Shown here piece by piece: positions 1-64,000 of a DNA stretch of 64,000 bases. Within the stretch, counting starts at the first letter, position 1, and each line of letters opens with the position of its first letter. The position numbers and the translations under genes were made by a program. The notes beneath the pieces are model-generated. The model was given only the letters and a program-made list of their open reading frames with translations. It did not search any database and had not been told where the DNA came from. Source of the DNA: Fundidesulfovibrio soli (GTDB lineage: Bacteria; Desulfobacterota; Desulfovibrionia; Desulfovibrionales; Desulfovibrionaceae); assembly GCF_022808695.1 (NCBI RefSeq), contig NZ_JAKZKW010000007.1, forward strand, positions 80,849-144,848. Reading direction: 5' to 3'.

Positions 1-1353
1 CACGCGCTCCATGGTCACGGGCGGCTCATCGGCCAGGGGGAACTCGTCCCCTTCGAGCAGGAAGTGGACCTTCTCGATGGGTCCGGCGCCCGCCAGCAGC
101 ACCGCGCGCTCCATCAGGTTCTGCAGTTCTCGCACGTTGCCGGGCCACTCGTAGGTCAACAGCCAGCTCCTGGCCTCCTGGGAGAAGTCGAGGCGCGTAA
201 GGCCGTAGGCCTTGCAGTTCTTGTCCACGAAGAAGGCCGCCAGGGACAGGATGTCCTCCCCGCGCTCGCGCAGGGGCGGCAGCTTCAGCGGGATGACGTT
301 GAGCCGGTAGTAGAGGTCCTGGCGGAACTTCCCTTCCTCAACGTATTGCTCCAGGCGGCGGTTGGTGGTGGCCAGCACGCGCACGTCCACGCGCACGGTC
401 TCGGTGCCGCCCACGCGGTCGAACTCGCCCTCCTGCAGCACGCGAAGCAGCTTGGCCTGCAAGGCCAGCTCCATCTCGGAAATCTCGTCGAGCAGGATGG
501 TGCCCCCGGCGGCCAGCTCGAACTTGCCCAGCTTCTTGGCGATGGCCCCGGTGAAGGCCCCCTTCTCATGGCCGAAAAGCTCGCTCTCAAGCAGGTGCTC
601 GGGCAGGGCCGCGCAGTTGAGCGCAACGAAGGGCTTGCCCGCCCGGTCGGAGTGGGCGTGCAGGAAGCGGGCGAACATCTCCTTGCCGGTGCCGGACTCG
701 CCGGAGATGAGCACCGTGGCCTTGGAGCGCGCCACCTGCCTGGCCAGGGCCAGCACGCGCAGCACCGCCGGGTGGCCCCCGATGATGGCGAAGCGCTCCC
801 CCACCACCCCGGGGGATGCGGGCCGCGAGGGCGCGGGCTGTCTCGATTCGGCTGGCTGCGTGCGCTCGGGGCCTGCGGTTTCGGCCTGGGCCATGCTCTG
901 CTGCGTCTGGGACAGGGCCGCGGCGGCTGCCAGGGGCGCAGCCACATGGGCGGACCGGGCCTGCGCCGCCGCGTCGTCGGCATCGTCCACGCAGGCCTCC
1001 ACGCCGGGGAGCACGGCCAGGATCTTCTCCCAGAGCAGCGGCTCCAGCCAGTAGTCGCGCGCGCCCTGCTCCATGAAGGCCTGGGCCTCCTGGGCGGTGC
1101 CCCGGTCAGTGAAGACGATCACGGGGGGGAAGTCGTCCGCGTCGCGTCCTGCGGCAAGAAGCGCCGCTGCGCTGTAGGCCCCGCCGATCTTGGCCTGGCT
1201 GAAAACAATGCAGGGGCGGGACTTTCGGATGAAGGCCAGCGCGCCGGAAAGCGTGTCCGCAATGCCCGCCTCCATTCCGGCATCTTTAAAATGCCCGAAG
1301 AGCGGCGTGATGGTGTGGGCTTGGGCCACAAAGAGTATCGTCTTTCCCGGCAT
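1..1353 (-). CDS. Sigma-54-dependent transcriptional activator with degenerate receiver domain (3' end off window)
   Basis: The gene reads leftward from ATG 1353 and runs off the left edge. An N-terminal receiver-like domain (about residues 1-115) is followed by an Ala/Gln-rich linker and an AAA+ sigma-54 interaction domain. The AAA+ part has Walker A GESGTGKE, the sigma-54 contact loop GAFTGA, Walker B ILLDEI and the arginine region [11 protein letters not shown], then [10 protein letters not shown]-terminal Fis-type HTH would lie outside the window. The receiver part lacks the usual acidic pair (VAQAH where ILIVDD is expected), the acceptor Asp (IVFSQ for LVLLD) and the conserved Lys (WLEPL for LSKPF), so it is probably not phosphorylated. 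Such activators in this group often control flagellar or metabolic sigma-54 operons; the target here is unknown. Confidence 0.9.
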
Positions 1354-1545
1354 GAAAGCGTCTTATCCGCAAGTCAAACGCATTTCAACGCGTACCGTGT
1401 ACTTTTGGCTTGATTTTTCACTATTTATCACCCCGCCATCCTGTGGCCCCCTTCGCGGGGCGGGCGTCGTCTTGCGCAAGCCCTTATCCGGGCTTATTTT
1501 GACATTTTCCGCAACCTGCACGATCATGCCCGCGAGGTGACACCC

Positions 1546-2481
1546 ATGAAGATCGAGACTCGCTACGGGGTCCTAAACTCCGTGACTCATATCGAAACCG
1601 ATGCGCAGGGGGCTGTGGTCTCCTGCGTGCCAGAAGGCCCCAACACTTTGGAAACCCCCTGGGGCAGGCTCACGCCCCAGCACTCCACTGACGACATGCG
1701 CCGGCCGAAGGTGGAGCCGCTGCTGTTCTATCCCGACGGCACCCTGCGCTCCGTCGCCCTGGAGACCCGCACGCCCGTGGCCACCCCGCTGGGCGAGATC
1801 ATGGCCGAGATGCTCAACTTCTACCCCGACGGCAGCCTCCGCCGCGTGTTCCCGCTCAACGGCAAGCTCTCCGGCTACTGGACCGAGAAGGAGGAGGCCG
1901 CCCTGTGCGAGCCCCTGACCATCGATACCCCTGCGGGCGCGATCACCGCGCGCCTGGTGGGCGTGCAGTTCCACCCCGGCGGGCAGCTACGCAGCGTGAC
2001 GCTCTGGCCCGGCGAGGTTGTGGAGATCGACACGCCGCTGGGCCGCCAGCGCGTCCGGGTGGGCATCGCCTTCCACCCCGGCGGGCAGCTGCGCTCCATC
2101 GAGCCCGAGAAGATGCTCGGCGTGCCCACGCCCATCGGCAGGCTGGAGGCTTTCGACCCGGACGTCCTGGGCATCCACGGGGACTGCAACTCCCTGTGTT
2201 TCGCACCCGATGGATCGGTCGAGGCCGTGGCCACGCCCATGAACACCGTGCAGGTGACGCTGCCCGACGGCTCCACCCGGACCTTCGCGCCGGACCGCAC
2301 CCCCAGCCTCTGCGACGAGCGCGTGCAGGAGACCGTACCCTTGCGGATTTCCTTCCCGCCGGGCAAAGTGGCCTTCGGAACCGACCTCGTGGAGGAGTTC
2401 CCGCTGCAGGGCCACGAGTTCAAGGTGGGCAGGCTGCTCATGGATATCCTCGGCCCCATCAGCTACAACTGCGGCATGTGA
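1546..2481 (+). CDS. Hypothetical protein with repeated FxPDGxLRxV motifs
   Basis: This 311-residue protein has no signal peptide or membrane segment. ATG 1546 is preferred to the in-frame GTG at 1537 because that GTG lies inside the GAGGTG ribosome binding site (1534-1539). Five short repeats of the form F-x-P-D/G-G-x-L-R-S/R-V begin near residues 61, 92, 142, 176 and 219. They alternate with TPxG motifs (TPWGRL, TPLGEI, TPAGAI, TPLGRQ, TPIGRL), which suggests a repetitive beta structure of MORN/YwqK-like type. It lies 33 bp upstream of ppnP on the same strand and may be co-transcribed with it. No enzymatic motif was recognised and the function is unknown. Confidence 0.8.
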   Translation: MKIETRYGVLNSVTHIETDAQGAVVSCVPEGPNTLETPWGRLTPQHSTDDMRRPKVEPLLFYPDGTLRSVALETRTPVATPLGEIMAEMLNFYPDGSLRRVFPLNGKLSGYWTEKEEAALCEPLTIDTPAGAITARLVGVQFHPGGQLRSVTLWPGEVVEIDTPLGRQRVRVGIAFHPGGQLRSIEPEKMLGVPTPIGRLEAFDPDVLGIHGDCNSLCFAPDGSVEAVATPMNTVQVTLPDGSTRTFAPDRTPSLCDERVQETVPLRISFPPGKVAFGTDLVEEFPLQGHEFKVGRLLMDILGPISYNCGM

Positions 2482-2514
2482 CCGTCCGCTCAACCAACAG
2501 GAGGCGCCCCCCCA

Positions 2515-2838
2515 ATGCAGTCCCCCGAGATCTTCAAGAACGTCGACGCCAAGGCCCTGGCCAACGTTTTCTTCCAGGGCAAGGTCGTCAGCCACTCCAT
2601 CACCGACGCGAACGGCGTGCGCCGCTCCCTGGGCGTGTGCCAGTCCGGCAGCTACACGTTCACCACCGGCGACCCCGAGATCATGGAGATCATCGCCGGC
2701 AAAGTCCGCGCCAAGGTGGACGGGGAGGACGAATGGGGCACCTACGGCCCCGGGCAGTCCTTCTCCATCCCGGCCAACACCTCCTTCGAGATGGTGGTGG
2801 AGGAAGGCCTGGCGCAGTACGTCTGCATCTTCGGTTAG
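2515..2838 (+). CDS. ppnP: Pyrimidine/purine nucleoside phosphorylase PpnP (DUF1255)
   Basis: A 107-residue single-cupin protein matching the PpnP/YaiE family in length and pattern. It has FFxGKVVSHSI near the N-terminus, LGVCQSGSYTF in the middle and a cupin core ending in FSIPANTSFEM. Family members split purine and pyrimidine nucleosides with phosphate to give ribose-1-phosphate and base in the cytoplasm. A GGAGG ribosome binding site precedes ATG 2515. It follows the repeat protein by 33 bp. Family assignment is confident; the activity is inferred from characterised homologues. Confidence 0.88.
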   Translation: MQSPEIFKNVDAKALANVFFQGKVVSHSITDANGVRRSLGVCQSGSYTFTTGDPEIMEIIAGKVRAKVDGEDEWGTYGPGQSFSIPANTSFEMVVEEGLAQYVCIFG

Positions 2839-2906
2839 CGCCTGTGCCGCCCGGCGGCCCAAACCACACTCTCCGGGATTCCCCTGGAGACCCGCGGAGG
2901 CGTCCG

Positions 2907-3905
2907 GTGTGTGACTTCATGTTGTCCATCCATGTCCAGGCGGCCTGCCGTCGCCTCCGGGTCTGCGCGCTCCTGCTGACGGCGCTGGCCCTGCTCCAGG
3001 CCCCGGTGCGGGCAGAAGCATGCACGCTGTGGTCCGCCGTGGGCGATGTCTCCGGCGGCGGGTCCCTGCTGGCCAAGAACCGGGATTTCGAGCCCGGCTC
3101 CTGGTCGCGCCTGGTGCTGGTGCGTCCCGACCGGGGCTTGGCCTACGTGGGGCTCTACGCCCTGGTTGACGGCAGGCAGACCCTGGTGGCCGGGGTGAAC
3201 GAGGCGGGACTGGCCATCGTCAGCGCCACGGCCGGGAGCGTGCCCAAAGAGCAGCGCAAGGTCCCCTCCCGGGTGAAAGCCCTGGCGGCCCGTCTGTTGA
3301 GCGGCAGCGGGTCCGTGGGCGAGGCCCTGGCCAACAGGGATTGGTTCGTGGAGCACGCCCCCGTCATATACATGCTGGCGGACTCCACCAAATCAGCCTG
3401 GGTGGAGGTGGCCCCGGAAGGGGCCGTGGCCGTGCGGGAGATCGCCCCCACGGGCCGGGGCGAGTCGATGCGCGGCGGAACGCTCACCCACACCAACCAC
3501 TTCCTGGCCCCGGAACTGGCCTCTGCCAACGTCTCGGTGGGCCGCAGCAGTTCGGCGCGCCTGGAGGGCATCCAGGCCATGCTGGCCCGCTCCAAGGGCC
3601 ACAGCCTGGAGGAGTTCGAGCGCCTGGGCCTGGACACATCCCGCGGCCCTGACGATTCCGTCTTCCGCACCGGCTCCAAGCCCTCCTCCGCCAGGACCCT
3701 GGCCGCCTTCATGACCGAAATCCCCGCCGAGGGCTCCCCTCTGCTGATGGTGCGCAGCTGGGGCGATCCGCAGCGCACCTGGATCATGCGCCTGCCCCTG
3801 AACAGAACCTTCTGGGAGCGCACGCCCCCGGGCACAAGCCAGCTCCTGGCCTCGGATCCGGGCTTCCCGGACATGCCCCTGCCCGGTGCTCCCGGCCGCC
3901 AATAG
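2907..3905 (+). CDS. Secreted Ntn-hydrolase-like protein (C45/choloylglycine-hydrolase type)
   Basis: The translation begins with a hydrophobic signal sequence ending in APVRAEA, immediately followed by Cys-Thr-Leu-Trp. Cys at the mature N-terminus is the expected nucleophile of Ntn hydrolases such as the acyl-CoA:6-aminopenicillanate acyltransferase-like and bile-salt-hydrolase-like families. Further support is LLAKNRDFEPGSW (the family's N-x-D/R-F region), GVNEAGLAI and THTNHFL. GTG 2907 sits 6 nt after GGAGG (2896-2900); ATG 2919 is an alternative start that leaves the signal peptide intact. The protein probably acts in the periplasm on an amide bond. The substrate is unknown. It ends just before a bidirectional terminator. 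Confidence 0.75.
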   Translation: MCDFMLSIHVQAACRRLRVCALLLTALALLQAPVRAEACTLWSAVGDVSGGGSLLAKNRDFEPGSWSRLVLVRPDRGLAYVGLYALVDGRQTLVAGVNEAGLAIVSATAGSVPKEQRKVPSRVKALAARLLSGSGSVGEALANRDWFVEHAPVIYMLADSTKSAWVEVAPEGAVAVREIAPTGRGESMRGGTLTHTNHFLAPELASANVSVGRSSSARLEGIQAMLARSKGHSLEEFERLGLDTSRGPDDSVFRTGSKPSSARTLAAFMTEIPAEGSPLLMVRSWGDPQRTWIMRLPLNRTFWERTPPGTSQLLASDPGFPDMPLPGAPGRQ

Positions 3906-3930
3906 CCCGCACAACGTACACCAAAACGTC

Positions 3931-3965
3931 AAACGCCCCCGGCATGTGGAATGCCGGGGGCGTTT
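3931..3965. terminator. Bidirectional Rho-independent terminator
   Basis: A perfect 15-bp inverted repeat (3931-3945 with 3951-3965) and a 5-nt loop. The arms begin AAACGCCCCC and end GGGGGCGTTT, so each strand gets a short U run. It separates the convergent genes ending at 3905 (+) and 3989 (-). Confidence 0.88.
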
Positions 3966-3988
3966 CGCGTCGTGGTCGATCCTTGGGT

Positions 3989-5026
3989 TCAGCCCGCCTG
4001 TGCCTCGCCCTGGGAATGCCCCCAGGCGCTGAGCAGCCCGAAGCATCCCGTGAGCATCATGTCCCCGCCGGGGGCGGGATGGACGGCCTCCAGCCCGGGG
4101 ATGTCCGCGCGGCGCGGCCCGATGACGTAGGTGGCCCGGAAGGAGGCGGGCAGCTCGCGCACGGCGCTGCCGTGCCCGCCCGAGGAGAACACCTCCTCGT
4201 GGGTCTGCTCGCCCGCGCGGAAGCGCTCCAGATGGCGCACCAGCTCATCCGGCGGGAGCATGCCCGTGTGGTGCTCGAACACGCCGTGGAGGCGGCCGCG
4301 ATGCACCAGCAGCCCCAGGATGTGGCTGTTGCCCATGTTCACGATCAGGGCCCCCTCCTCCTCGGAGCTGCGGCGCACCTCGGGGTCGAAGAGCGCGCCC
4401 AGGGCGGCCGCCGGGCCCGTGTCCATGACGGGGCCGCCGCCGGTGGCGTCGTGGAGCTCGGCCAGGCGGGTGAACTCGGCTGGGGGCACGGCGTAGAGCA
4501 TGTCCTCCAGCCTGCCGGAGGTGCGCTCCAGCGCGCCCTGCCAGAGCCTGAAGCGTCCGATGCGGCTGGATTGCCCGGGGTGGTGCCCGTGGTCCTGCGC
4601 GCAGGCCAGCACCAGGTCAGGCGGCTCCAGCCCGGCCTGGGCCAGCAGGCCCTGCCAGAAGCCGGGATCGTAGTCGGCCTGGTGCACGGCCACGTGCCCG
4701 GCCGGGCAGCGGTCGCTGAGGAAGATTCCGTGGCGCTCCAGGGAGGGCGGATCGTCCGTGAGGGCCAGGGCCGCCCGGGGGTGGGCGCTCACGGCCAGCC
4801 CGGCGGCTAGGTGGGCTTTCACGGCCTTGAAGAAGCCGCCGCCCATGTTGCGCCCGTGCAGGTGCAGAGGGACTCCACGCTTGGTAAGCTCCGCTATGCG
4901 GGCGGCCACCATGCGGGCCGGGGCGGGCAGCACGAACTTGGGGCAGTTCTCCAGGGGGATGCCGGGCCGGTAGAGCAGCGCGTCCTGGGTGCCGCTGCCG
5001 ATATCAAGGCAGAGGATCGAATTCAT
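3989..5026 (-). CDS. DUF1786 family protein (pyruvate formate-lyase-activating-enzyme-related, function unknown)
   Basis: This 345-residue protein starts with MNSILCLDIGSGTQD, an actin/ASKHA-type phosphate-1 motif. Later motifs are GGGPVMDTGPAAALG and LIVNMGNSHILGLL, which fit the ASKHA-like DUF1786 family. Family members are often labelled pyruvate formate-lyase-activating-enzyme-related, but no radical-SAM motif is present, so that label should not be taken as function. ATG 5026 overlaps the stop of the upstream gene as ATGA, showing translational coupling. It is the last gene of a leftward run that starts near 6728. Confidence 0.8.
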   Translation of the reverse strand: MNSILCLDIGSGTQDALLYRPGIPLENCPKFVLPAPARMVAARIAELTKRGVPLHLHGRNMGGGFFKAVKAHLAAGLAVSAHPRAALALTDDPPSLERHGIFLSDRCPAGHVAVHQADYDPGFWQGLLAQAGLEPPDLVLACAQDHGHHPGQSSRIGRFRLWQGALERTSGRLEDMLYAVPPAEFTRLAELHDATGGGPVMDTGPAAALGALFDPEVRRSSEEEGALIVNMGNSHILGLLVHRGRLHGVFEHHTGMLPPDELVRHLERFRAGEQTHEEVFSSGGHGSAVRELPASFRATYVIGPRRADIPGLEAVHPAPGGDMMLTGCFGLLSAWGHSQGEAQAG

Positions 5027-5589
5027 TGCGCCTTCCTGGGCTGGCCGGGCAGGTTCAGGGTGGGTTCCGCTCCGCGCATCACCCTGCGCAACTGGACGAA
5101 ATCCGTGTCCGGCACACGCGCCAGGAGCCTGTTGGTGGCGTCGCGCACCTCCACCGCGGAGAGCACCGGCTTGAAGGACACCCCGTCCGGCGAAACCTCG
5201 AACTCGGCAACGTAGAGCACGGCCGCCGCATTGGAGCCCACGCCCAGCCTGGCTGCCGCGGCAGGGACCTCCAGCACGGCCGTGACGCCCACCAGCCTGC
5301 TCCCTGCGCCGCGCGCCAGCCACTTGGGCTCGCCCGAGAACCAGCGGTAGGCCGCGAAGGCCTGTCCCAGCGTCACTTTGGCGTCCACCGCCGGGAAGGT
5401 GCCGTTGACCACCGCCGCCAGGGCCGGGTCCTGACCGGGCGCGGCCTGGGCCTGCCTGCCCGCCAGCGGGCCGCCGCCCTCGAGGACCGTCGGGGCGGAA
5501 GGCTTGAGCATCGCGGCCCCGGCGACGAGCAACGCGATCAGCGCCCCGGCCGCCCAGAGCACCCTGTCACCCGCGAGCAGCCGGAGCAT
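5023..5589 (-). CDS. Hypothetical membrane-anchored protein
   Basis: A 188-residue protein with one N-terminal membrane segment (about residues 8-27, rich in Ala/Leu/Val). A Pro/Ala linker follows, then a domain of about 130 residues containing FPAVDAKVTLGQAF and YVAEFEVSPDGVSF. The likely topology is an inner-membrane anchor with a periplasmic domain. It overlaps the DUF1786 gene by 4 bp and lies 6 bp after the next upstream gene, so it belongs to the same operon. No family was recognised. Confidence 0.75.
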   Translation of the reverse strand: MLRLLAGDRVLWAAGALIALLVAGAAMLKPSAPTVLEGGGPLAGRQAQAAPGQDPALAAVVNGTFPAVDAKVTLGQAFAAYRWFSGEPKWLARGAGSRLVGVTAVLEVPAAAARLGVGSNAAAVLYVAEFEVSPDGVSFKPVLSAVEVRDATNRLLARVPDTDFVQLRRVMRGAEPTLNLPGQPRKAQ

Positions 5590-5595
5590 GGCCGG

Positions 5596-6060
5596 CTACT
5601 CCACCGGACAAGGAAGGTTCTTGAACACGTAGCCGACCTCACCGGTGTGCCGGGTGGCGTCGTAATAGAGCATGATGTCCACGTTCCTGCCCGTTATCAG
5701 GCTGGTCCCTCCGCTCTGGGGAGTGGGTTTGCCGTGGCGGGCGGTCAACTCCTGCACGATCTTGTCGAAGTTCTCCTGCCCATCCACCTCCATGTCCACA
5801 GTGAAGAGGTAGTGGTACATGAACAGGTAGTTCAGGGACTTGAGCGGCACGCCGCACAGGTGCTTGTCGTCGCTGGCGCGGGTGCAGCGCAAGCCTTCCT
5901 CGGAATCCATCTCGCAAGCGAAGGTGTTGCCGGGGTTGAAACGCTTGCCGAAGGGAATCCCCCGGAAATCCTTGGGTTCGTCGCGCATGGCGGCCTGGGC
6001 GGGCAGGGCCAGGGCGGCCGCCAGAATCAGGGCCAGGACCGATGCGGTGGCTCGTCTCAT
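5596..6060 (-). CDS. Hypothetical exported protein
   Basis: From ATG 6060 this is a 154-residue protein with a typical signal peptide ending ALPAQA, then a secreted domain containing RDEPKDFRGIPFGKRF and four Cys residues that could form disulfides. The start is set by an AGGAGAG ribosome binding site upstream and by the ATGA overlap with the preceding CBS-ACT gene. The pattern 'F.GI.FG..F' resembles small exported proteins common in Desulfovibrionaceae, but no function can be given. Confidence 0.75.
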   Translation of the reverse strand: MRRATASVLALILAAALALPAQAAMRDEPKDFRGIPFGKRFNPGNTFACEMDSEEGLRCTRASDDKHLCGVPLKSLNYLFMYHYLFTVDMEVDGQENFDKIVQELTARHGKPTPQSGGTSLITGRNVDIMLYYDATRHTGEVGYVFKNLPCPVE

Positions 6061-6728
6061 TGGATGCTCTCCTGCGTCCATTCGGATGTGAAGTCCCTGG
6101 CGTTCTCCAGCCTGTAGCCCAGGGACTCGATCTCCCGGCGGACATGCCGGTCGTCGTCTCCGCCGTCAAGGCGCAGCACGACCATGCTGCGCCCCCCGTG
6201 CTGGAAGACGCTGGTGGAAATGATGTTCACGTTGCGCCTGCAGGCCACTCCCGTGACCTCGTGCAGCACGCCGGGCCTGTCCTCGGCCTCGAACACGAGG
6301 CGGCAGCCGCCCCTGGCCCCGCCCATGTCGTCCACGAGCACCTCGAGCATGACCTCGTGGTTGAGGTAGCCCAGCACTTCGCCGTTTCCGTCCACCACCG
6401 CGAGCGCGGCAAGGCTGCTGTCGTGCATGATGCGCGCGGCGGCTTCGATCTCGGTTTCGGGGGGCACGGGCATGATGTTCTTGCGCATGGCCATGGCCAC
6501 GGTGAGCCGATGGGCCTGGAAGCTGTCCTCGACCATGCGGCCCCCGGCTGGCTGGGCCGGGAGCGCGGCGCTCACGTCCTCTCGGCGCAGATACCCCACC
6601 AGGCGGCCTTCGTCGATGGCGAGCACCACCCATATGCGCTCGCGCTCAAGCATCCTGGCTGCCTCGGAGAGGGCGGTTTGTGAACTGATTACTTTGAAAT
6701 CCTTACGCATCTTAAGGCCGGCAAACAT
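6057..6728 (-). CDS. CBS-domain pair with C-terminal ACT domain
   Basis: A 223-residue cytoplasmic protein. Two CBS motifs occupy about residues 1-130 (MRKDFKVISSQTALSEA and MRKNIMPVPPETEIEAA). An ACT-like domain follows at about 145-215 (LVFEAEDRPGVLHEVTGVA, NIISTSVFQHGG). CBS pairs bind adenosyl ligands and ACT domains bind amino acids, so this is a likely ligand-sensing regulator, similar to AcuB-type proteins of Desulfovibrio. ATG 6728 is chosen because GGAGG lies 6 nt upstream. It heads the leftward operon 6728-3989. Confidence 0.85.
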   Translation of the reverse strand: MFAGLKMRKDFKVISSQTALSEAARMLERERIWVVLAIDEGRLVGYLRREDVSAALPAQPAGGRMVEDSFQAHRLTVAMAMRKNIMPVPPETEIEAAARIMHDSSLAALAVVDGNGEVLGYLNHEVMLEVLVDDMGGARGGCRLVFEAEDRPGVLHEVTGVACRRNVNIISTSVFQHGGRSMVVLRLDGGDDDRHVRREIESLGYRLENARDFTSEWTQESIQ

Positions 6729-6871
6729 GAAGATCCTCCGGGATCGCAAAAGGCGCTCGAAAACCGTGAAGCCCCGGGCAGGGGCGTCAGGTGCGGGCGC
6801 ATTCTGGAGGCAATGCGGGGGAAGGTCAAGGGTGCGGGGAGGATGCCCGCGCTCGGACGGAAGAGAAGGGC

Positions 6872-7024
6872 TCAGGCCAGCCAGGTCAGGGAGTAGATGC
6901 GGGCGTAGACCCTGGTCATCCTTCTGGCGTTGCCGCGGCCCAGTCCCAGGTCGCGGAGCCTGCAATAGATGTGTGCGGGGTTGAGGATGTGTTGCAGGTA
7001 ATTGCGCAGCTTCACGGCTTTCAT
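6872..7024 (-). CDS. Small basic protein of 50 residues, function unknown
   Basis: The ORF starts at ATG 7024 with GGAGG 6 nt upstream, an excellent ribosome binding site. The product is 50 residues, basic and free of acidic patches, with an amphipathic look (KLRNYLQHILNPAHIYCRL, then RRMTRVYARIYSLTW). It stands alone between the CBS-ACT gene and the Ala/Lys-rich gene. The strong start signal and sensible composition support a real gene. No family was recognised. Confidence 0.6.
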   Translation of the reverse strand: MKAVKLRNYLQHILNPAHIYCRLRDLGLGRGNARRMTRVYARIYSLTWLA

Positions 7025-7141
7025 AGCTGCCTCCATCGGGAAACCGGGCGTGCGCCCGGTGATGCGTGCGGGATGCCTTCCCGTGCCATGCATTGTTCTT
7101 GCCAGCCTTATCGGAGGCCCAGGCGATTCCCTTTATGCCTT

Positions 7142-7184
7142 CCCGCCGCCGGGCGGGTTCCCAGGGAACCCGGCCCGGCGGGGG
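7142..7184 (-). terminator. Putative terminator of the Ala/Lys-rich gene
   Basis: A strong GC hairpin with core GGGTTCCC-a-GGGAACCC (7155-7171), extended by GC pairs on both sides. It lies 10 bp beyond the stop of the leftward gene at 7194. The U run is poor, so this could be an intrinsic terminator or only a 3'-end stabiliser. Confidence 0.55.
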
Positions 7185-7193
7185 GTACAGGCG

Positions 7194-7772
7194 TTAGTTG
7201 GTCTTGGCGGTCTTGTCGGCGGGAGCGGCGCTCACCGTCTTGGCAACCTTGGCCTCAGGGGCCTTCGCCGGCTCAGCCTTCACGGTCTTGGTCTCCTCGG
7301 CCTTGGCGGCCTTGGGGGTCTCGGCCTTCACCGGCTCGACCTTGGCAGCCTTGGCTTCAGGGGCCTTCGCCGGCTCCGCCTTCACGGCCTTGGTCTCCTC
7401 GGCCTTGGCGGCCTTGGGGGTCTCGGCCTTCACAGGCTCAGCCTTGACGGTCTTGGTCTCCGTAACCTTGGCTGCCGGAACTTCGGACTTGGTCTCGAGG
7501 GCCTTGGGCGCCTCGGTCTTCGCGCTCGCTGCGGGCGCGGCCTTGGCCGGAGCTGTGTCGGGCGTGGCGGCCTTGGTCTCCGCAGGAAGCGCGGTCTTCT
7601 TCTCCGCAGCGGCCGCCGGCTTGACGTCAACGGTCTTCTTGGCCTCCACGGCGGTCTCCTGTTTCACCACTTTGGACGCATCAGCAGGCGCAGCGGCGTC
7701 GTTGGCGGCGAAAACAACAGGGGCGCTCAGCAACATGGCACAGGCAACACTGCAAGCAAGAATGCGTTTCAT
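7194..7772 (-). CDS. Exported Ala/Lys/Pro/Glu-rich repeat protein
   Basis: A 192-residue protein with a clean signal peptide (MKRILACSVACAMLLSAPVV, cleaved after VFA). The mature part is almost wholly Ala, Lys, Glu, Pro, Val and Thr and resembles PAK-rich periplasmic linker or histone-H1-like repeats. Units such as KAEPVKAETPKAAKAEETK recur. The GGAG ribosome binding site is 8 nt from ATG 7772. The mature protein is predicted to be disordered and highly charged. It may be a periplasmic spacer or an envelope-associated protein. No catalytic motif is visible. Confidence 0.75.
   Translation of the reverse strand: MKRILACSVACAMLLSAPVVFAANDAAAPADASKVVKQETAVEAKKTVDVKPAAAAEKKTALPAETKAATPDTAPAKAAPAASAKTEAPKALETKSEVPAAKVTETKTVKAEPVKAETPKAAKAEETKAVKAEPAKAPEAKAAKVEPVKAETPKAAKAEETKTVKAEPAKAPEAKVAKTVSAAPADKTAKTN
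7248..7451 (-). repeat. Two tandem 102-bp repeats inside the Ala/Lys-rich gene
   Basis: Copies 7248-7349 and 7350-7451 are nearly identical and encode 34-residue units (EPVKAETPKAAKAEETK followed by a KAEPAKAPEAK segment). The high identity at DNA level indicates a recent duplication or ongoing repeat homogenisation. Confidence 0.85.
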
Positions 7773-8408
7773 GACTCAAACTCCAGATTGTAGACTGTTA
7801 TTGTGTCCGCCGCTGCTCACTGCGAGCCGCAATCACGAACGCACAGCATAAAGCATCAACCGTGCCAAACTTAAACAACCCGCCAACTGGCCATTCTGGC
7901 CGTATTTTTGCGCCTCCGCACGCAAAAGTACGTTTTTTTCACTTTTCGCGGCGTACGCGAGTACAGTTTTTACACTCGACTCGGGAAGGTGCCCGGTGCC
8001 GATCCCTGGCGGGTTTGCGTCCAGGCGTTCATGAACCGACGGTGACGAGGCGTGGGCATTCAGGGCAGGGGCCGCGCGGCCACGGCCGGGCCGGGCAAGG
8101 GGGAAGGGGGCTACGGACGGCCAAGATGAGCCGCCGTGGGGCGGTAAACCAGGGCTGGAGGCTGCTCAGGGGAAGGCGGGGCTGCCGGTGAAACCGGCGG
8201 ATGTCGCGGCCACCGCTGCAGGCCATCCCCTGCTTCGGTTTTCGCCTGAGCCGCCGATGCCATTGGCGCTGAGGCCCCCCCGGGAGGCCGAAACGCTGCT
8301 CCGGGCGTGGGCGGAAGCCAAACTGACAGAGCCCCCCCCAACGCCAAAATGGCCGATCAATACCACCGGGGTAAGTCTAGAAGACCAGCAACGCCGACTC
8401 TGACGAAT
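7773..8408. other. Gene-poor stretch upstream of the Ala/Lys-rich gene
   Basis: About 640 bp without a convincing gene. The part 7840-7990 is AT-richer. It holds a TTTTGCG/CGCAAAA inverted repeat (near 7904-7926) followed by a T run, which may be a weak terminator or an operator. The part 8000-8400 is very GC-rich; its short ORFs lack ribosome binding sites. No tRNA pattern was found. Confidence 0.5.
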
Positions 8409-8624
8409 AAAAAAGAGGGCGGCCATCAAATGGTCGCCCTTATGGAAATTTCCGGGGAGCTTTAGCGCCGGAGTCGGATTGCCGACATGCTCACCTACCT
8501 TCAGGTGTGGCTCTTAATAGTGCGAATTATTGCTCCCCAGTTCCTCTGCGCCTCTCTGCGCGGGTATGGTTGGAACGGTTTATTTCGCTCACCCCTCCGT
8601 TTATCGTTGGAGGCTGACGGCCTC
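8409..8624 (-). ncRNA. ssrS: Probable 6S RNA (SsrS)
   Basis: A stand-alone leftward transcription unit with its own promoter (8631-8658) and a strong terminator (8416-8440 hairpin, U run 8414-8409). Its centre carries GGTGAGCATG (minus strand 8495-8486) followed directly by a hairpin GTCGG-caa-TCCGAC. This closely matches the apical segment of E. coli 6S RNA, where GGUGAGCAUG is followed by a CUCGG...UCCGAG hairpin. Outer segments GGGGAGC (near 8539-8533) and GCTCCCC (near 8460-8454) can pair across a largely unpaired region, as in the 6S closing stem and central bubble. 6S RNA binds sigma-70 RNA polymerase in stationary phase. The exact 5' end is uncertain. Confidence 0.6.
8416..8440 (-). 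terminator. Terminator of the 6S-like RNA
   Basis: An 11-bp stem (8416-8426 with 8430-8440, one G-T pair, loop CAA). On the minus strand it is followed by a U run (A8409-A8414 on the plus strand). Orientation fits leftward transcription only. Confidence 0.85.
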
Positions 8625-8630
8625 ATGTTC

Positions 8631-8658
8631 AATATAAGCCTGATTTCCGGGCTGTCCA
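8631..8658 (-). promoter_or_regulatory. Sigma-70 promoter for the 6S-like RNA
   Basis: On the minus strand, -35 TGGACA (8658-8653) and -10 TATATT (8636-8631) are separated by 16 bp. This places the transcription start near 8624. Confidence 0.6.
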
Positions 8659-8691
8659 GGGAGGCAACCTCCCTCCCCCCTGAAAAACCAC

Positions 8692-8724
8692 AAAAAAAGC
8701 CGCGACGCCCGGGGGCGTCGCGGC
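8692..8724 (-). terminator. Rho-independent terminator of the glycosyltransferase gene
   Basis: Perfect 11-bp stem GCCGCGACGCC/GGCGTCGCGGC (8699-8709 with 8714-8724). On the minus strand it is followed by seven Us (A8692-A8698 on the plus strand). It lies 25 bp past the stop of the leftward gene at 8749. Confidence 0.9.
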
Positions 8725-8748
8725 CTTGGGACAATCGGAGGCCCGGGC

Positions 8749-9909
8749 TCAGAAACCGCAGGCGGCAAGCAGCTCGGCGAGCACCTTGTCCGCATCGAAG
8801 AACTCCTCGGCGATGCGCCGCGCGCCCGCGCGGTGGCGCGGGTAGTCGGACAGCACGTTCTCGATGGCGGCCTTGGCGTTATCCACGCCGTCGAAGGTCA
8901 CCAGGCCCTCGCCCACGGGCAGATAGGTGCCGAAGCCGGTGTCCTCCACGATCACGGGGCGCCCGGAGGCCAGGTAGGTGGCGGAGCGGTCCGAGAACCA
9001 GCCCGACTTGAGCTGGATGTTCTGCTCCTTGGCCACGGTGAATTCGCCCTTCGAGTCGAGGATGTAGTCGTGGTAGGCCCAAATGTCCTTGGAGAGCAGC
9101 AGGGCGTCGCGCACGTTCCAGCCGTGGGCGGCGAAGCGCTTGGCGTCCTCCTTCATGCCGCTCATGGTCAGGTCGAGCACCACGCCGGGGAGCGTGGAAG
9201 GCAGGTCGATGATGCGCTCGTACTTTTCGCACTTGCGCCAGGAGAGCCGCTTGCCCTCGTGCACGATGTCGCGGCCCTGGGCGTCCCAGCTGCCGATGGT
9301 GGTGAAGGCCTGGCCGGGGGCTTCGCGCATGGGCCACATGTCAAGCACCACGGGCATGCGGGTGGGAATGTATTCGATGCCCGCGAGGTCGATGCCCGTT
9401 GAGCCGGTGGGGATGTTGCAGCCCACGGTGAAAAAGACGTCGTGGCGCTTGTAGTAGTCCCGGGTCCAATCATCGCCCGCGATCTTGGACTGCGTGAAGA
9501 TGGGGTCCGTGTCGATGATGGCCCGCACCTTGGCCTTCATGTAGGGCTCGCGCAAGGGGATGACGCCCGAGACGTTCAGGAACAGGTCCGCGTTGACGCA
9601 GTAGTTCTCCAAGGCGTCGCGCTCCATGCCCCAGAGTTTGTTCTCGAAGATGGAGTTGTAGGCCCAGCGCCCGCCAAGACCGATGGCCTCCATGGCCTCG
9701 GCGAGCACCTTGCGCCCGTGGCTGGAGTCGGCCGAGGCATAGCCCTTGTTGGGGTCGAAGGGTAGCGCCCATTCGGCCGTGTCTTCCAGGAAGATGACCT
9801 CGTGCCCAAGGCGGGTGAGCCCCTTGAGCATGTGCATGAGCATCCAGACCTGACCGCCGAGGGGAAACCCGACAGCATACCCGCCGACTACGACCTTGAG
9901 TTTGCGCAT
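8749..9909 (-). CDS. Glycosyltransferase (GT-B fold, GT4-like)
   Basis: A 386-residue protein. The N-terminus (MRKLKVVVGGYAVGFPLGGQ, then LTRLGHEVIFLEDT) fits the acceptor-binding Rossmann half of a GT-B enzyme. The C-terminal half has SDRSATYLASGRPVIVEDTGFG followed by LPVGEGLVTF, the usual donor-binding segment of GT4-like enzymes. It lies 4 bp after the polysaccharide deacetylase gene on the same strand, so the two form an operon that probably modifies a surface polysaccharide. Donor and acceptor cannot be read from sequence. Confidence 0.8.
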   Translation of the reverse strand: MRKLKVVVGGYAVGFPLGGQVWMLMHMLKGLTRLGHEVIFLEDTAEWALPFDPNKGYASADSSHGRKVLAEAMEAIGLGGRWAYNSIFENKLWGMERDALENYCVNADLFLNVSGVIPLREPYMKAKVRAIIDTDPIFTQSKIAGDDWTRDYYKRHDVFFTVGCNIPTGSTGIDLAGIEYIPTRMPVVLDMWPMREAPGQAFTTIGSWDAQGRDIVHEGKRLSWRKCEKYERIIDLPSTLPGVVLDLTMSGMKEDAKRFAAHGWNVRDALLLSKDIWAYHDYILDSKGEFTVAKEQNIQLKSGWFSDRSATYLASGRPVIVEDTGFGTYLPVGEGLVTFDGVDNAKAAIENVLSDYPRHRAGARRIAEEFFDADKVLAELLAACGF

Positions 9910-9913
9910 CCTT

Positions 9914-10978
9914 TTAGGATTCCTTCTTGCTCAACGTTTTTGTGCGTTGCCCGTTCTTGCGCTGAAGCTCCTGCATGATCCGCGTGCCCTCACGCACTGT
10001 GACCACGGGAATGTTCTCGGAGGCCAGCCACTGGCAGAGCGCGTCGAGGTTCTCGGGGGAATAAGGTTCCCAGCCGAGGGAATCGCCAACGCCGTGGAAG
10101 CAAAGAACCACCCACCCGCCATAATGCAGGCAGTGGTCCCTGATGATGTGGCTGAGCGACTGCACGGTGTCGTGCTCGTGCACCATGAAGCGCTTGATTG
10201 CGTAAGGATCGAAGGTGGCCGGGCGGTTGTCCGAGTCGCGCCCGGTGCAGGCCCTGGCGTAGTAGTCCACGCTCATGGCCTTCACGTCGTCGGTCCAGTA
10301 GTTGTAGGGGGCGATGAATGTGTCCACGTTGAAGCCCGCCTCGCGCAGGATGCGCCGGGACTGCTCCAGTTCGCGCTGGTAGGAGCCCACGCGGATGTCG
10401 AGCGACTGGGGCGGCAATGCGCGATAGGGGTGCACGTGAAGTTCCGCTATGGTCCTGTCGTACCAGTAGGAGCCTTTGGTGGCCTCCACCTGGTCGGCGC
10501 TCTCCACCGGCACCAGGGGCATTTCGTCCTGGTAGATCCCGGAGACGAGGTCGTACTCGTACTGGGCCTGGTAGTGGTCGATCCGCTTGGCGTCCAGGCG
10601 CCACCCCGGGATGCGCTCCTGGGCGTAGGTCCTGGGGATGGAGATGGGGCGGGTGTGGGTCAGGCTGTGGGAGGCCACTTCCCAGCCGGCCTGCTCCAAC
10701 TCACGCACCTGGGGGATGTCCATGTAGTCGTTGTTGCCCGACGTCACCCTGCTGGCCACAATGCCCACCGTCGCCAGCTGGTTGCGCCTGCGCAGGATGG
10801 GGAAGGCCTTGGTGTAGTTGGTGATGATGCCGTCATCGAAGGTGAAGGTCATCATGCCCTTGGGCAGGCGGGGCTCCGCCGCTTCGGCGGAGGGCACGGG
10901 GATCGCTCCGGGTGCGAGGCCGGTGCCGAGCGCGGCGGTCAGCCCGGCGAGAGCACCGAGGAATTTACGTCGTTGCAT
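9914..10978 (-). CDS. Polysaccharide deacetylase, Tat-exported
   Basis: From ATG 10978 the 354-residue product begins MQRRKFLGALAGL, a twin-arginine signal. The NodB fold follows: TFTFDDG (D48, D49 as catalytic base and metal ligand) at about residue 44, then SHSLTH (metal-binding His pair) near residue 108. The region GGWVVLCFHGVG near the C-terminus provides the late catalytic His. Such enzymes remove N- or O-acetyl groups from chitooligosaccharide-like or exopolysaccharide chains. Tat export suggests a periplasmic folded enzyme. It is co-transcribed with the downstream glycosyltransferase. Confidence 0.85.
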   Translation of the reverse strand: MQRRKFLGALAGLTAALGTGLAPGAIPVPSAEAAEPRLPKGMMTFTFDDGIITNYTKAFPILRRRNQLATVGIVASRVTSGNNDYMDIPQVRELEQAGWEVASHSLTHTRPISIPRTYAQERIPGWRLDAKRIDHYQAQYEYDLVSGIYQDEMPLVPVESADQVEATKGSYWYDRTIAELHVHPYRALPPQSLDIRVGSYQRELEQSRRILREAGFNVDTFIAPYNYWTDDVKAMSVDYYARACTGRDSDNRPATFDPYAIKRFMVHEHDTVQSLSHIIRDHCLHYGGWVVLCFHGVGDSLGWEPYSPENLDALCQWLASENIPVVTVREGTRIMQELQRKNGQRTKTLSKKES

Positions 10979-11357
10979 GGTCCAATACTCCGTTGCGGTA
11001 CCCGCTGCGGCCCCGAGTGCTCGGGGACGAGGCCGGGATTGCCGCTTTGCATGCAAATGCCGGACCGAACCGGGCATGAGCCTGCGCATGGCGACGTCCG
11101 CGGTGTCTTCCCCGGACGTTTGATATACCAAAATGGTCCTGAAATCAATGCGGACCGCCAACCAGCCTACATTACGACATTTTTGCGCCGTCCAGGACGG
11201 TGCGAGCCGCAGCGGCTTGACCCCCCGCAGCAACCTGTTAGTGTCGCGCCGCCGGCAATGACCGGCCACAGCTTGCTATCTATCGAAAATTATTTGCCAT
11301 CGTGGCGCCGCCGCCCGGAAGTGACGGTCACGGTCGCCACTGATGAGGGGAACAACG
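10979..11357. promoter_or_regulatory. Divergent intergenic region between deacetylase and 11358 gene
   Basis: About 380 bp without a gene. A possible leftward promoter for the deacetylase is TTGATT (minus strand 11148-11143) and TATATC (11127-11122) with a short 15-bp spacer. The rightward gene has a GAGGGG ribosome binding site at 11346-11350. No other structure was seen. Confidence 0.35.
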
Positions 11358-11822
11358 ATGCACCGCCCCGGATTGTACCTGGCCGCGGCCCTGACGCTCG
11401 CCGCCATCGGGCTGGCAGCCGAGGCCCACGCGGAGCCAAAACATTACCAGGTCTCACAGCGCCACTTCGAAGAGCTGGCCGACAGGTCGTCCCGTCTGGC
11501 CCGCGAGGCGGACGGCACCAGCGACATCAACGCCTGCAACTATTTCACCGCCGTGGCCATGACCTACGCCGTGCGGGCGCACGTGCTTGCCCAGCTCGCC
11601 GACCTGGCCGCGCAGCTGCGCCAGCCCGAGGACAGGGCCTTGGCCCGTCAGAAGCTGGCCGAATCTCAGGCCTACACCAGCCCCTACCTCGAAACCGACC
11701 TCAAGATGCTTGAGAACCTGAGCGCCAGCACGCGTAACTCCGGCATCCGGGAAACGGGAATGCGCCTGCTCAACGAGCTCCGAGTCTTCGCCCGCAACGT
11801 CGCGGTGCGCCCGAAGGACTAG
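11358..11822 (+). CDS. Hypothetical exported helical protein
   Basis: A 154-residue product from ATG 11358, chosen because GAGGGG lies 7 nt upstream; ATG 11343 is an alternative. The signal peptide ends AEAHA. The mature part is strongly helical and Ala/Leu/Arg-rich (VRAHVLAQLADLAAQLRQ) with one Cys. It converges with the O-antigen-ligase gene with only 3 bp between stops and no terminator hairpin. Function unknown. Confidence 0.7.
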   Translation: MHRPGLYLAAALTLAAIGLAAEAHAEPKHYQVSQRHFEELADRSSRLAREADGTSDINACNYFTAVAMTYAVRAHVLAQLADLAAQLRQPEDRALARQKLAESQAYTSPYLETDLKMLENLSASTRNSGIRETGMRLLNELRVFARNVAVRPKD

Positions 11823-11825
11823 CGC

Positions 11826-13790
11826 TCACAGGCCCGGCCCGAGGATCCACACGCCCAGGGCGCGGTGGTCCTTGATACCGGATTGCAGCGGGAAATATTG
11901 TCTGGAAACCCGGACGCCCACAAGGTCGCCCTCCTTGGCCGCTTCGGCCGGGATGGTCAGAGTGGCCTGGCGTTCGGGCGAGGCGTCCAGCACCGCCCTG
12001 GCCACCGTGCGCCCGCCTGCGAGCAGCTCAACGCTCACCGGGCTTGCGGCCAGGTCCGGGTGCGGCGTCCCGACCAGATAAGTCCAGGGTCCCGGTCCGG
12101 CAAGGGGCCAAGTCGAAGCGCCGCAACTCCAACGCACCGTGCGCCCCTCCACCAGTTCGGGGCCTGAAAGCCCCTGCACCCGGGCCGGGTCGGCCTGCGC
12201 GTAGTTCCCCAGGCCGTAGCGCGCGGCCGTGGCCGCCTGACCGGCGTTGAAGAGGTTCGCCAGCAGCGCCAGGCACACCGCCAGCGCGGCCACGTCGCGG
12301 CCCCTGCGGGCGGTGAACTCCGCCAGCCAGCCGCCCTCCTCGTCCTCCAGGCGCAGGCAGTGGGCCAGCATGCCGAAGCACAATAGCCATACGGCCGGGA
12401 TGTAGATCATCTCCTGGAAGAAGCCGAACAGGTGGAAACTGCCCAGGGCCAGCAGCGCGGCCAGGCTGGCCGGGTCGGCCCGCCGCCGGTGGCGGATCAG
12501 GCAAAGCCGTCCGGCCCTGAGCGCCAGCAGCAGCCACAGGCCCAGCCCCAGCGCGCCGCCGCCGGCGAATATCTGGATGTACAGGTTGTGGGTGGCCTCG
12601 AAGGCCTCGGCATCCGCCGGGATGGTTTGGGCCAGGGCGCTCCGTTCCACGCTCATGAGCTTGCGGTAGTGCCAGGCGTAGGTTTCGTAGCCCATGCCCG
12701 CCAGGGGAGCCTCCAGGCCAACGAGCAGGCCGCTGCGGAACACCGTGGGGCGCGGGGTGTCCAGGAAGAGCTCAAGGCGCTGGCTTATCATGGTGGCCAG
12801 GGGGAAGTTGAGCAGCGAGATCTTGGTGGCCGCCAGGAAGCCGTAGACTCCCGCCCCCACCACGCCCACCACGGCCACGCCCAGCAGCGCGCCGCGCAGC
12901 ATGCGCCGGTAGTGCAGGACGAAGAGGTCGAAGCGGCCCGTGTCGGCCACGATGAGCGCCACGGCCAGCAGCCCGGAGACCAGCCAGGCGGCGCGGGCCA
13001 TGGTCAGCACCATGGCGGCCAGGGCCAGGGCCAGGAGCCCGTAGAGGGCGGGCCTGCCGCGCCTCCTGCCCAGGAGCAGCAGGAACGGGAATCCCACGCA
13101 GACGTACTCGGCGAACCAGCCGGGATTGAGGAACAACGAGGTGAGCCGGTCGCTCATGGCAAAGGCCCGCCCCTTGGCCAGGAAGAACTCGGCCAGCCCG
13201 AAGACCAGCGCGGCCGGGATGCCCGCCGCCACGCCGCGCAGCAGGGCCGCCTGCGGCCCGGCGTCGTTCAGGCGGGAGAGCGCCCAGGCGAACAGGGCGT
13301 AGAGCGCCAGGCGGTCCATGGCCGCGAAGGCGTAGAAGCTGCTGTCCGCCACGCTGTAGAACACCAGGCGCGCCCAGGCCCGGGGGCCGAAATCGAGCCA
13401 GGCTCCCGCCAGCTCGCCCAGCGGCAGCGTCACGACGCCGCAGAGCATCACGGCGACGAAGGCCGCAGCCCAGACGCGCAGCGGCCCCCAGGAGCCGTTG
13501 GTTGCGGGCTGGGCCAGCAGGGAGAGCGTGAGGCAGCTCACCAGGAAGTGCAGCACCTGGGCGTGGGCCGAGTAGGACTGGAAGCCGAAGAAGACCAGCC
13601 CCGCACCCAGGGCCGCCGTCAGATATCCGGGCAGGCTCCGCCAGCGCAGGCAGGCCGCGCAGGCCACGGCCCAGAGGAGCCCGGCCAGGCGCACGCGCGG
13701 CCCCATGTCCCAGAGCAGGATGCCGGAAAGCGATGCGTTGGCGGCCAGGAAGGCCGCCGCCAGGCCGGTGGTGAAGGTGTTGCGTCGCAT
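11826..13790 (-). CDS. O-antigen ligase/polymerase-like membrane protein (Wzy_C)
   Basis: A 654-residue polytopic membrane protein with about a dozen hydrophobic segments, from MRRNTFTTGLAAAFLAANAS onward. The large periplasmic loop carries GMGYETYAWHYRKLM and ATHNLYIQIFAGGGALG, which match the conserved loop and following helix of WaaL/Wzy (Wzy_C) proteins. A C-terminal domain of about 130 residues lies outside the membrane. ATG 13790 is 13 bp after the stop of the upstream glycosyltransferase; an earlier start at 13853 would overlap that gene. It probably ligates or polymerises a lipid-linked glycan at the periplasmic face. Confidence 0.82.
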   Translation of the reverse strand: MRRNTFTTGLAAAFLAANASLSGILLWDMGPRVRLAGLLWAVACAACLRWRSLPGYLTAALGAGLVFFGFQSYSAHAQVLHFLVSCLTLSLLAQPATNGSWGPLRVWAAAFVAVMLCGVVTLPLGELAGAWLDFGPRAWARLVFYSVADSSFYAFAAMDRLALYALFAWALSRLNDAGPQAALLRGVAAGIPAALVFGLAEFFLAKGRAFAMSDRLTSLFLNPGWFAEYVCVGFPFLLLLGRRRGRPALYGLLALALAAMVLTMARAAWLVSGLLAVALIVADTGRFDLFVLHYRRMLRGALLGVAVVGVVGAGVYGFLAATKISLLNFPLATMISQRLELFLDTPRPTVFRSGLLVGLEAPLAGMGYETYAWHYRKLMSVERSALAQTIPADAEAFEATHNLYIQIFAGGGALGLGLWLLLALRAGRLCLIRHRRRADPASLAALLALGSFHLFGFFQEMIYIPAVWLLCFGMLAHCLRLEDEEGGWLAEFTARRGRDVAALAVCLALLANLFNAGQAATAARYGLGNYAQADPARVQGLSGPELVEGRTVRWSCGASTWPLAGPGPWTYLVGTPHPDLAASPVSVELLAGGRTVARAVLDASPERQATLTIPAEAAKEGDLVGVRVSRQYFPLQSGIKDHRALGVWILGPGL

Positions 13791-13803
13791 GGGCCAGGGG
13801 CTT

Positions 13804-14793
13804 TTACCGCAGCCCGGCCCAGAAATCGAGTACCGCCTGACGCTGCGGCCCAAGCCCGTAGGCGCGGGCCGTGCGGGCGCAGTTCCCGAGCACCGAGGCC
13901 AGCTTCGGACCGCCGGCGCGCCAGAGATTCAGGGCTTTCTCCAGGCCCAGGGCCGCGCCCATCACGTCGTTGTCGTAGGCGAAGAAGCCGTTGCCGCCCC
14001 AGGGCATCTCGTCCACGGGGCACGGGGGCGGGCAGCCGCCCTCCCCGGCCTGGCGCATGTAGTCCCAGCCGCCCAGGCCGGCGAAGCCCACGGGGATTGC
14101 CCCGCAGGCCATTGCCTCCAGCGGAGGAAGCGGGCAGCCCTCGGGGAAACCCGAAGCCAGGAAGACGTGGCTGCGGCCCAGGGCGGCGGCCACCCCGGCC
14201 TGATCCATGCCGCCGATCTCCAGCCACTCCAGGTCCGTGTGGCCGCGCGCCTGGACCACCGCGCGGACCTGCTCGGCCAGGGCCTTGTTCTTGCGGGGCA
14301 TCCAGGCCACGGTGAGCTTGCCGGGCTTGGCTTCCGGGGCGCGGAACAGCTCCAGGTCGATGCCGGGACGCAGGATGGGGGCATCCACGCCGAGCGCCTC
14401 GCGCATGAACCAGGCCACCGGGCGCGACACGGCCAGCAGACCCACGGGCAGGCTGCGCCAGTCCACCCCCGGGGGCAGGCCCGTGAACAGGTAGGCCCAG
14501 TTCTGCACGTAGGCCAGGCAGCGCGCCTTGGCCTGGAGGCCGGGCGCTAGGCCGTTGACCCAGCCCTCGGGCACCACCCACACGTCGCCCGGGCCAACGC
14601 CGCTGCCGGCCGCATCCACCTCCGGCAGTTCGGGCGCGTCGGGCCGCCAGACCGCCTTTTCGCGCAGGGCGAGGCGCACATCGTGCCCGGCTTCGTGCAG
14701 GAAGGACGCCATGCGGTAGATCACCGCCACGCCTCCTGCCGGTTTGCGGACGGGGGGGATGAAGAAGAAGGTGGTGGAGCGTTTGGCTTGCAT
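13804..14793 (-). CDS. Glycosyltransferase family 4-like
   Basis: From ATG 14793 the 329-residue product begins MQAKRSTTFFFIPPVRKPAGG, with the G-G-V-A-V acceptor loop typical of GT4. The donor half has LTVAWMPRKNKAL, VFLASGFPEGCPLPPLEAMACG (the E-x7-E motif) and GAIPVGFAGLGG. It is followed by the O-antigen-ligase-like gene, so both act in building one surface glycan. The gene diverges from the phosphofructokinase gene, with 64 bp between starts. Confidence 0.85.
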   Translation of the reverse strand: MQAKRSTTFFFIPPVRKPAGGVAVIYRMASFLHEAGHDVRLALREKAVWRPDAPELPEVDAAGSGVGPGDVWVVPEGWVNGLAPGLQAKARCLAYVQNWAYLFTGLPPGVDWRSLPVGLLAVSRPVAWFMREALGVDAPILRPGIDLELFRAPEAKPGKLTVAWMPRKNKALAEQVRAVVQARGHTDLEWLEIGGMDQAGVAAALGRSHVFLASGFPEGCPLPPLEAMACGAIPVGFAGLGGWDYMRQAGEGGCPPPCPVDEMPWGGNGFFAYDNDVMGAALGLEKALNLWRAGGPKLASVLGNCARTARAYGLGPQRQAVLDFWAGLR

Positions 14794-14857
14794 CTTGTTG
14801 TTACCCCGGGGTATTGACTGACCGAACCAGAACCAAACCACGACGACGAGGCCCACC

Positions 14858-16201
14858 ATGCACGAATGCGACCGTTTCGGCCAGCCGTGGCCCAGCCTCT
14901 CCGCCGACGACACCCGTATCCCCACCCTCGGCACCGCGAAGATTCCCAATCCGCGCAAGAGCTCCCTTTTCGTCAGCGACGATCACGGGGTTCTGCTGGA
15001 TGTCGCCTACCGGCCGGGGGTCGCGAACCCCACCTCCCCTGTGTTCCAGCAGGGCGGGCCGCGCGCCAACATCTACTTCGACCCGCCCAAGACCAAGTGC
15101 GCGGTGGTGACGTGCGGGGGCATCTGCCCCGGCGCCAACGACGTGATCCGCTCCATCGTGATGGAGGCCCACCACGGCTACGACATCTCCGCCATCCTGG
15201 GCGTGCGCTACGGCCTGTCGGGGTTCACCCCCAAATCCAGCCCCGACGTCATGGAGCTGACCCCGGCCAACGTGGCCGATATCCACGAGTTCGGAGGCAC
15301 GGTGCTCGGCTCCTCGCGCGGGCCGCAGAACCCCGAGGACGTGGTGGACGCCCTGGAGCGGCTCAACGTGGGCGTGCTCTTCATGCTGGGCGGCGTGGGC
15401 ACCATGCGCGCGGCCCAGGCCGTGAACGCGGTCACCACAAAGCGCGGGCTGAAGATCGCCGTGGTCTGCGTGCCCAAGACCATCGACAACGACATCCACT
15501 TCGTCCACTGCACCTTCGGCTTCGACACCGCCGTGGAGAAGGCCGTGGAGGCCATCCGCTGCGCCCATGTGGAGGCCCTGGGCTCGCCCTACGGCGTGGG
15601 CATGGTCAAGCTCATGGGGCGAGAGTCCGGCTTCATCGCGGCGGCCGCCGCCCTGGCCATCAAGGAGGTCAACTTCGTGCTGGTGCCCGAGCAGACCTTC
15701 ACGCTGGAGGGCCCCGCCGGGTTCCTGCCCACGCTGGAGGCCAGGCTCAAGCGCCGGGGCCACGCCGTGGTGGTGGTGGCCGAGGGGGCGGGCCAGCACC
15801 TGCTGCCCGAGTCCGGTCTTACGGACGCCTCGGGCAACCGCATCCTGGGCGACATCTGCGGCCTGCTCCTCAAGGAGATGAAGCGCTACTTCAAGGACCG
15901 CCTGCCCATGACCGTAAAATACATCGACCCCAGCTACATCATCCGCTCCGTGCCCGCGGGCGCCTCGGACCGGGCCCACTGCAACATGCTGGGGGCCATG
16001 GCCGTGCATGCGGGCATGGCGGGCAAGACCGGGCTCATGGTCACGGAGATCCACGACATCCCGGCCCACGTGCCCCTGCCCCTGGTCACGGTGGAGCGCA
16101 AGCGCATGGACCTCACATCCAACTTCTGGCAGCAGGTGCTCGACTCCACGGGGCAGAACCGCGTGGTGAACACCCCCGGGGCCTGCGGCTGCCCCATCTG
16201 A
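14858..16201 (+). CDS. pfkA: 6-phosphofructokinase, plant/TP0108-type, with altered GGDG motif
   Basis: A 447-residue protein of the long, plant-like PFK group. CGGICPGANDVIRSIV (phosphate-binding loop, near 86), LGVRYGLSGF, PKTIDNDI (catalytic Asp210), MGRESGFIAA and IDPSYIIRSVPAGASD are all present. The nucleotide/metal motif normally GGDGT or GGDDS reads GGVGT, with Val at residue 180 (codon GTG 15395-15397) where a Mg-binding Asp is expected. The GAC-to-GTG change needs two substitutions, so a single read error cannot explain it. Either this enzyme binds metal differently or it has lost or changed activity. ATP- versus PPi-dependence cannot be decided here. Confidence 0.85.
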   Translation: MHECDRFGQPWPSLSADDTRIPTLGTAKIPNPRKSSLFVSDDHGVLLDVAYRPGVANPTSPVFQQGGPRANIYFDPPKTKCAVVTCGGICPGANDVIRSIVMEAHHGYDISAILGVRYGLSGFTPKSSPDVMELTPANVADIHEFGGTVLGSSRGPQNPEDVVDALERLNVGVLFMLGGVGTMRAAQAVNAVTTKRGLKIAVVCVPKTIDNDIHFVHCTFGFDTAVEKAVEAIRCAHVEALGSPYGVGMVKLMGRESGFIAAAAALAIKEVNFVLVPEQTFTLEGPAGFLPTLEARLKRRGHAVVVVAEGAGQHLLPESGLTDASGNRILGDICGLLLKEMKRYFKDRLPMTVKYIDPSYIIRSVPAGASDRAHCNMLGAMAVHAGMAGKTGLMVTEIHDIPAHVPLPLVTVERKRMDLTSNFWQQVLDSTGQNRVVNTPGACGCPI

Positions 16202-16215
16202 GGCGGCGGCCGCGC

Positions 16216-16242
16216 TTGACAGCGCTGGCCCGGGCGTATAGC
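16216..16242 (+). promoter_or_regulatory. Probable sigma-70 promoter for cobT
   Basis: -35 TTGACA (16216-16221) and -10 TATAGC (16237-16242), with a short 15-bp spacer and an extended -10-like G upstream. It lies just ahead of the cobalamin riboswitch, the expected place. Confidence 0.5.
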
Positions 16243-16258
16243 CCTTGCCCTGCCATCT

Positions 16259-16396
16259 CCGGCCGTTACGGAACACGGTGCGAATCCGTGGCGGTCCCGC
16301 CGCAGTAAGCGGAGACGATGCTCGCAATCCACTGTCCCCCCGGGGATGGGAAGGGCGGGCGGAGGACGACCCGCAAGCCTGAAGACGGACGGCCGG
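16259..16396 (+). promoter_or_regulatory. Cobalamin (B12) riboswitch
   Basis: The B12-box landmarks occur in order: GGTGCGAATCCGTGGCGGTC (16278-16297), CCGCCGCAGTAAGCGG, ATCCACTG, GGGAAGGGCGGG and CGCAAGCCTGAAGAC. The ends CCGGCCGT (16259-16266) and ACGGCCGG (16389-16396) pair as the closing P1 stem. It lies upstream of cobT and is followed by a terminator, so adenosylcobalamin binding should lower cobT transcription. Confidence 0.95.
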
Positions 16397-16430
16397 ACTT
16401 GTTTCGCGGATTGGACCTATGGCAACGGCG

Positions 16431-16470
16431 ATCCCTTGACCCCTTCCCGGGGCCAAGGGATTTTTTGTTT
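16431..16470 (+). terminator. Riboswitch-controlled terminator before cobT
   Basis: Stem ATCCCTTG.CCCC with GGGG.CAAGGGAT (16431-16461) followed by TTTTTTGTTT. It ends 39 bp before the cobT start and forms the expression platform of the B12 riboswitch. Confidence 0.85.
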
Positions 16471-16508
16471 TCCCGAACCCGGCGCGTGCCGGTCCCAAAG
16501 GATAGACC

Positions 16509-17585
16509 ATGACTTCCCGCAGCGACTTCGACGCCCTGCTCGCCCGCATCGCCCCCGTGGACGCCTCCCTGGCCGCCAAGGCCCAGGCCCACCTGGACAA
16601 CCTGACCAAGCCCCAGGGCAGCCTCGGGCGCCTGGAGGAGATGGCCCGCCGCCTGTACATGATCCAGGGCGGCCAGGCCCCCAAGGCCGACCCGGCCATG
16701 ATCTTCACCTGCGCGGGCGACCACGGCGTGGCCGCCGAGGGCGTGAGCCTCTTCCCGCAGGAGGTCACCCGCCAGATGGTGCTCAACTTCGTGGGCGGCG
16801 GAGCGGGCATCAACGTGCTGGCCCGCCAGGCCGGGGCGGAGCTGCGCGTGGTGGACGCCGGGTGCGCGGGCGGCGAGTTCCCCAAGCACCCCATGCTGGT
16901 GCAGGCCAAGGTCATGCAGGGCACCGCCAACATGGCCCAAGGCCCGGCCATGACCACGGAGCAATGCCTCCAGGCGCTCATGCTGGGCGCCTCCCTGGCG
17001 GACACGGCCGCCTCCGACGGCTTCCGGGTGCTGGGCACAGGGGACATGGGCATCGCCAACACCACCCCTTCCACCGCGCTCTATTGCGCCTACCTGGGCA
17101 TGGCCCCGGTGGCGGTCACGGGCCCCGGCACCGGCCTGAGCGCGGACGGCGTGGCCCGCAAGGCCCAGGTGATCGAGAGGAGCATGCAGGTCAACGCCAA
17201 GGCCCTGGCCTCGGGCGACCCCGTGGAGATCCTGGCCGCGCTGGGCGGCTGCGAGATCGCCTGCCTGGCGGGCCTGATCCTGGGCGCGGCCGCCAACCGC
17301 ATGGCCGTGCTGGTGGACGGCTTCATCTCCTCCGCGGCCTTCGTGGCGGCCTGGAAGATCAGCCCCGCCGTGCTGGACTACTGCTTCTTCAGCCACGCCT
17401 CGGCCGAGCCGGGACACCAGAAGATCATGCGCCTCGTGGGAGCATCCCCCCTGCTGGACCTGGGCCTGCGCCTGGGCGAAGGCACCGGGGCGGCCCTGGC
17501 CCTGACCGTGCTGCGGGCCGGGGCGGCAATCTACAACGAAATGGCCACGTTCGCCCAGGCCGGGGTGAGCACCTCAGACGCCTGA
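16509..17585 (+). CDS. cobT: Nicotinate-nucleotide-dimethylbenzimidazole phosphoribosyltransferase CobT
   Basis: A 358-residue protein of full family length. Signature segments are LDNLTKPQGSLGRLEE near the N-terminus, FTCAGDHGVAAEGVS, GTGDMGIANTTPS and LGEGTGAAL with the catalytic Glu near residue 324. It transfers phosphoribose from nicotinate mononucleotide to 5,6-dimethylbenzimidazole (or a related base) to make the lower ligand of cobalamin. It is the only gene between the B12 riboswitch and the next terminator, so it is regulated singly by cobalamin. Confidence 0.97.
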   Translation: MTSRSDFDALLARIAPVDASLAAKAQAHLDNLTKPQGSLGRLEEMARRLYMIQGGQAPKADPAMIFTCAGDHGVAAEGVSLFPQEVTRQMVLNFVGGGAGINVLARQAGAELRVVDAGCAGGEFPKHPMLVQAKVMQGTANMAQGPAMTTEQCLQALMLGASLADTAASDGFRVLGTGDMGIANTTPSTALYCAYLGMAPVAVTGPGTGLSADGVARKAQVIERSMQVNAKALASGDPVEILAALGGCEIACLAGLILGAAANRMAVLVDGFISSAAFVAAWKISPAVLDYCFFSHASAEPGHQKIMRLVGASPLLDLGLRLGEGTGAALALTVLRAGAAIYNEMATFAQAGVSTSDA

Positions 17586-17636
17586 GCGGGAGCCCAATCA
17601 TAAGGGTGACAAACCCGGGCGAAGGTCCTATATGAA

Positions 17637-17675
17637 AAGGGACGGCTCCCCACGGGGGACCGTCCCTTCATTCTT
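17637..17675 (+). terminator. Terminator downstream of cobT
   Basis: Stem AAGGGACGG.TCCCC with GGGGA.CGTCCCTT (17637-17668), followed by TCATTCTTT. It also separates cobT from the small gene at 17701. Confidence 0.75.
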
Positions 17676-17700
17676 TCGCAATTCGCCCCGGAGCCCGGAC

Positions 17701-17895
17701 ATGAACGACGGTCTGGTCCACTTCGCAACCTACGACGGCCTGGTGCACTCGCCGGACGCCGTCACGGCGCATCCGGCGGGCGAATTCTTCGCCGCCCCGG
17801 CCGGGCACGTGCTCGTGCCCACCCCGCCCGCCGACCAGGTGATCCACGTCCTGCAGGAGAACATCGTGGGCCACGTGATCAACGAGATCGTCTAG
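17701..17895 (+). CDS. Small hypothetical protein of 64 residues
   Basis: ATG 17701 follows CGGAGC with 7-nt spacing. The product has a duplicated motif at its start (NDGLVHFATYDGLVHSPD) and a neutral, Pro/Ala/Val-rich remainder with ENIVGHVINEIV at the end. It has no signal peptide or Cys. Codon use has the GC-rich third position of its neighbours. No family was recognised. Confidence 0.55.
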   Translation: MNDGLVHFATYDGLVHSPDAVTAHPAGEFFAAPAGHVLVPTPPADQVIHVLQENIVGHVINEIV

Positions 17896-17931
17896 CCTCT
17901 CAACCCACCCAGCCTCTCAGCCCCTCCAGGC

Positions 17932-19398
17932 TCAGCGCCCGATGCGCTCCAGCCCCACGTTCACGAAGCTCCAGATGGACATGCCCCACATGCAGGCCCC
18001 CACGACCCAGACCAGCGGCTGGAAGCGGCGGTAGGGAATGGCGAAACAGGCCAGCAGGCTGCCCAACATGCCCAGGATGGGGAAGAAGTAGCGCCCCTGG
18101 GCCTGGAAGTCCGCCGTCCAGGAGTGCCAGAAGGACTGGGCCACGGTCAGCGCGGCGAAGAGCAGGAACATCCCGGCCAGGGCCCATCGGTAGAGCCGCC
18201 CCGTAGCGGGGCCCGCGAGGGCGTCCGGCGTGGGGATGACCGTCAGCCCGGATTCCCGGGAAGCCCTGCCCGGCTCGGGAACGGCGGGCCTGGCCAAGAG
18301 CACGGGCAGCAGCGCGGCGGCCAGCAGGGCGTAGAGCATCCAGGTGATGTAGCGGTAGAACAACAGCGGGGCGTAGATCTTCATGTAGCCGTACACCCCG
18401 AAGCTGGTGCGCTGCGTCCAGATGTGCCAGTTCCACTTGGTGAACATTTCCTGGAAGGTCAGCCCCTGGGCGCGCATGTTCATGCCCCAGAAGCCCTTGC
18501 CCTCGGCCTGCTTGGAGGGCTTGAAGTCCTCGGCTGCGAGCTGCTCGGCGGCCTTGTACACGGCGTCCGGAGCCTGGTGCCCCACCACCCAGGCGTCCAC
18601 GCCCAGGCGCAGGCCGAGAACCCCCGCCAGCAGCGCCAGCACCAGCGCGGCCTGGCGCAACCCCAGTGCGGGCCGCCGGGCCACCGAGACGGCCACTGCC
18701 CAGAAGCACAGGAAAAAGGCCAGGAACACGTAATAGTTCTGCTTGGAGACGGTCAGCAGCCCGAGCACCAGACCCAGCTTGACCAGCGTTCCCATACGCA
18801 CGCCCGAGCCGGGACTGCCGCCCGTGACGTTCATCATGGTGGCGTGGGAGGCCACCACGTCTTCGAAGGTGCCTGAGGACAAGCCGGAGAGGGCGTCGGT
18901 CTGCTCCAGCAGGCGGCAGGCCAGGAACACCGCCAGGAAGCTCAGGGCCAGCGGCAGTGCGTCCCCGTTGAAATAACTGAAGATGTACCAGATCTGGGGC
19001 GAGATGAAGAGCGGCAGGAAGCTGACGCGGTACGGCGGGGAGAGCCGCCAGAACAGCAGCATCAGCCAGCCCAGCAGGCAGACGTTGAACAGGCGCAGGG
19101 CCAGGTAGTCCTTCCCGGCCAACGGCTTCACCACGCTGGCGAACTTGCCCGCGAAGAAATACACGGCGTCCAGCTGGTTGAGATACGAGACGCCGTAATT
19201 GCTGTAGGCCCCCCTGGCGCGCTCGTCGCCCACCTTCGGGGGGTCCCAGTATTCCATGTAGTAGCGGCCCGCGCCCACGTGGTCCTTCTCGTCCGGGTGG
19301 GCGTTGAAGGCGCTGACGAAGCTCATGGCGCAGACCACGGCCATGGTCGCGCACATGGCCGCCAGCCAGAGCAGGCGTGTCAGGGGATTGGGTCGCAT
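17932..19398 (-). CDS. Polytopic membrane protein, DUF2142/GT39-like glycosyltransferase
   Basis: A 488-residue protein with about eleven hydrophobic segments. After the first membrane segment, the periplasmic loop has FNAHPDEKDH. An acidic pair at this site is the hallmark of GT-C glycosyltransferases and DUF2142 proteins. The large loop with KGFWGMNMRAQGL faces the periplasm. GT-C enzymes use polyprenyl-phosphate sugars at the periplasmic face, so it may decorate LPS or protein. The gene stands 32 bp downstream of hemC on the same strand and may be the end of that operon. Confidence 0.72.
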   Translation of the reverse strand: MRPNPLTRLLWLAAMCATMAVVCAMSFVSAFNAHPDEKDHVGAGRYYMEYWDPPKVGDERARGAYSNYGVSYLNQLDAVYFFAGKFASVVKPLAGKDYLALRLFNVCLLGWLMLLFWRLSPPYRVSFLPLFISPQIWYIFSYFNGDALPLALSFLAVFLACRLLEQTDALSGLSSGTFEDVVASHATMMNVTGGSPGSGVRMGTLVKLGLVLGLLTVSKQNYYVFLAFFLCFWAVAVSVARRPALGLRQAALVLALLAGVLGLRLGVDAWVVGHQAPDAVYKAAEQLAAEDFKPSKQAEGKGFWGMNMRAQGLTFQEMFTKWNWHIWTQRTSFGVYGYMKIYAPLLFYRYITWMLYALLAAALLPVLLARPAVPEPGRASRESGLTVIPTPDALAGPATGRLYRWALAGMFLLFAALTVAQSFWHSWTADFQAQGRYFFPILGMLGSLLACFAIPYRRFQPLVWVVGACMWGMSIWSFVNVGLERIGR

Positions 19399-19430
19399 GT
19401 GCCAGCGGGTTCCGTCCGCCCCGGGGCGGC

Positions 19431-20369
19431 TCAGTTTCCTGCCGGAGCCCCGGCCTCGTACATGCGCGCCAGGATGGCGTCCGCTCCTCCCGCCAGAACT
19501 TCTTCGGCCACGGCCCGGCCCAGGGCCTCGGCCTCGCCGCGCCCGGCGGAACGCTCCGCGCGGATGAGCGTCGCGCCCTCGGGGTCCGCCACCAGCCCAG
19601 TCAGGACCAGTTTGTCCCCTTCCATCCTGGCGGTACCCGCGATGGGCACCTGGCAGCCGCCCTGGAGCCGCTCCAGGAAGGCGCGCTCGGCCAGCACGGC
19701 GTCGCGGGTGTCGGGGTGGTCCAGGAAGGCGGTCAGGGCGGCCACGCGCTCGTCGTCGGCGCGGCGCTCCAGGCCCAGGGCCCCCTGGGCCACGGCGGGC
19801 AGGAACTCGGGCGGGCCCAGGCGCACCATGTGCGGCGCGGAGATGCCCAGGCGGTTGAGCCCGGCGGCCGCCACCACGATGGCGTCGTACTGGCCTTCGA
19901 GCAGCTTGTTCACGCGCGTATCCAGGTTGCCGCGCAGCATGCGGATGTCCAGGTCGGGGCGCAGGGCCAGCAGTTGGGCTTGCCTGCGCAGGCTGGAGGT
20001 GCCGACGCTGGCGCCCTGGGGCAGGGCGTCGAGGCTGGCGTAGCGCACCGAGAGCAGCATGTCCGCGTGGTCCTCGCGCCGGGGGATGGCGTCCAGCACC
20101 AGGCCCTCGTGGCGCTCCACGGGCACGTCCTTCATGGAGTGCACGGCCAGGTCGGCCCGCCCGTCGGCCAGGGCCTCCTCGATCTCCTTCACGAACAGGC
20201 CCTTGCCGCCCACCTTGGCCAGGGGGACGTCCAGAATCTTGTCGCCCTGGGTCTTGAGGATGAGCAGCTCCACCGTGAGGCCGGGATGCCGGGTCTCCAG
20301 CAGGGACTTGATGTGGTTGGCCTGCCAGAGGGCCAGCTTGCTGCCGCGCGTGGCGATGGTGATGGTCAT
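19431..20369 (-). CDS. hemC: Porphobilinogen deaminase HemC
   Basis: A 312-residue protein. [15 protein letters not shown] begins the fold; AVHSMKDVP holds the catalytic Asp81; [17 protein letters not shown] and [10 protein letters not shown] follow, the last carrying Cys239, which holds the dipyrromethane cofactor. It polymerises four porphobilinogens to hydroxymethylbilane for siroheme and heme. ATG 20369 overlaps the stop of the upstream FmdB-like gene as ATGA, so translation is coupled. Confidence 0.97.
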
Positions 20370-20608
20370 TTGCACGTCGAGCAGCTCCCGCCGGAACATC
20401 CCGCGCAGCCCCCGCCCGAAGGCACGGAGGAAGGCACCGTGTTGCCCTGGTAGCCGCCGGGGTTGTGCCCGGCGGTGTGGCGGCAGGCGCTCATGAGCTT
20501 GCCGGTCTTTGCGGAGCCGCACTTGGGGCACGGGGGCTTCTTGTCGCCGAAGATGAGCTCCTCGAAGTCGCAGCCGCAGTCCTCGCAGCGATATTCATAG
20601 ATGGGCAT
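20366..20608 (-). CDS. FmdB-type zinc ribbon protein
   Basis: An 80-residue protein starting [19 protein letters not shown], with the second zinc ribbon pair [12 protein letters not shown]. The tail is Gly/Cys-rich ([17 protein letters not shown]), with six further Cys/His residues that could bind a second metal. The FmdB family is usually described as a putative regulatory protein of formamidase/amidase operons, but here it is fused by ATGA overlap to hemC. Confidence 0.88.
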
Positions 20609-20629
20609 GTGTTCTCCTTGGCGGCGCGC

Positions 20630-21247
20630 TCAGGCCTTCTGGTCCAGCCAGGGCTTGAGCTCCGCCACAGCTTCGAAAAGATAGTGGTCCGCCAGCTTGC
20701 AGAGCATGTGCCCCGCGGCGATGTGCACTTCCTGGATCAGCGCCGTGACCGTGTGCGGCACCAGCAGGGCGTGGTCGCTCAGGCCCACGATGGAGCCGTT
20801 GCGCCCGGCCATGCCCACGGTGGTCAGGCCCTTTTCGCGCGCGGCGCGCATGGCCGCCAGCACGTTGGGGCTGTTGCCCGAGGTGGATATGCCCACCAGC
20901 ACGTCGCCGGCGCGGCCCAGGGCCTGCACCTGCTTGGCGAAGACCAGGTCGAACCCGTAGTCGTTGCCGATGGCCGTGAGGATGGACGTGTCCGTGGTCA
21001 GGGCCAGGGCGGGCAGTGGCGGCCTCTCCAGCTGGAAGCGGTTCACGAACTCCGCGGCCAAGTGCTGGCAGTCGGAGGCGGAGCCGCCGTTGCCGCAGAA
21101 GAGTATCTTGCCGCCGCGCGCCAGGCACAGGGCCAGGGTGCGCCCCACGTCCACGACGGCTTGGGCGTTGTCGCGGAAGAAGCGCTCCCGCAGCTCGGCC
21201 CCCTCGCGGGCGTGTTCCAGAACCAGTTCCAGAGCGTCTGCAGTCAC
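20630..21247 (-). CDS. gmhA: D-sedoheptulose 7-phosphate isomerase (SIS domain)
   Basis: A 205-residue single SIS-domain protein. ILFCGNGGSASDCQHLAAEFVNRF is the family phosphosugar-binding and active-site segment (shown here in part; residues about 49-70), followed by GISTSGNSPNVL and QEVHIAAGHMLC. GmhA converts sedoheptulose-7-phosphate to D-glycero-D-manno-heptose-7-phosphate for LPS inner core. It lies 21 bp upstream of the FmdB-like gene, so hemC may share its transcript. Confidence 0.92.
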   Translation of the reverse strand: MTADALELVLEHAREGAELRERFFRDNAQAVVDVGRTLALCLARGGKILFCGNGGSASDCQHLAAEFVNRFQLERPPLPALALTTDTSILTAIGNDYGFDLVFAKQVQALGRAGDVLVGISTSGNSPNVLAAMRAAREKGLTTVGMAGRNGSIVGLSDHALLVPHTVTALIQEVHIAAGHMLCKLADHYLFEAVAELKPWLDQKA

Positions 21248-21569
21248 GGTGGCACCTCCTGGCCGTTCGGTTCATCGGGTGATGACGTGGTAACCAAAAG
21301 GCGCGCGGAAGACAACGTCGAACCAGCTTACAGCCAGTTGCTTTGACAGGCAATCCAGGCTATTGGATTTTGTCTTATCTTCCTGGCCGGTCGCCGGCCG
21401 TTACCGCATTTTTGAAAGTCCTCCGTTCGAAAATCAGGGTTTTTTTGCATTTTTGTACTTTTTTTCCTTGTGCGATTCGGATATTGAGATTCGGCCAACC
21501 GGGCGGCGTATGCCCGGGGTGTTGTCCTCCCGCCGAGGACGTCCGCAAACCTCAACTACGGAGCGGTCA
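21248..21569 (+). promoter_or_regulatory. Divergent region between gmhA and livK
   Basis: This 322-bp region has no gene. TTGACA occurs at 21343-21348 without a convincing -10 at normal spacing. A T-rich tract (21430-21470) follows and may act as an upstream or leader element. The livK ribosome binding site GGAG is at 21560-21563. No clear operator was identified. Confidence 0.4.
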
Positions 21570-22733
21570 ATGAAAAAACTCCTCGTTGCCTTGCTGGTCG
21601 CGGCATTCGCCTTCCCGGCTGCCGCCTTTGGCGCCGACACCATCAAAATCGGCTTCAACATCCCCCTCACCGGCGACATCCCCAAAGTCGGCGAGATGAG
21701 CAAGGGCGCTGCCGAAATGCTCAAGGAGAAGGTCAACGGCGCTGGCGGACTTGACGTTGGCGGCAAGAAGTACATGCTCGACTTCGTCTACGTGGACAAC
21801 GAGGCTAAGGCCGAGTCTGCCGTGAACGCCGCCCTGAAGCTGATCGAGGGCGAGAAGGTCCTGGCCATGGTCGGCCCCCAGGGTTCCGGCCGCGCCATCC
21901 CCGCCGCCGAAGTGGCCAACAACAACAAGACCGTGATGATCTCGGGCTGGTCCACCAACCCCAAGACCACCATGGACCGCCCCTACGTTTTCCGCGCCTG
22001 CTTCCTCGACGACTTCCAGGGCCCCGTGGCCGCCAAGTTCGCCACCGAGCAGCTGAAGGCCAAGAAGGCCGCCGTGCTCTTCGACGTGGCCTCCGACTAC
22101 CCCAAGGGCCTCTCCGAGTTCTTCAAGAAGGACTTCGAGAAGCTGAACGGCCCCGGCTCCGTGGTTGCATATGAAACCTTCACCACCAAGGACGTGGACT
22201 TCTCGGCCCAGCTGACCAAGATCATCAAGGCCAACCCCGACGTCCTGTTCACCCCCCAGTACTACAACGAAGTGCCCCTGATCGTTAAGCAGGCCCGCGA
22301 GCTGGGCTACAAGGGCCCCATCCTGGGTTCCGACTCCTGGGGCTCCGCCGAGCTGATGGCCCTGTGCGGCGACGACTGCAAAGGCCAGTACTTCGTCACC
22401 CACTACGCCGCCGCCGGCGCCAAGGGCGCCACCAAGGAATTCATCGACGCCTTCAACGCCAAGTTCAAGCAGATCCCCGACGACGTGGGCGCCCTGACCT
22501 GGGACGCCACCGGCATGGTTCTGGCCTCCATCCAGAAGATGGGCGCCATCTCCGGCGACCTGGCCAAGGACCGCGAGGCCCTGCGCAACGCCATGGCCAC
22601 CATGCGCGACTACGCCGGCATCACCGGCAAGATGAGCTTCGACGGCAAGACCGGCGACCCCATCAAGTGCGCCGTGATCGTCAAGATCAGCGACAAGGGT
22701 GAGTTCACCTTCCACGAGTCCGTCTGTCCGTAA
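21570..22733 (+). CDS. livK: Branched-chain amino acid ABC transporter substrate-binding protein
   Basis: A 387-residue periplasmic binding protein (Peripla_BP_6). ATG 21570 has GGAG 6-7 nt upstream and a signal peptide ending AAAFG. The lobe starts TIKIGFNIPLTGDIP; the conserved middle region is MVGPQGSGRAIPAAE, and DVDFSAQLTKI begins the second lobe. It would deliver Leu/Ile/Val or a related substrate to the LivHMGF complex encoded next. A terminator between livK and livH is expected to give livK higher expression. Confidence 0.93.
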   Translation: MKKLLVALLVAAFAFPAAAFGADTIKIGFNIPLTGDIPKVGEMSKGAAEMLKEKVNGAGGLDVGGKKYMLDFVYVDNEAKAESAVNAALKLIEGEKVLAMVGPQGSGRAIPAAEVANNNKTVMISGWSTNPKTTMDRPYVFRACFLDDFQGPVAAKFATEQLKAKKAAVLFDVASDYPKGLSEFFKKDFEKLNGPGSVVAYETFTTKDVDFSAQLTKIIKANPDVLFTPQYYNEVPLIVKQARELGYKGPILGSDSWGSAELMALCGDDCKGQYFVTHYAAAGAKGATKEFIDAFNAKFKQIPDDVGALTWDATGMVLASIQKMGAISGDLAKDREALRNAMATMRDYAGITGKMSFDGKTGDPIKCAVIVKISDKGEFTFHESVCP

Positions 22734-22742
22734 CCGTCCGGC

Positions 22743-22778
22743 ACGGGCGCGGGGGAACCAACCTCCGCGCCCGTTTTT
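22743..22778 (+). terminator. Intercistronic (partial) terminator between livK and livH
   Basis: Stem ACGGGCGCGG... with ...CCGCGCCCGT (22743-22773), then TTTTTG. It lies 10 bp after the livK stop and 50 bp before livH. Because livHMGF have no obvious own promoter, it probably attenuates rather than blocks. Confidence 0.8.
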
Positions 22779-22827
22779 GTTGTTCATTGCATCCTCGGCC
22801 CATAATCCGTCAGCCTCGGGACAGGTC

Positions 22828-23952
22828 ATGTTCGACACCGTCATCCAACAGGCGTTCAACGCCTTGCAGCTCGGGAGCTACTACTCCCTCATCGCCCTGG
22901 GCTACTGCCTGGTCTACGGCGTACTGCTGCTCATCAACTTCGCCCACGGCGACATTTTCATGGTGGGGGCCTACATCGCCTTCTTCGCCGCCACCTACAT
23001 CATGGGGCAGCATGCGCTGATCCCGCCCAACTCGCCCATCATGGTGAAGCTGGTGTTCGCCGGTTTCTTCGCCCTCATCATCACAGCGGCCGTCTCCTTC
23101 GCCATCAAGAAGAAGCCGGTGGCCGCCGGGCAGAAGAACTACAGCTACCCCGCCATTCTTGGCGGCATCTTCATCACCATCACCGCCGCCATCTACTACT
23201 GGGGCCAGGGCATGAAGCTCGAAAGCGGGGCCGACAAGATCCTCGTCTTCGCTGTCACCATGCCCCTGACCATGATCCTCACCTCGGTGGTGGGCGTGTT
23301 CATCGAGCGTGTGGCCTACAAGCCCCTTCGGCTCAAGGGCGCCAACCGGCTCTATGTGGTCATTACCGCCCTTATGATGGGCATCATCCTGGAGTACGGC
23401 AACCTCTCGCTGCTGGGCACGAGCCGCCTCTCCTTCCCCACGCTTCTGCCGCGCATCGTGTTCGACGTGGCCGGGGCCAAGGTTTCCATCACGAAGCTCT
23501 CGGCCATCGCCGCGAGCTTCCTGATGTTTGCGCTCCTGCAGTGGATCGTGACCCGCACCAAGCTGGGCATGGCCATGCGGGCCGTCTCCTACGACAAGTT
23601 CGCGGTGCCGCTCATGGGCATCCCCCTGGACGCGGTGATCGTGTTCACCTTCTTCCTGGGCTCCTCCATGGCCGGCCTGGCGGGCATGCTCTACGCCATG
23701 AACTTCCCGGTGCTCGACCCGTTCATGGGCGCGCTGGTGGGTTGGAAGGCCTTCGTGGCGGCGGTGGTGGGCGGCATCGGCGACATCCGGGGCGCATTCG
23801 TCGGCGGCTTCCTGCTGGCCTTCCTGGAGGTCATCGTTGCGGCGGTGTTCAGCTCGGAGCTGCGCGACCTGATCAGCTTCACCATCCTGCTGGGCATCCT
23901 GACCTGGAAACCGACCGGCCTCTTCGGCAAACCCAAAACCACGAAGATATAG
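22828..23952 (+). CDS. livH: Branched-chain amino acid ABC transporter permease LivH
   Basis: A 374-residue inner-membrane protein with eight or more hydrophobic segments. GSYYSLIALGYCLVYGVL and INFAHGDIFMVGAYIAF are the standard LivH N-terminal motifs, and VGGIGDIRGAFVGG is the EAA-like loop near the C-terminus. An insert near residues 75-125 (KKKPVAAGQKNYSYP) makes it longer than E. coli LivH (308). It sits 2 bp before livM. Confidence 0.95.
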   Translation: MFDTVIQQAFNALQLGSYYSLIALGYCLVYGVLLLINFAHGDIFMVGAYIAFFAATYIMGQHALIPPNSPIMVKLVFAGFFALIITAAVSFAIKKKPVAAGQKNYSYPAILGGIFITITAAIYYWGQGMKLESGADKILVFAVTMPLTMILTSVVGVFIERVAYKPLRLKGANRLYVVITALMMGIILEYGNLSLLGTSRLSFPTLLPRIVFDVAGAKVSITKLSAIAASFLMFALLQWIVTRTKLGMAMRAVSYDKFAVPLMGIPLDAVIVFTFFLGSSMAGLAGMLYAMNFPVLDPFMGALVGWKAFVAAVVGGIGDIRGAFVGGFLLAFLEVIVAAVFSSELRDLISFTILLGILTWKPTGLFGKPKTTKI

Positions 23953-23954
23953 CC

Positions 23955-24971
23955 ATGGGAAACCGCATCACCGTACCCGCGGCGCTTTGCGCCCTGCTCT
24001 TTCTCATGGTGGCCATGCCCCACGTCGGCCTGCTCGGCCAGTACGGGATCACATTCCTGTGTTCCATGGGCATCTTCATCATCCTCTCGGCCAGCCTGAA
24101 CCTGGTCAACGGCTACATGGGCGAGTTCTCCTGCGGCCACGCGGGGTTCATGGCCGTGGGGGCCTACACTTCATCCGTCGTGGGGGTTTTCCTCTTCGTG
24201 CCCGACCAGGTATTCGGCCAGCCCTGGCTGCCCATGGCGCTCACGCCCTTCGCCTTCCCGGTCATCCTGGCCGCGGGGTTCATCGCGGCGGCCCTTGCCG
24301 GGCTGGTGGTGGCCATTCCCTCCTTCAAGACGCGCGGCGACTACCTGGCCGTCATCACCCTGGCCGCCAGCTACATCATCAAGAGCGCCATCGAGAACGT
24401 GGAGGCCGTGGGCGGCCCCAGAGGCTTCGCGGGCATGGGCAAGATCGTCCAGGGCATGGACGCAGTCGTCTCCATCCCCTGGATGATGGTCTGGATCTTC
24501 CTGGGCGTCACCTTCACCATCTGGATCCTGCGCCGCTTCGTGTACTCCACCTACGGCAAGGGCGTCATGGCCATCCACCAGGACGAGGTGGCCGCCGAGA
24601 TCATGAGCGTGAACACCAACAAGATGAAGCTCATCGCCTTCATGCTCTCCTCCGGGCTGGCGGGGCTGGCGGGCGGGCTCTACGCCTACCTGATCAGCTT
24701 CGTGAACCCGGGCTCCTTCACCATCCTGCGCTCCACGGAGTGCCTGGTGATGGTCTACCTGGGCGGCATGGGCTCGCTCACCGGCTCGGTGCTCTCGGCC
24801 ATCGTGTTCGCCATCCTGCTGGAGTTCCTCAAGCCGCTGGAGCAGCTCAAGTGGGTCGCGATCCCGCTTTTGCTGATCCTGCTCATGCAGTTCCGACCCG
24901 AGGGCATCATGGGCAACCGCGAGCTCTCCGACGTGTTCCCCAAACTCAAGCGCTTCTATAGGTTCAAATAG
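23955..24971 (+). CDS. livM: Branched-chain amino acid ABC transporter permease LivM
   Basis: A 338-residue polytopic protein with ASLNLVNGYMGEFSCGHAGF and LGGMGSLTGSVLSAIVF, the LivM family motifs; the latter is the coupling-helix region contacting the ATPases. It is 2 bp downstream of livH and 2 bp upstream of livG. Confidence 0.95.
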   Translation: MGNRITVPAALCALLFLMVAMPHVGLLGQYGITFLCSMGIFIILSASLNLVNGYMGEFSCGHAGFMAVGAYTSSVVGVFLFVPDQVFGQPWLPMALTPFAFPVILAAGFIAAALAGLVVAIPSFKTRGDYLAVITLAASYIIKSAIENVEAVGGPRGFAGMGKIVQGMDAVVSIPWMMVWIFLGVTFTIWILRRFVYSTYGKGVMAIHQDEVAAEIMSVNTNKMKLIAFMLSSGLAGLAGGLYAYLISFVNPGSFTILRSTECLVMVYLGGMGSLTGSVLSAIVFAILLEFLKPLEQLKWVAIPLLLILLMQFRPEGIMGNRELSDVFPKLKRFYRFK

Positions 24972-24973
24972 CC

Positions 24974-25741
24974 ATGGCCCTGCTCGAAATCAAAGATCTC
25001 ACCCAGCGTTTCGGCGGGCTCATCGCGGTCAACGACCTCTCGGTGACCATGGAAGGCCGCGAGCTCAACGCCCTCATCGGCCCCAACGGGGCGGGCAAAA
25101 CCACCGTTTTCAACCTGGTCAGCGGGTTCTACCAGCCCACCACGGGCTCCATCACCATCAATGGGGTGGACACCCGGGGCATGAAGCCCCACCAGGTGAC
25201 CTCCCTGGGCGTGGCCCGCACCTTCCAGAACATCCGGCTCTGGAACGACATGACCGTGCTCGACAACATCCGCGTCAGCCAGCACTACCGCCTGGGCTAC
25301 TCCCTGGCGGACGCCCTGCTGCGCACCCGGCGCTACGCCGACCGCGAGGCCGCCATAGAGCGCACGGCCATGGAGCTTCTGGAGTTCATGGGCATGAAGG
25401 AGCTGGCCAACGAGTTCCCGCCCAACCTCTCCTACGGCATCCAGCGCAAGGTCGAGATAGCCCGCGCGCTCTCCACCAAGCCCAAGCTGCTCCTGCTGGA
25501 CGAGCCTGCCGCGGGCCTGCCCTCCACGGACGTGGTGGAGCTCATCAAGCTCATCGAATGGATCCACAAGGAGTTCGACCTGGCCATCTGGATGATCGAG
25601 CATCAGATGACGGTGGTCATGAGCCTGTGCCAGTGGATCAAGGTCATCGACTTCGGCGCCACCATCGCCGAGGGCAACCCCGAGGACATCCGCAACAATC
25701 CCACGGTCATCAAGGCGTACCTGGGAGACGAGGCCATCTGA
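24974..25741 (+). CDS. livG: Branched-chain amino acid ABC transporter ATP-binding protein LivG
   Basis: A 255-residue ATPase with Walker A GPNGAGKTTVFN, signature LSYGIQRKVEIARAL, Walker B LLLLDEPAAGL and switch His in IEHQM. GVARTFQNIRLW is the LivG-type Q-loop. Its stop overlaps the livF start as TGATG. Confidence 0.96.
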   Translation: MALLEIKDLTQRFGGLIAVNDLSVTMEGRELNALIGPNGAGKTTVFNLVSGFYQPTTGSITINGVDTRGMKPHQVTSLGVARTFQNIRLWNDMTVLDNIRVSQHYRLGYSLADALLRTRRYADREAAIERTAMELLEFMGMKELANEFPPNLSYGIQRKVEIARALSTKPKLLLLDEPAAGLPSTDVVELIKLIEWIHKEFDLAIWMIEHQMTVVMSLCQWIKVIDFGATIAEGNPEDIRNNPTVIKAYLGDEAI

Positions 25742-26463
25742 TGCTTTCCGTCACGAATCTGAAGGTCAAATACGGCAACATCGAGGCCCTGCACGGCGTC
25801 TCCTTCACCGTGAACAAGGGCGAGATCGTCACCCTCATCGGGGCCAACGGCGCGGGCAAGACCACCACGCTGCTCTCCATCGCCCGCCTGGGGCCGCCCG
25901 AAGGCCCCAAGGTGATCCATGGCGACATCACCTTCGACGGCGCGAGCCTGCTCAACATGCCCGCGCACCTGGTGGTGGCCAACCTGCACATGGTCCTGGT
26001 GCCCGAAGGCCGCCACATCTTCGGGAACCTCTCGGTCATGGACAACCTGACCCTTGCCACCTACGCCCGCAAGGACAAGGAGAACCTCCCGCGCGACCTG
26101 GACTTCGTGTTCGAGCTGTTCCCCCGCTTGGGCGAGCGCCGCAAGCAGCGCGCCGAGTCGCTCTCCGGCGGCGAGCAGCAGATGCTGGCCGTGAGCCGCG
26201 CGCTCATGAGCGGCGCGGAGTTCATCCTGCTGGACGAGCCCAGCATGGGCCTGGCACCGCTCCTGATGTACGACATGTTCCGTTCGCTGAAGCGGCTCAA
26301 CCAGCAGGGCATGACTATCCTCCTGGTGGAGCAGAACGCCCGCCTGGCCCTGGACTTCGCCCACAGGGGCTACGTGCTGGACACCGGGCGCATCGTGGCC
26401 GAAGGCCCTTGCGACGAGCTGCGCGACAACCCCGAGGTGAAAAAAGCCTACCTGGGCGGGTGA
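25741..26463 (+). CDS. livF: Branched-chain amino acid ABC transporter ATP-binding protein LivF
   Basis: A 240-residue ATPase with Walker A GANGAGKTTTLLS, the LivF-specific LVPEGRHIFGNLSVMDNL, signature LSGGEQQMLAVSRALM, Walker B FILLDEPSMGLAP and EQNARLAL. It forms the heterodimeric ATPase with LivG. The shikimate-kinase-like gene starts 3 bp after its stop. Confidence 0.96.
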   Translation: MLSVTNLKVKYGNIEALHGVSFTVNKGEIVTLIGANGAGKTTTLLSIARLGPPEGPKVIHGDITFDGASLLNMPAHLVVANLHMVLVPEGRHIFGNLSVMDNLTLATYARKDKENLPRDLDFVFELFPRLGERRKQRAESLSGGEQQMLAVSRALMSGAEFILLDEPSMGLAPLLMYDMFRSLKRLNQQGMTILLVEQNARLALDFAHRGYVLDTGRIVAEGPCDELRDNPEVKKAYLGG

Positions 26464-26466
26464 GCC

Positions 26467-27015
26467 ATGGCGGAATTCGCCCCCATCGGGCGCGTTACCG
26501 ACGAGCAGTGCGTGAGCCTGATCGGCATCGCCGGGGCCGGCAAGTCCACCCTGGGCGAGGCCCTGGCCGCACGCCTTGACTGGGCCCACCTGGACACCGA
26601 CCGGCTCATCGAGTCCACCTGGGGCCAGCCCCTGCAGACCATTCTGGACGAGCGCGGCCTCCCCGGCTTCATGGCCGTCGAGGAGGCCGTGGTCTCCACG
26701 CTGGGGGTCAAGCGCACGGTGGTCTCCACGGGCGGCAGCGTGGTCTACAGCAAGGCCGCCATGGCCCGGCTCAGGTCGCTTGGCCCCGTGATCCACCTGC
26801 GCATCGAGCTGGACACCTTCCTCGACCGCGTGCGCGACGCCTCGGGCCGGGCCTTCGTACGCCCGGCCGGCCTCTCCCTGGCGGACGTCTACACCGAGCG
26901 CGAGCCGCTGTATCTGGCGGCCTGCGATTTCCACGTCTGCACCGACGCCCTGGACGTGAACGCCTGCGTGGAGCAGTGCGTCGAGAAGCTGGCCGCCCTG
27001 CTGACCCGCGATTGA
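26467..27015 (+). CDS. Shikimate-kinase-like P-loop kinase with altered substrate site
   Basis: A 182-residue protein of shikimate kinase fold and length. Walker A GIAGAGKST (residues 20-28), LDTDRLIE (42-49) and the lid with EREPLY (144-149) are in place. Two shikimate-binding features differ: the FRxxE segment reads FMAVE, with Met69 in the place of the carboxylate-binding Arg, and the TGGG loop reads TGGS. The gene is 3 bp from livF, in the liv operon. It may phosphorylate another substrate. I recall shikimate-kinase-related homoserine kinases being proposed in sulfate reducers but cannot verify this here. An aroK role is possible but less likely. Confidence 0.72.
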   Translation: MAEFAPIGRVTDEQCVSLIGIAGAGKSTLGEALAARLDWAHLDTDRLIESTWGQPLQTILDERGLPGFMAVEEAVVSTLGVKRTVVSTGGSVVYSKAAMARLRSLGPVIHLRIELDTFLDRVRDASGRAFVRPAGLSLADVYTEREPLYLAACDFHVCTDALDVNACVEQCVEKLAALLTRD

Positions 27016-27194
27016 GCGCGGCGCTGGGCCGAGCGGGCCGAGCGGGGTCGGGCCGAACCGTCCGCAATTGTCCTACGCGGCCTTACCGGCCGCCGCGGAT
27101 CGCAAATCCCCTTCCATTCCGGGCGTCATGCCTGTATCTTCCGCCCGCAAACATCCCATTCGGCGAAACAACCCGTCGCAAGGTTTTGAAACTT

Positions 27195-27776
27195 ATGAAA
27201 TTCACAAGCAAGCGCGTGCTGCTCAAGCGCCTCGCCGCGCTCTACGACAACATGGCAAAGGCCTACGCAGCCTCCTCCCCGGAGGGCTTCACCTGCGAGG
27301 GCTGCACGCAGAACTGCTGCGTGAGCCACTTCCAGCACCACACCTACATCGAGTGGCGCTACCTCTGGGACGGCCTTGAAGCCCTGCCGGAGGAAAAACG
27401 CGCCCTCTACATCGAGCGCGCCCGGGAGAACGTTCTCCAGGCCAGCCAGGCGCTGGCCGCCGGGGAGGTCCCGCGCGTGATGTGCCCCGTGAACGACGAA
27501 GGCCGCTGCGGCATCTACCAGCACCGCCTGATGATCTGCAGGCTCTACGGCGTGCCCAACATGTTCCTCTCCCGCTCCGGGATCAGGCAGTTTCCCGGCT
27601 GCCCGGTGTGCATGGAGGCCATCGGCGACAAGGCCCACGAGCGCATGGACCGCACCCCGCTTTACCGCGAACTGGCCGCGCTGGAGATGGAGTACCTGGG
27701 CAGCCGGCGCAACCAGGTCCCCAAGGTGGACATGACCCTGGCCGAAATGATCGTGTCCGGGCCGCCGAAGCCTTAG
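27195..27776 (+). CDS. YkgJ-type cysteine-cluster protein
   Basis: A 193-residue cytoplasmic protein. The N-terminal half carries FTCEGCTQNCC, and later CPVNDEGRCGIYQHRLMICR and FPGCPVC. This arrangement of CxxCxxxCC plus C-x-I-Y-x-x-R-P-x-x-C-R matches the zinc/iron-chelating YkgJ (CxxCxxCC) family. The Pro of the usual R-P-x-x-C-R is replaced by Leu-Met. ATG 27195 is preceded by a weak AAGG; TTG 27186 is an alternative start. Function in the family is unknown. Confidence 0.75.
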   Translation: MKFTSKRVLLKRLAALYDNMAKAYAASSPEGFTCEGCTQNCCVSHFQHHTYIEWRYLWDGLEALPEEKRALYIERARENVLQASQALAAGEVPRVMCPVNDEGRCGIYQHRLMICRLYGVPNMFLSRSGIRQFPGCPVCMEAIGDKAHERMDRTPLYRELAALEMEYLGSRRNQVPKVDMTLAEMIVSGPPKP

Positions 27777-27832
27777 AGCATTCCGGCCTTTCCGTAATTG
27801 ACCAAACCGGGCCTGAACCATACTCTCGAGCC

Positions 27833-28879
27833 ATGCATCAGCGCACAGACTTCATTGCATTTACGGCCAGACTCTTGTGCCTGGCCCTGGCCCTCTTGCT
27901 CCTCGCCGCCTGGCACCCTTCAGAGGGCTTCGCGGCCTCGAAATCAAAGCACAAACAGGCCGAAGCCGCCCATGAGACCAAGAGTGCGTCGCGCACGAAG
28001 GCCAAATCCGGCGGCAAGCAGGGCAAGCGCTCCAAGTCTTCACGGAAAGCGTCCGCGGCCCCCGTCCCGCAGGGCTTCCACCTGAACGTCAAGGCCGCCT
28101 ACCTCATGAACATGAGCAATGGGAAGGTCTACTACACCCAGAACCCAGACGAGCGCATCCCGCCCGCCTCCATCACCAAGGTCCTCACGCTCTACCTGAT
28201 CCGCGAGGCCCTGGCCCAGGGGCGCATCAAGGAGAGCACCCCCATACCGGTCTCCGCCCTGGCCATCCGCACGGGCGGATCCACCATGTCGCTCTACAAA
28301 GGGGAGAAGGTGCCCCTCTCCGAGATCATCCGGGGCATCAGCGTGGTCTCGGCCAACAACGCCTGCGTTGCCGTGGCCGAATACATGGGCAAGGGCGACT
28401 CCCGGAAGTTCGTGGCCCAGATGAACGCCACGGCCAGAAACCTGGGCATGGGCCGCAGCGTGTTCAAGAACCCCAACGGCCTTCCGGCCACGGGCCAGTT
28501 CTCCACGGCGCGAGACATCGCCTCGCTCTCGGCAGCCTACCTGCGCCGCTTCCCGGAATCCTTGAGCATACACTCCATGACCGCCCACACCTACCACGGC
28601 CAGACGCACCACAACGCCAACGCCCTGCTCAGCAGCTACGATGGGGCGGACGGCCTGAAGACGGGCTTCGTCTGCGCCTCCGGCTACAACATCACCGCCA
28701 CGGCCAAGCGCGGCAACACGCGCCTGATCGCCGTTGTGCTCGGCGCGCGCAACCCCATCGCCCGCCAGGTGGAGACCACCCGCCTGCTGGACTACGGCTT
28801 CGAAAAGGCCGCCACCGACACCGCAACCGCGCCCACTCCGGCACCCAAGAAGCAGAAGGGCAAGCACAGGAACTCCTAG
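27833..28879 (+). CDS. D-alanyl-D-alanine carboxypeptidase (peptidase S11)
   Basis: A 348-residue protein. A signal peptide (about residues 12-35) is followed by a Lys/Ala/Ser-rich linker to residue 78 and the penicillin-binding catalytic domain. The three active-site motifs are S113-I-T-K116, S173-A-N175 and K276-T-G278 (LKTGFVCASGYN). It trims the terminal D-Ala from peptidoglycan pentapeptides in the periplasm. It lacks the long C-terminal beta domain and ends in a Lys-rich tail. The linker is unusually basic and may hold it to the wall or membrane. Confidence 0.92.
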   Translation: MHQRTDFIAFTARLLCLALALLLLAAWHPSEGFAASKSKHKQAEAAHETKSASRTKAKSGGKQGKRSKSSRKASAAPVPQGFHLNVKAAYLMNMSNGKVYYTQNPDERIPPASITKVLTLYLIREALAQGRIKESTPIPVSALAIRTGGSTMSLYKGEKVPLSEIIRGISVVSANNACVAVAEYMGKGDSRKFVAQMNATARNLGMGRSVFKNPNGLPATGQFSTARDIASLSAAYLRRFPESLSIHSMTAHTYHGQTHHNANALLSSYDGADGLKTGFVCASGYNITATAKRGNTRLIAVVLGARNPIARQVETTRLLDYGFEKAATDTATAPTPAPKKQKGKHRNS

Positions 28880-28925
28880 GGTCTGCGCCCGCCAGGGCCT
28901 CATCCCGGCTATCCCGCCGTTCAAC

Positions 28926-28951
28926 GCGCCCCCCAGGGGGCGCTTTTATTT
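28926..28951 (+). terminator. Rho-independent terminator after the carboxypeptidase gene
   Basis: Perfect 8-bp stem GCGCCCCC/GGGGGCGC (28926-28933 with 28936-28943), then TTTTATTT. Confidence 0.88.
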
Positions 28952-29288
28952 GCGCCCGGCTGATGGACCTTGCGGCCTGACATCGCCCGGGAGCGCCTGG
29001 TCCGGCCCGGCGCACGCCGCACCCTCCCCGCACGTTCCCGCCGTCTTTTGGGGCCGCCTACTCGCGCCAGGGCGCGAATCCCTCCTGTATTTCAGAACTC
29101 CAGCGACGACAGCAGCGAACATTACTTTTTCAATACAATTCTCCATCTTGATTGACATCATGGCTTCACGTGCTAAATAGGACTTGATTATTTGGACGTT
29201 TCACCAGCCACACGCGCATTTTTCTCGCGCATATTCAATTCAGCACACCTCACTACAATAAAGCTGACTACGAATCAGGAGATTCTCC
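28952..29288 (+). promoter_or_regulatory. AT-rich leader and promoter of the AAA+ ATPase gene
   Basis: The second half of this 337-bp stretch (29090-29288) is much AT-richer than its surroundings. A good sigma-70 promoter is TTGACA (29152-29157) and TAAATA (29174-29179) with 16-bp spacing. The untranslated leader is about 100 nt long, and the ribosome binding site GGAG is at 29279-29282. No gene is seen here. Confidence 0.6.
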
Positions 29289-30368
29289 ATGGATAATTTT
29301 GACAACAGTTCTGTCACTGTAGACGATTACAGCAGCATAATCTTCACGGCGAGCGGCTTGAAACTCGATGACGAGATGGCCGCAGAGTTGTGGCAGAAAG
29401 TGATGGACCACAAGTGGATACTCTCGGAAAAGCTCGGCAGGGATGTCGGCTTCCGGGCCGCCTGCGTGGATCTGCTCGACTCCTTCGAGTTGGATAAGCT
29501 GTCCGCATCGGACAACCAGGCGGACCTGCTCGAGGGGCTGGGCGCGCAGTTCATCGGCAAGGAGGCATGGGAGACCATATCCGACACCCAGCCCCCCAAG
29601 CAGCTCATCCGCAAGAGGATCGTCCTGCCGCTGCGGGAGCTTGAGCTCTCCCACAAGCACGGCGTCATCCCGCCGAAGACCCTCATCTTCTTCGGCCCTC
29701 CCGGCACGGGCAAGACGCATTTCGTGAAGGCCATGGCCGGGACCCTCGCCTGGTGGTACATCGAGATATCCCCCAGCCAGCTCATGGCCGACGGGATGGA
29801 TAAAATCGGCATGAACCTCCGCAGGCTCATGGAGAAGGTCAGGAAGCTGGACGAGGCCGTGATCTTCATCGACGAATTCGAGGAGATCGCCGCCAGCCGT
29901 GACGACGCCAGCCGGGTCGACCGCTCCATCACCAACGAGCTCCTCAAGCAGGTGCCCCTGCTCAAGCAGCAGGGCAAGAGGATCCTGCTGGTGTGCGCCA
30001 CCAACTACATCAGGCAGCTGGACCAGGCGCTGCTGCGCCCGGGCCGCTTCGACTGCATCATCCCCGTGGGGACCCTGGACGACGAGGGCAGGAGAACCAT
30101 CCTGCAGCATTACAACAGCCGCATCCACGCCAAGGAAATCAACATGGACCTGATCGTCGGCATGACCCAGAATTTCACTCCGGCCGACATCGAGCTGCTC
30201 TACCAGATCATCGCCCAGCGGGCCTTCGAGCAGGAGTACGAGTCCCGCAAGGACAACGCGGTCACCACCGAGCTCATCGTGAGCGAAATCACCAGGTTCC
30301 GGCCGTCGCTCACCCACGAGGCCATCGAAGAGTTCAAGCAGGATGTGATCAAGTACTCGCGGGTCTGA
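29289..30368 (+). CDS. Stand-alone AAA+ ATPase (CDC48/FtsH-like module)
   Basis: A 359-residue soluble protein. About 115 residues of novel N-terminal domain (with GFRAACVDLLDSFELDK) precede one AAA domain. The AAA domain has Walker A GPPGTGKT (136-143), Walker B VIFIDEF (191-197), sensor-1 CATN (236-239) and arginine fingers RPGR (250-253). The C-terminal helical part has FTPADIELLYQII. No protease, zinc or membrane segment is present. Such single-ring ATPases usually remodel protein complexes. The partner is not encoded next to it: the gene is flanked by its own promoter and terminator. Confidence 0.85.
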   Translation: MDNFDNSSVTVDDYSSIIFTASGLKLDDEMAAELWQKVMDHKWILSEKLGRDVGFRAACVDLLDSFELDKLSASDNQADLLEGLGAQFIGKEAWETISDTQPPKQLIRKRIVLPLRELELSHKHGVIPPKTLIFFGPPGTGKTHFVKAMAGTLAWWYIEISPSQLMADGMDKIGMNLRRLMEKVRKLDEAVIFIDEFEEIAASRDDASRVDRSITNELLKQVPLLKQQGKRILLVCATNYIRQLDQALLRPGRFDCIIPVGTLDDEGRRTILQHYNSRIHAKEINMDLIVGMTQNFTPADIELLYQIIAQRAFEQEYESRKDNAVTTELIVSEITRFRPSLTHEAIEEFKQDVIKYSRV

Positions 30369-30465
30369 TCCGCCCCGACCGCCGGAGGGATCGAATCCCC
30401 GTCCCGGTTCCCGCCGGTTGACGCTCAGGCCAGACTTCCCTCGCGGGCCAGCCCGGCCAAAGTGC

Positions 30466-30494
30466 GCGCCCCCATTTCGGGGGCGCTTCTTTTT
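30466..30494 (+). terminator. Rho-independent terminator after the AAA+ gene
   Basis: Stem GCGCCCCC/GGGGGCGC (30466-30473 with 30479-30486), then TTCTTTTT. The stem is the same as that at 28926-28943, so both flanks of the AAA+ gene carry an identical 8-bp hairpin arm. Confidence 0.85.
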
Positions 30495-30983
30495 CCGGAT
30501 TCCAGGTGATGGCGCTTCGAGACGCCTGTCCCTCGTGACGCTCTTCCGCCCATACTCAGGCCCGCGTTGGCGCGGACATTCCTGCACGGCTCCGCGCCAG
30601 GCTGCGTGAGGAAATCACGGCGCTTCGTTCGCGTCACTAAAGCCTCTTCCCTGTTGCCTGTCCCTCCCTCAGGCAGCCGGCTCGGAGCTCGGCCCGGCGA
30701 AGCTGCGCCCCGTTCCGCTCTGCGGAACGCTAACCATTCACGAATACGGTGGAAATTTTTTCGCGACATCTCCGCGCGCAACTCTTCGCAATGGCGAATA
30801 ATCCTGTGAGCGGAACGGAAAAACCGTTTAACGGTGTGTTTTGTTCGTTGACATTACCATCTCCTCCGGTCATCAATCACCTCGTTCGGTTCGACAAACA
30901 TGTCATTTTCCCCGGCCGGGGCATCCCCGCCGAAGCGTGTCGGGCAACTTTCAGGCAGGAACCCACAACAAGGACTCACTCCC
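30495..30983 (+). promoter_or_regulatory. Gene-free region upstream of ald
   Basis: No convincing gene in about 490 bp. TTGACA occurs at 30848-30853 with only a weak -10 at the expected spacing. Small inverted repeats are AACGG/CCGTT (30814-30828) and GTTCCGC/GCGGAAC near 30713-30729. The ald ribosome binding site AAGGA is at 30970-30974. Confidence 0.4.
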
Positions 30984-32087
30984 ATGATCATCGGCATCCC
31001 CAAGGAAATCAAACCGCAGGAAAACCGCGTGGCCATGACGCCTGGCGGAGTTGCCTCCCTGGTGCGCGCCGGGCACACCGTGCTGGTCGAGGAAGGCGCC
31101 GGCATCGGCAGCGGCCTGACCAACGAGGAATACGTCAAGGCCGGGGCCAGCCTGGTCTCCGCCGAGAAGGCCTGGGGCGCCCAGATGGTCGTCAAGGTCA
31201 AGGAGCCCATCCCCAGCGAGTACGGCTTCCTGCGCTCCGACCTGCTGCTGTTCACCTACCTGCACCTGGCCGCCGCCGAGGGCCTGACCCGCGCCCTGCT
31301 CGACTCCAAGTGCACCGGCATCGCCTACGAAACCGTGCAACTGCCCGACGGCAGCCTGCCCCTGCTGACCCCCATGTCCGAGGTGGCGGGCCGCATGGCC
31401 CCCCAGGTCGGCGCCCACTGCCTTGAGAAGTACCAGGGCGGCCGCGGCATCCTGCTGGGCGGCGTGCCCGGCGTGGCCCCCGGCAACGTCGTGGTGCTGG
31501 GCGGCGGCGTGGTCGGCACCAACGCCGCCAAGATCGCCCTGGGCTTCGGCGCCAAGGTGACCATGATGGACGTGTCCCACAAGCGCCTGCAGTACCTGGA
31601 CGACGTGTTCGGCGGCCGCCTGACCACCATCACCTCCACCGAGCCCAACATCTGGGAAGCCGTGGCCCAGGCCGACCTGGTGGTGGGCGCGGTGCTCATC
31701 GTGGGCGCCAAGGCCCCGCACCTGGTCACCCGCGAGATGCTCAAGGTGATGAAGGAAGGCTCCGTGATCGTGGACGTCTCCGTTGACCAGGGCGGCTGCG
31801 TGGAGACCATCAAGGCCACCACCCACTCCGACCCCACCTACGTCGTCGACGGCGTGGTGCACTACGGCGTGGCCAACATGCCCGGCGCCGTGCCCCGCAC
31901 CTCCACCTTCGCCCTGACCAACCAGACCCTGCCCTACGCCATGAAGCTGGCCAACAAGGGCCTGGACGCCCTGCGCGAAGATTCCAGCCTGCTGCCCGGC
32001 CTGAACACCCACAAGGGCCTGCTGACCTACAAGGCCGTGGGCGAAGCCTTCGACATCGCCTCCGTGCCCCCTTCGGAAGCCCTGTAG
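30984..32087 (+). CDS. ald: Alanine dehydrogenase
   Basis: A 367-residue protein of normal length. [37 protein letters not shown], the NAD-binding [14 protein letters not shown] and [14 protein letters not shown] are all family signatures. It converts L-alanine and NAD to pyruvate, ammonium and NADH. In sulfate reducers this feeds alanine into pyruvate metabolism. It is monocistronic, with a terminator directly after the stop. Confidence 0.97.
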
Positions 32088-32110
32088 GCCTTCCGGCGAC
32101 ACCGACGACC

Positions 32111-32141
32111 AAAGCCCGGGGCCCAAGCCCCGGGCTTTTTT
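32111..32141 (+). terminator. Rho-independent terminator after ald
   Basis: Stem AAAGCCCGGGGC/GCCCCGGGCTTT (32111-32138) continuing into a T run to 32141. Confidence 0.92.
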
Positions 32142-32262
32142 GCTGCCGAACCGGATTTGCCATTGGATGGGCGAGAGCCAGCCTCTGAGCCGTCTCTATT
32201 CTTTTCTCGGACCTCAACTGAAAACACTTGCGCCCGCCGGAGGTTTGGCTACCTTGCGCGCC

Positions 32263-32967
32263 ATGGCCGACACCGACAACACAGCATCGCAGCCCAGGCG
32301 CAGCAAGCGCGAGCTGGGCATGTTCCTGGCCTTCAAGCCGGGACAGTCCGTTATGGTGCAGATCCCCACGGATCCCCAGCGCTATTGGGGCCGTATCATC
32401 GGAACGGACCCCTACGACTGTTTCATCCTCAAGCTGCCCATGGTGCCCGGCATCCTGCGCATGGCCACCGCCGGGGCCGTGCTCACCCTGCGCATGGAGT
32501 CGGAGGGGGAGCTCTACGGCTTCAGCTGCGAGGTCATCTCGGCCATCTTCAAGCCCTCCCCTTTGCTGGTGCTCTCCTACCCCACCTCCACGGAACGGCT
32601 TCAGCTGCGCAGCCACAAACGCGTGCGCTGCCTGATCCCGGGCGTCCTGGCCAACGACTACTTCAATTCCCAAGCCTTCATGGTGGATGTGAGCCGCGGA
32701 GGCTGCAGGCTGCTGCTGGACATGTTCCAGAAACAGAGGATCGTGAACCTCATGTCAGGCGACAAGGCTGACCTGAACGTTTCGCTGGATTCGCTCACCC
32801 CCCTTCGCCTGAGCACCGAGGTGGTCAACATCCAGGACCAGGGCCAGGGCCGCTTCGTGAGCGCCCGCTTCAACGACGAGGACGCGGACACCCAGAGCGC
32901 CCTGGCCGAGTTCATGACCCGCCTGGAGGCAATCGAGACCCTGTTGGACGGCAACAGCAAGAACTGA
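32263..32967 (+). CDS. PilZ-domain protein (YcgR-like, c-di-GMP effector)
   Basis: A 234-residue protein. The N-terminal PilZN/YcgR-like beta domain (about 20-105) precedes the PilZ domain. The c-di-GMP-binding motifs are RxxxR at R116-R120 (RSHKR) and D142-x-S144-x-x-G147 (DVSRGG). ATG 32263 is given; TTG 32254, with GGAGG 10 nt upstream, is an attractive alternative adding three residues. It is immediately followed by a diguanylate cyclase gene, so the two form a c-di-GMP make-and-sense pair, possibly acting on motility. Confidence 0.85.
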   Translation: MADTDNTASQPRRSKRELGMFLAFKPGQSVMVQIPTDPQRYWGRIIGTDPYDCFILKLPMVPGILRMATAGAVLTLRMESEGELYGFSCEVISAIFKPSPLLVLSYPTSTERLQLRSHKRVRCLIPGVLANDYFNSQAFMVDVSRGGCRLLLDMFQKQRIVNLMSGDKADLNVSLDSLTPLRLSTEVVNIQDQGQGRFVSARFNDEDADTQSALAEFMTRLEAIETLLDGNSKN

Positions 32968-33025
32968 AGCCCCAGAACCGCCGCCATTGAGACGGAGGCA
33001 CTCGGCACCCTTATTGGATCACGCA

Positions 33026-34216
33026 ATGATATCGCACCTGGCAATTGGATCGTACGTCTTTTGTCTGCTGCTCGTCATTTTCCAGTATGGCAAGCCTCCC
33101 GCGCAGACCATTCCGTATCTGGTCACGGCGAAGTTCCTGCAGGGCACCGGATCGCTGCTGCTTGGCGAATTGGGCCCCGGCCCCGATTACGTCACCGTGA
33201 TGGCAGCCAACAGCCTCCTGCTCGTGGGCTGCGCCTACGAGGCCTGGGCCGTGCTGCACATCGTCGGCTACGAGGCTCCCCGCCGCTTGCGCCTGCCCGT
33301 CATGGCGGGCATTTTCGCCGCCTGCGCCGCCACCTGGTTCCTGACGCCGCCAGTCAGGACCGCCTCCGTGTTCCTGCTGCACGCCGTCCTGTACGCCATT
33401 CCAGCGGCCGCCCTGCTTCGTCCTGGGCGAGCCGGCTCCGGGCTGCGCCGCACACTGGGCGCGGGATTCGCCCTGCTGGCGGCCCTTTTCCTCCGGCTGA
33501 CGGCGCTTGCCGCCATGCCTGACGAACAAGGCAATCCCACTTTTCAAACCTTCATGGGCATGTTTGTGGAACCCGCGGTCTACTGCATGATGCTGGCCAG
33601 CGGGTTCAGCCTGGTGCTGCTCTCTCGCGAGAGGGGCGACCGCGAGCTCATGCTCGCCCAGCTGCGCCTTCAGGAATCCAACCTCAAACTCGCGGCCTTG
33701 AACAAGACCGACTGGCTCACAGGCATCGCCAACAGGGGCTACTTCGAGGAGACCCTGGTCAAGGAATATGCGCGCCATATCCGCTCCGGGGCGCCTCTCT
33801 CCCTGCTCATCCTGGACATCGACCACTTCAAGGAATTCAACGACCGATACGGCCATCCCAAGGGGGACGAGTGTCTGCGCCGCATCGGCGAGGTCCTCAC
33901 GGCCTGCGCCTCCCGCGCGGGGGACCTCGCCGCGCGCTACGGCGGGGAGGAGTTCGCCTGCATCCTGCCGGCCACAGGAGCGCAGGGAGCCCGCGCCATC
34001 GCCGAGGAGATCCTGCAGGCCATCAGGGACCTGGCCATCCCCCACGGCATGTCCCTCAGCGCCGACCGCGTCACCGCCAGCATCGGGCTGGCCACCGCCG
34101 TCTGCACGAAGGACGGCTCCCCGCGCGAACTCGTGGCCCTGGCCGACAGCCAGCTCTACAAGGCCAAGTCAAGCGGCAGGGACCACGTTGAGTCAGCCGA
34201 GGCCGGCACGGCCTGA
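33026..34216 (+). CDS. Membrane-bound diguanylate cyclase (GGDEF)
   Basis: A 396-residue protein with six or seven N-terminal membrane segments (residues 5-200, MASE-like sensor) followed by a GGDEF domain. The active site is GGEEF (306-310), with LDIDHFKEFND for metal binding. An inhibitory I-site RAGD (297-300) lies five residues upstream, so product feedback is expected. It makes c-di-GMP from two GTP. The start ATG 33026 has a weak ribosome binding site, and coupling to the upstream PilZ gene is likely. Confidence 0.92.
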   Translation: MISHLAIGSYVFCLLLVIFQYGKPPAQTIPYLVTAKFLQGTGSLLLGELGPGPDYVTVMAANSLLLVGCAYEAWAVLHIVGYEAPRRLRLPVMAGIFAACAATWFLTPPVRTASVFLLHAVLYAIPAAALLRPGRAGSGLRRTLGAGFALLAALFLRLTALAAMPDEQGNPTFQTFMGMFVEPAVYCMMLASGFSLVLLSRERGDRELMLAQLRLQESNLKLAALNKTDWLTGIANRGYFEETLVKEYARHIRSGAPLSLLILDIDHFKEFNDRYGHPKGDECLRRIGEVLTACASRAGDLAARYGGEEFACILPATGAQGARAIAEEILQAIRDLAIPHGMSLSADRVTASIGLATAVCTKDGSPRELVALADSQLYKAKSSGRDHVESAEAGTA

Positions 34217-34597
34217 TCCGTCCTGCCGGAGGCGTCCCTCCGGCCCCGTCCCCCCCTTCGTGACCGTTTGGTGTCAGATCGTAAGCAAGCCCGTGGAAGG
34301 TTGTTCTTTCTTCCATCTATGCCTAGCACCCCGGACTATGAGGAAACCAGATTCAGACAGGCACACCGCTGCCAAGTCCACCCGTGCGCTTCCGGCCTTC
34401 TGCGGCCTGGGCCTCGGCGTGGATGCGGCGCTGTTCCGTGCCGCCCGCATCGCTCTCGCGCCCTCCCGGGCGCGGCGGGCAACGGACAAGCCGCCTGCGG
34501 TCTGTGATCCCGTGCGTCCCTGGGGAATCGAGCTTCAGCTGACCCTCAACCGTCAGACCCGTGCAGGCTGATGCAACCTCTTGGCAGGAGGGAGAGT
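34217..34597 (+). other. Region between the diguanylate cyclase and fdhA
   Basis: This 381-bp stretch starts with a small hairpin CCGGAGG/CCTCCGG (34226-34243) without a T run. It then holds a possible 77-residue ORF (34338-34571), listed separately. The fdhA ribosome binding site GGAGGGAG is at 34588-34595. No clear promoter was identified. Confidence 0.4.
34338..34571 (+). CDS. Possible small protein upstream of fdhA (uncertain)
   Basis: A 77-residue ORF rich in Ala and Arg (MRKPDSDRHTAAKST...) whose third codon positions are mostly G/C, as in real neighbouring genes. It has no good ribosome binding site, no family match by eye and no signal peptide. It ends 26 bp before fdhA. It may be a leader peptide, a real small gene, or chance. 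Confidence 0.25.
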   Translation: MRKPDSDRHTAAKSTRALPAFCGLGLGVDAALFRAARIALAPSRARRATDKPPAVCDPVRPWGIELQLTLNRQTRAG

Positions 34598-37500
34598 ATG
34601 TCTCTTGAAAGGCGAGAATTTCTCAAACTGAGCGCCGCCACCGTGGCCTTCACCGCCTTCGGCGGTCTGGGCCTGGACCTGACCACGGTCCAGGCGGCGG
34701 CCGATCTGTCCAAGCTCAAGGGCAGCAAGCAGACCACCTCGGTGTGCTGCTACTGCTCCGTGGGCTGCGGCCTGATCGTTGCCACCGGTTTGGAAGGCAA
34801 AGGCCGCTCCGTGAACGTGGAAGGCGATCCGGACCATCCCATCAACGAAGGTTCCCTGTGTCCCAAGGGCGCCTCCATCTGGCAGCTCACCGAGAACGAC
34901 AAGCGCATCACCAAGGTGCTCTACCGCGCCCCCAACTCGGACAAGTGGCAGGTGAAGAGCTACGACTGGGCTCTGAGCGAGATCGCCAAGCGCGTGAAGA
35001 AGGTGCGCGATGCGTCCTTCATCGCCAAGGATGCCAAAGGGCAGACCGTCAACCGCCTGGAAGCCATCGCCTCCGTAGGCTCGGCCGCCATGGACAACGA
35101 GGAGTGCTGGATCTACCAGCAGATGCTCCGTGCCTTGGGCCTTACATACATCGAACATCAGGCCCGTATCTGACACAGCGCAACTGTAGCGGCTCTGGCA
35201 GAGTCGTTCGGACGCGGTGCGATGACCAACCACTGGATCGACCTCAAGAACAGTGATTGTATTTTTGTAATCGGCTCCAATCCTGCCGAAAACCACCCCA
35301 TTTCCTTCAAGTGGATCATGCGGGCCAAGGACGCGGGCGGCAAGCTCATCTGCGTCGACCCCCGCTTCACCAAGACGGCCAGCAAGGCGGACTTCTACGC
35401 CCCGATCCGTTCCGGGTCGGACATCGCCTTCTTCGGCGGCCTCATCAGCTACATCCTGGCCAACGACCTCATGTTCAAGGACTATGTGGTCAACTACACC
35501 AACGCCTCCTTCATCGTAGGCGACGCCTACGACTTCAAGGACGGCATGTTCTCGGGCTACAACGCCGAGAAGAAGGCCTACGACAAGTCCAAGTGGGCCT
35601 TCGCCAAGGACGAGGCGGGGATCGTCAAGAAGGACCCCTCGCTGCAGAACCCCCGCTGCGTCTTCCAGCTGATGAAGAAGCACTACGAGCGCTACACGCT
35701 CAAGACCGTCTCCGACATCACCGGCTGCCCCCTGGACAAGCTGGAGCAGTGCTACAAGCTCTACGGCGAGACCGGCAAGCCCGAGAAGACCGGCACCATG
35801 CTCTACGCCATGGGCCAGACCCAGCACACCGTGGGCGTGCAGAACATCCGGGCCATGTCCATGGTCCAGCTGCTGCTTGGCAACATCGGCGTGGCGGGCG
35901 GCGGCATCAACGCCCTGCGCGGCGAAGCCAACGTCCAGGGCTCCACGGACCAGGGCCTGCTCTTCCACATCCTGCCCGGCTACGTGCCCACGCCCGCGGC
36001 CTCCATGCAGGAGCTCAAGACCTACAACGAGAAGAACACCCCCGTCAGCAAGGACCCCAAGTCCATCAACTGGTGGGGCAACAGGCCCAAGTACCTGGCC
36101 AGCTACCTCAAGGCGATCTACCCCAAGCAGAAGCCTGAGGATGCCTACAAGTGGCTGCCCAAGCTCGAGGACGGCAAGGACTACTCCTGGCTGACCCTGT
36201 TCGACGAGATGTACAAAGGCGCCTTCAAGGGCTTCTTCGCCTGGGGCCAGAACCCCGCCGCCTCCACCGCCAACTGCGGCAAGGTGCGAGAGGCCATGAC
36301 CAAGCTGGACTGGATGGTCACGGTGAACATGTTCGACACCGAGACCGCCTCCTTCTGGAAGGGCCCGGGCATGAACCCCAAGAAGATCAAGACCGAGGTC
36401 TTCTTCCTGCCCTGCTGCGTCTCCATCGAGAAGGAAGGCTCCATCTCCAACTCCGGCCGCTGGATGCAGTGGCGCTACCCCGGCCCCGCTCCGCTGGGCG
36501 GCACCAAGCCCGACGGCGACCTGATCTACGAACTCTTCGAGAAGATCAGGGGCCTCTACGCCAAGGACAAGAAGGCCGTCTTCCCCGATCCCATCACCAA
36601 CCTGAACTGGGACGTCGCCACCAATCACGTCTTCGACCCCCACAAGGTGGCCAAGCTGATCAACGGCTACTTCCTGTCCGAGAAGACCATCGGCGACAAG
36701 ACCTACAAGGCCGGCGACCCGGTGCCCAGCTTCGCCCTGCTCCAGGACGACGGCTCCACCTGCTCCGGCAACTGGATCTACGCCGGTTCCTACACCGACA
36801 AGAACATGGCCGCCCGCCGCGACAAGACCCAGACCCCCATGCAGGAGAAGATCGGCCTGTATCCGGGATGGACCTGGTGCTGGCCGGTGAACCGCCGCAT
36901 CATCTACAACCGCGCCTCCGTGGACCCGCAGGGCAAGCCCTACCAGCCCACCAAGCCCGTCATCGAATGGAAGGACGGCAAGTGGGTGGGCGACGTGCCC
37001 GACGGCCCCTGGCCGCCGATGGCCGACGAGAAGGGCAAGTACGCCTTCATCATGACCACCGAAGGCCATGCCCAGCTCTACGGCCCCGGCCGCAACGACG
37101 GCCCCTTCCCCGAGCACTACGAGCCCATGGAGTGCCCCATCGCGGAGCATCCGTTCTCAAAAGTGCGCACCAACCCCACCGCCCTGACCTTCAAGGGCGA
37201 CAAGGACGTCCACGCTTCCTGCGACCCGCGCTTCCCGTTCATCTGCTCCACCTACCGGGTCACGGAGCACTGGCAGACGGGCGTCATGACCCGTTGGACC
37301 CCCTGGCTGCTGGAAGCCGAACCCCAGATGTTCGTGGAGATGAGCCCCGAGTTGGCCACCCTGCGCGGCATCAAGGGCGGCGACAAGTGCACCGTGGAAT
37401 CGGCGCGCGGCAGCCTCTGGGCCATCGCCATCGTCACGGAGCGCATGCGCCCCATGCAGGTCATGGGTCAAACCGTACATATGGTCGGCATCCCCTGGCA

Positions 37501-37624
37501 CTTCGGTTGGGTCTACCCCAAGGACGGCGGCGACTCCGCCAACCTGCTCACCCCCTCGGTGGGCGACCCGAACACCGGCATACCCGAGACCAAGGCTTTC
37601 ATGGTCAACGTGAAAAAGGCTTAG
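34598..37624 (+). CDS. fdhA: Formate dehydrogenase alpha subunit, selenocysteine-containing
   Basis: The reading frame continues through an in-frame TGA at 35171-35173 decoded as selenocysteine (Sec192), giving 1008 residues, the usual FdhA/FdnG length. Around it the protein reads EHQARI-U-HSATVAALAESFGRG, the standard Mo/W active-site sequence. The Tat signal is RREFLK (5-10). The N-terminal [4Fe-4S] cluster is C50-x2-C53-x3-C57 plus the Cys in GSLCPKG. The enzyme oxidises formate (or reduces CO2) at a tungsten or molybdenum bis-MGD site in the periplasm, with FdhB as partner. A decoder not aware of Sec would split it into two ORFs (34598-35173 and 35222-37624). Confidence 0.96.
35171..35206 (+). 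promoter_or_regulatory. Sec codon and SECIS-like hairpin in fdhA
   Basis: TGA 35171-35173 is followed 16 nt later by a 7-bp hairpin (35190-35196 with 35200-35206, one G-U pair) and a loop GGC. Position and size match bacterial SECIS elements that bind SelB. Confidence 0.8.
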
Positions 37625-37638
37625 GGAGGTAATCGACC

Positions 37639-38364
37639 ATGTCAGGCAAGACCTTCTTCGTCGATCTCTCCCGCTGCACCGCCTGCCGCGGATGCCAGAT
37701 CGCCTGCAAACAGTGGAAACAGCTCCCCGCGGAGCAGACCAAGAACACGGGTTCCCACCAGAACCCGCCCGACATGTCCTTCGTGACGCTCAAAGTGGTG
37801 CGCATGAAGGAAGTGGGCTCGCGCGACGACTTCAAGTGGCTCTTCCTGCCGGACCAGTGCCGGCACTGCGTCGAGCCGCCCTGCAAGGACGCCGCCGACT
37901 CCGTCATCAAGGACGCCATCACCCACGACAAGGAAACCGGGGCCGTGATCTTCACCGAGAAGACCAAGGGCCTGCCCTTCGACGTGGTGCGCGGCGCCTG
38001 CCCCTACGACATCCCCCGGCAGGACCCTGCCAGCAAGGTGATGTCCAAGTGCGACATGTGCAACGACCGCGTGAAGGCCGGGATGCTGCCCGCCTGCGTC
38101 AAGACCTGTCCCACCGGAGCCATGAACTTCGGTGAGCGCGACGAGATGCTAGCCATGGGCAAGAAGCGCTTCGAGGCCCTGAAGCAGACCAACCCCAAGG
38201 CCGTCCTTGTGGATTGGGAGCAGGTCCGCGTTGTGTTCCTGACCGAACACGAACCCCGGCTCTACCACGCCACGCTCATGGCCGACGCGGACGGCGCCGG
38301 ACCCGTCACCCGCTTCGCGGCCCTGGACGCCGTGCTGGGCCTGCGCAACCAGGCTCAGGGCTGA
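37639..38364 (+). CDS. fdhB: Formate dehydrogenase beta subunit (4 x [4Fe-4S] ferredoxin)
   Basis: A 241-residue protein with four cysteine clusters: CTACRGCQIACKQ, CRHCVEPPC plus a later single Cys, CDMCNDRVKAG and CVKTCPTGAM. GACPYDIPRQ is typical of FdnH/FdhB. It has no membrane anchor and no signal of its own, so it is probably exported with the Tat-tagged FdhA. No cytochrome b (gamma) gene follows, so electrons likely pass to a periplasmic cytochrome c3, as in two-subunit Desulfovibrio enzymes. It lies 14 bp after fdhA with AGGGAGG upstream. Confidence 0.95.
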   Translation: MSGKTFFVDLSRCTACRGCQIACKQWKQLPAEQTKNTGSHQNPPDMSFVTLKVVRMKEVGSRDDFKWLFLPDQCRHCVEPPCKDAADSVIKDAITHDKETGAVIFTEKTKGLPFDVVRGACPYDIPRQDPASKVMSKCDMCNDRVKAGMLPACVKTCPTGAMNFGERDEMLAMGKKRFEALKQTNPKAVLVDWEQVRVVFLTEHEPRLYHATLMADADGAGPVTRFAALDAVLGLRNQAQG

Positions 38365-38696
38365 TGCCCGGAAGCCGATGACGGCATGACCGCCGGGGAC
38401 ACCCCACTCGTTCCCGGCGATGCAAACAAAACGCCGGTTTCCCCGGCCGCGCCCGACGGGGCGCGGCCGGGGCTTCACCCCTCCCACAGGGGCGATGCCG
38501 GCGTTGTTTTACAGAAGGCGGCGTGCCCGCCCTGCGGCGGCTTCCGGCAGGATTGGACCTCCCAACCGGTTTGCGCCAGCAGGCGGTCACGCCGCCTCGC
38601 TTTCTCTGTGCCGCTGTATCAAAACACGGAGAAATCCCAGTGGATGCTTCAAGGCCAATCCGCTATTGTCAACAAAACCACCGGGACGGTGACTCC
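38365..38696 (+). other. Gene-free region after fdhAB with strong GC hairpin
   Basis: This 332-bp region has no gene. A perfect 14-bp stem CCCCGGCCGCGCCC/GGGCGCGGCCGGGG (38441-38454 with 38459-38472) probably ends fdhAB transcription, though no T run follows. A second small GC repeat lies near 38507-38545. No promoter for the next operon could be identified with confidence. Confidence 0.6.
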
Positions 38697-39371
38697 ATGA
38701 AATTTTTCCGCAGCACACTCGCCATGGCCGCCCTGACCCTTTTCGCGGCCCTGGCCCTTATTTCGTCTCTGGCCGGCCACGACGCGGCCTGGGCCGCCAA
38801 CGCCTCGCAATCCCCCGAGATGCGCCCCCTGCCCGTGGGCCAGGCCTTCCCCGACCTGGTGCTCCAGGGGCCGTTCACGCCCCAGGAGGCGACACAACTG
38901 GGCATCAAGCCCGGCGCCAAGAGCTTCCGCCTGGCCGACATCAAGGCCGACACAGTGATCCTGGTGGTTTTCTCCATGTACTGCCCCTTCTGCCAGAAGG
39001 AGGGCCCGGCCCTGGTGGAGACAAACACCCTCATCCGTGAGCGCGGCCTGGCGGGCAGCGTGGCGATGGTTGGCCTGGGGGCCGGCAATTCCGAATTCGA
39101 GGTCGCCATCTACCGGGACAAATTCAAGGTGGACTTCCCCCTCTTCCATGACAAGGACTTCGCCGCCTACAAGGCCATGGGCCAGGTGGGCACCCCCTTC
39201 TATTACATCCTCTCGCGCGGGCCCAACGGGTTCACCATCGTGGACGAGTCGCTGGGCTGCATGACCTCTCCCCAGGCCTTCCTGGATTCCGTCCAAGCCA
39301 AGACCGGGGCCAAGCCCTCACCCGTGCAGGAGGCCAAGCCCGACGCCAAGGCCAAGGGGAAGAAGAAATGA
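38697..39371 (+). CDS. Exported thioredoxin-like protein (TlpA/ResA type)
   Basis: A 224-residue protein. Signal peptide or anchor (residues 8-32) ends with AWAAN. The thioredoxin-like domain has the redox pair in YCPFCQKE (C96, C99) at the start of the first helix and GTPFYYILS carrying the cis-Pro of the fold. The C-terminal tail is Lys/Ala-rich. It faces the periplasm and should reduce or shuffle thiols. Its stop overlaps the start of the peroxiredoxin gene as ATGA, the first of four such overlaps in this operon. Confidence 0.85.
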   Translation: MKFFRSTLAMAALTLFAALALISSLAGHDAAWAANASQSPEMRPLPVGQAFPDLVLQGPFTPQEATQLGIKPGAKSFRLADIKADTVILVVFSMYCPFCQKEGPALVETNTLIRERGLAGSVAMVGLGAGNSEFEVAIYRDKFKVDFPLFHDKDFAAYKAMGQVGTPFYYILSRGPNGFTIVDESLGCMTSPQAFLDSVQAKTGAKPSPVQEAKPDAKAKGKKK

Positions 39372-39991
39372 TCCCGAACGCCCTGAATCCCTCAAAGATG
39401 TGCCGCGCTGGCCTGCTCTTGGCCATCCTCCTGGCCGCTTTGCTTGCGCCCGCCCCTGGGTTTTGCCAGTCTCCGGTGCCGCCCGAGCTGATCTACAACC
39501 CCGGTACGCTCAAACCCGTGGACAGCACGCTGCGCGTGGCCGTGGGGGACAAGGCTCCGGACTTCTCCCTGCCCACCATTGCAGGTTCCCGTGTGAGCCT
39601 GTCCCAATACGCGGGCAAGAAGAACGTGCTGCTCACCTTCGTTCCGGCGGCCTGGACGCCCATCTGCTCGGGGCAGTGGCCCGGCTACAACCTGGCCCGG
39701 GAGATCTTCGAAAAGCACGACACGGTGCTCATCGGCATCACCTGCGACAACGTCCCCACCCTGCACGCCTGGGTCAAGGAGATGGGGGGGCTGTGGTTCC
39801 CCGTGGCCTCCGACTTCTGGCCGCACGGTGCCGTGTCGGCGGCTTACGGTGTGCTGCGCCCCGAGGGCGTGTCCGAGCGGGCGCTGTTCCTCATCGACAA
39901 GAAGGGCGTCATCCGCTTCATCGACGTGCACGACATCAACACCCGCCCGGATCTCGGCACCCTGGCCGAGGAGCTGGTCAAGCTGCAATGA
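39368..39991 (+). CDS. Exported peroxiredoxin (AhpC/TSA type)
   Basis: A 207-residue protein with a signal peptide (residues 12-33) and a peroxiredoxin domain. VGDKAPDFSLPTIAGSRVSL is followed by the active-site segment P93-A-A-W-T97-P-I-C100, the canonical PxxxTxxC with peroxidatic Cys100. Other Cys residues (C33 near the signal end, C125) might resolve. It probably reduces peroxide in the periplasm, with the neighbouring TlpA-like protein as a plausible reductant. Start and stop both overlap neighbours (ATGA). Confidence 0.85.
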   Translation: MIPNALNPSKMCRAGLLLAILLAALLAPAPGFCQSPVPPELIYNPGTLKPVDSTLRVAVGDKAPDFSLPTIAGSRVSLSQYAGKKNVLLTFVPAAWTPICSGQWPGYNLAREIFEKHDTVLIGITCDNVPTLHAWVKEMGGLWFPVASDFWPHGAVSAAYGVLRPEGVSERALFLIDKKGVIRFIDVHDINTRPDLGTLAEELVKLQ

Positions 39992-41229
39992 ACAGCCGTC
40001 CGCTCAAAGCCCGGCTGGCCGCCCTGGCGGCGTCTCTCATCACGCTGGCACTGCTTGCCGCCTGCGAGCCGCCCCCTCCCAAGGAGGCCGACACCGGGCG
40101 CATCGGCGTCACCGCGGGCGAGATCCGCATCGGCTCCAGCCTGCCCCTCTCCGGCCACGCCTCGCACCTCGGTCAGGAGACCCTGCGCGGGGCCACGGCC
40201 TACATCAACCACGTGAACACCCAGGGCGGCGTGCACGGCCGCAGGATCACGCTCATCACCCGCGACGACGGCTACGACCCACCCCGCTGCGTGGCCAACA
40301 CCCAGATGCTCATCGTGGAGGACCAGGTCTTCGCCCTGAGCTGCTACGTGGGCACTCCCACCACGACCAAAATCCTGCCCATGCTGGTGGGTGCGCGCAT
40401 CCCCTTGGTGGGGGCCTTCACCGGAGCCAACGACCTGCGCAACCCCTTCCAGCGCTATGTGGTCAACGTGCGGCCCTCCTACTACCAGGAGACCGCCGCC
40501 GCCGTGGAGCATATCGTCGGAGACCTGGGCCTCAAGCGCATCGGCGTGTTCTACCAGTTCGACGCCTACGGTTTCGACGGACTCAAGGGCACCGAGTTCG
40601 CCCTGCGCAGCTACGGCATGGCCCCGGTGGCCCGGGGTTCCTACGCGCGCGGCACCCTGGACGTGGAGGAGGGCCTGACCAGAATCACCGAGAGCGACGC
40701 GCAGGCTGTGGTGATCATCGGCTCGGCAGCGCCCTCGGCCAAGTTCATCAAGCTGGCCAGGGAGAAGAACCCCGACCTGGTGTTCTACGCCGTGTCCTTC
40801 GTGGGCGCGGAGGAGATCGCCCGCATGCTCGGCCCGGACGAGCGGGCCAAGGTGCTCGTCTCCCAGGTGATGCCGCCGCCCGACCTGCCGGAGACGCGCG
40901 GCCTGCTGAGCGGCGTGAAGGAGTACGACGAACTGCTGCGCGCCTCCTATCCCGGGCACAGCCCCACCTCCGTGGGCCTGGAGGGCTTCATCAACGCCAA
41001 GGTGCTGGTGGAGGGGCTGCGCCGCGCCGGGCCGGACCTGACCCGCGAGCGCTTCATCGACGCCATCGAGGACATCCGCGACTTCTCCCTGGGGCTGGCC
41101 AACACCTTGACCTACGGCCCTGGCGACCACCGGGGCCTGCAGCGCGTCTACTTCACCAAACTGGAAGAAGGCCGCTTCGTCCTGGTCAACGACTGGAGCA
41201 AACCCTTCGCCCCAAGCGCCTGCAAGTGA
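39988..41229 (+). CDS. Lipoprotein substrate-binding protein (LivK-like) linked to a kinase
   Basis: A 413-residue protein. The signal ends with a lipobox LLAAC (Cys26), so it is a lipoprotein of the outer or inner membrane. The fold is a Peripla_BP_6 type: IGSSLPLSGHASHLGQETLRG begins lobe 1, and VGARIPLVGAFTGANDLR and IGVFYQFDAYGFDG are typical. There are no permease or ATPase genes nearby. Its stop overlaps the kinase start as GTGA. It therefore likely serves as a ligand receptor for the sensor kinase rather than a transporter. Confidence 0.85.
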   Translation: MNSRPLKARLAALAASLITLALLAACEPPPPKEADTGRIGVTAGEIRIGSSLPLSGHASHLGQETLRGATAYINHVNTQGGVHGRRITLITRDDGYDPPRCVANTQMLIVEDQVFALSCYVGTPTTTKILPMLVGARIPLVGAFTGANDLRNPFQRYVVNVRPSYYQETAAAVEHIVGDLGLKRIGVFYQFDAYGFDGLKGTEFALRSYGMAPVARGSYARGTLDVEEGLTRITESDAQAVVIIGSAAPSAKFIKLAREKNPDLVFYAVSFVGAEEIARMLGPDERAKVLVSQVMPPPDLPETRGLLSGVKEYDELLRASYPGHSPTSVGLEGFINAKVLVEGLRRAGPDLTRERFIDAIEDIRDFSLGLANTLTYGPGDHRGLQRVYFTKLEEGRFVLVNDWSKPFAPSACK

Positions 41230-43247
41230 GCGCCTCCACGCAGACTTCCGGCCGGGCGCAGGCCATGCTCAACAGGGTGCGCACGCTCAGCCTGCGCAAC
41301 AAGATCTTCCTGGCCACGGTGGGCGTGGTGCTGCTCATCAGCGGGGCCATCGCCCTGCTGGCGCGCGGCATCCTGGTGGGCACCCTGGACCGCGAGCTGG
41401 AGCTGCGCGGCGTGGCCATCGCGCAGTCCATCGCGGAGCGCGGCGGCGGCTACATCCTGGACAAACGCCCCGAGGAGTTGGTGGCGCTGCTGTTCGACGT
41501 CTCCCAGCTGGGCGACCGCAAGGCCCTGGTGGCCTACAGCTTCGTCATGGACATAGACGGCAAGCTCCTGGCCCACACCTTCGTGCGCCCCTTCCCCACC
41601 GAGCTGCTGGAGGTGGTGGCCCCGGCCGACAGCCAGGAGACCCTGGTGCGCCCCGTTCGCTTCGAGAACTCGGACGCGGTGGACATCTCCGTGCCCATCC
41701 AGGAGGGCATCTACACCCTGGGCCGGGCCCACGTGGGCCTGCGCCAGAGCCACATCGACGCCCTGGTGGCCAAGCTGCGCCTGACTTTTTTGGGCTTCAT
41801 CTCCCTGGTGGTTGTCATTATCTTCCTGATCGCGCTGGTGCTCTCGGGCTACGTGGTGGAGCCCCTGCGCAAGCTGACCAGCGCGGCGGAGATCATCAGC
41901 CGGGGCAGGCTGGACCAGCCCCTGGATCTCGGCGGCGCCCCCCTGCAGCCCGGCGACTGCCCGGCCTACGCCGACACGGACCTGCCCTGCTGGCACCTGG
42001 ACGAGATGGCCCCCGGCGAGGACATGCCCCCCCGCACCTGCAACCCCTGCAAGTTCTACCGCAAGCGCAAGGGCGACGAGGTGGTGCAGCTGGCAGACGC
42101 CTTCGCCAACATGGTCTGGTCCATCCGGCTTTACCGGCACAGGCTGCGCGAATCCGAGGAGCGCTACCGCCCCCTGTTCCAGGCCAACCCGGACCCCTTC
42201 CTGGTGTTGGACGTGGCCACCCGCTACTTCCTTGACGCCAACCCCCGCGCCCAGGAGCTCTACGGCTACTCCCTGGCCCAGCTCCAGGACATGACCATAG
42301 GCTCCATCGAGCCCCTGGGCACCCCGCAGGGCGTGCAGCGCTTCATCACGGAGGGCACCTCCGGCGACCACGTGCTCTACACCAAGGTGGGCCACATCAC
42401 CCGCTCGGGCAAGACCATCTACGTGAACATCCACGCCACCATGGCCCCCTACCGCGAGCGCGTGGTGGTGATCTTCTCGGCCACCGACGTCACCGACCTG
42501 GTGGAAAAGGACGCCCAGCTCATCCAGGCCAGCAAGATGAAGACCCTGGGCGAAATGAGCGCGGGCATGGCTCACGAGCTCAACCAGCCGCTCAACGCCA
42601 TCAAGCTCGGCAGCGACTTCCTCAAGCTGGCCGCGGGCATGGACATGGACCTGCCCAAGGCCAAATTCCAGCAGGTCTCAGACGAGATCAGCGCCCAGGT
42701 GGACCGCGCCGCTGCCATCATCTCCCACCTGCGGGAGTTCGGACGCCAGTCCGACCTGATGCCGGACAAAGTGGACATCCGCCAGCCCATCAAGGGCGTG
42801 TTCGCCATCATCGGCCAGCAGCTGGCACTGCAGAATATCGGCGTGCAGCTTGAGCTGGCGGAGGGTCTTCCGCTGGTGAGGGCCCACATCAACCGGCTGG
42901 AACAGGTGTTTTTCAACCTTGTGGCCAATGCCCGCGATGCGATACAAGCGCTGAAACAGGGGGGCGGGACGATCCTGATACGATCCTTCATGGAAAACGG
43001 CCAGTTGGTCGTTTCCGTCACGGACACCGGCTGCGGCATTCCCCCCAAGGACGTCCCCAAGATTTTCGAGCCTTTCTTCACTTCCAAGCGGGCAGGCGAG
43101 GGCATGGGCCTGGGCTTGGCGATATCCTACGGCATCATCAAGGACTACGGCGGGGATATCCAGGTGGAGAGCGAAGTGGGCAGGGGCACCACGTTCAGGC
43201 TGCTTTTCCCTCCGGCGGCCCCCCCGCTCAACGGTGAGGTTTTATGA
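41226..43247 (+). CDS. PAS-containing sensor histidine kinase with Cys4 insert in HAMP
   Basis: A 673-residue kinase from GTG 41226 (overlapping the previous TGA); ATG 41265 is the alternative start. TM1 is about residues 27-48, a periplasmic domain about 49-185, TM2 about 187-211. HAMP helix 1 (VEPLRKLTSAAEII) and helix 2 (GDEVVQLADAFANM) are split by an insert with four Cys: C245, C255, C272, C275. A PAS domain (about 310-425), HisKA with H450 (MSAGMAHELNQPLN) and HATPase (NLVANARDA, DTGCGIP, GMGLGLAIS) follow. The Cys4 insert could bind a metal or cluster or act as a thiol switch. Its partner regulator is encoded next. Confidence 0.92.
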   Translation: MSASTQTSGRAQAMLNRVRTLSLRNKIFLATVGVVLLISGAIALLARGILVGTLDRELELRGVAIAQSIAERGGGYILDKRPEELVALLFDVSQLGDRKALVAYSFVMDIDGKLLAHTFVRPFPTELLEVVAPADSQETLVRPVRFENSDAVDISVPIQEGIYTLGRAHVGLRQSHIDALVAKLRLTFLGFISLVVVIIFLIALVLSGYVVEPLRKLTSAAEIISRGRLDQPLDLGGAPLQPGDCPAYADTDLPCWHLDEMAPGEDMPPRTCNPCKFYRKRKGDEVVQLADAFANMVWSIRLYRHRLRESEERYRPLFQANPDPFLVLDVATRYFLDANPRAQELYGYSLAQLQDMTIGSIEPLGTPQGVQRFITEGTSGDHVLYTKVGHITRSGKTIYVNIHATMAPYRERVVVIFSATDVTDLVEKDAQLIQASKMKTLGEMSAGMAHELNQPLNAIKLGSDFLKLAAGMDMDLPKAKFQQVSDEISAQVDRAAAIISHLREFGRQSDLMPDKVDIRQPIKGVFAIIGQQLALQNIGVQLELAEGLPLVRAHINRLEQVFFNLVANARDAIQALKQGGGTILIRSFMENGQLVVSVTDTGCGIPPKDVPKIFEPFFTSKRAGEGMGLGLAISYGIIKDYGGDIQVESEVGRGTTFRLLFPPAAPPLNGEVL

Positions 43248-43954
43248 CGCGCGTTCTGGTGATCGACGACGAAAAACCCACCCTGGCCATGTTCGAGCTG
43301 CTGCTCCAGGCCATGGGCTACGAACCCTCCGTGGCCGAGTCGGGCGAGCAGGGCCTGGAAATCTTCGCCCGGGGCGACTTCCCCATCGTGCTCACGGACA
43401 TCAAGATGCCGGGCATCGACGGGCTGGAGGTGCTCTCGCGCATCAAGGCCATGCGCCCCGAGACGGAGATCATCGTCATCACCGGCCACGGCGACGTTGA
43501 GCTGGCACTGGCCGCGCTCAACCTGCGGGCCACCGACTTCATAGACAAACCCATCTCCCAATCGGCGCTGACCACGGCCCTGCGCCGCGCCAGCGAACGC
43601 CTGAGCCGCACCGCCAGCGCCGCGGCCCCGGCCTTCCTGCGTATCGAGGGGGAGCTTGCCCTGCTGGAAATAAGCGGGGCCATATCAGGCGATATGGACG
43701 ACATCGCCGCCCGACTGGCCGACGCCCCCCAGCTGTGCAAACTGCTGGTGACGGTGGGGGAGTACGCATCGCTCAACGGGGCGGCCATATCCGGGCTGAC
43801 CTCCATCCTGGAATCGTTCAAGCTGCGCCACTGCAGCGCGGCCATCGCCTGCAAGCCGCTGAATTTCCGCCGTGTGTTCGAGGCCGCGGGCATCTCAGCC
43901 CTGGTGCAGATCTACGAGACCACCGAGCAGGCCCGGCAGGCGATGGCGCTGTAG
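43244..43954 (+). CDS. Response regulator with receiver and STAS-like output domain
   Basis: A 236-residue protein. The receiver domain is complete: D8-D9, acceptor D52 in VLTDIKMPG, T80 and K102. The rest (about 130-236) has no HTH but fits a STAS/anti-anti-sigma fold: LLEISGAISGDMDDIAARL, then SLNGAAISGLTSILE and FRRVFEAAGISALVQIYET. STAS domains usually bind anti-sigma or kinase proteins, so output may be protein-protein partner switching rather than DNA binding. It is the last gene of the operon begun at 38697 and overlaps the kinase by ATGA. Confidence 0.85.
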   Translation: MTRVLVIDDEKPTLAMFELLLQAMGYEPSVAESGEQGLEIFARGDFPIVLTDIKMPGIDGLEVLSRIKAMRPETEIIVITGHGDVELALAALNLRATDFIDKPISQSALTTALRRASERLSRTASAAAPAFLRIEGELALLEISGAISGDMDDIAARLADAPQLCKLLVTVGEYASLNGAAISGLTSILESFKLRHCSAAIACKPLNFRRVFEAAGISALVQIYETTEQARQAMAL

Positions 43955-44386
43955 AAGCACAGGGCTGTTCGCCATACCCGCCCCGTGCTCGTGTAACTCC
44001 TGAAATGCCGATTACTCCATAGGTTTGCATCCGCCTCTGGCCCGAGAGCCAGGCTCCGCCCGGCCGCGCCGTGCACCCCCTTCTCCCGCCAGTCCGCCCC
44101 CGCGCCCGCAACCAGGGTGGGCAAAAATGACATGCCACCCTTTCTTTTTTCAGAACGACTCCAAACCACTTACTTTTTTCCTGTTGACACACCCTGAATT
44201 CCCATATACGGCCGCCTAAATGCCATCACATATATCGGGCCTCGTTCATGCGGGGGTAAGGCCCGGTATATCGAACCTACTTGCGGGGCGCGTTTGAGGT
44301 TATCCGATGCGGTGCCTTGCGGGATGAAACGGCCGGGCAACGGCGCCCGCCGATTGTGGTAACCTCTTGCAGGAGCATTTGCGAGT
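43955..44386 (+). promoter_or_regulatory. Leader region of the RRM gene with promoter and conserved-looking hairpin
   Basis: This 432-bp region has no gene. A T-rich tract (44145-44180) leads to TTGACA (44184-44189) and TATACG (44205-44210), spacing 15. A 12-bp stem-loop follows (44231-44242 with 44259-44270, one G-U) with a 16-nt loop containing GGGGG. The leader is about 170 nt long, unusual for an 89-residue gene. The ribosome binding site AGGAG is at 44371-44375, 11 nt from the start. Confidence 0.55.
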
Positions 44387-44656
44387 ATGGAGACGAACAT
44401 CTACGTCGGGAATCTGCCTTTCAGCGCCACCGAAGATCAGGTTCGCCAGCTGTTTGAGACTTACGGACAGGTCACGTCCGTGAAACTCATCAACGACCGC
44501 GAAACAGGCCGCCCCCGCGGTTTCGGCTTCGTGGAAATGGATGGCGACGGCGCCAAGCAGGCCATCGAGGCCCTCAATGGCTCCGACTACGGCGGCCGCA
44601 CCATGAAGGTCAACGAAGCCCGCCCCCGCGAGCGCCGTCCGGCCGGACGCTGGTAA
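44387..44656 (+). CDS. RRM-type RNA-binding protein
   Basis: An 89-residue single RRM. RNP2 is IYVGNL (5-10) and RNP1 is RGFGFVEM (44-51), both complete with the aromatic residues that stack on RNA. The C-terminal tail is Arg-rich (RPRERRPAGRW). Such small RRM proteins in bacteria are cold- or stress-induced RNA chaperones. The long structured leader upstream could be its own target. It is followed by a strong terminator and is monocistronic. Confidence 0.95.
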   Translation: METNIYVGNLPFSATEDQVRQLFETYGQVTSVKLINDRETGRPRGFGFVEMDGDGAKQAIEALNGSDYGGRTMKVNEARPRERRPAGRW

Positions 44657-44679
44657 AAGCTCCACCGAGCATCAACTTG

Positions 44680-44713
44680 CGGCCCGCCTCCTCACGGAGT
44701 CGGGCCGTTTTTT
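44680..44713 (+). terminator. Rho-independent terminator after the RRM gene
   Basis: Stem CGGCCCG/CGGGCCG (44680-44686 with 44701-44707), with an inner CTCC/GGAG pairing, then TTTTTT. Confidence 0.88.
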
Positions 44714-44739
44714 ATTGGTGCCATCACCGCTGGCGCGGT

Positions 44740-45555
44740 TCACTCCTCCGGCCCGGGCATGAAGGCCAGGGCGAGGCGTGTCACCAGGTCGGCCAGGTCC
44801 TGCCCGCGATGGTTCCAGCGGAACTCCAATTCCTTGAGATAATACGGGAACTTTTCAGGCGAAACGCCCTGCAACCGGGCCAGGCGCTCCATGAGGAAGC
44901 CCCAGAAGGGGTTGGCGTCCCGCAGGTCCAGCCCGCCGCCGCGCCCCCGCAGCGCGGTGGAGACCCACTGCGGCCCCCCGCAGCACACCAGCCCCAGGTA
45001 GCCGCGCACGGGGCCGGTGTAGACCACTGAGCCCACCCGGGCGGTCCTGAGCCGGAAGTTGCTCTTGTAGAGGGTCAGGTCCGCGGCCTCAACGTCGGGC
45101 AGAAGGTCCACGAAGACCCATCGCCCGTGCTCCATCACTCCGAACACGGGCGGTGTTTCCTCGGCGTCGCGCTCGGCCAGGCTCCGCCTGATCTGGCGCG
45201 CGTCCGTAGCCTGGGAGAGGATGGCCTGGCGCAGGGCGTCCATGGCCTTGTAGGCGGTGTTGTAGGAGATATCGAGCAGGGCGGCGCTCTGCTTCACCGG
45301 GGTCTCCCCGGCGAAGAGCTCGGCCATGCGCAGCCACTGCGCGGGCCTGAGCCCCCCGGCGCCCATGAAGCGACCGGTCAGCTCGTGGAAGGTGTAGCCG
45401 CAGCCGGGGCAGCGCAGCCGCCCGGAGCCCAGCCGGTATGTCTTCCCGCTACGGCAGCGGGGGCAGCCCCATACGCCCGCCTGGCGGCACAGGGAGACTA
45501 TATGCTCCCTGGCCGCCTGATCGTCCGGAAGGACGGGCTGCGGAAGGCTGTCCAT
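44740..45555 (-). CDS. IS1595/ISXO2-like transposase-derived protein lacking DDE residues
   Basis: A 271-residue protein. Its N-terminal zinc ribbon (C31, C34, C49, C52) and helix-turn-helix (QSAALLDISYNTAYKAMDAL) match IS1595-family transposases. So does the C-terminus (FWGFLMERLARLQGVS, then YLKELEFRWNHR). The catalytic acids appear lost: the segment normally holding the first Asp (VDESYxG) is absent before PPVFGVM, the usual HSDGWRGY reads YTGPVRGY (Gly181), and the Glu of IExFW is replaced (DANPFWGF). No terminal inverted repeats are seen. It lies 26 bp downstream of fdhE on the same strand, which suggests domestication as a DNA-binding protein. Confidence 0.8.
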   Translation of the reverse strand: MDSLPQPVLPDDQAAREHIVSLCRQAGVWGCPRCRSGKTYRLGSGRLRCPGCGYTFHELTGRFMGAGGLRPAQWLRMAELFAGETPVKQSAALLDISYNTAYKAMDALRQAILSQATDARQIRRSLAERDAEETPPVFGVMEHGRWVFVDLLPDVEAADLTLYKSNFRLRTARVGSVVYTGPVRGYLGLVCCGGPQWVSTALRGRGGGLDLRDANPFWGFLMERLARLQGVSPEKFPYYLKELEFRWNHRGQDLADLVTRLALAFMPGPEE

Positions 45556-45581
45556 GACCGCCCGGGCCAGGGCCCGGCCTC

Positions 45582-46460
45582 CTAGAACCCCCAGGCCGAG
45601 GCCGTGGGCCGGGTGTAGCCCTTGCGCATGGCCAGGATGTCCAGGGTCAGGGATTCCAGGTCGTCCAAGGCGGGCAGGCTGGGGCGGTCCATCTCGCGGA
45701 AGTCCGTGGTCTTGATGTAGCCCTTGCAGCTCTCGCAAACGTCCACCCGGTAACCGGGCTCCTCGTCGGCGGTGAAGAAGGGCAGCTTGGCCGCGTCGCG
45801 CTCCTGGCAGTAGGCGCACTGCAGCCTGAAGGTGCGGTATTCGGCCCGGCAGAAGGAGCAGCAGTGCACGCGCACGCCCTCCTTGCCGCGCAGCGAGGAG
45901 TGGAACGCCAGGCTGCCGCAGACGGGGCAGGTGGCCTGGTCCCAGTTTCTGTCCTGGGGCAGGGCCAGGGCGAGCACCGCGGCCCGCGCCATCAGGGAGG
46001 GCGTCATGCTGGACTGGGCCAGGAAGGCCAGGGCGCGCGGGGCCTGGGGCGTGCGCGCGGCGAAATCCTTGAAGAAGTCCAGGTCGCCGGCGAGGAAGGC
46101 GGCGTGGGCCGCGCGCATCAGCTCGTCACCTTCGGCGCGGATCACGTCGGCCGCCTGGGCCATGGGGCCGCCCATCTCCGCCAGGAGGTCCGTGAAGCGC
46201 TTGAACAGGTCCTCGGCCTGGGCCGCATCGTAAGGGAAATTGTCGCGGGCCAGCAGGGGCTTGCCCTGGATCACCTGGTCCACGCTGGAGAGCTCCACAG
46301 CGGGCATCTCCTGCGCGGCGCAGGCGGCCCGGGCTTCGTTCTGGATACGGTACACCGCCTCCACCAGCCCGAGCAGTTGGGCCGGGATGTGCTCCTTGCC
46401 GCGCATGGCGGCGAATTTGCGTTTGGCCAGTTTCTCTTCCTGCTCGATGTCGTTGAACAT
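45582..46460 (-). CDS. fdhE: Formate dehydrogenase accessory protein FdhE
   Basis: From ATG 46460 (AGGGGTG upstream) a 292-residue protein. The C-terminal rubredoxin-like half has four CxxC motifs: CPVCG, CSFC, CAYC and CESC (near residues 188-250), the FdhE hallmark that holds iron. FdhE is needed for maturation of Tat-exported formate dehydrogenases, fitting fdhAB 8 kb away. The transposase-derived gene follows in the same direction. An earlier in-frame start at 46514 lacks a ribosome binding site. Confidence 0.93.
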   Translation of the reverse strand: MFNDIEQEEKLAKRKFAAMRGKEHIPAQLLGLVEAVYRIQNEARAACAAQEMPAVELSSVDQVIQGKPLLARDNFPYDAAQAEDLFKRFTDLLAEMGGPMAQAADVIRAEGDELMRAAHAAFLAGDLDFFKDFAARTPQAPRALAFLAQSSMTPSLMARAAVLALALPQDRNWDQATCPVCGSLAFHSSLRGKEGVRVHCCSFCRAEYRTFRLQCAYCQERDAAKLPFFTADEEPGYRVDVCESCKGYIKTTDFREMDRPSLPALDDLESLTLDILAMRKGYTRPTASAWGF

Positions 46461-46586
46461 GTTCACCCCTGTTTCGGTATTGCGCGGCAAGCTGCCACCG
46501 CATGCGGAAGACACTTCATACTGCCACAGGACGGCGAACGCGTCCAGCGAGGCAGGCTTGCTGCCGACCTGACACCAGCACAGGCC

Positions 46587-47819
46587 TCAGGGAGCCAGCT
46601 TCAGGGCCACTCGCTGCCCCTGCTCCAGGCCGGAGAGCACCTGGGTGCGCTGATTGCCCTTGAGGCCGAACACTGGCTCCACAGGCCTGACGCCGCCGCG
46701 CCCGTCCTGCATGTAGACCAGGCGCTTCCCGCCCCGCGTCATCACGGCCTCGTTGGGCACTCCCAGAACGCCGGGGGCCTCCTCCACCTTGACGAGGCAC
46801 TGCACGTTCATGTCCGGGCGCAGCTCCATCGACGACAGGGGGGCCAGCGGAACGATGGCCGGATAATAGAGCACCTTGGCGATGGCCTCCGGCGCGGGGG
46901 AGACGCGCTCCACCCTTGCTTCGAAAACCTGCTCCTTGCGCGCGGGCCTGAAGAAGCGCACGGGCGTGCCCTTGCGGACCCCAGCGGCTTCGGCCTCGTT
47001 GATGTAGACCCAGAGCTCCAGGTAGCGCGGGTCGATGATGGTGACGATGTTCACCGTCTCCAGCTCCGCCACCACCTGCTCCCCCTCCTGGGTGTGCACC
47101 TGGCCCACGATGCCGTCTATGGGGCTCTCGATGCGGGTCATGGAGAGGTACACATCGCACAACTCCACCGCCGCCCTGGCGGCCTCCAGCTGGCGGCGGG
47201 TCCGAGCCAATTCGCCGTCCCGCTCCCTCGCGATGCGCTCCAGCACGGCCTGCCCGGCCCGCACGCCCTGCGCGGCCACGGTCTCGTCGCGCCGCGAGGC
47301 GTCCATCGCGTCTTGTGATATGTGTCCCTGATTGCGCAGCGCATCGCGCCGCTCCCTGCCGCGCGCGGCGTAATCCAGCCTGCCGCGCCCCGCGGCGATG
47401 GCGGCCCGGGCCTCCTCCAGCCGTCCGGCAAAGAGGGCCTCGGTGCGCTCGAATTCGCTGGCCGCCGTGTCCAGGCGGGCTTGGGCCTGGGCGCGCTGGG
47501 CCTTGAGCTCGCGATCGTCGAGCTGCGCCAGCAGTTGGCCCTTGCGTACGATGTCCCCGGTGCGCACCGTGAGTTGCATCACCTGGCCCTTGAGCCGGCT
47601 GCCCACGCGCACCAGGCCTTCCGGCCTGGCCTTGATCACGCCGGGGGCCTCGACGACGCGCAGCACGTCGCCCACGGCGGCCTCGCCCCACTCCAGCACT
47701 GCCGGGGAGGAGCCGCCCGGCCCGTCGCAAGCCCCCGCCAGCAGGGCCAGGGCCAACACCAGGGCCAAAAGGGGGTTGGGCGGAAGGAGCCGCTTCGCGG
47801 CCTGTGATGTGAACCGCAT
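46587..47819 (-). CDS. RND/ABC efflux membrane fusion lipoprotein (HlyD family)
   Basis: A 410-residue protein. The lipobox LLAGAC (Cys about 31) makes it a lipoprotein. The biotinyl-lipoyl half-motifs (GQVMQLTVRTGDIVRKGQLL and RIESPIDGIVGQVHTQEGE) flank a long Arg/Glu/Ala-rich helical hairpin (about 105-205). A beta-barrel domain follows with VYINEAEAAGVRKGTPV. It links an inner-membrane pump to an outer-membrane channel. No RND or outer-membrane gene is adjacent, so its partners lie elsewhere or are the ABC-2 genes at 49398. Confidence 0.9.
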   Translation of the reverse strand: MRFTSQAAKRLLPPNPLLALVLALALLAGACDGPGGSSPAVLEWGEAAVGDVLRVVEAPGVIKARPEGLVRVGSRLKGQVMQLTVRTGDIVRKGQLLAQLDDRELKAQRAQAQARLDTAASEFERTEALFAGRLEEARAAIAAGRGRLDYAARGRERRDALRNQGHISQDAMDASRRDETVAAQGVRAGQAVLERIARERDGELARTRRQLEAARAAVELCDVYLSMTRIESPIDGIVGQVHTQEGEQVVAELETVNIVTIIDPRYLELWVYINEAEAAGVRKGTPVRFFRPARKEQVFEARVERVSPAPEAIAKVLYYPAIVPLAPLSSMELRPDMNVQCLVKVEEAPGVLGVPNEAVMTRGGKRLVYMQDGRGGVRPVEPVFGLKGNQRTQVLSGLEQGQRVALKLAP

Positions 47820-48155
47820 GGAGGGTCAGGCCTGCGCGTTGATGATGCGCCCCTTGAAGGACTGTTCGGCAGGCGGGGGAAAATCAGAATAGCGTGGAAG
47901 CTGCAAGGAAGGCGCCCCGGCGGCCTCCGCCCCGGAGGGCGGGGATGCAAGACGGAGCTGGTGGGTGCGCTCGTGGCCGCCCTGGGGCGGCGACGCGCCT
48001 GCTGGATCGACGGGCCTCATGCCCCATGATGGCCCACGCGGCCCCGGATTGGCAAGCCGCATCCGCATCCGACGAAGACCTGAAGCGGGCTTGCCTCCCG
48101 GGCTGACCCAGGCTACAAAGGCCGACGGCCTCATTCAGGCCAAGTTGGAGAATCC
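47820..48155. other. Divergent region between the fusion protein and 48156 gene
   Basis: This 336-bp region holds no convincing gene. It is GC-rich, without a clear promoter. The GGAG ribosome binding site for the rightward gene is at 48147-48150. Nothing else was seen. Confidence 0.45.
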
Positions 48156-48557
48156 ATGTTCGCACGTTTTCTTACGCATCGGGAACGAGACATCAATTCC
48201 ACCAGCCTTGGCAAGCAGCGCACTTTCTGCCTCAAACGGGGCGACACGCACATACGCTTCACGGGCAAGCTCCTCTCCTTCTACCACGCCGCTGACGACT
48301 GCCTGGAGCCCGCGGCCCAGAACCAGACCCACCTGGAGACCATCGCCCTCTTCCGCACCCAGAGCCAGTACCTGATCTATTACGTCCTGCTCTACCAGAA
48401 CAACGAGCACCTTACCGGCAGACACGTGCACCTGCACGCCACGTCCGACCTGGACGGGGCGGAGCGCTTCATCGGCGCCATGACCTACGTCAACAAGCGC
48501 GCCTTCGCCACGGCCGTGGTGCAGGACGCCCGGGCCATGGACGCAGGCGAGATCTGA
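48156..48557 (+). CDS. Hypothetical protein
   Basis: A 133-residue soluble protein with a clear GGAG ribosome binding site 5 nt before ATG 48156. It has HIRFTGKLLSFYHAADD and LETIALFRTQSQYLIYYVLLYQN, and is rich in His, Tyr and Phe. It contains two Cys and no signal peptide. The composition and GC-rich third positions support a real gene. No family was recognised. Confidence 0.65.
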   Translation: MFARFLTHRERDINSTSLGKQRTFCLKRGDTHIRFTGKLLSFYHAADDCLEPAAQNQTHLETIALFRTQSQYLIYYVLLYQNNEHLTGRHVHLHATSDLDGAERFIGAMTYVNKRAFATAVVQDARAMDAGEI

Positions 48558-48701
48558 CACTCCCCGGACGGTGAAGCTCCGGCGGCCTCGCCGGTGGGGC
48601 CCGCCGCGCGCGGTTGCCGGTTGCATGTCGGCAAATGCTGCCGCACGCCGTGCATGTCGAAGCCTGTCGGGTTGTCGCAGGCGGGAGGCGGGAGCAGGCC
48701 T

Positions 48702-49211
48702 CTAGGCCGGAGGCATCGAGTTGAGGGGGTGGACATGCAGCTCACCGGTGTGCGTCTCGAAGAAGACCTTGCGGCCCTTGGCGCCGCCCAGATCCATCGA
48801 TTCGGGCCTGATCCCGAGGGAGCGGCAGACCTCCAGAGCGCAATCGGCGTTCTTGCGTCCCACGCCGCAGGTATCGTCCGACACCAGCCCGTTGGCGCCG
48901 CCCACCAGAGCCACGCGCAATCCGGCCGGACGCACGCCCATGAGGCGGAACTGCTCCACCGTATGGAGAATGGCCGTATCCACGTACTTGAACACGGTGT
49001 GCCGCCCCCACTCGTTGTAGTCTGCGCGGCAGGGAAGGAAGGCGTGGAAGATGGCTCCCGCTCGGCGCGCCGGAGAATAAAACACCCCCGCCAGGCAGGA
49101 GCCCAGCACGGTCTGGACGATGGTCGGGGACATGTACAGCCCGCCCTCGGCCACCTTGAGGTATTCGGTGGCCGCGCCTGGATGGCGGGTCTGCATCTCC
49201 CTCAGCACCAT
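48702..49211 (-). CDS. cheD: Chemoreceptor glutamine deamidase CheD
   Basis: A 169-residue protein with the CheD catalytic features: TVLGSCLAGVFY (nucleophile Cys39) and AIFHAFLP (His56), followed by the KYVDTAI segment and LVGGANGL. CheD deamidates Gln residues on chemoreceptors and interacts with CheC/CheX. ATG 49211 has no good ribosome binding site (the upstream bases are CCCCCC); ATG 49196 is an alternative. It is not next to other che genes here. Confidence 0.92.
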   Translation of the reverse strand: MVLREMQTRHPGAATEYLKVAEGGLYMSPTIVQTVLGSCLAGVFYSPARRAGAIFHAFLPCRADYNEWGRHTVFKYVDTAILHTVEQFRLMGVRPAGLRVALVGGANGLVSDDTCGVGRKNADCALEVCRSLGIRPESMDLGGAKGRKVFFETHTGELHVHPLNSMPPA

Positions 49212-49397
49212 GGGGGGATTCGTTCGCGGGCAGATCAGGGCGCACCTCCGCAGCCGAAAATCCCTCAGGCGGAAACGCAACCTGGTCGGGATTATTCCTA
49301 TTAGGAATCTAGCACCTTCCTCCCTGACTGACAACCTACCTGGGCGGTTCCAGCCCGGCCACTGGCGCAGGCTGGCCGCCTCTGCTATGGAGTACTG

Positions 49398-50306
49398 ATG
49401 GACGCCGTGATCGAGGCCGTGGGCCTGCGCAAACATTTCGGAACTTTCGCCGCCGTGGACGGGCTGGACATGCGGGTGCCGCGCGGCAGCGTCTACGGCC
49501 TGCTGGGGCCCAACGGGGCCGGCAAGACCTCCACCATCCGCATGGTCTACGGGTTCAGCCCCAAAACCGGTGGCGAACTGCGCGTGTTCGGGCAGGACAT
49601 CGACGTCCACTGGCGCTCCATCAGGGCGCGCATCGGGGTCTGCCAGCAGGAGAACACCCTGGACCCCGACCTCACCGTGGAGCAGAACATGCTGGCCTTC
49701 GCAGGCTATTTCGCCATGGACTCCGCCACGGCCCGGGCGCGCTCCGCCGAACTGCTGGAGTTCTTCTCTCTGGATACCCGCCGCAAGGACGACGTGCGCG
49801 ACCTCTCCGGCGGCATGGCCCGCAGGCTCATGCTGGCCCGCGCCCTGGTCAACGCCCCGGAACTGGTCATCCTGGACGAGCCCACCACCGGGCTGGACCC
49901 GCAGTCGCGCCACCAGCTCTGGGACAGGCTGCTGGACCTGCGCGCACAGGGCCTGACCATCTTCATCACCACCCACTACATGGACGAGGCCGCCATCCTC
50001 TGCGACGAACTGCTGATCATGGACAACGGGAAAGCGCTGGTGCGCGGTACCCCTGCCGCGCTGATCGCCTCCCATTCGGGCAAGGCCGTGCTGGAGATCA
50101 CCAACCCCGACGAGTCCACCCGGGCCGCCGCCGAGGCGTCCTCCCTCGATACGGAGGACTTCGGGCGACGCGTGCTGGTCTTCGCCGAGGACTTCTCCGA
50201 ACTGGAGGCGCTGCGGGCCGCCCTGCCTCCCGGGCAGCACGTGCTGCGCCCCTCCACCCTGGAGGACGTCTTCCTGCGCCTCACCGGCAGGGAGCTGCGC
50301 GAATGA
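49398..50306 (+). CDS. ABC-2 type exporter, ATP-binding protein (NodI-like)
   Basis: A 302-residue ATPase. Walker A GPNGAGKTSTIR, signature LSGGMARRLMLARALV, Walker B LVILDEPTTGLDP and switch THYMDEA are present. GVCQQENTLDPDLTVEQNM resembles NodI and daunorubicin-resistance-type ATPases. The stop overlaps the permease start (ATGA). GGAG lies 6 nt before ATG 49398. Confidence 0.95.
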   Translation: MDAVIEAVGLRKHFGTFAAVDGLDMRVPRGSVYGLLGPNGAGKTSTIRMVYGFSPKTGGELRVFGQDIDVHWRSIRARIGVCQQENTLDPDLTVEQNMLAFAGYFAMDSATARARSAELLEFFSLDTRRKDDVRDLSGGMARRLMLARALVNAPELVILDEPTTGLDPQSRHQLWDRLLDLRAQGLTIFITTHYMDEAAILCDELLIMDNGKALVRGTPAALIASHSGKAVLEITNPDESTRAAAEASSLDTEDFGRRVLVFAEDFSELEALRAALPPGQHVLRPSTLEDVFLRLTGRELRE

Positions 50307-51088
50307 AGATGCTCTCGAGAATCTCGTCGCGCCTGTGGCGGGTCTGGGCGCGCAACCTGATGGTCTACCTGCGCACCTGGAAGGTCAACTTCATACCGCC
50401 CATGGCCGAGCCGGTGCTCTACATCCTGGCCTTCGGCGCGGGCATCGGCGGGCTTGTGGGCAGCGTGCGCGTGGACGGCGCGTCCGTGCCGTACACCGCC
50501 TACATCGCCCCGGGCCTCATCGCGGCCTCGGTGATGTGGCAGTCCTTCTACGAGAACACCTACTCGTCCTTCGTGCGCATGTTCTACCAGAAGACCTTCG
50601 ACGCCATGCTGGCCACACCCCTCTCCCTGGAGGACGTGATCACGGCGGAGATCGTCTGGGGGGCGACCAAGTCGGTTGCCAGCACGGTGCTCATGGGCAC
50701 GGTCATCGCCTGCTTCGGGCTGATCTCGCTGCCGGACGGGCTCTGGCTGATCCCGCTCTCGGCGCTGGGCGGGCTGGCTTTCGGGTCTGTGGCCATGTGG
50801 CTCACCGGGCTGACCCCCACCATCGAGATGTTCAACCTGCCCATCTTCCTGTTCATCACGCCCATGTTCCTGTTCAGCGGAGCGTTCTTCCCGGTGGAGG
50901 GCCTGCCTGCCTGGGCCTCGGGCCTGGCGCAGCTGCTGCCGCTCTACCACCTGACGCAGGCCAGCCGCGCCCTGTGCCTGGGCACGGCCACGGCGAAGAT
51001 CTGGTGGAATGCGGCCTACCTGGCCCTGTTCACGGTGGTGTTCTACCCGCTGGCCGTGGAGGCCATGAGGAAGCGGCTGATCAAGTAG
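50303..51088 (+). CDS. ABC-2 type exporter permease (NodJ-like)
   Basis: A 261-residue inner-membrane protein with six hydrophobic segments. PVLYILAFGAGIGGLVG, APGLIAASVMWQSFYENTY and LFSGAFFPVEGLPAWA are typical ABC-2/NodJ signatures. It forms the export channel with the ATPase encoded upstream. The substrate is unknown: NodIJ relatives move lipo-oligosaccharides and others move drugs. Confidence 0.93.
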   Translation: MKMLSRISSRLWRVWARNLMVYLRTWKVNFIPPMAEPVLYILAFGAGIGGLVGSVRVDGASVPYTAYIAPGLIAASVMWQSFYENTYSSFVRMFYQKTFDAMLATPLSLEDVITAEIVWGATKSVASTVLMGTVIACFGLISLPDGLWLIPLSALGGLAFGSVAMWLTGLTPTIEMFNLPIFLFITPMFLFSGAFFPVEGLPAWASGLAQLLPLYHLTQASRALCLGTATAKIWWNAAYLALFTVVFYPLAVEAMRKRLIK

Positions 51089-52071
51089 GCGCGGACGCTC
51101 CCACGCCTGTGGGCTGCTCCAGCGCGAGGCTTTGCCGCTTCGTGTGGAACGCGCCAGCGCTCCATACGAGAACAGCCCGGGCGAGCCCCCCATTGCGGGG
51201 GGGCTCGCCCGGGCTGTTCTCGTCGAGGAAAAAATCCGCCTAGCCCCTCACCGTGGTCTCGGTCAGCTATCACCTTCTTCTCGGTCAGCTCCACCACCTC
51301 CCTGGCCTCGGCCAGGTTCGGGTCGCGGTCCAGGGCGGAGCGGGCCGCGTCGTAGGCCTTGTCCCACTGGCCCATTTTGTAGAGCACCTTGGCCAAGGTC
51401 ACGTAGGTCTTGGGGTGCGCGCCGAAGTTCTTGAGCGCCTCACGCAGGAACTTCTCCGCCATGGTGAGTTCGCCGATGGCCTGGCAGGCCTCAACAGCCA
51501 TGCCGTAAGCGGCGGCGTCCTTGGGGTTGATCTCGATGGCGCGCTCCGTGAAAGGGATCACGTCGCCCGGCAGTTTGGCGTCCGCGAGCATCCTGGCGGC
51601 GCGGCTGAAGATGCCCGGCTCGTCCGGGTACTGTTCGCAGACGTTGTTGAGCAGGCGCCTGGTGGAGGGCAGATTCTTCTCCCGCAGGGCCTCGGCGGCC
51701 TTCTCGAAGAAGGTGGCGATGCGGTCCTGCCGGTCGCGCTGCACCTTTTCGGCCGCGGCCTGCTCCAGCTTCTCCAGGTGGGCGCACAGCCCGGCCAGGG
51801 CCTGGGAGAACTGCTTCTCGCTGCCGCGCTTGTAGATGAACGGCCCGCGCAGCTGGGCCTTGATGTCCGGGACGAGTTCCAGCTCGCGCAGCATGTCCGC
51901 CAGAAGGATTTCCAACTCGAACTTGGCCCTGCCCATGATCGCCGTGCTGGTGGCGTAAGCCTCGAAGGCCTTGCTTCCCGCCGCCAGGGCCTTGGTGGCC
52001 ATGAACCGCCTCGCGTATCCTACAGCTCGTGCAATGTCTTCCTTGACCGACTTCGCGCTTGCCCCGCTCAT
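51043..52071 (-). CDS. TPR-repeat protein with frame-altered C-terminus
   Basis: From ATG 52071 (AGGAG 6 nt upstream) the first about 280 residues form a cytoplasmic protein with three or four TPR units (about residues 115-275: ARMLADAKLPGDVIPFTERAI and FLREALKNFG are examples). After VELTEKKV the reading continues with 68 residues of unrelated, Arg/Pro-rich sequence through the palindrome at 51167-51222 and antisense into the exporter gene, ending at 51043. A 22-nt imperfect repeat at 51253-51296 causes this; without one copy the frame would end VRG-stop near 51241. The C-terminus is therefore probably aberrant. Confidence 0.7.
   Translation of the reverse strand: MSGASAKSVKEDIARAVGYARRFMATKALAAGSKAFEAYATSTAIMGRAKFELEILLADMLRELELVPDIKAQLRGPFIYKRGSEKQFSQALAGLCAHLEKLEQAAAEKVQRDRQDRIATFFEKAAEALREKNLPSTRRLLNNVCEQYPDEPGIFSRAARMLADAKLPGDVIPFTERAIEINPKDAAAYGMAVEACQAIGELTMAEKFLREALKNFGAHPKTYVTLAKVLYKMGQWDKAYDAARSALDRDPNLAEAREVVELTEKKVIADRDHGEGLGGFFPRREQPGRAPPQWGARPGCSRMERWRVPHEAAKPRAGAAHRRGSVRAYLISRFLMASTASG
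51167..51222. terminator. Perfect 25-bp inverted repeat, bidirectional terminator candidate
   Basis: Arms 51167-51191 and 51198-51222 (starting CGAGAACAGCCCGGG) are perfectly complementary around a 6-nt loop. It lies between the convergent exporter and TPR genes. Neither side has a long T run. Confidence 0.75.
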
Positions 52072-52220
52072 GCTCAGCTCCTGCAGGAAAATAGCAATAA
52101 AATTCACTATAGGCCGGTACACCGTGCAGGGCAAGCCCGCTGGCCGCGCTTGTCATTTCCCCCGGCATTTGCCACAAACGACCGGACGGAGGCCTGCGAA
52201 GCCTCCGCCGGACGCACACT

Positions 52221-52970
52221 ATGGCTACCCCAGGCACGCTCAACGCGTCGTTGCTCATCAGAACCTTCCTGCGCACCTACTTCGTCGGGGCGGCCTTCAA
52301 CACGCGCGGGCTCCAGACCGTGGGCCTGGCCCTGGCCATGGAGCCGGGGCTCACCGCCATCTATCCCGACCCCGTGGAGCTGCGCCACGCCTGGAAGCGC
52401 TACATGAGCGTCTACAACACCCATCCGCTCTGGACGCCCTTCCTGGTGGGGGTCTTCCTGGCCCTGGAGTCGCGCATCGCGCGCAAGCAGTTTCCCGAGG
52501 CCATGCTGGAGCAGGTCAAGAGCACCGTGGTCTTCACGCTCTCGGCGGTGGGGGATTCCTTTTTCGGCAGCAGCCTGATCGGCTTCTGGGCGCTCTCCAC
52601 CGCCTGCCTGCTGGCGGCGGGGCTGCCCGTGGCCGCGTTCCTGATGGCGGCGGCGCTGTTCCTGGCGCTCAACGCCTTCAAGCTGGCGACGTTCATCATG
52701 GGCTATCGACAGGGTTTCGCGGCGCTCACGCGCATCAAGAGCTGGGACCTGGTGAACTGGGCCAGGCGGCTCAAGGTGCTCAACGGGGCGCTCCTGGTGC
52801 TGCTCTGGGCCATCGTCTGGCCCAGAGAGACCGACGCCCTGGCCTGGGCGGGGGGCGTGCTCATGGTGCTGGGCCTGGCCTACGGGGCCGGACGGCTGAG
52901 GATAAACCGGGAGATTCTCGTGGGGGCGGGAATAGCCGCGGGTTTGTTTTTTTTGTGGATTCGTTTATAA
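52221..52970 (+). CDS. PTS mannose-family EIID component
   Basis: A 249-residue protein with FLRTYFVGAAFNTRGLQTVGLALAM at its start (residues 14-38, ManZ family) and a hydrophobic C-terminal half. LSAVGDSFFGSSLIGFW is the EIID signature. It forms the membrane part of a mannose-type PTS with an EIIC. No EIIC or EIIAB gene is seen next to it; HPr follows after 26 bp. Confidence 0.88.
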   Translation: MATPGTLNASLLIRTFLRTYFVGAAFNTRGLQTVGLALAMEPGLTAIYPDPVELRHAWKRYMSVYNTHPLWTPFLVGVFLALESRIARKQFPEAMLEQVKSTVVFTLSAVGDSFFGSSLIGFWALSTACLLAAGLPVAAFLMAAALFLALNAFKLATFIMGYRQGFAALTRIKSWDLVNWARRLKVLNGALLVLLWAIVWPRETDALAWAGGVLMVLGLAYGAGRLRINREILVGAGIAAGLFFLWIRL

Positions 52971-52996
52971 TGGATCGCTTTTAACCGGTGAACAAC

Positions 52997-53305
52997 ATGT
53001 CCGACACATCATCCTTTCCCGAATCCGACGCCTCCACGGACGGTTACGTGCGCATCGTCTGCGTGCTCAACGAGCAGGGCCTGCACGCCCGCCCGGCGGC
53101 CCGCCTGGCCCAGGAGGCGCAGAAGTTCTCGGCGGACATCTCCATCAAGCAGGGCAGCCAGCAGGTGGACGCCAAGTCCATCCTGGACATTCTCACCCTC
53201 GCCGCCCGCCACGGGACCAACCTGGAGCTTCGCGCCAAGGGCGACGACGCCCGGGAAGCCCTGGACTGCCTGGCGGACATGTTCAAGAAACGCTTCCAAC
53301 AATAA
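52997..53305 (+). CDS. ptsH: Phosphocarrier protein HPr
   Basis: A 102-residue protein, longer than usual by a 15-residue polar N-terminus. The active site is GLHARPAARL with His30; the regulatory serine region AKSILDILTLAA has Ser61. HPr receives phosphate from EI (next gene) and passes it to EIIA. ATG 52997 is preferred to GTG 52988. Confidence 0.95.
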   Translation: MSDTSSFPESDASTDGYVRIVCVLNEQGLHARPAARLAQEAQKFSADISIKQGSQQVDAKSILDILTLAARHGTNLELRAKGDDAREALDCLADMFKKRFQQ

Positions 53306-53314
53306 GGCGCCCCC

Positions 53315-55098
<1,784 letters not shown>

Positions 55099-55102
<4 letters not shown>

Positions 55103-55569
55103 GCGCCAAATCCGGCGAAGCCGTCAAGATCATCGCCATCAACAAGAAAGCCCGCCACTTCTACGAGCTGCTGGGCACCATGGAAGCCGGCATGGCCCTC
55201 ACGGGGCCCGAGGTCAAAAGCCTGCGCGCGGGCAAGGTCAACTTCAAGGACGGATACGTGCGCTTCACGTCGTCCTTCGAGGCGTACCTGTGCGGCGTGC
55301 ACATCAGCCCCTACGAAAACGCCGGGCGCGACCAGCAGGACCCGGACAGGGAGCGCAAGCTCCTGCTGCACAGCCACGAGATCAGGGCCTGGAAGGCCAA
55401 GATGGAGCAGAAAGGGCTCACCGTGGTGCCGGTGAAGCTGTACCTCAAGCGCGGCAGGATAAAGCTGGAGATCGCGCTGGCGCGCGGCAAGAACGTGCAT
55501 GATAGAAGAGATGCGCTCAAGGAGCGGGATTTGGATAGAGAGGCGGCACGGGAGATGGACAGATTTTAG
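55099..55569 (+). CDS. smpB: SsrA-binding protein SmpB
   Basis: A 156-residue protein. INKKARHFYELLGTMEAGM, LTGPEVKSLRAGKVNFKDGYV and KGLTVVPVKLYLKRGRIKLE are family signatures. It carries tmRNA to stalled ribosomes for trans-translation. GTG 55099 overlaps the ptsI stop and has GAGGAGGG upstream, so it is translationally coupled to ptsI. No tmRNA gene was seen nearby. Confidence 0.96.
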
Positions 55570-55575
55570 CCCCGC

Positions 55576-56232
55576 TCAATACACCCCCGGCACCAGCCGC
55601 CACGTCCGCTTGCCGTACGCCTCGTACTCCTCGCCGAAGGTCTCGGCCAGCAGCCGTTCCTCGGCCTTGATCCTGGCCAGCAGGGGGACAACGATCAGCG
55701 CCGTGAGCATTACGCCAATGCCGGAGCGGAACGTCAGCCCCCAGCCCAGCGAGTTCAGCAGCAGCCCGGCGTAGCTGGGGTGGCGGATCACACCGTAGAT
55801 CCCGCCGGTCACCAGCCTGTGCCCTTGCTGGATGGCCACCAGCCCGCTGAAGCGGTCCCCCAGCACGAACACAGGCCAGAGCCTGAGCACCCCGCCCGCG
55901 CAGTAGAGCGCCAGGCCCAGCCAGCGCACTCCGTCGCCGCCCAGCGTCAGGAAATTGAGCCTGTCCGTGAGCGCGGGCAGGTAGCCGTCCAGCAGCCCCA
56001 ACACCATGAAGGCCCAGAGCACCCACCTGTTGCCCTTGTCCTCCTTCACCCCCGGGCTCACATTGCCCCCGGCGAAGCATGAGGCCACGGCCAGCGACAG
56101 CGTTGCCGCCGCCAGCGCCCACATGGCCGGTTGCGCGAAGAACTCCCCGGCCCCGCCCCAGCCCAGCACGGCCAGCCAGAAATAGGCCCCCGTGAGCACG
56201 ATGATGAACACGAACCGCGCGAAAGGCTTCAT
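55576..56232 (-). CDS. Isoprenylcysteine carboxyl methyltransferase-like membrane protein
   Basis: A 218-residue protein with five or six membrane segments from MKPFARFVFIIVLTGAYF. The SAM-binding end has RLVTGGIYGVIRHPSYAG followed by EERLLAETFGEEYEAYGKRT, the ICMT/PEMT family motif. Bacterial members methylate unknown small or lipid substrates, as true prenylated CaaX proteins are rare. ATG 56232 has AAGG 5 nt upstream. It converges with smpB, 6 bp between stops. Confidence 0.85.
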   Translation of the reverse strand: MKPFARFVFIIVLTGAYFWLAVLGWGGAGEFFAQPAMWALAAATLSLAVASCFAGGNVSPGVKEDKGNRWVLWAFMVLGLLDGYLPALTDRLNFLTLGGDGVRWLGLALYCAGGVLRLWPVFVLGDRFSGLVAIQQGHRLVTGGIYGVIRHPSYAGLLLNSLGWGLTFRSGIGVMLTALIVVPLLARIKAEERLLAETFGEEYEAYGKRTWRLVPGVY

Positions 56233-56503
56233 CACGACCTTCTCCCTCCGGGTTGGACGTCTTCTCATGCCGGACTCACCTCCGGACACTCTCCCAACCA
56301 TCCATGCCGATACCTCCACCGCCTCCGCCGGGCAAGCTCCCGCCGCTCATTACGCCCCCGGCGGCCTTGACTCCCGGGATTTCTGATGTAACTGATCCTG
56401 GAAAAATACGGCGGCCGCCCTGGGGCCGCTCCAGGCGCGCGCCCTCCCCAGCCGTTCCAGGATAAATCCCCAACATCCAGAAGAGAATACAGGCCCACCG
56501 AGC

Positions 56504-57883
56504 ATGTCCACCCTGCCCCATTCGCTCCTGCGCTCGCTGCAGGCCGTATTTCCAGGCGACGCCCTGATCCTCGGCCAGGAGGAAACCCTGACCTTCGGCA
56601 AGGACGCCAGCCGCAAGTTCGCCCAGCCCCTGGCCGTTGTGCGCCCCGAAAGCACGGAGCATTGCTCCGAGCTTTTGCGCCTCGCCCAGGAGTGGCGCAT
56701 GCCCATCTACGCGCGCGGGCGGGCCACCAACGTGGTCGGCGGCTGTGTGCCCACCACCCCGGGCATCGTGGTGAGCACGGCGCGCATGGCCCGCATCCTG
56801 GACATCGACGGCGACGACTTCGTGGCCGTGTGCCAGCCCGGCGTGGTCACCGGCGACCTGCAGGAGGCCGCCAAGGCCAAAGGCCTGCTCTACGCGCCGG
56901 ACCCGGCCAGCGCCCAGTTCTCCTCCATCGCGGGCAACATCGCCATGAACGCGGGCGGCCTGCGCGCCGTGAAGTATGGCTGCACGCGGGACTGGGTCCT
57001 GGGCGTGGAGGCGGTCATGCCCGGCGGCACCGTGCTTCGCCTGGGCTCGCGCTGCCACAAGGACGTTGCCGGGCTGGACCTGGCCCGCCTGTTCGTGGGC
57101 TCCGAGGGCACCCTGGGCCTCATCACCGAGGCCACGCTCAAGCTCCTGCCGCTGCCCGAATCCCAGGCCACGCTGCTGGCCGTGTTCCCGAGTGACGACC
57201 AGGCCCTGGCCGCCATGCGCGACGTGTTCCGGGCGGGCATCCTGCCCACGGCCATGGAGTTCATGTCCGGCGACGTGCTCTGGGCCCTGGGCCGCCTGGG
57301 CGCCGTGCCCTGGCCGGAGGGCTCCAAGGCGGCGCTGCTCATCTCCATCGACGGCTCGCACGAGGCCCTCAAGCACGACCTGGAGCGCGTGCGCCGCGCC
57401 GTGGAACCCAACGCGCCCTCCCTGCTGGAGCAGGCCAGCACCCCCCAGGAGGAGGACGCCCTCTGGAGCCACCGCCGCCAGGTGAACCAGGCCGTGTTCG
57501 TCTACGGGCCGGACAAGAGCTCCGACGACATCGCCGTGCCGCGCGGCCGCGTGGGCGAGACCGTGAAGCGCATCAGCGAGATAGCCAGGAAACTGGACGT
57601 GAAGATCATCACCTACGGCCACCTGGGCGACGGCAACATCCACGTCAACTACGTCTTCGACGCCGCCGACAAGGGCGAGAGCAACCGCATCAAGGACGCC
57701 AAGACCCAGGTGCTGGAGCTGACCCTGTCCCTGGGCGGCACCATCACCGGCGAGCACGGCGTGGGCCTCTCCAAGATGGGCTGGATAGCCCGCAAGGTCG
57801 GCCCCGACGCCCTGGCCGCCATGCACGCGGTCAAAGCCGCTTTGGACCCCCTGGGGATCATGAACCCGGGCAAGGGATACTAG
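56504..57883 (+). CDS. FAD-binding D-lactate/glycolate dehydrogenase subunit (GlcD type)
   Basis: A 459-residue flavoprotein. FAD_binding_4 domain: RGRATNVVGGCVPTTPGI, SSIAGNIAMNAGGLRAVKYG and FVGSEGTLGLI. The substrate-domain motifs are HLGDGNIHVNY and GEHGVGLSKMGW, the metal-binding and catalytic His segments of the GlcD/Dld family. With the Fe-S partner encoded next it forms the DLD-II-type complex used by Desulfovibrio to oxidise D-lactate into the menaquinone pool. Glycolate is an alternative substrate. Confidence 0.92.
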   Translation: MSTLPHSLLRSLQAVFPGDALILGQEETLTFGKDASRKFAQPLAVVRPESTEHCSELLRLAQEWRMPIYARGRATNVVGGCVPTTPGIVVSTARMARILDIDGDDFVAVCQPGVVTGDLQEAAKAKGLLYAPDPASAQFSSIAGNIAMNAGGLRAVKYGCTRDWVLGVEAVMPGGTVLRLGSRCHKDVAGLDLARLFVGSEGTLGLITEATLKLLPLPESQATLLAVFPSDDQALAAMRDVFRAGILPTAMEFMSGDVLWALGRLGAVPWPEGSKAALLISIDGSHEALKHDLERVRRAVEPNAPSLLEQASTPQEEDALWSHRRQVNQAVFVYGPDKSSDDIAVPRGRVGETVKRISEIARKLDVKIITYGHLGDGNIHVNYVFDAADKGESNRIKDAKTQVLELTLSLGGTITGEHGVGLSKMGWIARKVGPDALAAMHAVKAALDPLGIMNPGKGY

Positions 57884-59056
57884 ATGAGCACCGACACCAC
57901 CGCCTCCCAGGCCCCGCGCGAGCCCAAGTGCGTCTTCTGCGGGCGCTGCCTGGAAGTCTGCCCCCTCTTCGCCGCCACCGGCAAGGAAGAGTTGAGCCCC
58001 CGCGCCAAGTTCGCCCTGAACACCGCACTGGACGACCCCGACCACGACATCGCGGCCAAGGCCGCCCTGCGCCTCACCGGCAAATGCTTGAGCTGCGGCA
58101 AGTGCGAGAAGGCCTGCCCCAACAAGCTCTGCGCCCCCAAACTGGTGACGGAGATGCGCGCCGCCAACCCCAATATCCGCTCCGCGCTCTGGGGGCTGTG
58201 GGTGGGCCAGGCCAAGGTGCTCTGGCCCATGATGGCCACACTCTCGCGCTTCGCACCGCATTTCCGCTACGGCAGGCTGGAGTCCATGCTCTCGGGCCTC
58301 AAGGCCCTGGATGCCGGAAAGTCAGCCGAGCCGTGGGTCAAGGCGGTCTCTTTCCAGGCTTGCGGCCAGGGGCGCAAGGCCGTAGTGTTCCCCGGCTGCG
58401 TGGCCAGCCACGTGCGCCCGCAGTGGAACGAGACGGCCGGGAAGATGCTGCGCGGCATGGGCTTCGACCTGCTGCCCAACCCCGGCTTCACCTGCTGCGC
58501 CTGCACCCTGGGCCACGCGGGGCTCAAGGACCCGCAGCGCCAGATGCAGCTCAAGAACGTGCAGGCCTGGCGCGACGCGGGGCGGCCCGAGATCGTGGTC
58601 TTCTGCGCCACCTGCCACTGCGGCCTGAAAGGCTACGCCGACGCGGAGCTCGGCTGGGAGCTGGGCGAGCGCGAGCGCTGGGCCCAGTCGCTGACCCCGC
58701 TCTCCACCCTGGCTGGCAAGGCCGTATACGAAGTGCGGGACAACGCCCCGGCCAAGGTGCACTACCACGCGCCCTGCCACGGCGCGGGCGCAGGGCTGGA
58801 CCAGAAGTTCCTGAGCGCGCTCCTGGGGGAGAGGCTCTCCACGCGCGGCAAGAAGAACCTCTGCTGCGGCTTCGGCGGATCGCTCAAGCTCTCCGCACCC
58901 GAGCTTTCCGACCAGGTGGCCAAGCGCTGCCTCGAATTCTACGCGCCCGGGCAGGGGGAGCTGATGCTCTCAGGCTGCGCCGGATGCGTGATCCAATTGC
59001 GGGCCGGAGCCCCCTCCGAAGTGAACGTGGGGCACTGGCTGGAGATTATTTCCTAG
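57884..59056 (+). CDS. Iron-sulfur subunit of D-lactate/glycolate dehydrogenase (GlcF type)
   Basis: A 390-residue protein with two ferredoxin motifs, [12 protein letters not shown] and [12 protein letters not shown] (residues about 17-75). Two CCG (DUF3463/heterodisulfide-reductase-like) domains follow: [11 protein letters not shown] and CHCGLKGY, then [17 protein letters not shown] and CAGCVIQL. The start directly abuts the previous stop, so it is co-translated. It passes electrons from the FAD subunit to quinone or a membrane carrier. Confidence 0.93.
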
Positions 59057-59135
59057 AACGGGCCCATACCGCCCGAGGGGGCCTAAGCCCCCGCCCGGCG
59101 CGCACGGCGCGCCCCGACGTCAGCAAGGAGACAGC

Positions 59136-61649
<2,514 letters not shown>

Positions 61650-61680
61650 CGCTCTAACGCACGCCAGATAGCAAATGAAA

Positions 61681-61708
61681 ACGCGGCCGGAAACGGCCGC
61701 GTTTTTTT
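61681..61708 (+). terminator. Rho-independent terminator after secA
   Basis: Stem ACGCGGCCG/CGGCCGCGT (61681-61702) with GAAA loop, then TTTTTTT. Confidence 0.93.
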
Positions 61709-62031
61709 ATTGCGTTCACCCCTGAAGTATTACCCGGCTGACGCGAAGCGGGAAGGGAGTGCAGAGGGCCGAAGGCCCTTTGCCCGCCGGAGGCTCTTTC
61801 AGCACCCGGGGGCGCGATAGCGGGGAGCGCGTCAGGCGGCCAACGGGCTCCGCCCTATGGAATTCCCGGATGGATTCGCGTCCGGCTTGCGGCAGTCCAG
61901 CTCCCGGATCGTAAAAGCAGGTACCCGCAAGCCATCGGTCGTAAACGGTTTCGAGAGGATGGAATCGGTCGCCAGGAATACCGGCGTGGCCGGCGCAGAA
62001 CGCGCCTGGTCGTCAATCGGTCGTCCGAAAG
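61709..62031. other. Gene-free region between secA and the SPOR gene
   Basis: About 320 bp with short ORFs on both strands but no good ribosome binding site. The leftward frame (61832-62035) is open but resembles no known domain and does not look coding. Nothing else was seen. Confidence 0.45.
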
Positions 62032-63060
62032 TTACCTTCGCTGAATCGCCCCGGGGTAGCCCATCTCCGCCAGCTTCTGGCGGAACACGTCCGGGCTGCC
62101 CCTGCCCTTGGCCAGCACCCGGTACACTTCCCGGCCGTTGACCTCGGCGCGCTCGAACCCCGACTCGATGCCCGCCTTTGAGAGCCTGTCCGACAGGGTC
62201 TCGGCCTGCACCAGGTTGGGCAGCGCCGCCACCTGCAGCACGATGTCGCCCGGCCCGGCCGTCACGGTGCCGACCATGACGAACCCGGCCGATCCCGCGG
62301 CCCCCGTGGCCGCACCGGCCGCAGCGCCGCTGGCGGGCGCGGACGCGGGCATCGCCTTCGCGGCCTGCCCCGCCTGCGCAGGCATGGAGGCGGGCTGCAC
62401 GGCCGCCCTGGCCTGCCCCTTCTCGGGCTCGACCAGTTGGTTCAGCGCCTGCCGGGCCGCCGATTTGGGGTCGCCCCCGGCGATGGGCAGCAAATCCGGC
62501 AACTGCACGAAGGCGTACATCAGCTCGTAGCCGCGCGCGCCCGCGCCGTCCGGCCGGATGGCCTCGCTCTCCTGCCCGCCGCACTTGATGAGGGCCAGCA
62601 GCGCCCCCTCGCGGCGCGCCCTGTTCACCAGCTCGCGCACAACCTTGAGCAGCTTGAGCCTGCAGGCGGCCTCGTCGGGAGGCGTGTCAGAGAAGTTCTC
62701 CCGGCAGACGAAGGCGGTGTAGATCTGGTCCTTGGCCAGCTTGAGTATCTTCTTCGAAACCGACGTGTAGCGGATGGTGTAGGCGGCTTCGGGGCAGTGC
62801 TTCGGGTCCGGGCAGGGGGCCTCCCAGGTGACGGAGGCCTTCTCGAAATTGTCGGCGAATTCCGCGATGACGGCGTAGTTCTCAGGCCCGGCCTTGTCGG
62901 GCAGGAGCATGAGCACCTCGGTGGCCAGCTGGACGCACTCCCCCCCGCGTCCGGGGCCGGGGTTGCGCCGCATGTCGCAGATGCCGCGCACCTGCCACTC
63001 CTGAGCCAGAGCGGGCAGGGCCGTGACGGCCAAAAGCAGCGCGGCGATAATCGGTTTCAT
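62032..63060 (-). CDS. Exported SPOR-domain protein
   Basis: A 342-residue protein with a signal peptide ending LPALAQ. The N-terminal half has eight Cys (ICDMRRNPGPGRGGECVQL, APCPDPKHCPEAAYTI) and is rich in Lys/Leu helices. An Ala/Pro-rich linker (about 225-265) leads to a C-terminal SPOR domain (VLQVAALPNLVQAETLSDRL ... REVYRVLAKG). SPOR domains bind denuded peptidoglycan at septa, so this protein likely localises to the division site. It is divergent from the RlmD-like gene. Confidence 0.82.
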   Translation of the reverse strand: MKPIIAALLLAVTALPALAQEWQVRGICDMRRNPGPGRGGECVQLATEVLMLLPDKAGPENYAVIAEFADNFEKASVTWEAPCPDPKHCPEAAYTIRYTSVSKKILKLAKDQIYTAFVCRENFSDTPPDEAACRLKLLKVVRELVNRARREGALLALIKCGGQESEAIRPDGAGARGYELMYAFVQLPDLLPIAGGDPKSAARQALNQLVEPEKGQARAAVQPASMPAQAGQAAKAMPASAPASGAAAGAATGAAGSAGFVMVGTVTAGPGDIVLQVAALPNLVQAETLSDRLSKAGIESGFERAEVNGREVYRVLAKGRGSPDVFRQKLAEMGYPGAIQRR

Positions 63061-63167
63061 CGCGATTCCTCCCGTGGCCGCCATACATCCAACTCTTCCC
63101 GCCCGCAAGACTCCGATTTGGCCTCCCGGCGCTTGCCAGACACCCATTCCGTGTGCATGCTCTGCGC

Positions 63168-64000
63168 ATGACAGAAACAATGGAAATCCGTATCGAGCGT
63201 CCGGCGTTCGGCGGGGCCGGTTTGGCCCGCCAGGACGGGCGCGTCGTGTTCGTCGATGGCGGCCTGCCCGGCTCCCTTGTTGAAGCCCGCGTGGTCAAGA
63301 CCGAAAAGAGCTGCCTGCACGCCGTGGCCACCCGCGTGATCGAACCCTCTCCCCACGCCGTGGAGCCCTTCTGCCCGCACTTCGGCGTCTGCGGCGGCTG
63401 CACCTGGCAGGACGCCTCCTACGAGGCCCAGCTGGCCTGGAAGCGCGAGATCGTCCAGGAGCAGCTGCGCCGCCTGGGCCGCATCGAGATCGAGGTCGAG
63501 CCCGTCATCGCCTCGCCGCTGGAGCGCCGCTACCGCAACAAGATGGAGTTCGCCTTCGCCCCCGGCCCTCGCATCGGCCTGCGCCGCCGCTTCGAGCCTG
63601 GCCGCGTGGAGGAGGTCACCCAGTGCTTCCTCATGCCCGAAACCGCCATGCGCATCCTGGCCGCCGTGCGCGAGCTGGCCGCCCGCACCACCCTGCCGCC
63701 CTTCTACTTCAAGACCGGCACGGGCGTCTGGCGGCACCTTGTGCTGCGCCGCTCCGAAAGCACGGGCAAGTGGCTGGCCATGATCATCGTCGGGCCGCGC
63801 TCCCCCGTGGGCAAGCTCCAGGGCCTGGGCAAGGAGCTCATGGACCGCTTCCCCGACGAGCTCACCGGCGTCGTGCTGGGCGTGCGCCGCGACCGGGGCG
63901 ACTATGCCATCCCCGAGAGCCGCGCCTGGACCCTGGGCGACGGCTTCCTGGAGGAGGAGATGGACGGGCTGCGCTTCGGCGTAAGCGCGGAGGCATTCTT
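63168..64000 (+). CDS. 23S rRNA (uracil-C5)-methyltransferase, RlmD/RumA type (3' end off window)
   Basis: The first 277 residues of a TrmA/RlmD-family enzyme. A TRAM domain (MEIRIERPAFGGAGLAR ... LPGSLVEARVVK) is followed by the [4Fe-4S] motif C69-x5-C75-x2-C78 (CPHFGVCGGC), then YRNKMEFAF and CFLMPE (the fourth Cys). The SAM domain lies beyond the window. It methylates a uracil in 23S rRNA (or tRNA) at C5. ATG 63168 is the first in frame. Confidence 0.9.
   Translation, partial: MTETMEIRIERPAFGGAGLARQDGRVVFVDGGLPGSLVEARVVKTEKSCLHAVATRVIEPSPHAVEPFCPHFGVCGGCTWQDASYEAQLAWKREIVQEQLRRLGRIEIEVEPVIASPLERRYRNKMEFAFAPGPRIGLRRRFEPGRVEEVTQCFLMPETAMRILAAVRELAARTTLPPFYFKTGTGVWRHLVLRRSESTGKWLAMIIVGPRSPVGKLQGLGKELMDRFPDELTGVVLGVRRDRGDYAIPESRAWTLGDGFLEEEMDGLRFGVSAEAF

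Follow-up and report, generated by a model that had tools for sequence, protein, structure and literature searches.

A seven-gene locus in Fundidesulfovibrio soli that most likely controls a periplasmic formate dehydrogenase

The window, the whole 64,000-nucleotide stretch of Fundidesulfovibrio soli DNA analysed here, contains what is most likely a formate dehydrogenase control locus. Five overlapping genes for a TlpA-like protein, a peroxiredoxin (Prx), a periplasmic binding protein (PBP), a histidine kinase (HK) and a response regulator (RR) make up the downstream end of a formate dehydrogenase locus of seven genes. The upstream genes fdhA and fdhB, overlooked in an earlier reading made from the letters of the DNA (the sequence-only reading), give the gene set its likely purpose. 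Our genome comparisons show that a three-gene unit, PBP-HK-RR, and a two-gene unit, TlpA-Prx, follow FdhAB from genome to genome and often in place. The reading we favour, that the locus serves to control and maintain FdhAB, has, in our judgement, an even chance of being right. The features of the locus are as follows.

34598 to 37624, forward strand: fdhA, Sec-containing periplasmic formate dehydrogenase catalytic subunit (TGA read as U)
37133 to 37222, forward strand: the FdhA switch cysteines C846 (37133-37135) and C875 (37220-37222), by alignment to 6sdr
37639 to 38364, forward strand: fdhB, 4Fe-4S electron-transfer subunit (Fer4_11, E=1e-38)
38697 to 39371, forward strand: tlpA, TlpA-like exported thioredoxin-fold protein with YCPFC (ORF, domain match, relatives)
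39368 to 39991, forward strand: prx, exported peroxiredoxin with PAAWTPIC (AhpC/TSA domain; Rv2238c nearest solved)
39988 to 41229, forward strand: pbp, type I periplasmic binding protein lipoprotein (Peripla_BP_6, alignment)
41226 to 43247, forward strand: hk, sensor histidine kinase (sCache_3_2, HAMP, Cys4 insert, PAS, HisKA, HATPase_c)
41958 to 42050, forward strand: membrane-proximal Cys4 insert of the kinase (C245, C255, C272, C275; kinase alignment)
43244 to 43954, forward strand: rr, response regulator with a receiver and a C-terminal STAS domain without the phospho-serine (Pfam, alignment, AlphaFold2)
44740 to 45555, reverse strand: IS1595-like Zn-ribbon/DDE protein, a possible locus member (recurrence at such loci)
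45582 to 46514, reverse strand: fdhE, formate dehydrogenase accessory protein (FdhE_C, E=6e-8)

The five genes lie on the forward strand, and their 4-bp stop/start overlaps (ATGA at 39368, ATGA at 39988, GTGA at 41226 and ATGA at 43244) are exactly those given in the sequence-only reading. Upstream, fdhAB (34598-38364) is on the same strand, separated from tlpA by a gap of 332 bp. The genome is 4.0 Mb in size and lies near Fundidesulfovibrio agrisoli (locus L104; PBP 93% identical). The order fdhA-fdhB-tlpA-prx-pbp-hk-rr is found in the window and in three other genomes of its genus, and a fifth genome (G137) carries an extra kinase-regulator pair between fdhB and tlpA. All four overlaps are present in the nearest relative, F. 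agrisoli (L064), too; in the three remaining genomes of the genus some junctions lack an overlap, by the start candidates seen. A scan of 38200-44500 found no sigma-70-like promoter site, and in the same interval there are 6 terminator-like sites compared to 3.4 expected. After the operon, at 44387-44656 on the forward strand, there is a gene for a small RRM-type RNA-binding protein that is 100% identical in F. agrisoli.

By sequence, the enzyme belongs with D. vulgaris FdhAB among the periplasmic formate dehydrogenases. The Sec TGA at 35171-35173 is codon 192 of fdhA, the protein matches the FdhA chains of 1h0h and 6sdr with a phmmer E value of 0, and its N-terminus is Tat-type, as judged by eye from the motif RREFLK. 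In the alignment to 6sdr, C846 and C875 are the equivalents of D. vulgaris C845 and C872. In the available portions of two papers (PMC11323313, PMC13397495), D. vulgaris FdhAB is described as controlled by the C845-C872 disulfide; oxidation protects the enzyme from O2 and leaves it with almost no activity, and reduction makes it active. These same portions name no in-cell partner of the disulfide, and the word thioredoxin does not occur in them.

The switch cysteines are common among the FdhA proteins found at these loci. Of the 49 unique FdhA rows at core loci, counting the window, 43 have both. By comparison, the pair is found in 3 of 20 FdhA copies from elsewhere, which were hand-picked and are mostly at or below 60% identity; there is no TlpA or Prx gene beside these 20 copies in the 9-14 kb fetched. 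Within core loci, the presence of Prx in the genome is a weak, suggestive predictor of the cysteines: of the order's core loci, 25 have an FdhA row, and the pair is found in 17 of the 19 with Prx and 3 of the 6 without (p 0.07). Two genomes (G142, G076) have Prx and a linked FdhA lacking the pair, and three (G009, G106, G122) have the pair and no Prx.

The comparison thus divides the locus into PBP-HK-RR, TlpA-Prx and FdhAB, and we counted these three modules in 61 genomes of the order. FdhA of at least 62% identity is found in 32/32 kinase-positive compared to 5/29 kinase-negative genomes (p 2e-12), where the identity cut was chosen after seeing the list, one kinase-negative genome (G008) sits at 62%, and the 29 include four with weak kinase matches (E 2e-12 to 1e-26). 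Likewise, Prx is present in 29/37 FdhAB-positive and 1/24 FdhAB-negative genomes (p 5e-9); because species are not independent, the p-values here and below overstate the significance. All three modules are present in 26 of the 61 genomes and none in 23. Six genomes, some of them fragmented assemblies, have FdhAB and the kinase and no Prx, and one (G050) has Prx without FdhAB and without a strong kinase match. In four others (G053, G039, G052 and G030, the last 90% complete), all three modules are absent though their genera otherwise carry them, a pattern that looks like repeated joint loss.

The modules are also close together on the chromosome. FdhA with more than 50% identity lies in the same 17.5-kb stretch at 27 of the 39 core loci of the order compared to 2 of 20 control stretches (p 2e-5), and a TlpA of any type at 27/39 compared to 0/20 (p 1e-7); the control stretches came from 20 of the same genomes and were hand-placed at offsets of ~300-500 kb. 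One control stretch (L205) has a weak Prx-family match (33%). FdhA is not found nearby at 12 of the 39 core loci, and 6 lack both FdhA and TlpA, in gene maps made by tblastn with the window proteins and a few relatives, which miss divergent neighbours.

The sequence-only reading took the tight coupling of the five genes to mean one function and proposed conservation of gene order as a check. Parts of the set bear this out: PBP, HK and RR are all present, as adjacent genes, in 39 of 40 order loci, hand-picked from kinase matches to spread over genera, the exception being a distant kinase paralogue (L099), and 50 of the 70 unique core loci that span 17 kb or more have a TlpA of some type. The five genes as a whole are not one co-conserved unit. 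Their contiguous order was seen only in the window, in four other sampled genomes of the genus (L064-L067) and in L144, and we therefore discarded the idea that the five genes are one functional unit conserved order-wide. The 80 named loci include four that duplicate loci of the order sample, and pooled counts are de-duplicated unless marked. At L144, on a Desulfobacterales contig, TlpA-Prx-PBP-HK-RR (~8650-13970) is arranged as in the window, with fdhE, fdhB and fdhA on the other strand; the TlpA match region there has no CxxC.

TlpA-Prx is, by these comparisons, a separable two-gene unit that tracks FdhAB. TlpA is a redoxin with a CxxC (YCPFC), a hydrophobic N-terminus and an export signal judged by eye; its Pfam scores are modestly above the cut-offs, and it has no solved relative at E<=1e-5. 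Prx belongs to the AhpC/TSA family, with the PxxxTxxC active site present as PAAWTPIC and an export signal again judged by eye, and its best solved relative is Rv2238c (E 2.6e-27), which we take to be AhpE. At E<=1e-40, Prx gives a single match in each of 30 of the 61 order genomes. A TlpA match lies no more than 300 bp away in 28 of these 30, and in the other two the compared TlpA match is on a different contig. At core loci, TlpA is immediately upstream of Prx for 18 of 19 unique Prx genes, 12 of them in the order fdhA-fdhB-tlpA-prx. The pair is also present in 3 genomes that are FdhAB-positive and have no strong kinase match.

The active-site motifs are largely kept (duplicates included): PxxxTxxC in 21/21 Prx matches above 50% identity and CxxC in 27/28 matches to TlpA and 45/45 to a second type, TlpA2. 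CxxC is found in 0/6 matches to TlpA3, a third type that lies upstream of the PBP (L079 10606-11100 and five named loci, one of the six a duplicate) and may be redox-inactive. No relative of Prx was found in viral contigs.

Domain matches support the identities that the sequence-only reading gave to the five proteins, including those of the sensor. The PBP has a Peripla_BP_6 domain and, by eye, a LAAC lipobox; its nearest solved structures, 4kv7 and 3lop, left the ligand unsettled. In Pfam, the kinase has sCache_3_2, HAMP, PAS, HisKA and HATPase_c domains, and the sCache_3_2 class often binds carboxylates. The Cys4 insert that had been picked out in the kinase is a conserved feature, with CCCC in 27 of 28 aligned kinases and no insert in the remaining row (alignment A3, made from the window kinase and 27 of the 39 at core loci). 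As it comes after HAMP, inferred topology has the insert facing the cytoplasm, apart from TlpA and Prx.

Using the N-terminal part of the kinase as a query, we found matches at E<=1e-10 in 130 of 199 order genomes, weak paralogues included, and in 52 genomes of a phylum draw of 297. Strong matches in the draw (E<1e-46) came from the window's own genome, three of its family, and G285, G377, G336 and G308; the remaining matches are weaker or partial. In this 297-genome draw, the PBP-HK-RR system is sparse outside the order, as judged from the matches. Relatives are also present on contigs labelled Desulfobacterales, Syntrophobacteraceae and Desulfarculales. For several matches in the phylum draw, the aligned part is mainly HAMP and the Cys4 insert (kinase residues 165-308, window 41718-42149) with 31-41% identity, and the insert may be a wider sensor-kinase module.

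The regulator gave REC and a STAS match below the Pfam cut-off in a first scan. The STAS domain was then found at E<=0.01 in 43/43 aligned regulators (best 6.5e-15; alignment A4, made from the window regulator and 42 of the 50 extracted at named loci), in agreement with the proposed REC-STAS identity. An AlphaFold2 model of the regulator (mean pLDDT 92) has, by eye, a STAS-like topology after the receiver; in a Foldseek search, each of the 50 rows listed is a receiver domain or a protein containing one, with no STAS structure among them. The start of STAS helix 2, which we take to be the phosphorylation site by the SpoIIAA/RsbV motif, is Gly in 41 of the 43 regulators and Arg in 2, never Ser or Thr, in a register that rests on the model and on that motif. 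Three residues before this position there is Ser in 35/43 regulators and Thr in 3/43.

The sequence-only reading had proposed output by partner switching. The RsbV/SpoIIAA type of partner switching, by serine phosphorylation of the STAS domain, is contradicted by the Gly or Arg at this site in all 43 regulators, and we rejected it. Among those neighbours that were scanned, no RsbW-like kinase or PP2C phosphatase was recognised. The regulator has no recognised DNA-binding domain, and it therefore probably acts by protein contact through the STAS domain and not by RsbV-type serine phosphorylation.

Many relatives have a second arrangement, in which the regulator is followed by TlpA2, a GAF-like/rhodanese protein (RHD) and MauE. 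The rhodanese-domain protein (L095 11971-13734, L079 3850-5643 and relatives) sits between TlpA2 and MauE; RHD is present in 34 and MauE in 33 of the 70 unique core loci spanning 17 kb or more. The window itself has no MauE match, and the window's genome has only a weak partial match to the rhodanese-domain protein. Foldseek of a model of this protein matches tandem-GAF proteins, and it has a probable membrane helix by eye. Its rhodanese loop has Gly where the catalytic Cys is expected. We considered this protein as a kinase or phosphatase partner for STAS; Pfam finds rhodanese only, with no kinase or phosphatase domain. Because TlpA-Prx and TlpA2-RHD-MauE both adjoin the sensor, thiol-type genes are tied to it in two arrangements, which, at the level of gene neighbourhood, points towards a functional link without demonstrating it.

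The IS1595-like protein (44740-45555, reverse strand) is encoded just downstream of fdhE, and the genome has one full copy and a weak partial match. Its relatives are found at 22/40 order loci, 22/80 named loci (duplicates included) and 5/20 other FdhA loci, compared to 1/20 control stretches, that one carrying fdhAB. We suggest that it may be a DNA-binding protein that has been domesticated at formate dehydrogenase loci.

If the locus is a control and maintenance unit, its parts would work as follows. TlpA and the AhpE-like Prx would act in the periplasm beside FdhAB; Prx would probably remove peroxide, and TlpA would exchange thiols with Prx and possibly with FdhA C846/C875. FdhAB would be locked while oxidant is present and unlocked afterwards, and the thiol pair may thus set the FdhA disulfide. 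The lipoprotein would bind a small periplasmic solute and, together with the kinase sCache domain, set kinase activity, with the Cys4 insert perhaps adding a metal or redox input. The STAS domain would bind a protein partner, and it is probably by this binding that the three-component system tunes FdhAB.

A more specific version, which we put forward tentatively and consider doubtful as a whole, is that TlpA-Prx is a relay opening and closing C846-C875, with the lipoprotein-kinase-STAS system reading the same periplasmic state and retuning FdhAB non-transcriptionally. If true, this would be a redox control circuit dedicated to a single CO2-reducing enzyme and retained in several sulfate-reducer families. 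Neighbouring genes can, of course, be co-regulated without acting on each other.

It is also possible, though on balance unlikely, that the locus senses formate or carboxylates only: the PBP and sCache domain would signal a small carboxylate, either formate or some other acid from fermentation, with the regulator adjusting FdhAB. The sCache_3_2 match in the kinase and the 32/32 co-occurrence of kinase and FdhAB fit this explanation. The thiol proteins would then be bystanders packed in by operon fusion in the genus, a proposal that we find just as doubtful; the occurrence of TlpA-Prx in the 3 FdhAB-positive genomes without a strong kinase match is consistent with it. In contrast, TlpA2 is also found behind the regulator, together with RHD (34/70) and MauE (33/70), and the two arrangements of thiol-type genes beside the sensor count against bystanders.

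There is a small probability that TlpA-Prx serves FdhAB biogenesis, handling disulfides or assembling the cofactor site during export, and not the enzyme's redox switch. TlpA and MauE are families linked to the maturation of periplasmic enzymes, and fdhE is nearby. However, the six genomes with FdhAB and kinase (some fragmented assemblies) show no Prx, so that FdhAB can probably be made without it, and neither TlpA nor Prx is present in the 9-14 kb fetched for the 20 other FdhA copies. Quite improbable, too, is a general periplasmic redox or peroxide sensor, along the lines of the sequence-only reading, triggered by oxidised TlpA or Prx or by the kinase Cys4 and with a response not aimed at FdhAB: the Cys4 is kept in 27/28 kinases and the five-gene order occurs in the genus and L144, but Prx tracks FdhAB (29/37 vs 1/24), including in the 3 genomes without a strong kinase match, and the Cys4 is cytoplasmic by inferred topology, away from TlpA and Prx.

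A control unit for FdhAB would matter because FdhAB is a studied CO2-reducing catalyst whose O2 tolerance depends on a disulfide. The locus offers TlpA and Prx as candidates for setting this disulfide, together with a candidate dedicated sensor system. Each part is of a known kind. Our search for this gene set in the open-access literature found no description of the combination or of its close association with FdhAB, and a search so limited cannot show the set to be undescribed.

Three-component systems with a PBP include TorT-TorS-TorR, AioX-AioS-AioR and LuxP-LuxQ. As in these systems, a binding protein, a membrane histidine kinase and a regulator are encoded together in the window. Unlike in these systems, the binding protein is a LivK-type lipoprotein, the kinase has its own sCache domain and a Cys4 insert, the REC-STAS regulator has no recognised DNA-binding domain, and the genes follow a formate dehydrogenase. 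RsbV/SpoIIAA proteins work by STAS partner switching. The regulator shares the STAS domain, here at its C-terminus, but has Gly or Arg at the phospho-serine position in 43/43 cases, and the one neighbour that was modelled as a candidate partner, absent from the window, looks like a tandem GAF plus rhodanese protein and has no Pfam kinase or phosphatase domain. MauD/MauE is a maturation pair for methylamine dehydrogenase; many relatives similarly have a TlpA-like protein and MauE near the sensor, although here these are found with a kinase and often a formate dehydrogenase, and MauE has no match in the window. The nearest solved sequences to the window Prx are those of AhpE (Rv2238c); in contrast to AhpE, the window Prx is exported, by a signal judged by eye, and is paired with TlpA. 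Finally, the enzyme is of the same family as D. vulgaris FdhAB (phmmer E=0) and has both switch cysteines. Unlike D. vulgaris FdhAB as described in the available portions of PMC11323313 and PMC13397495, fdhAB in the window has the genes for an exported TlpA-Prx pair and for a three-component system behind it.
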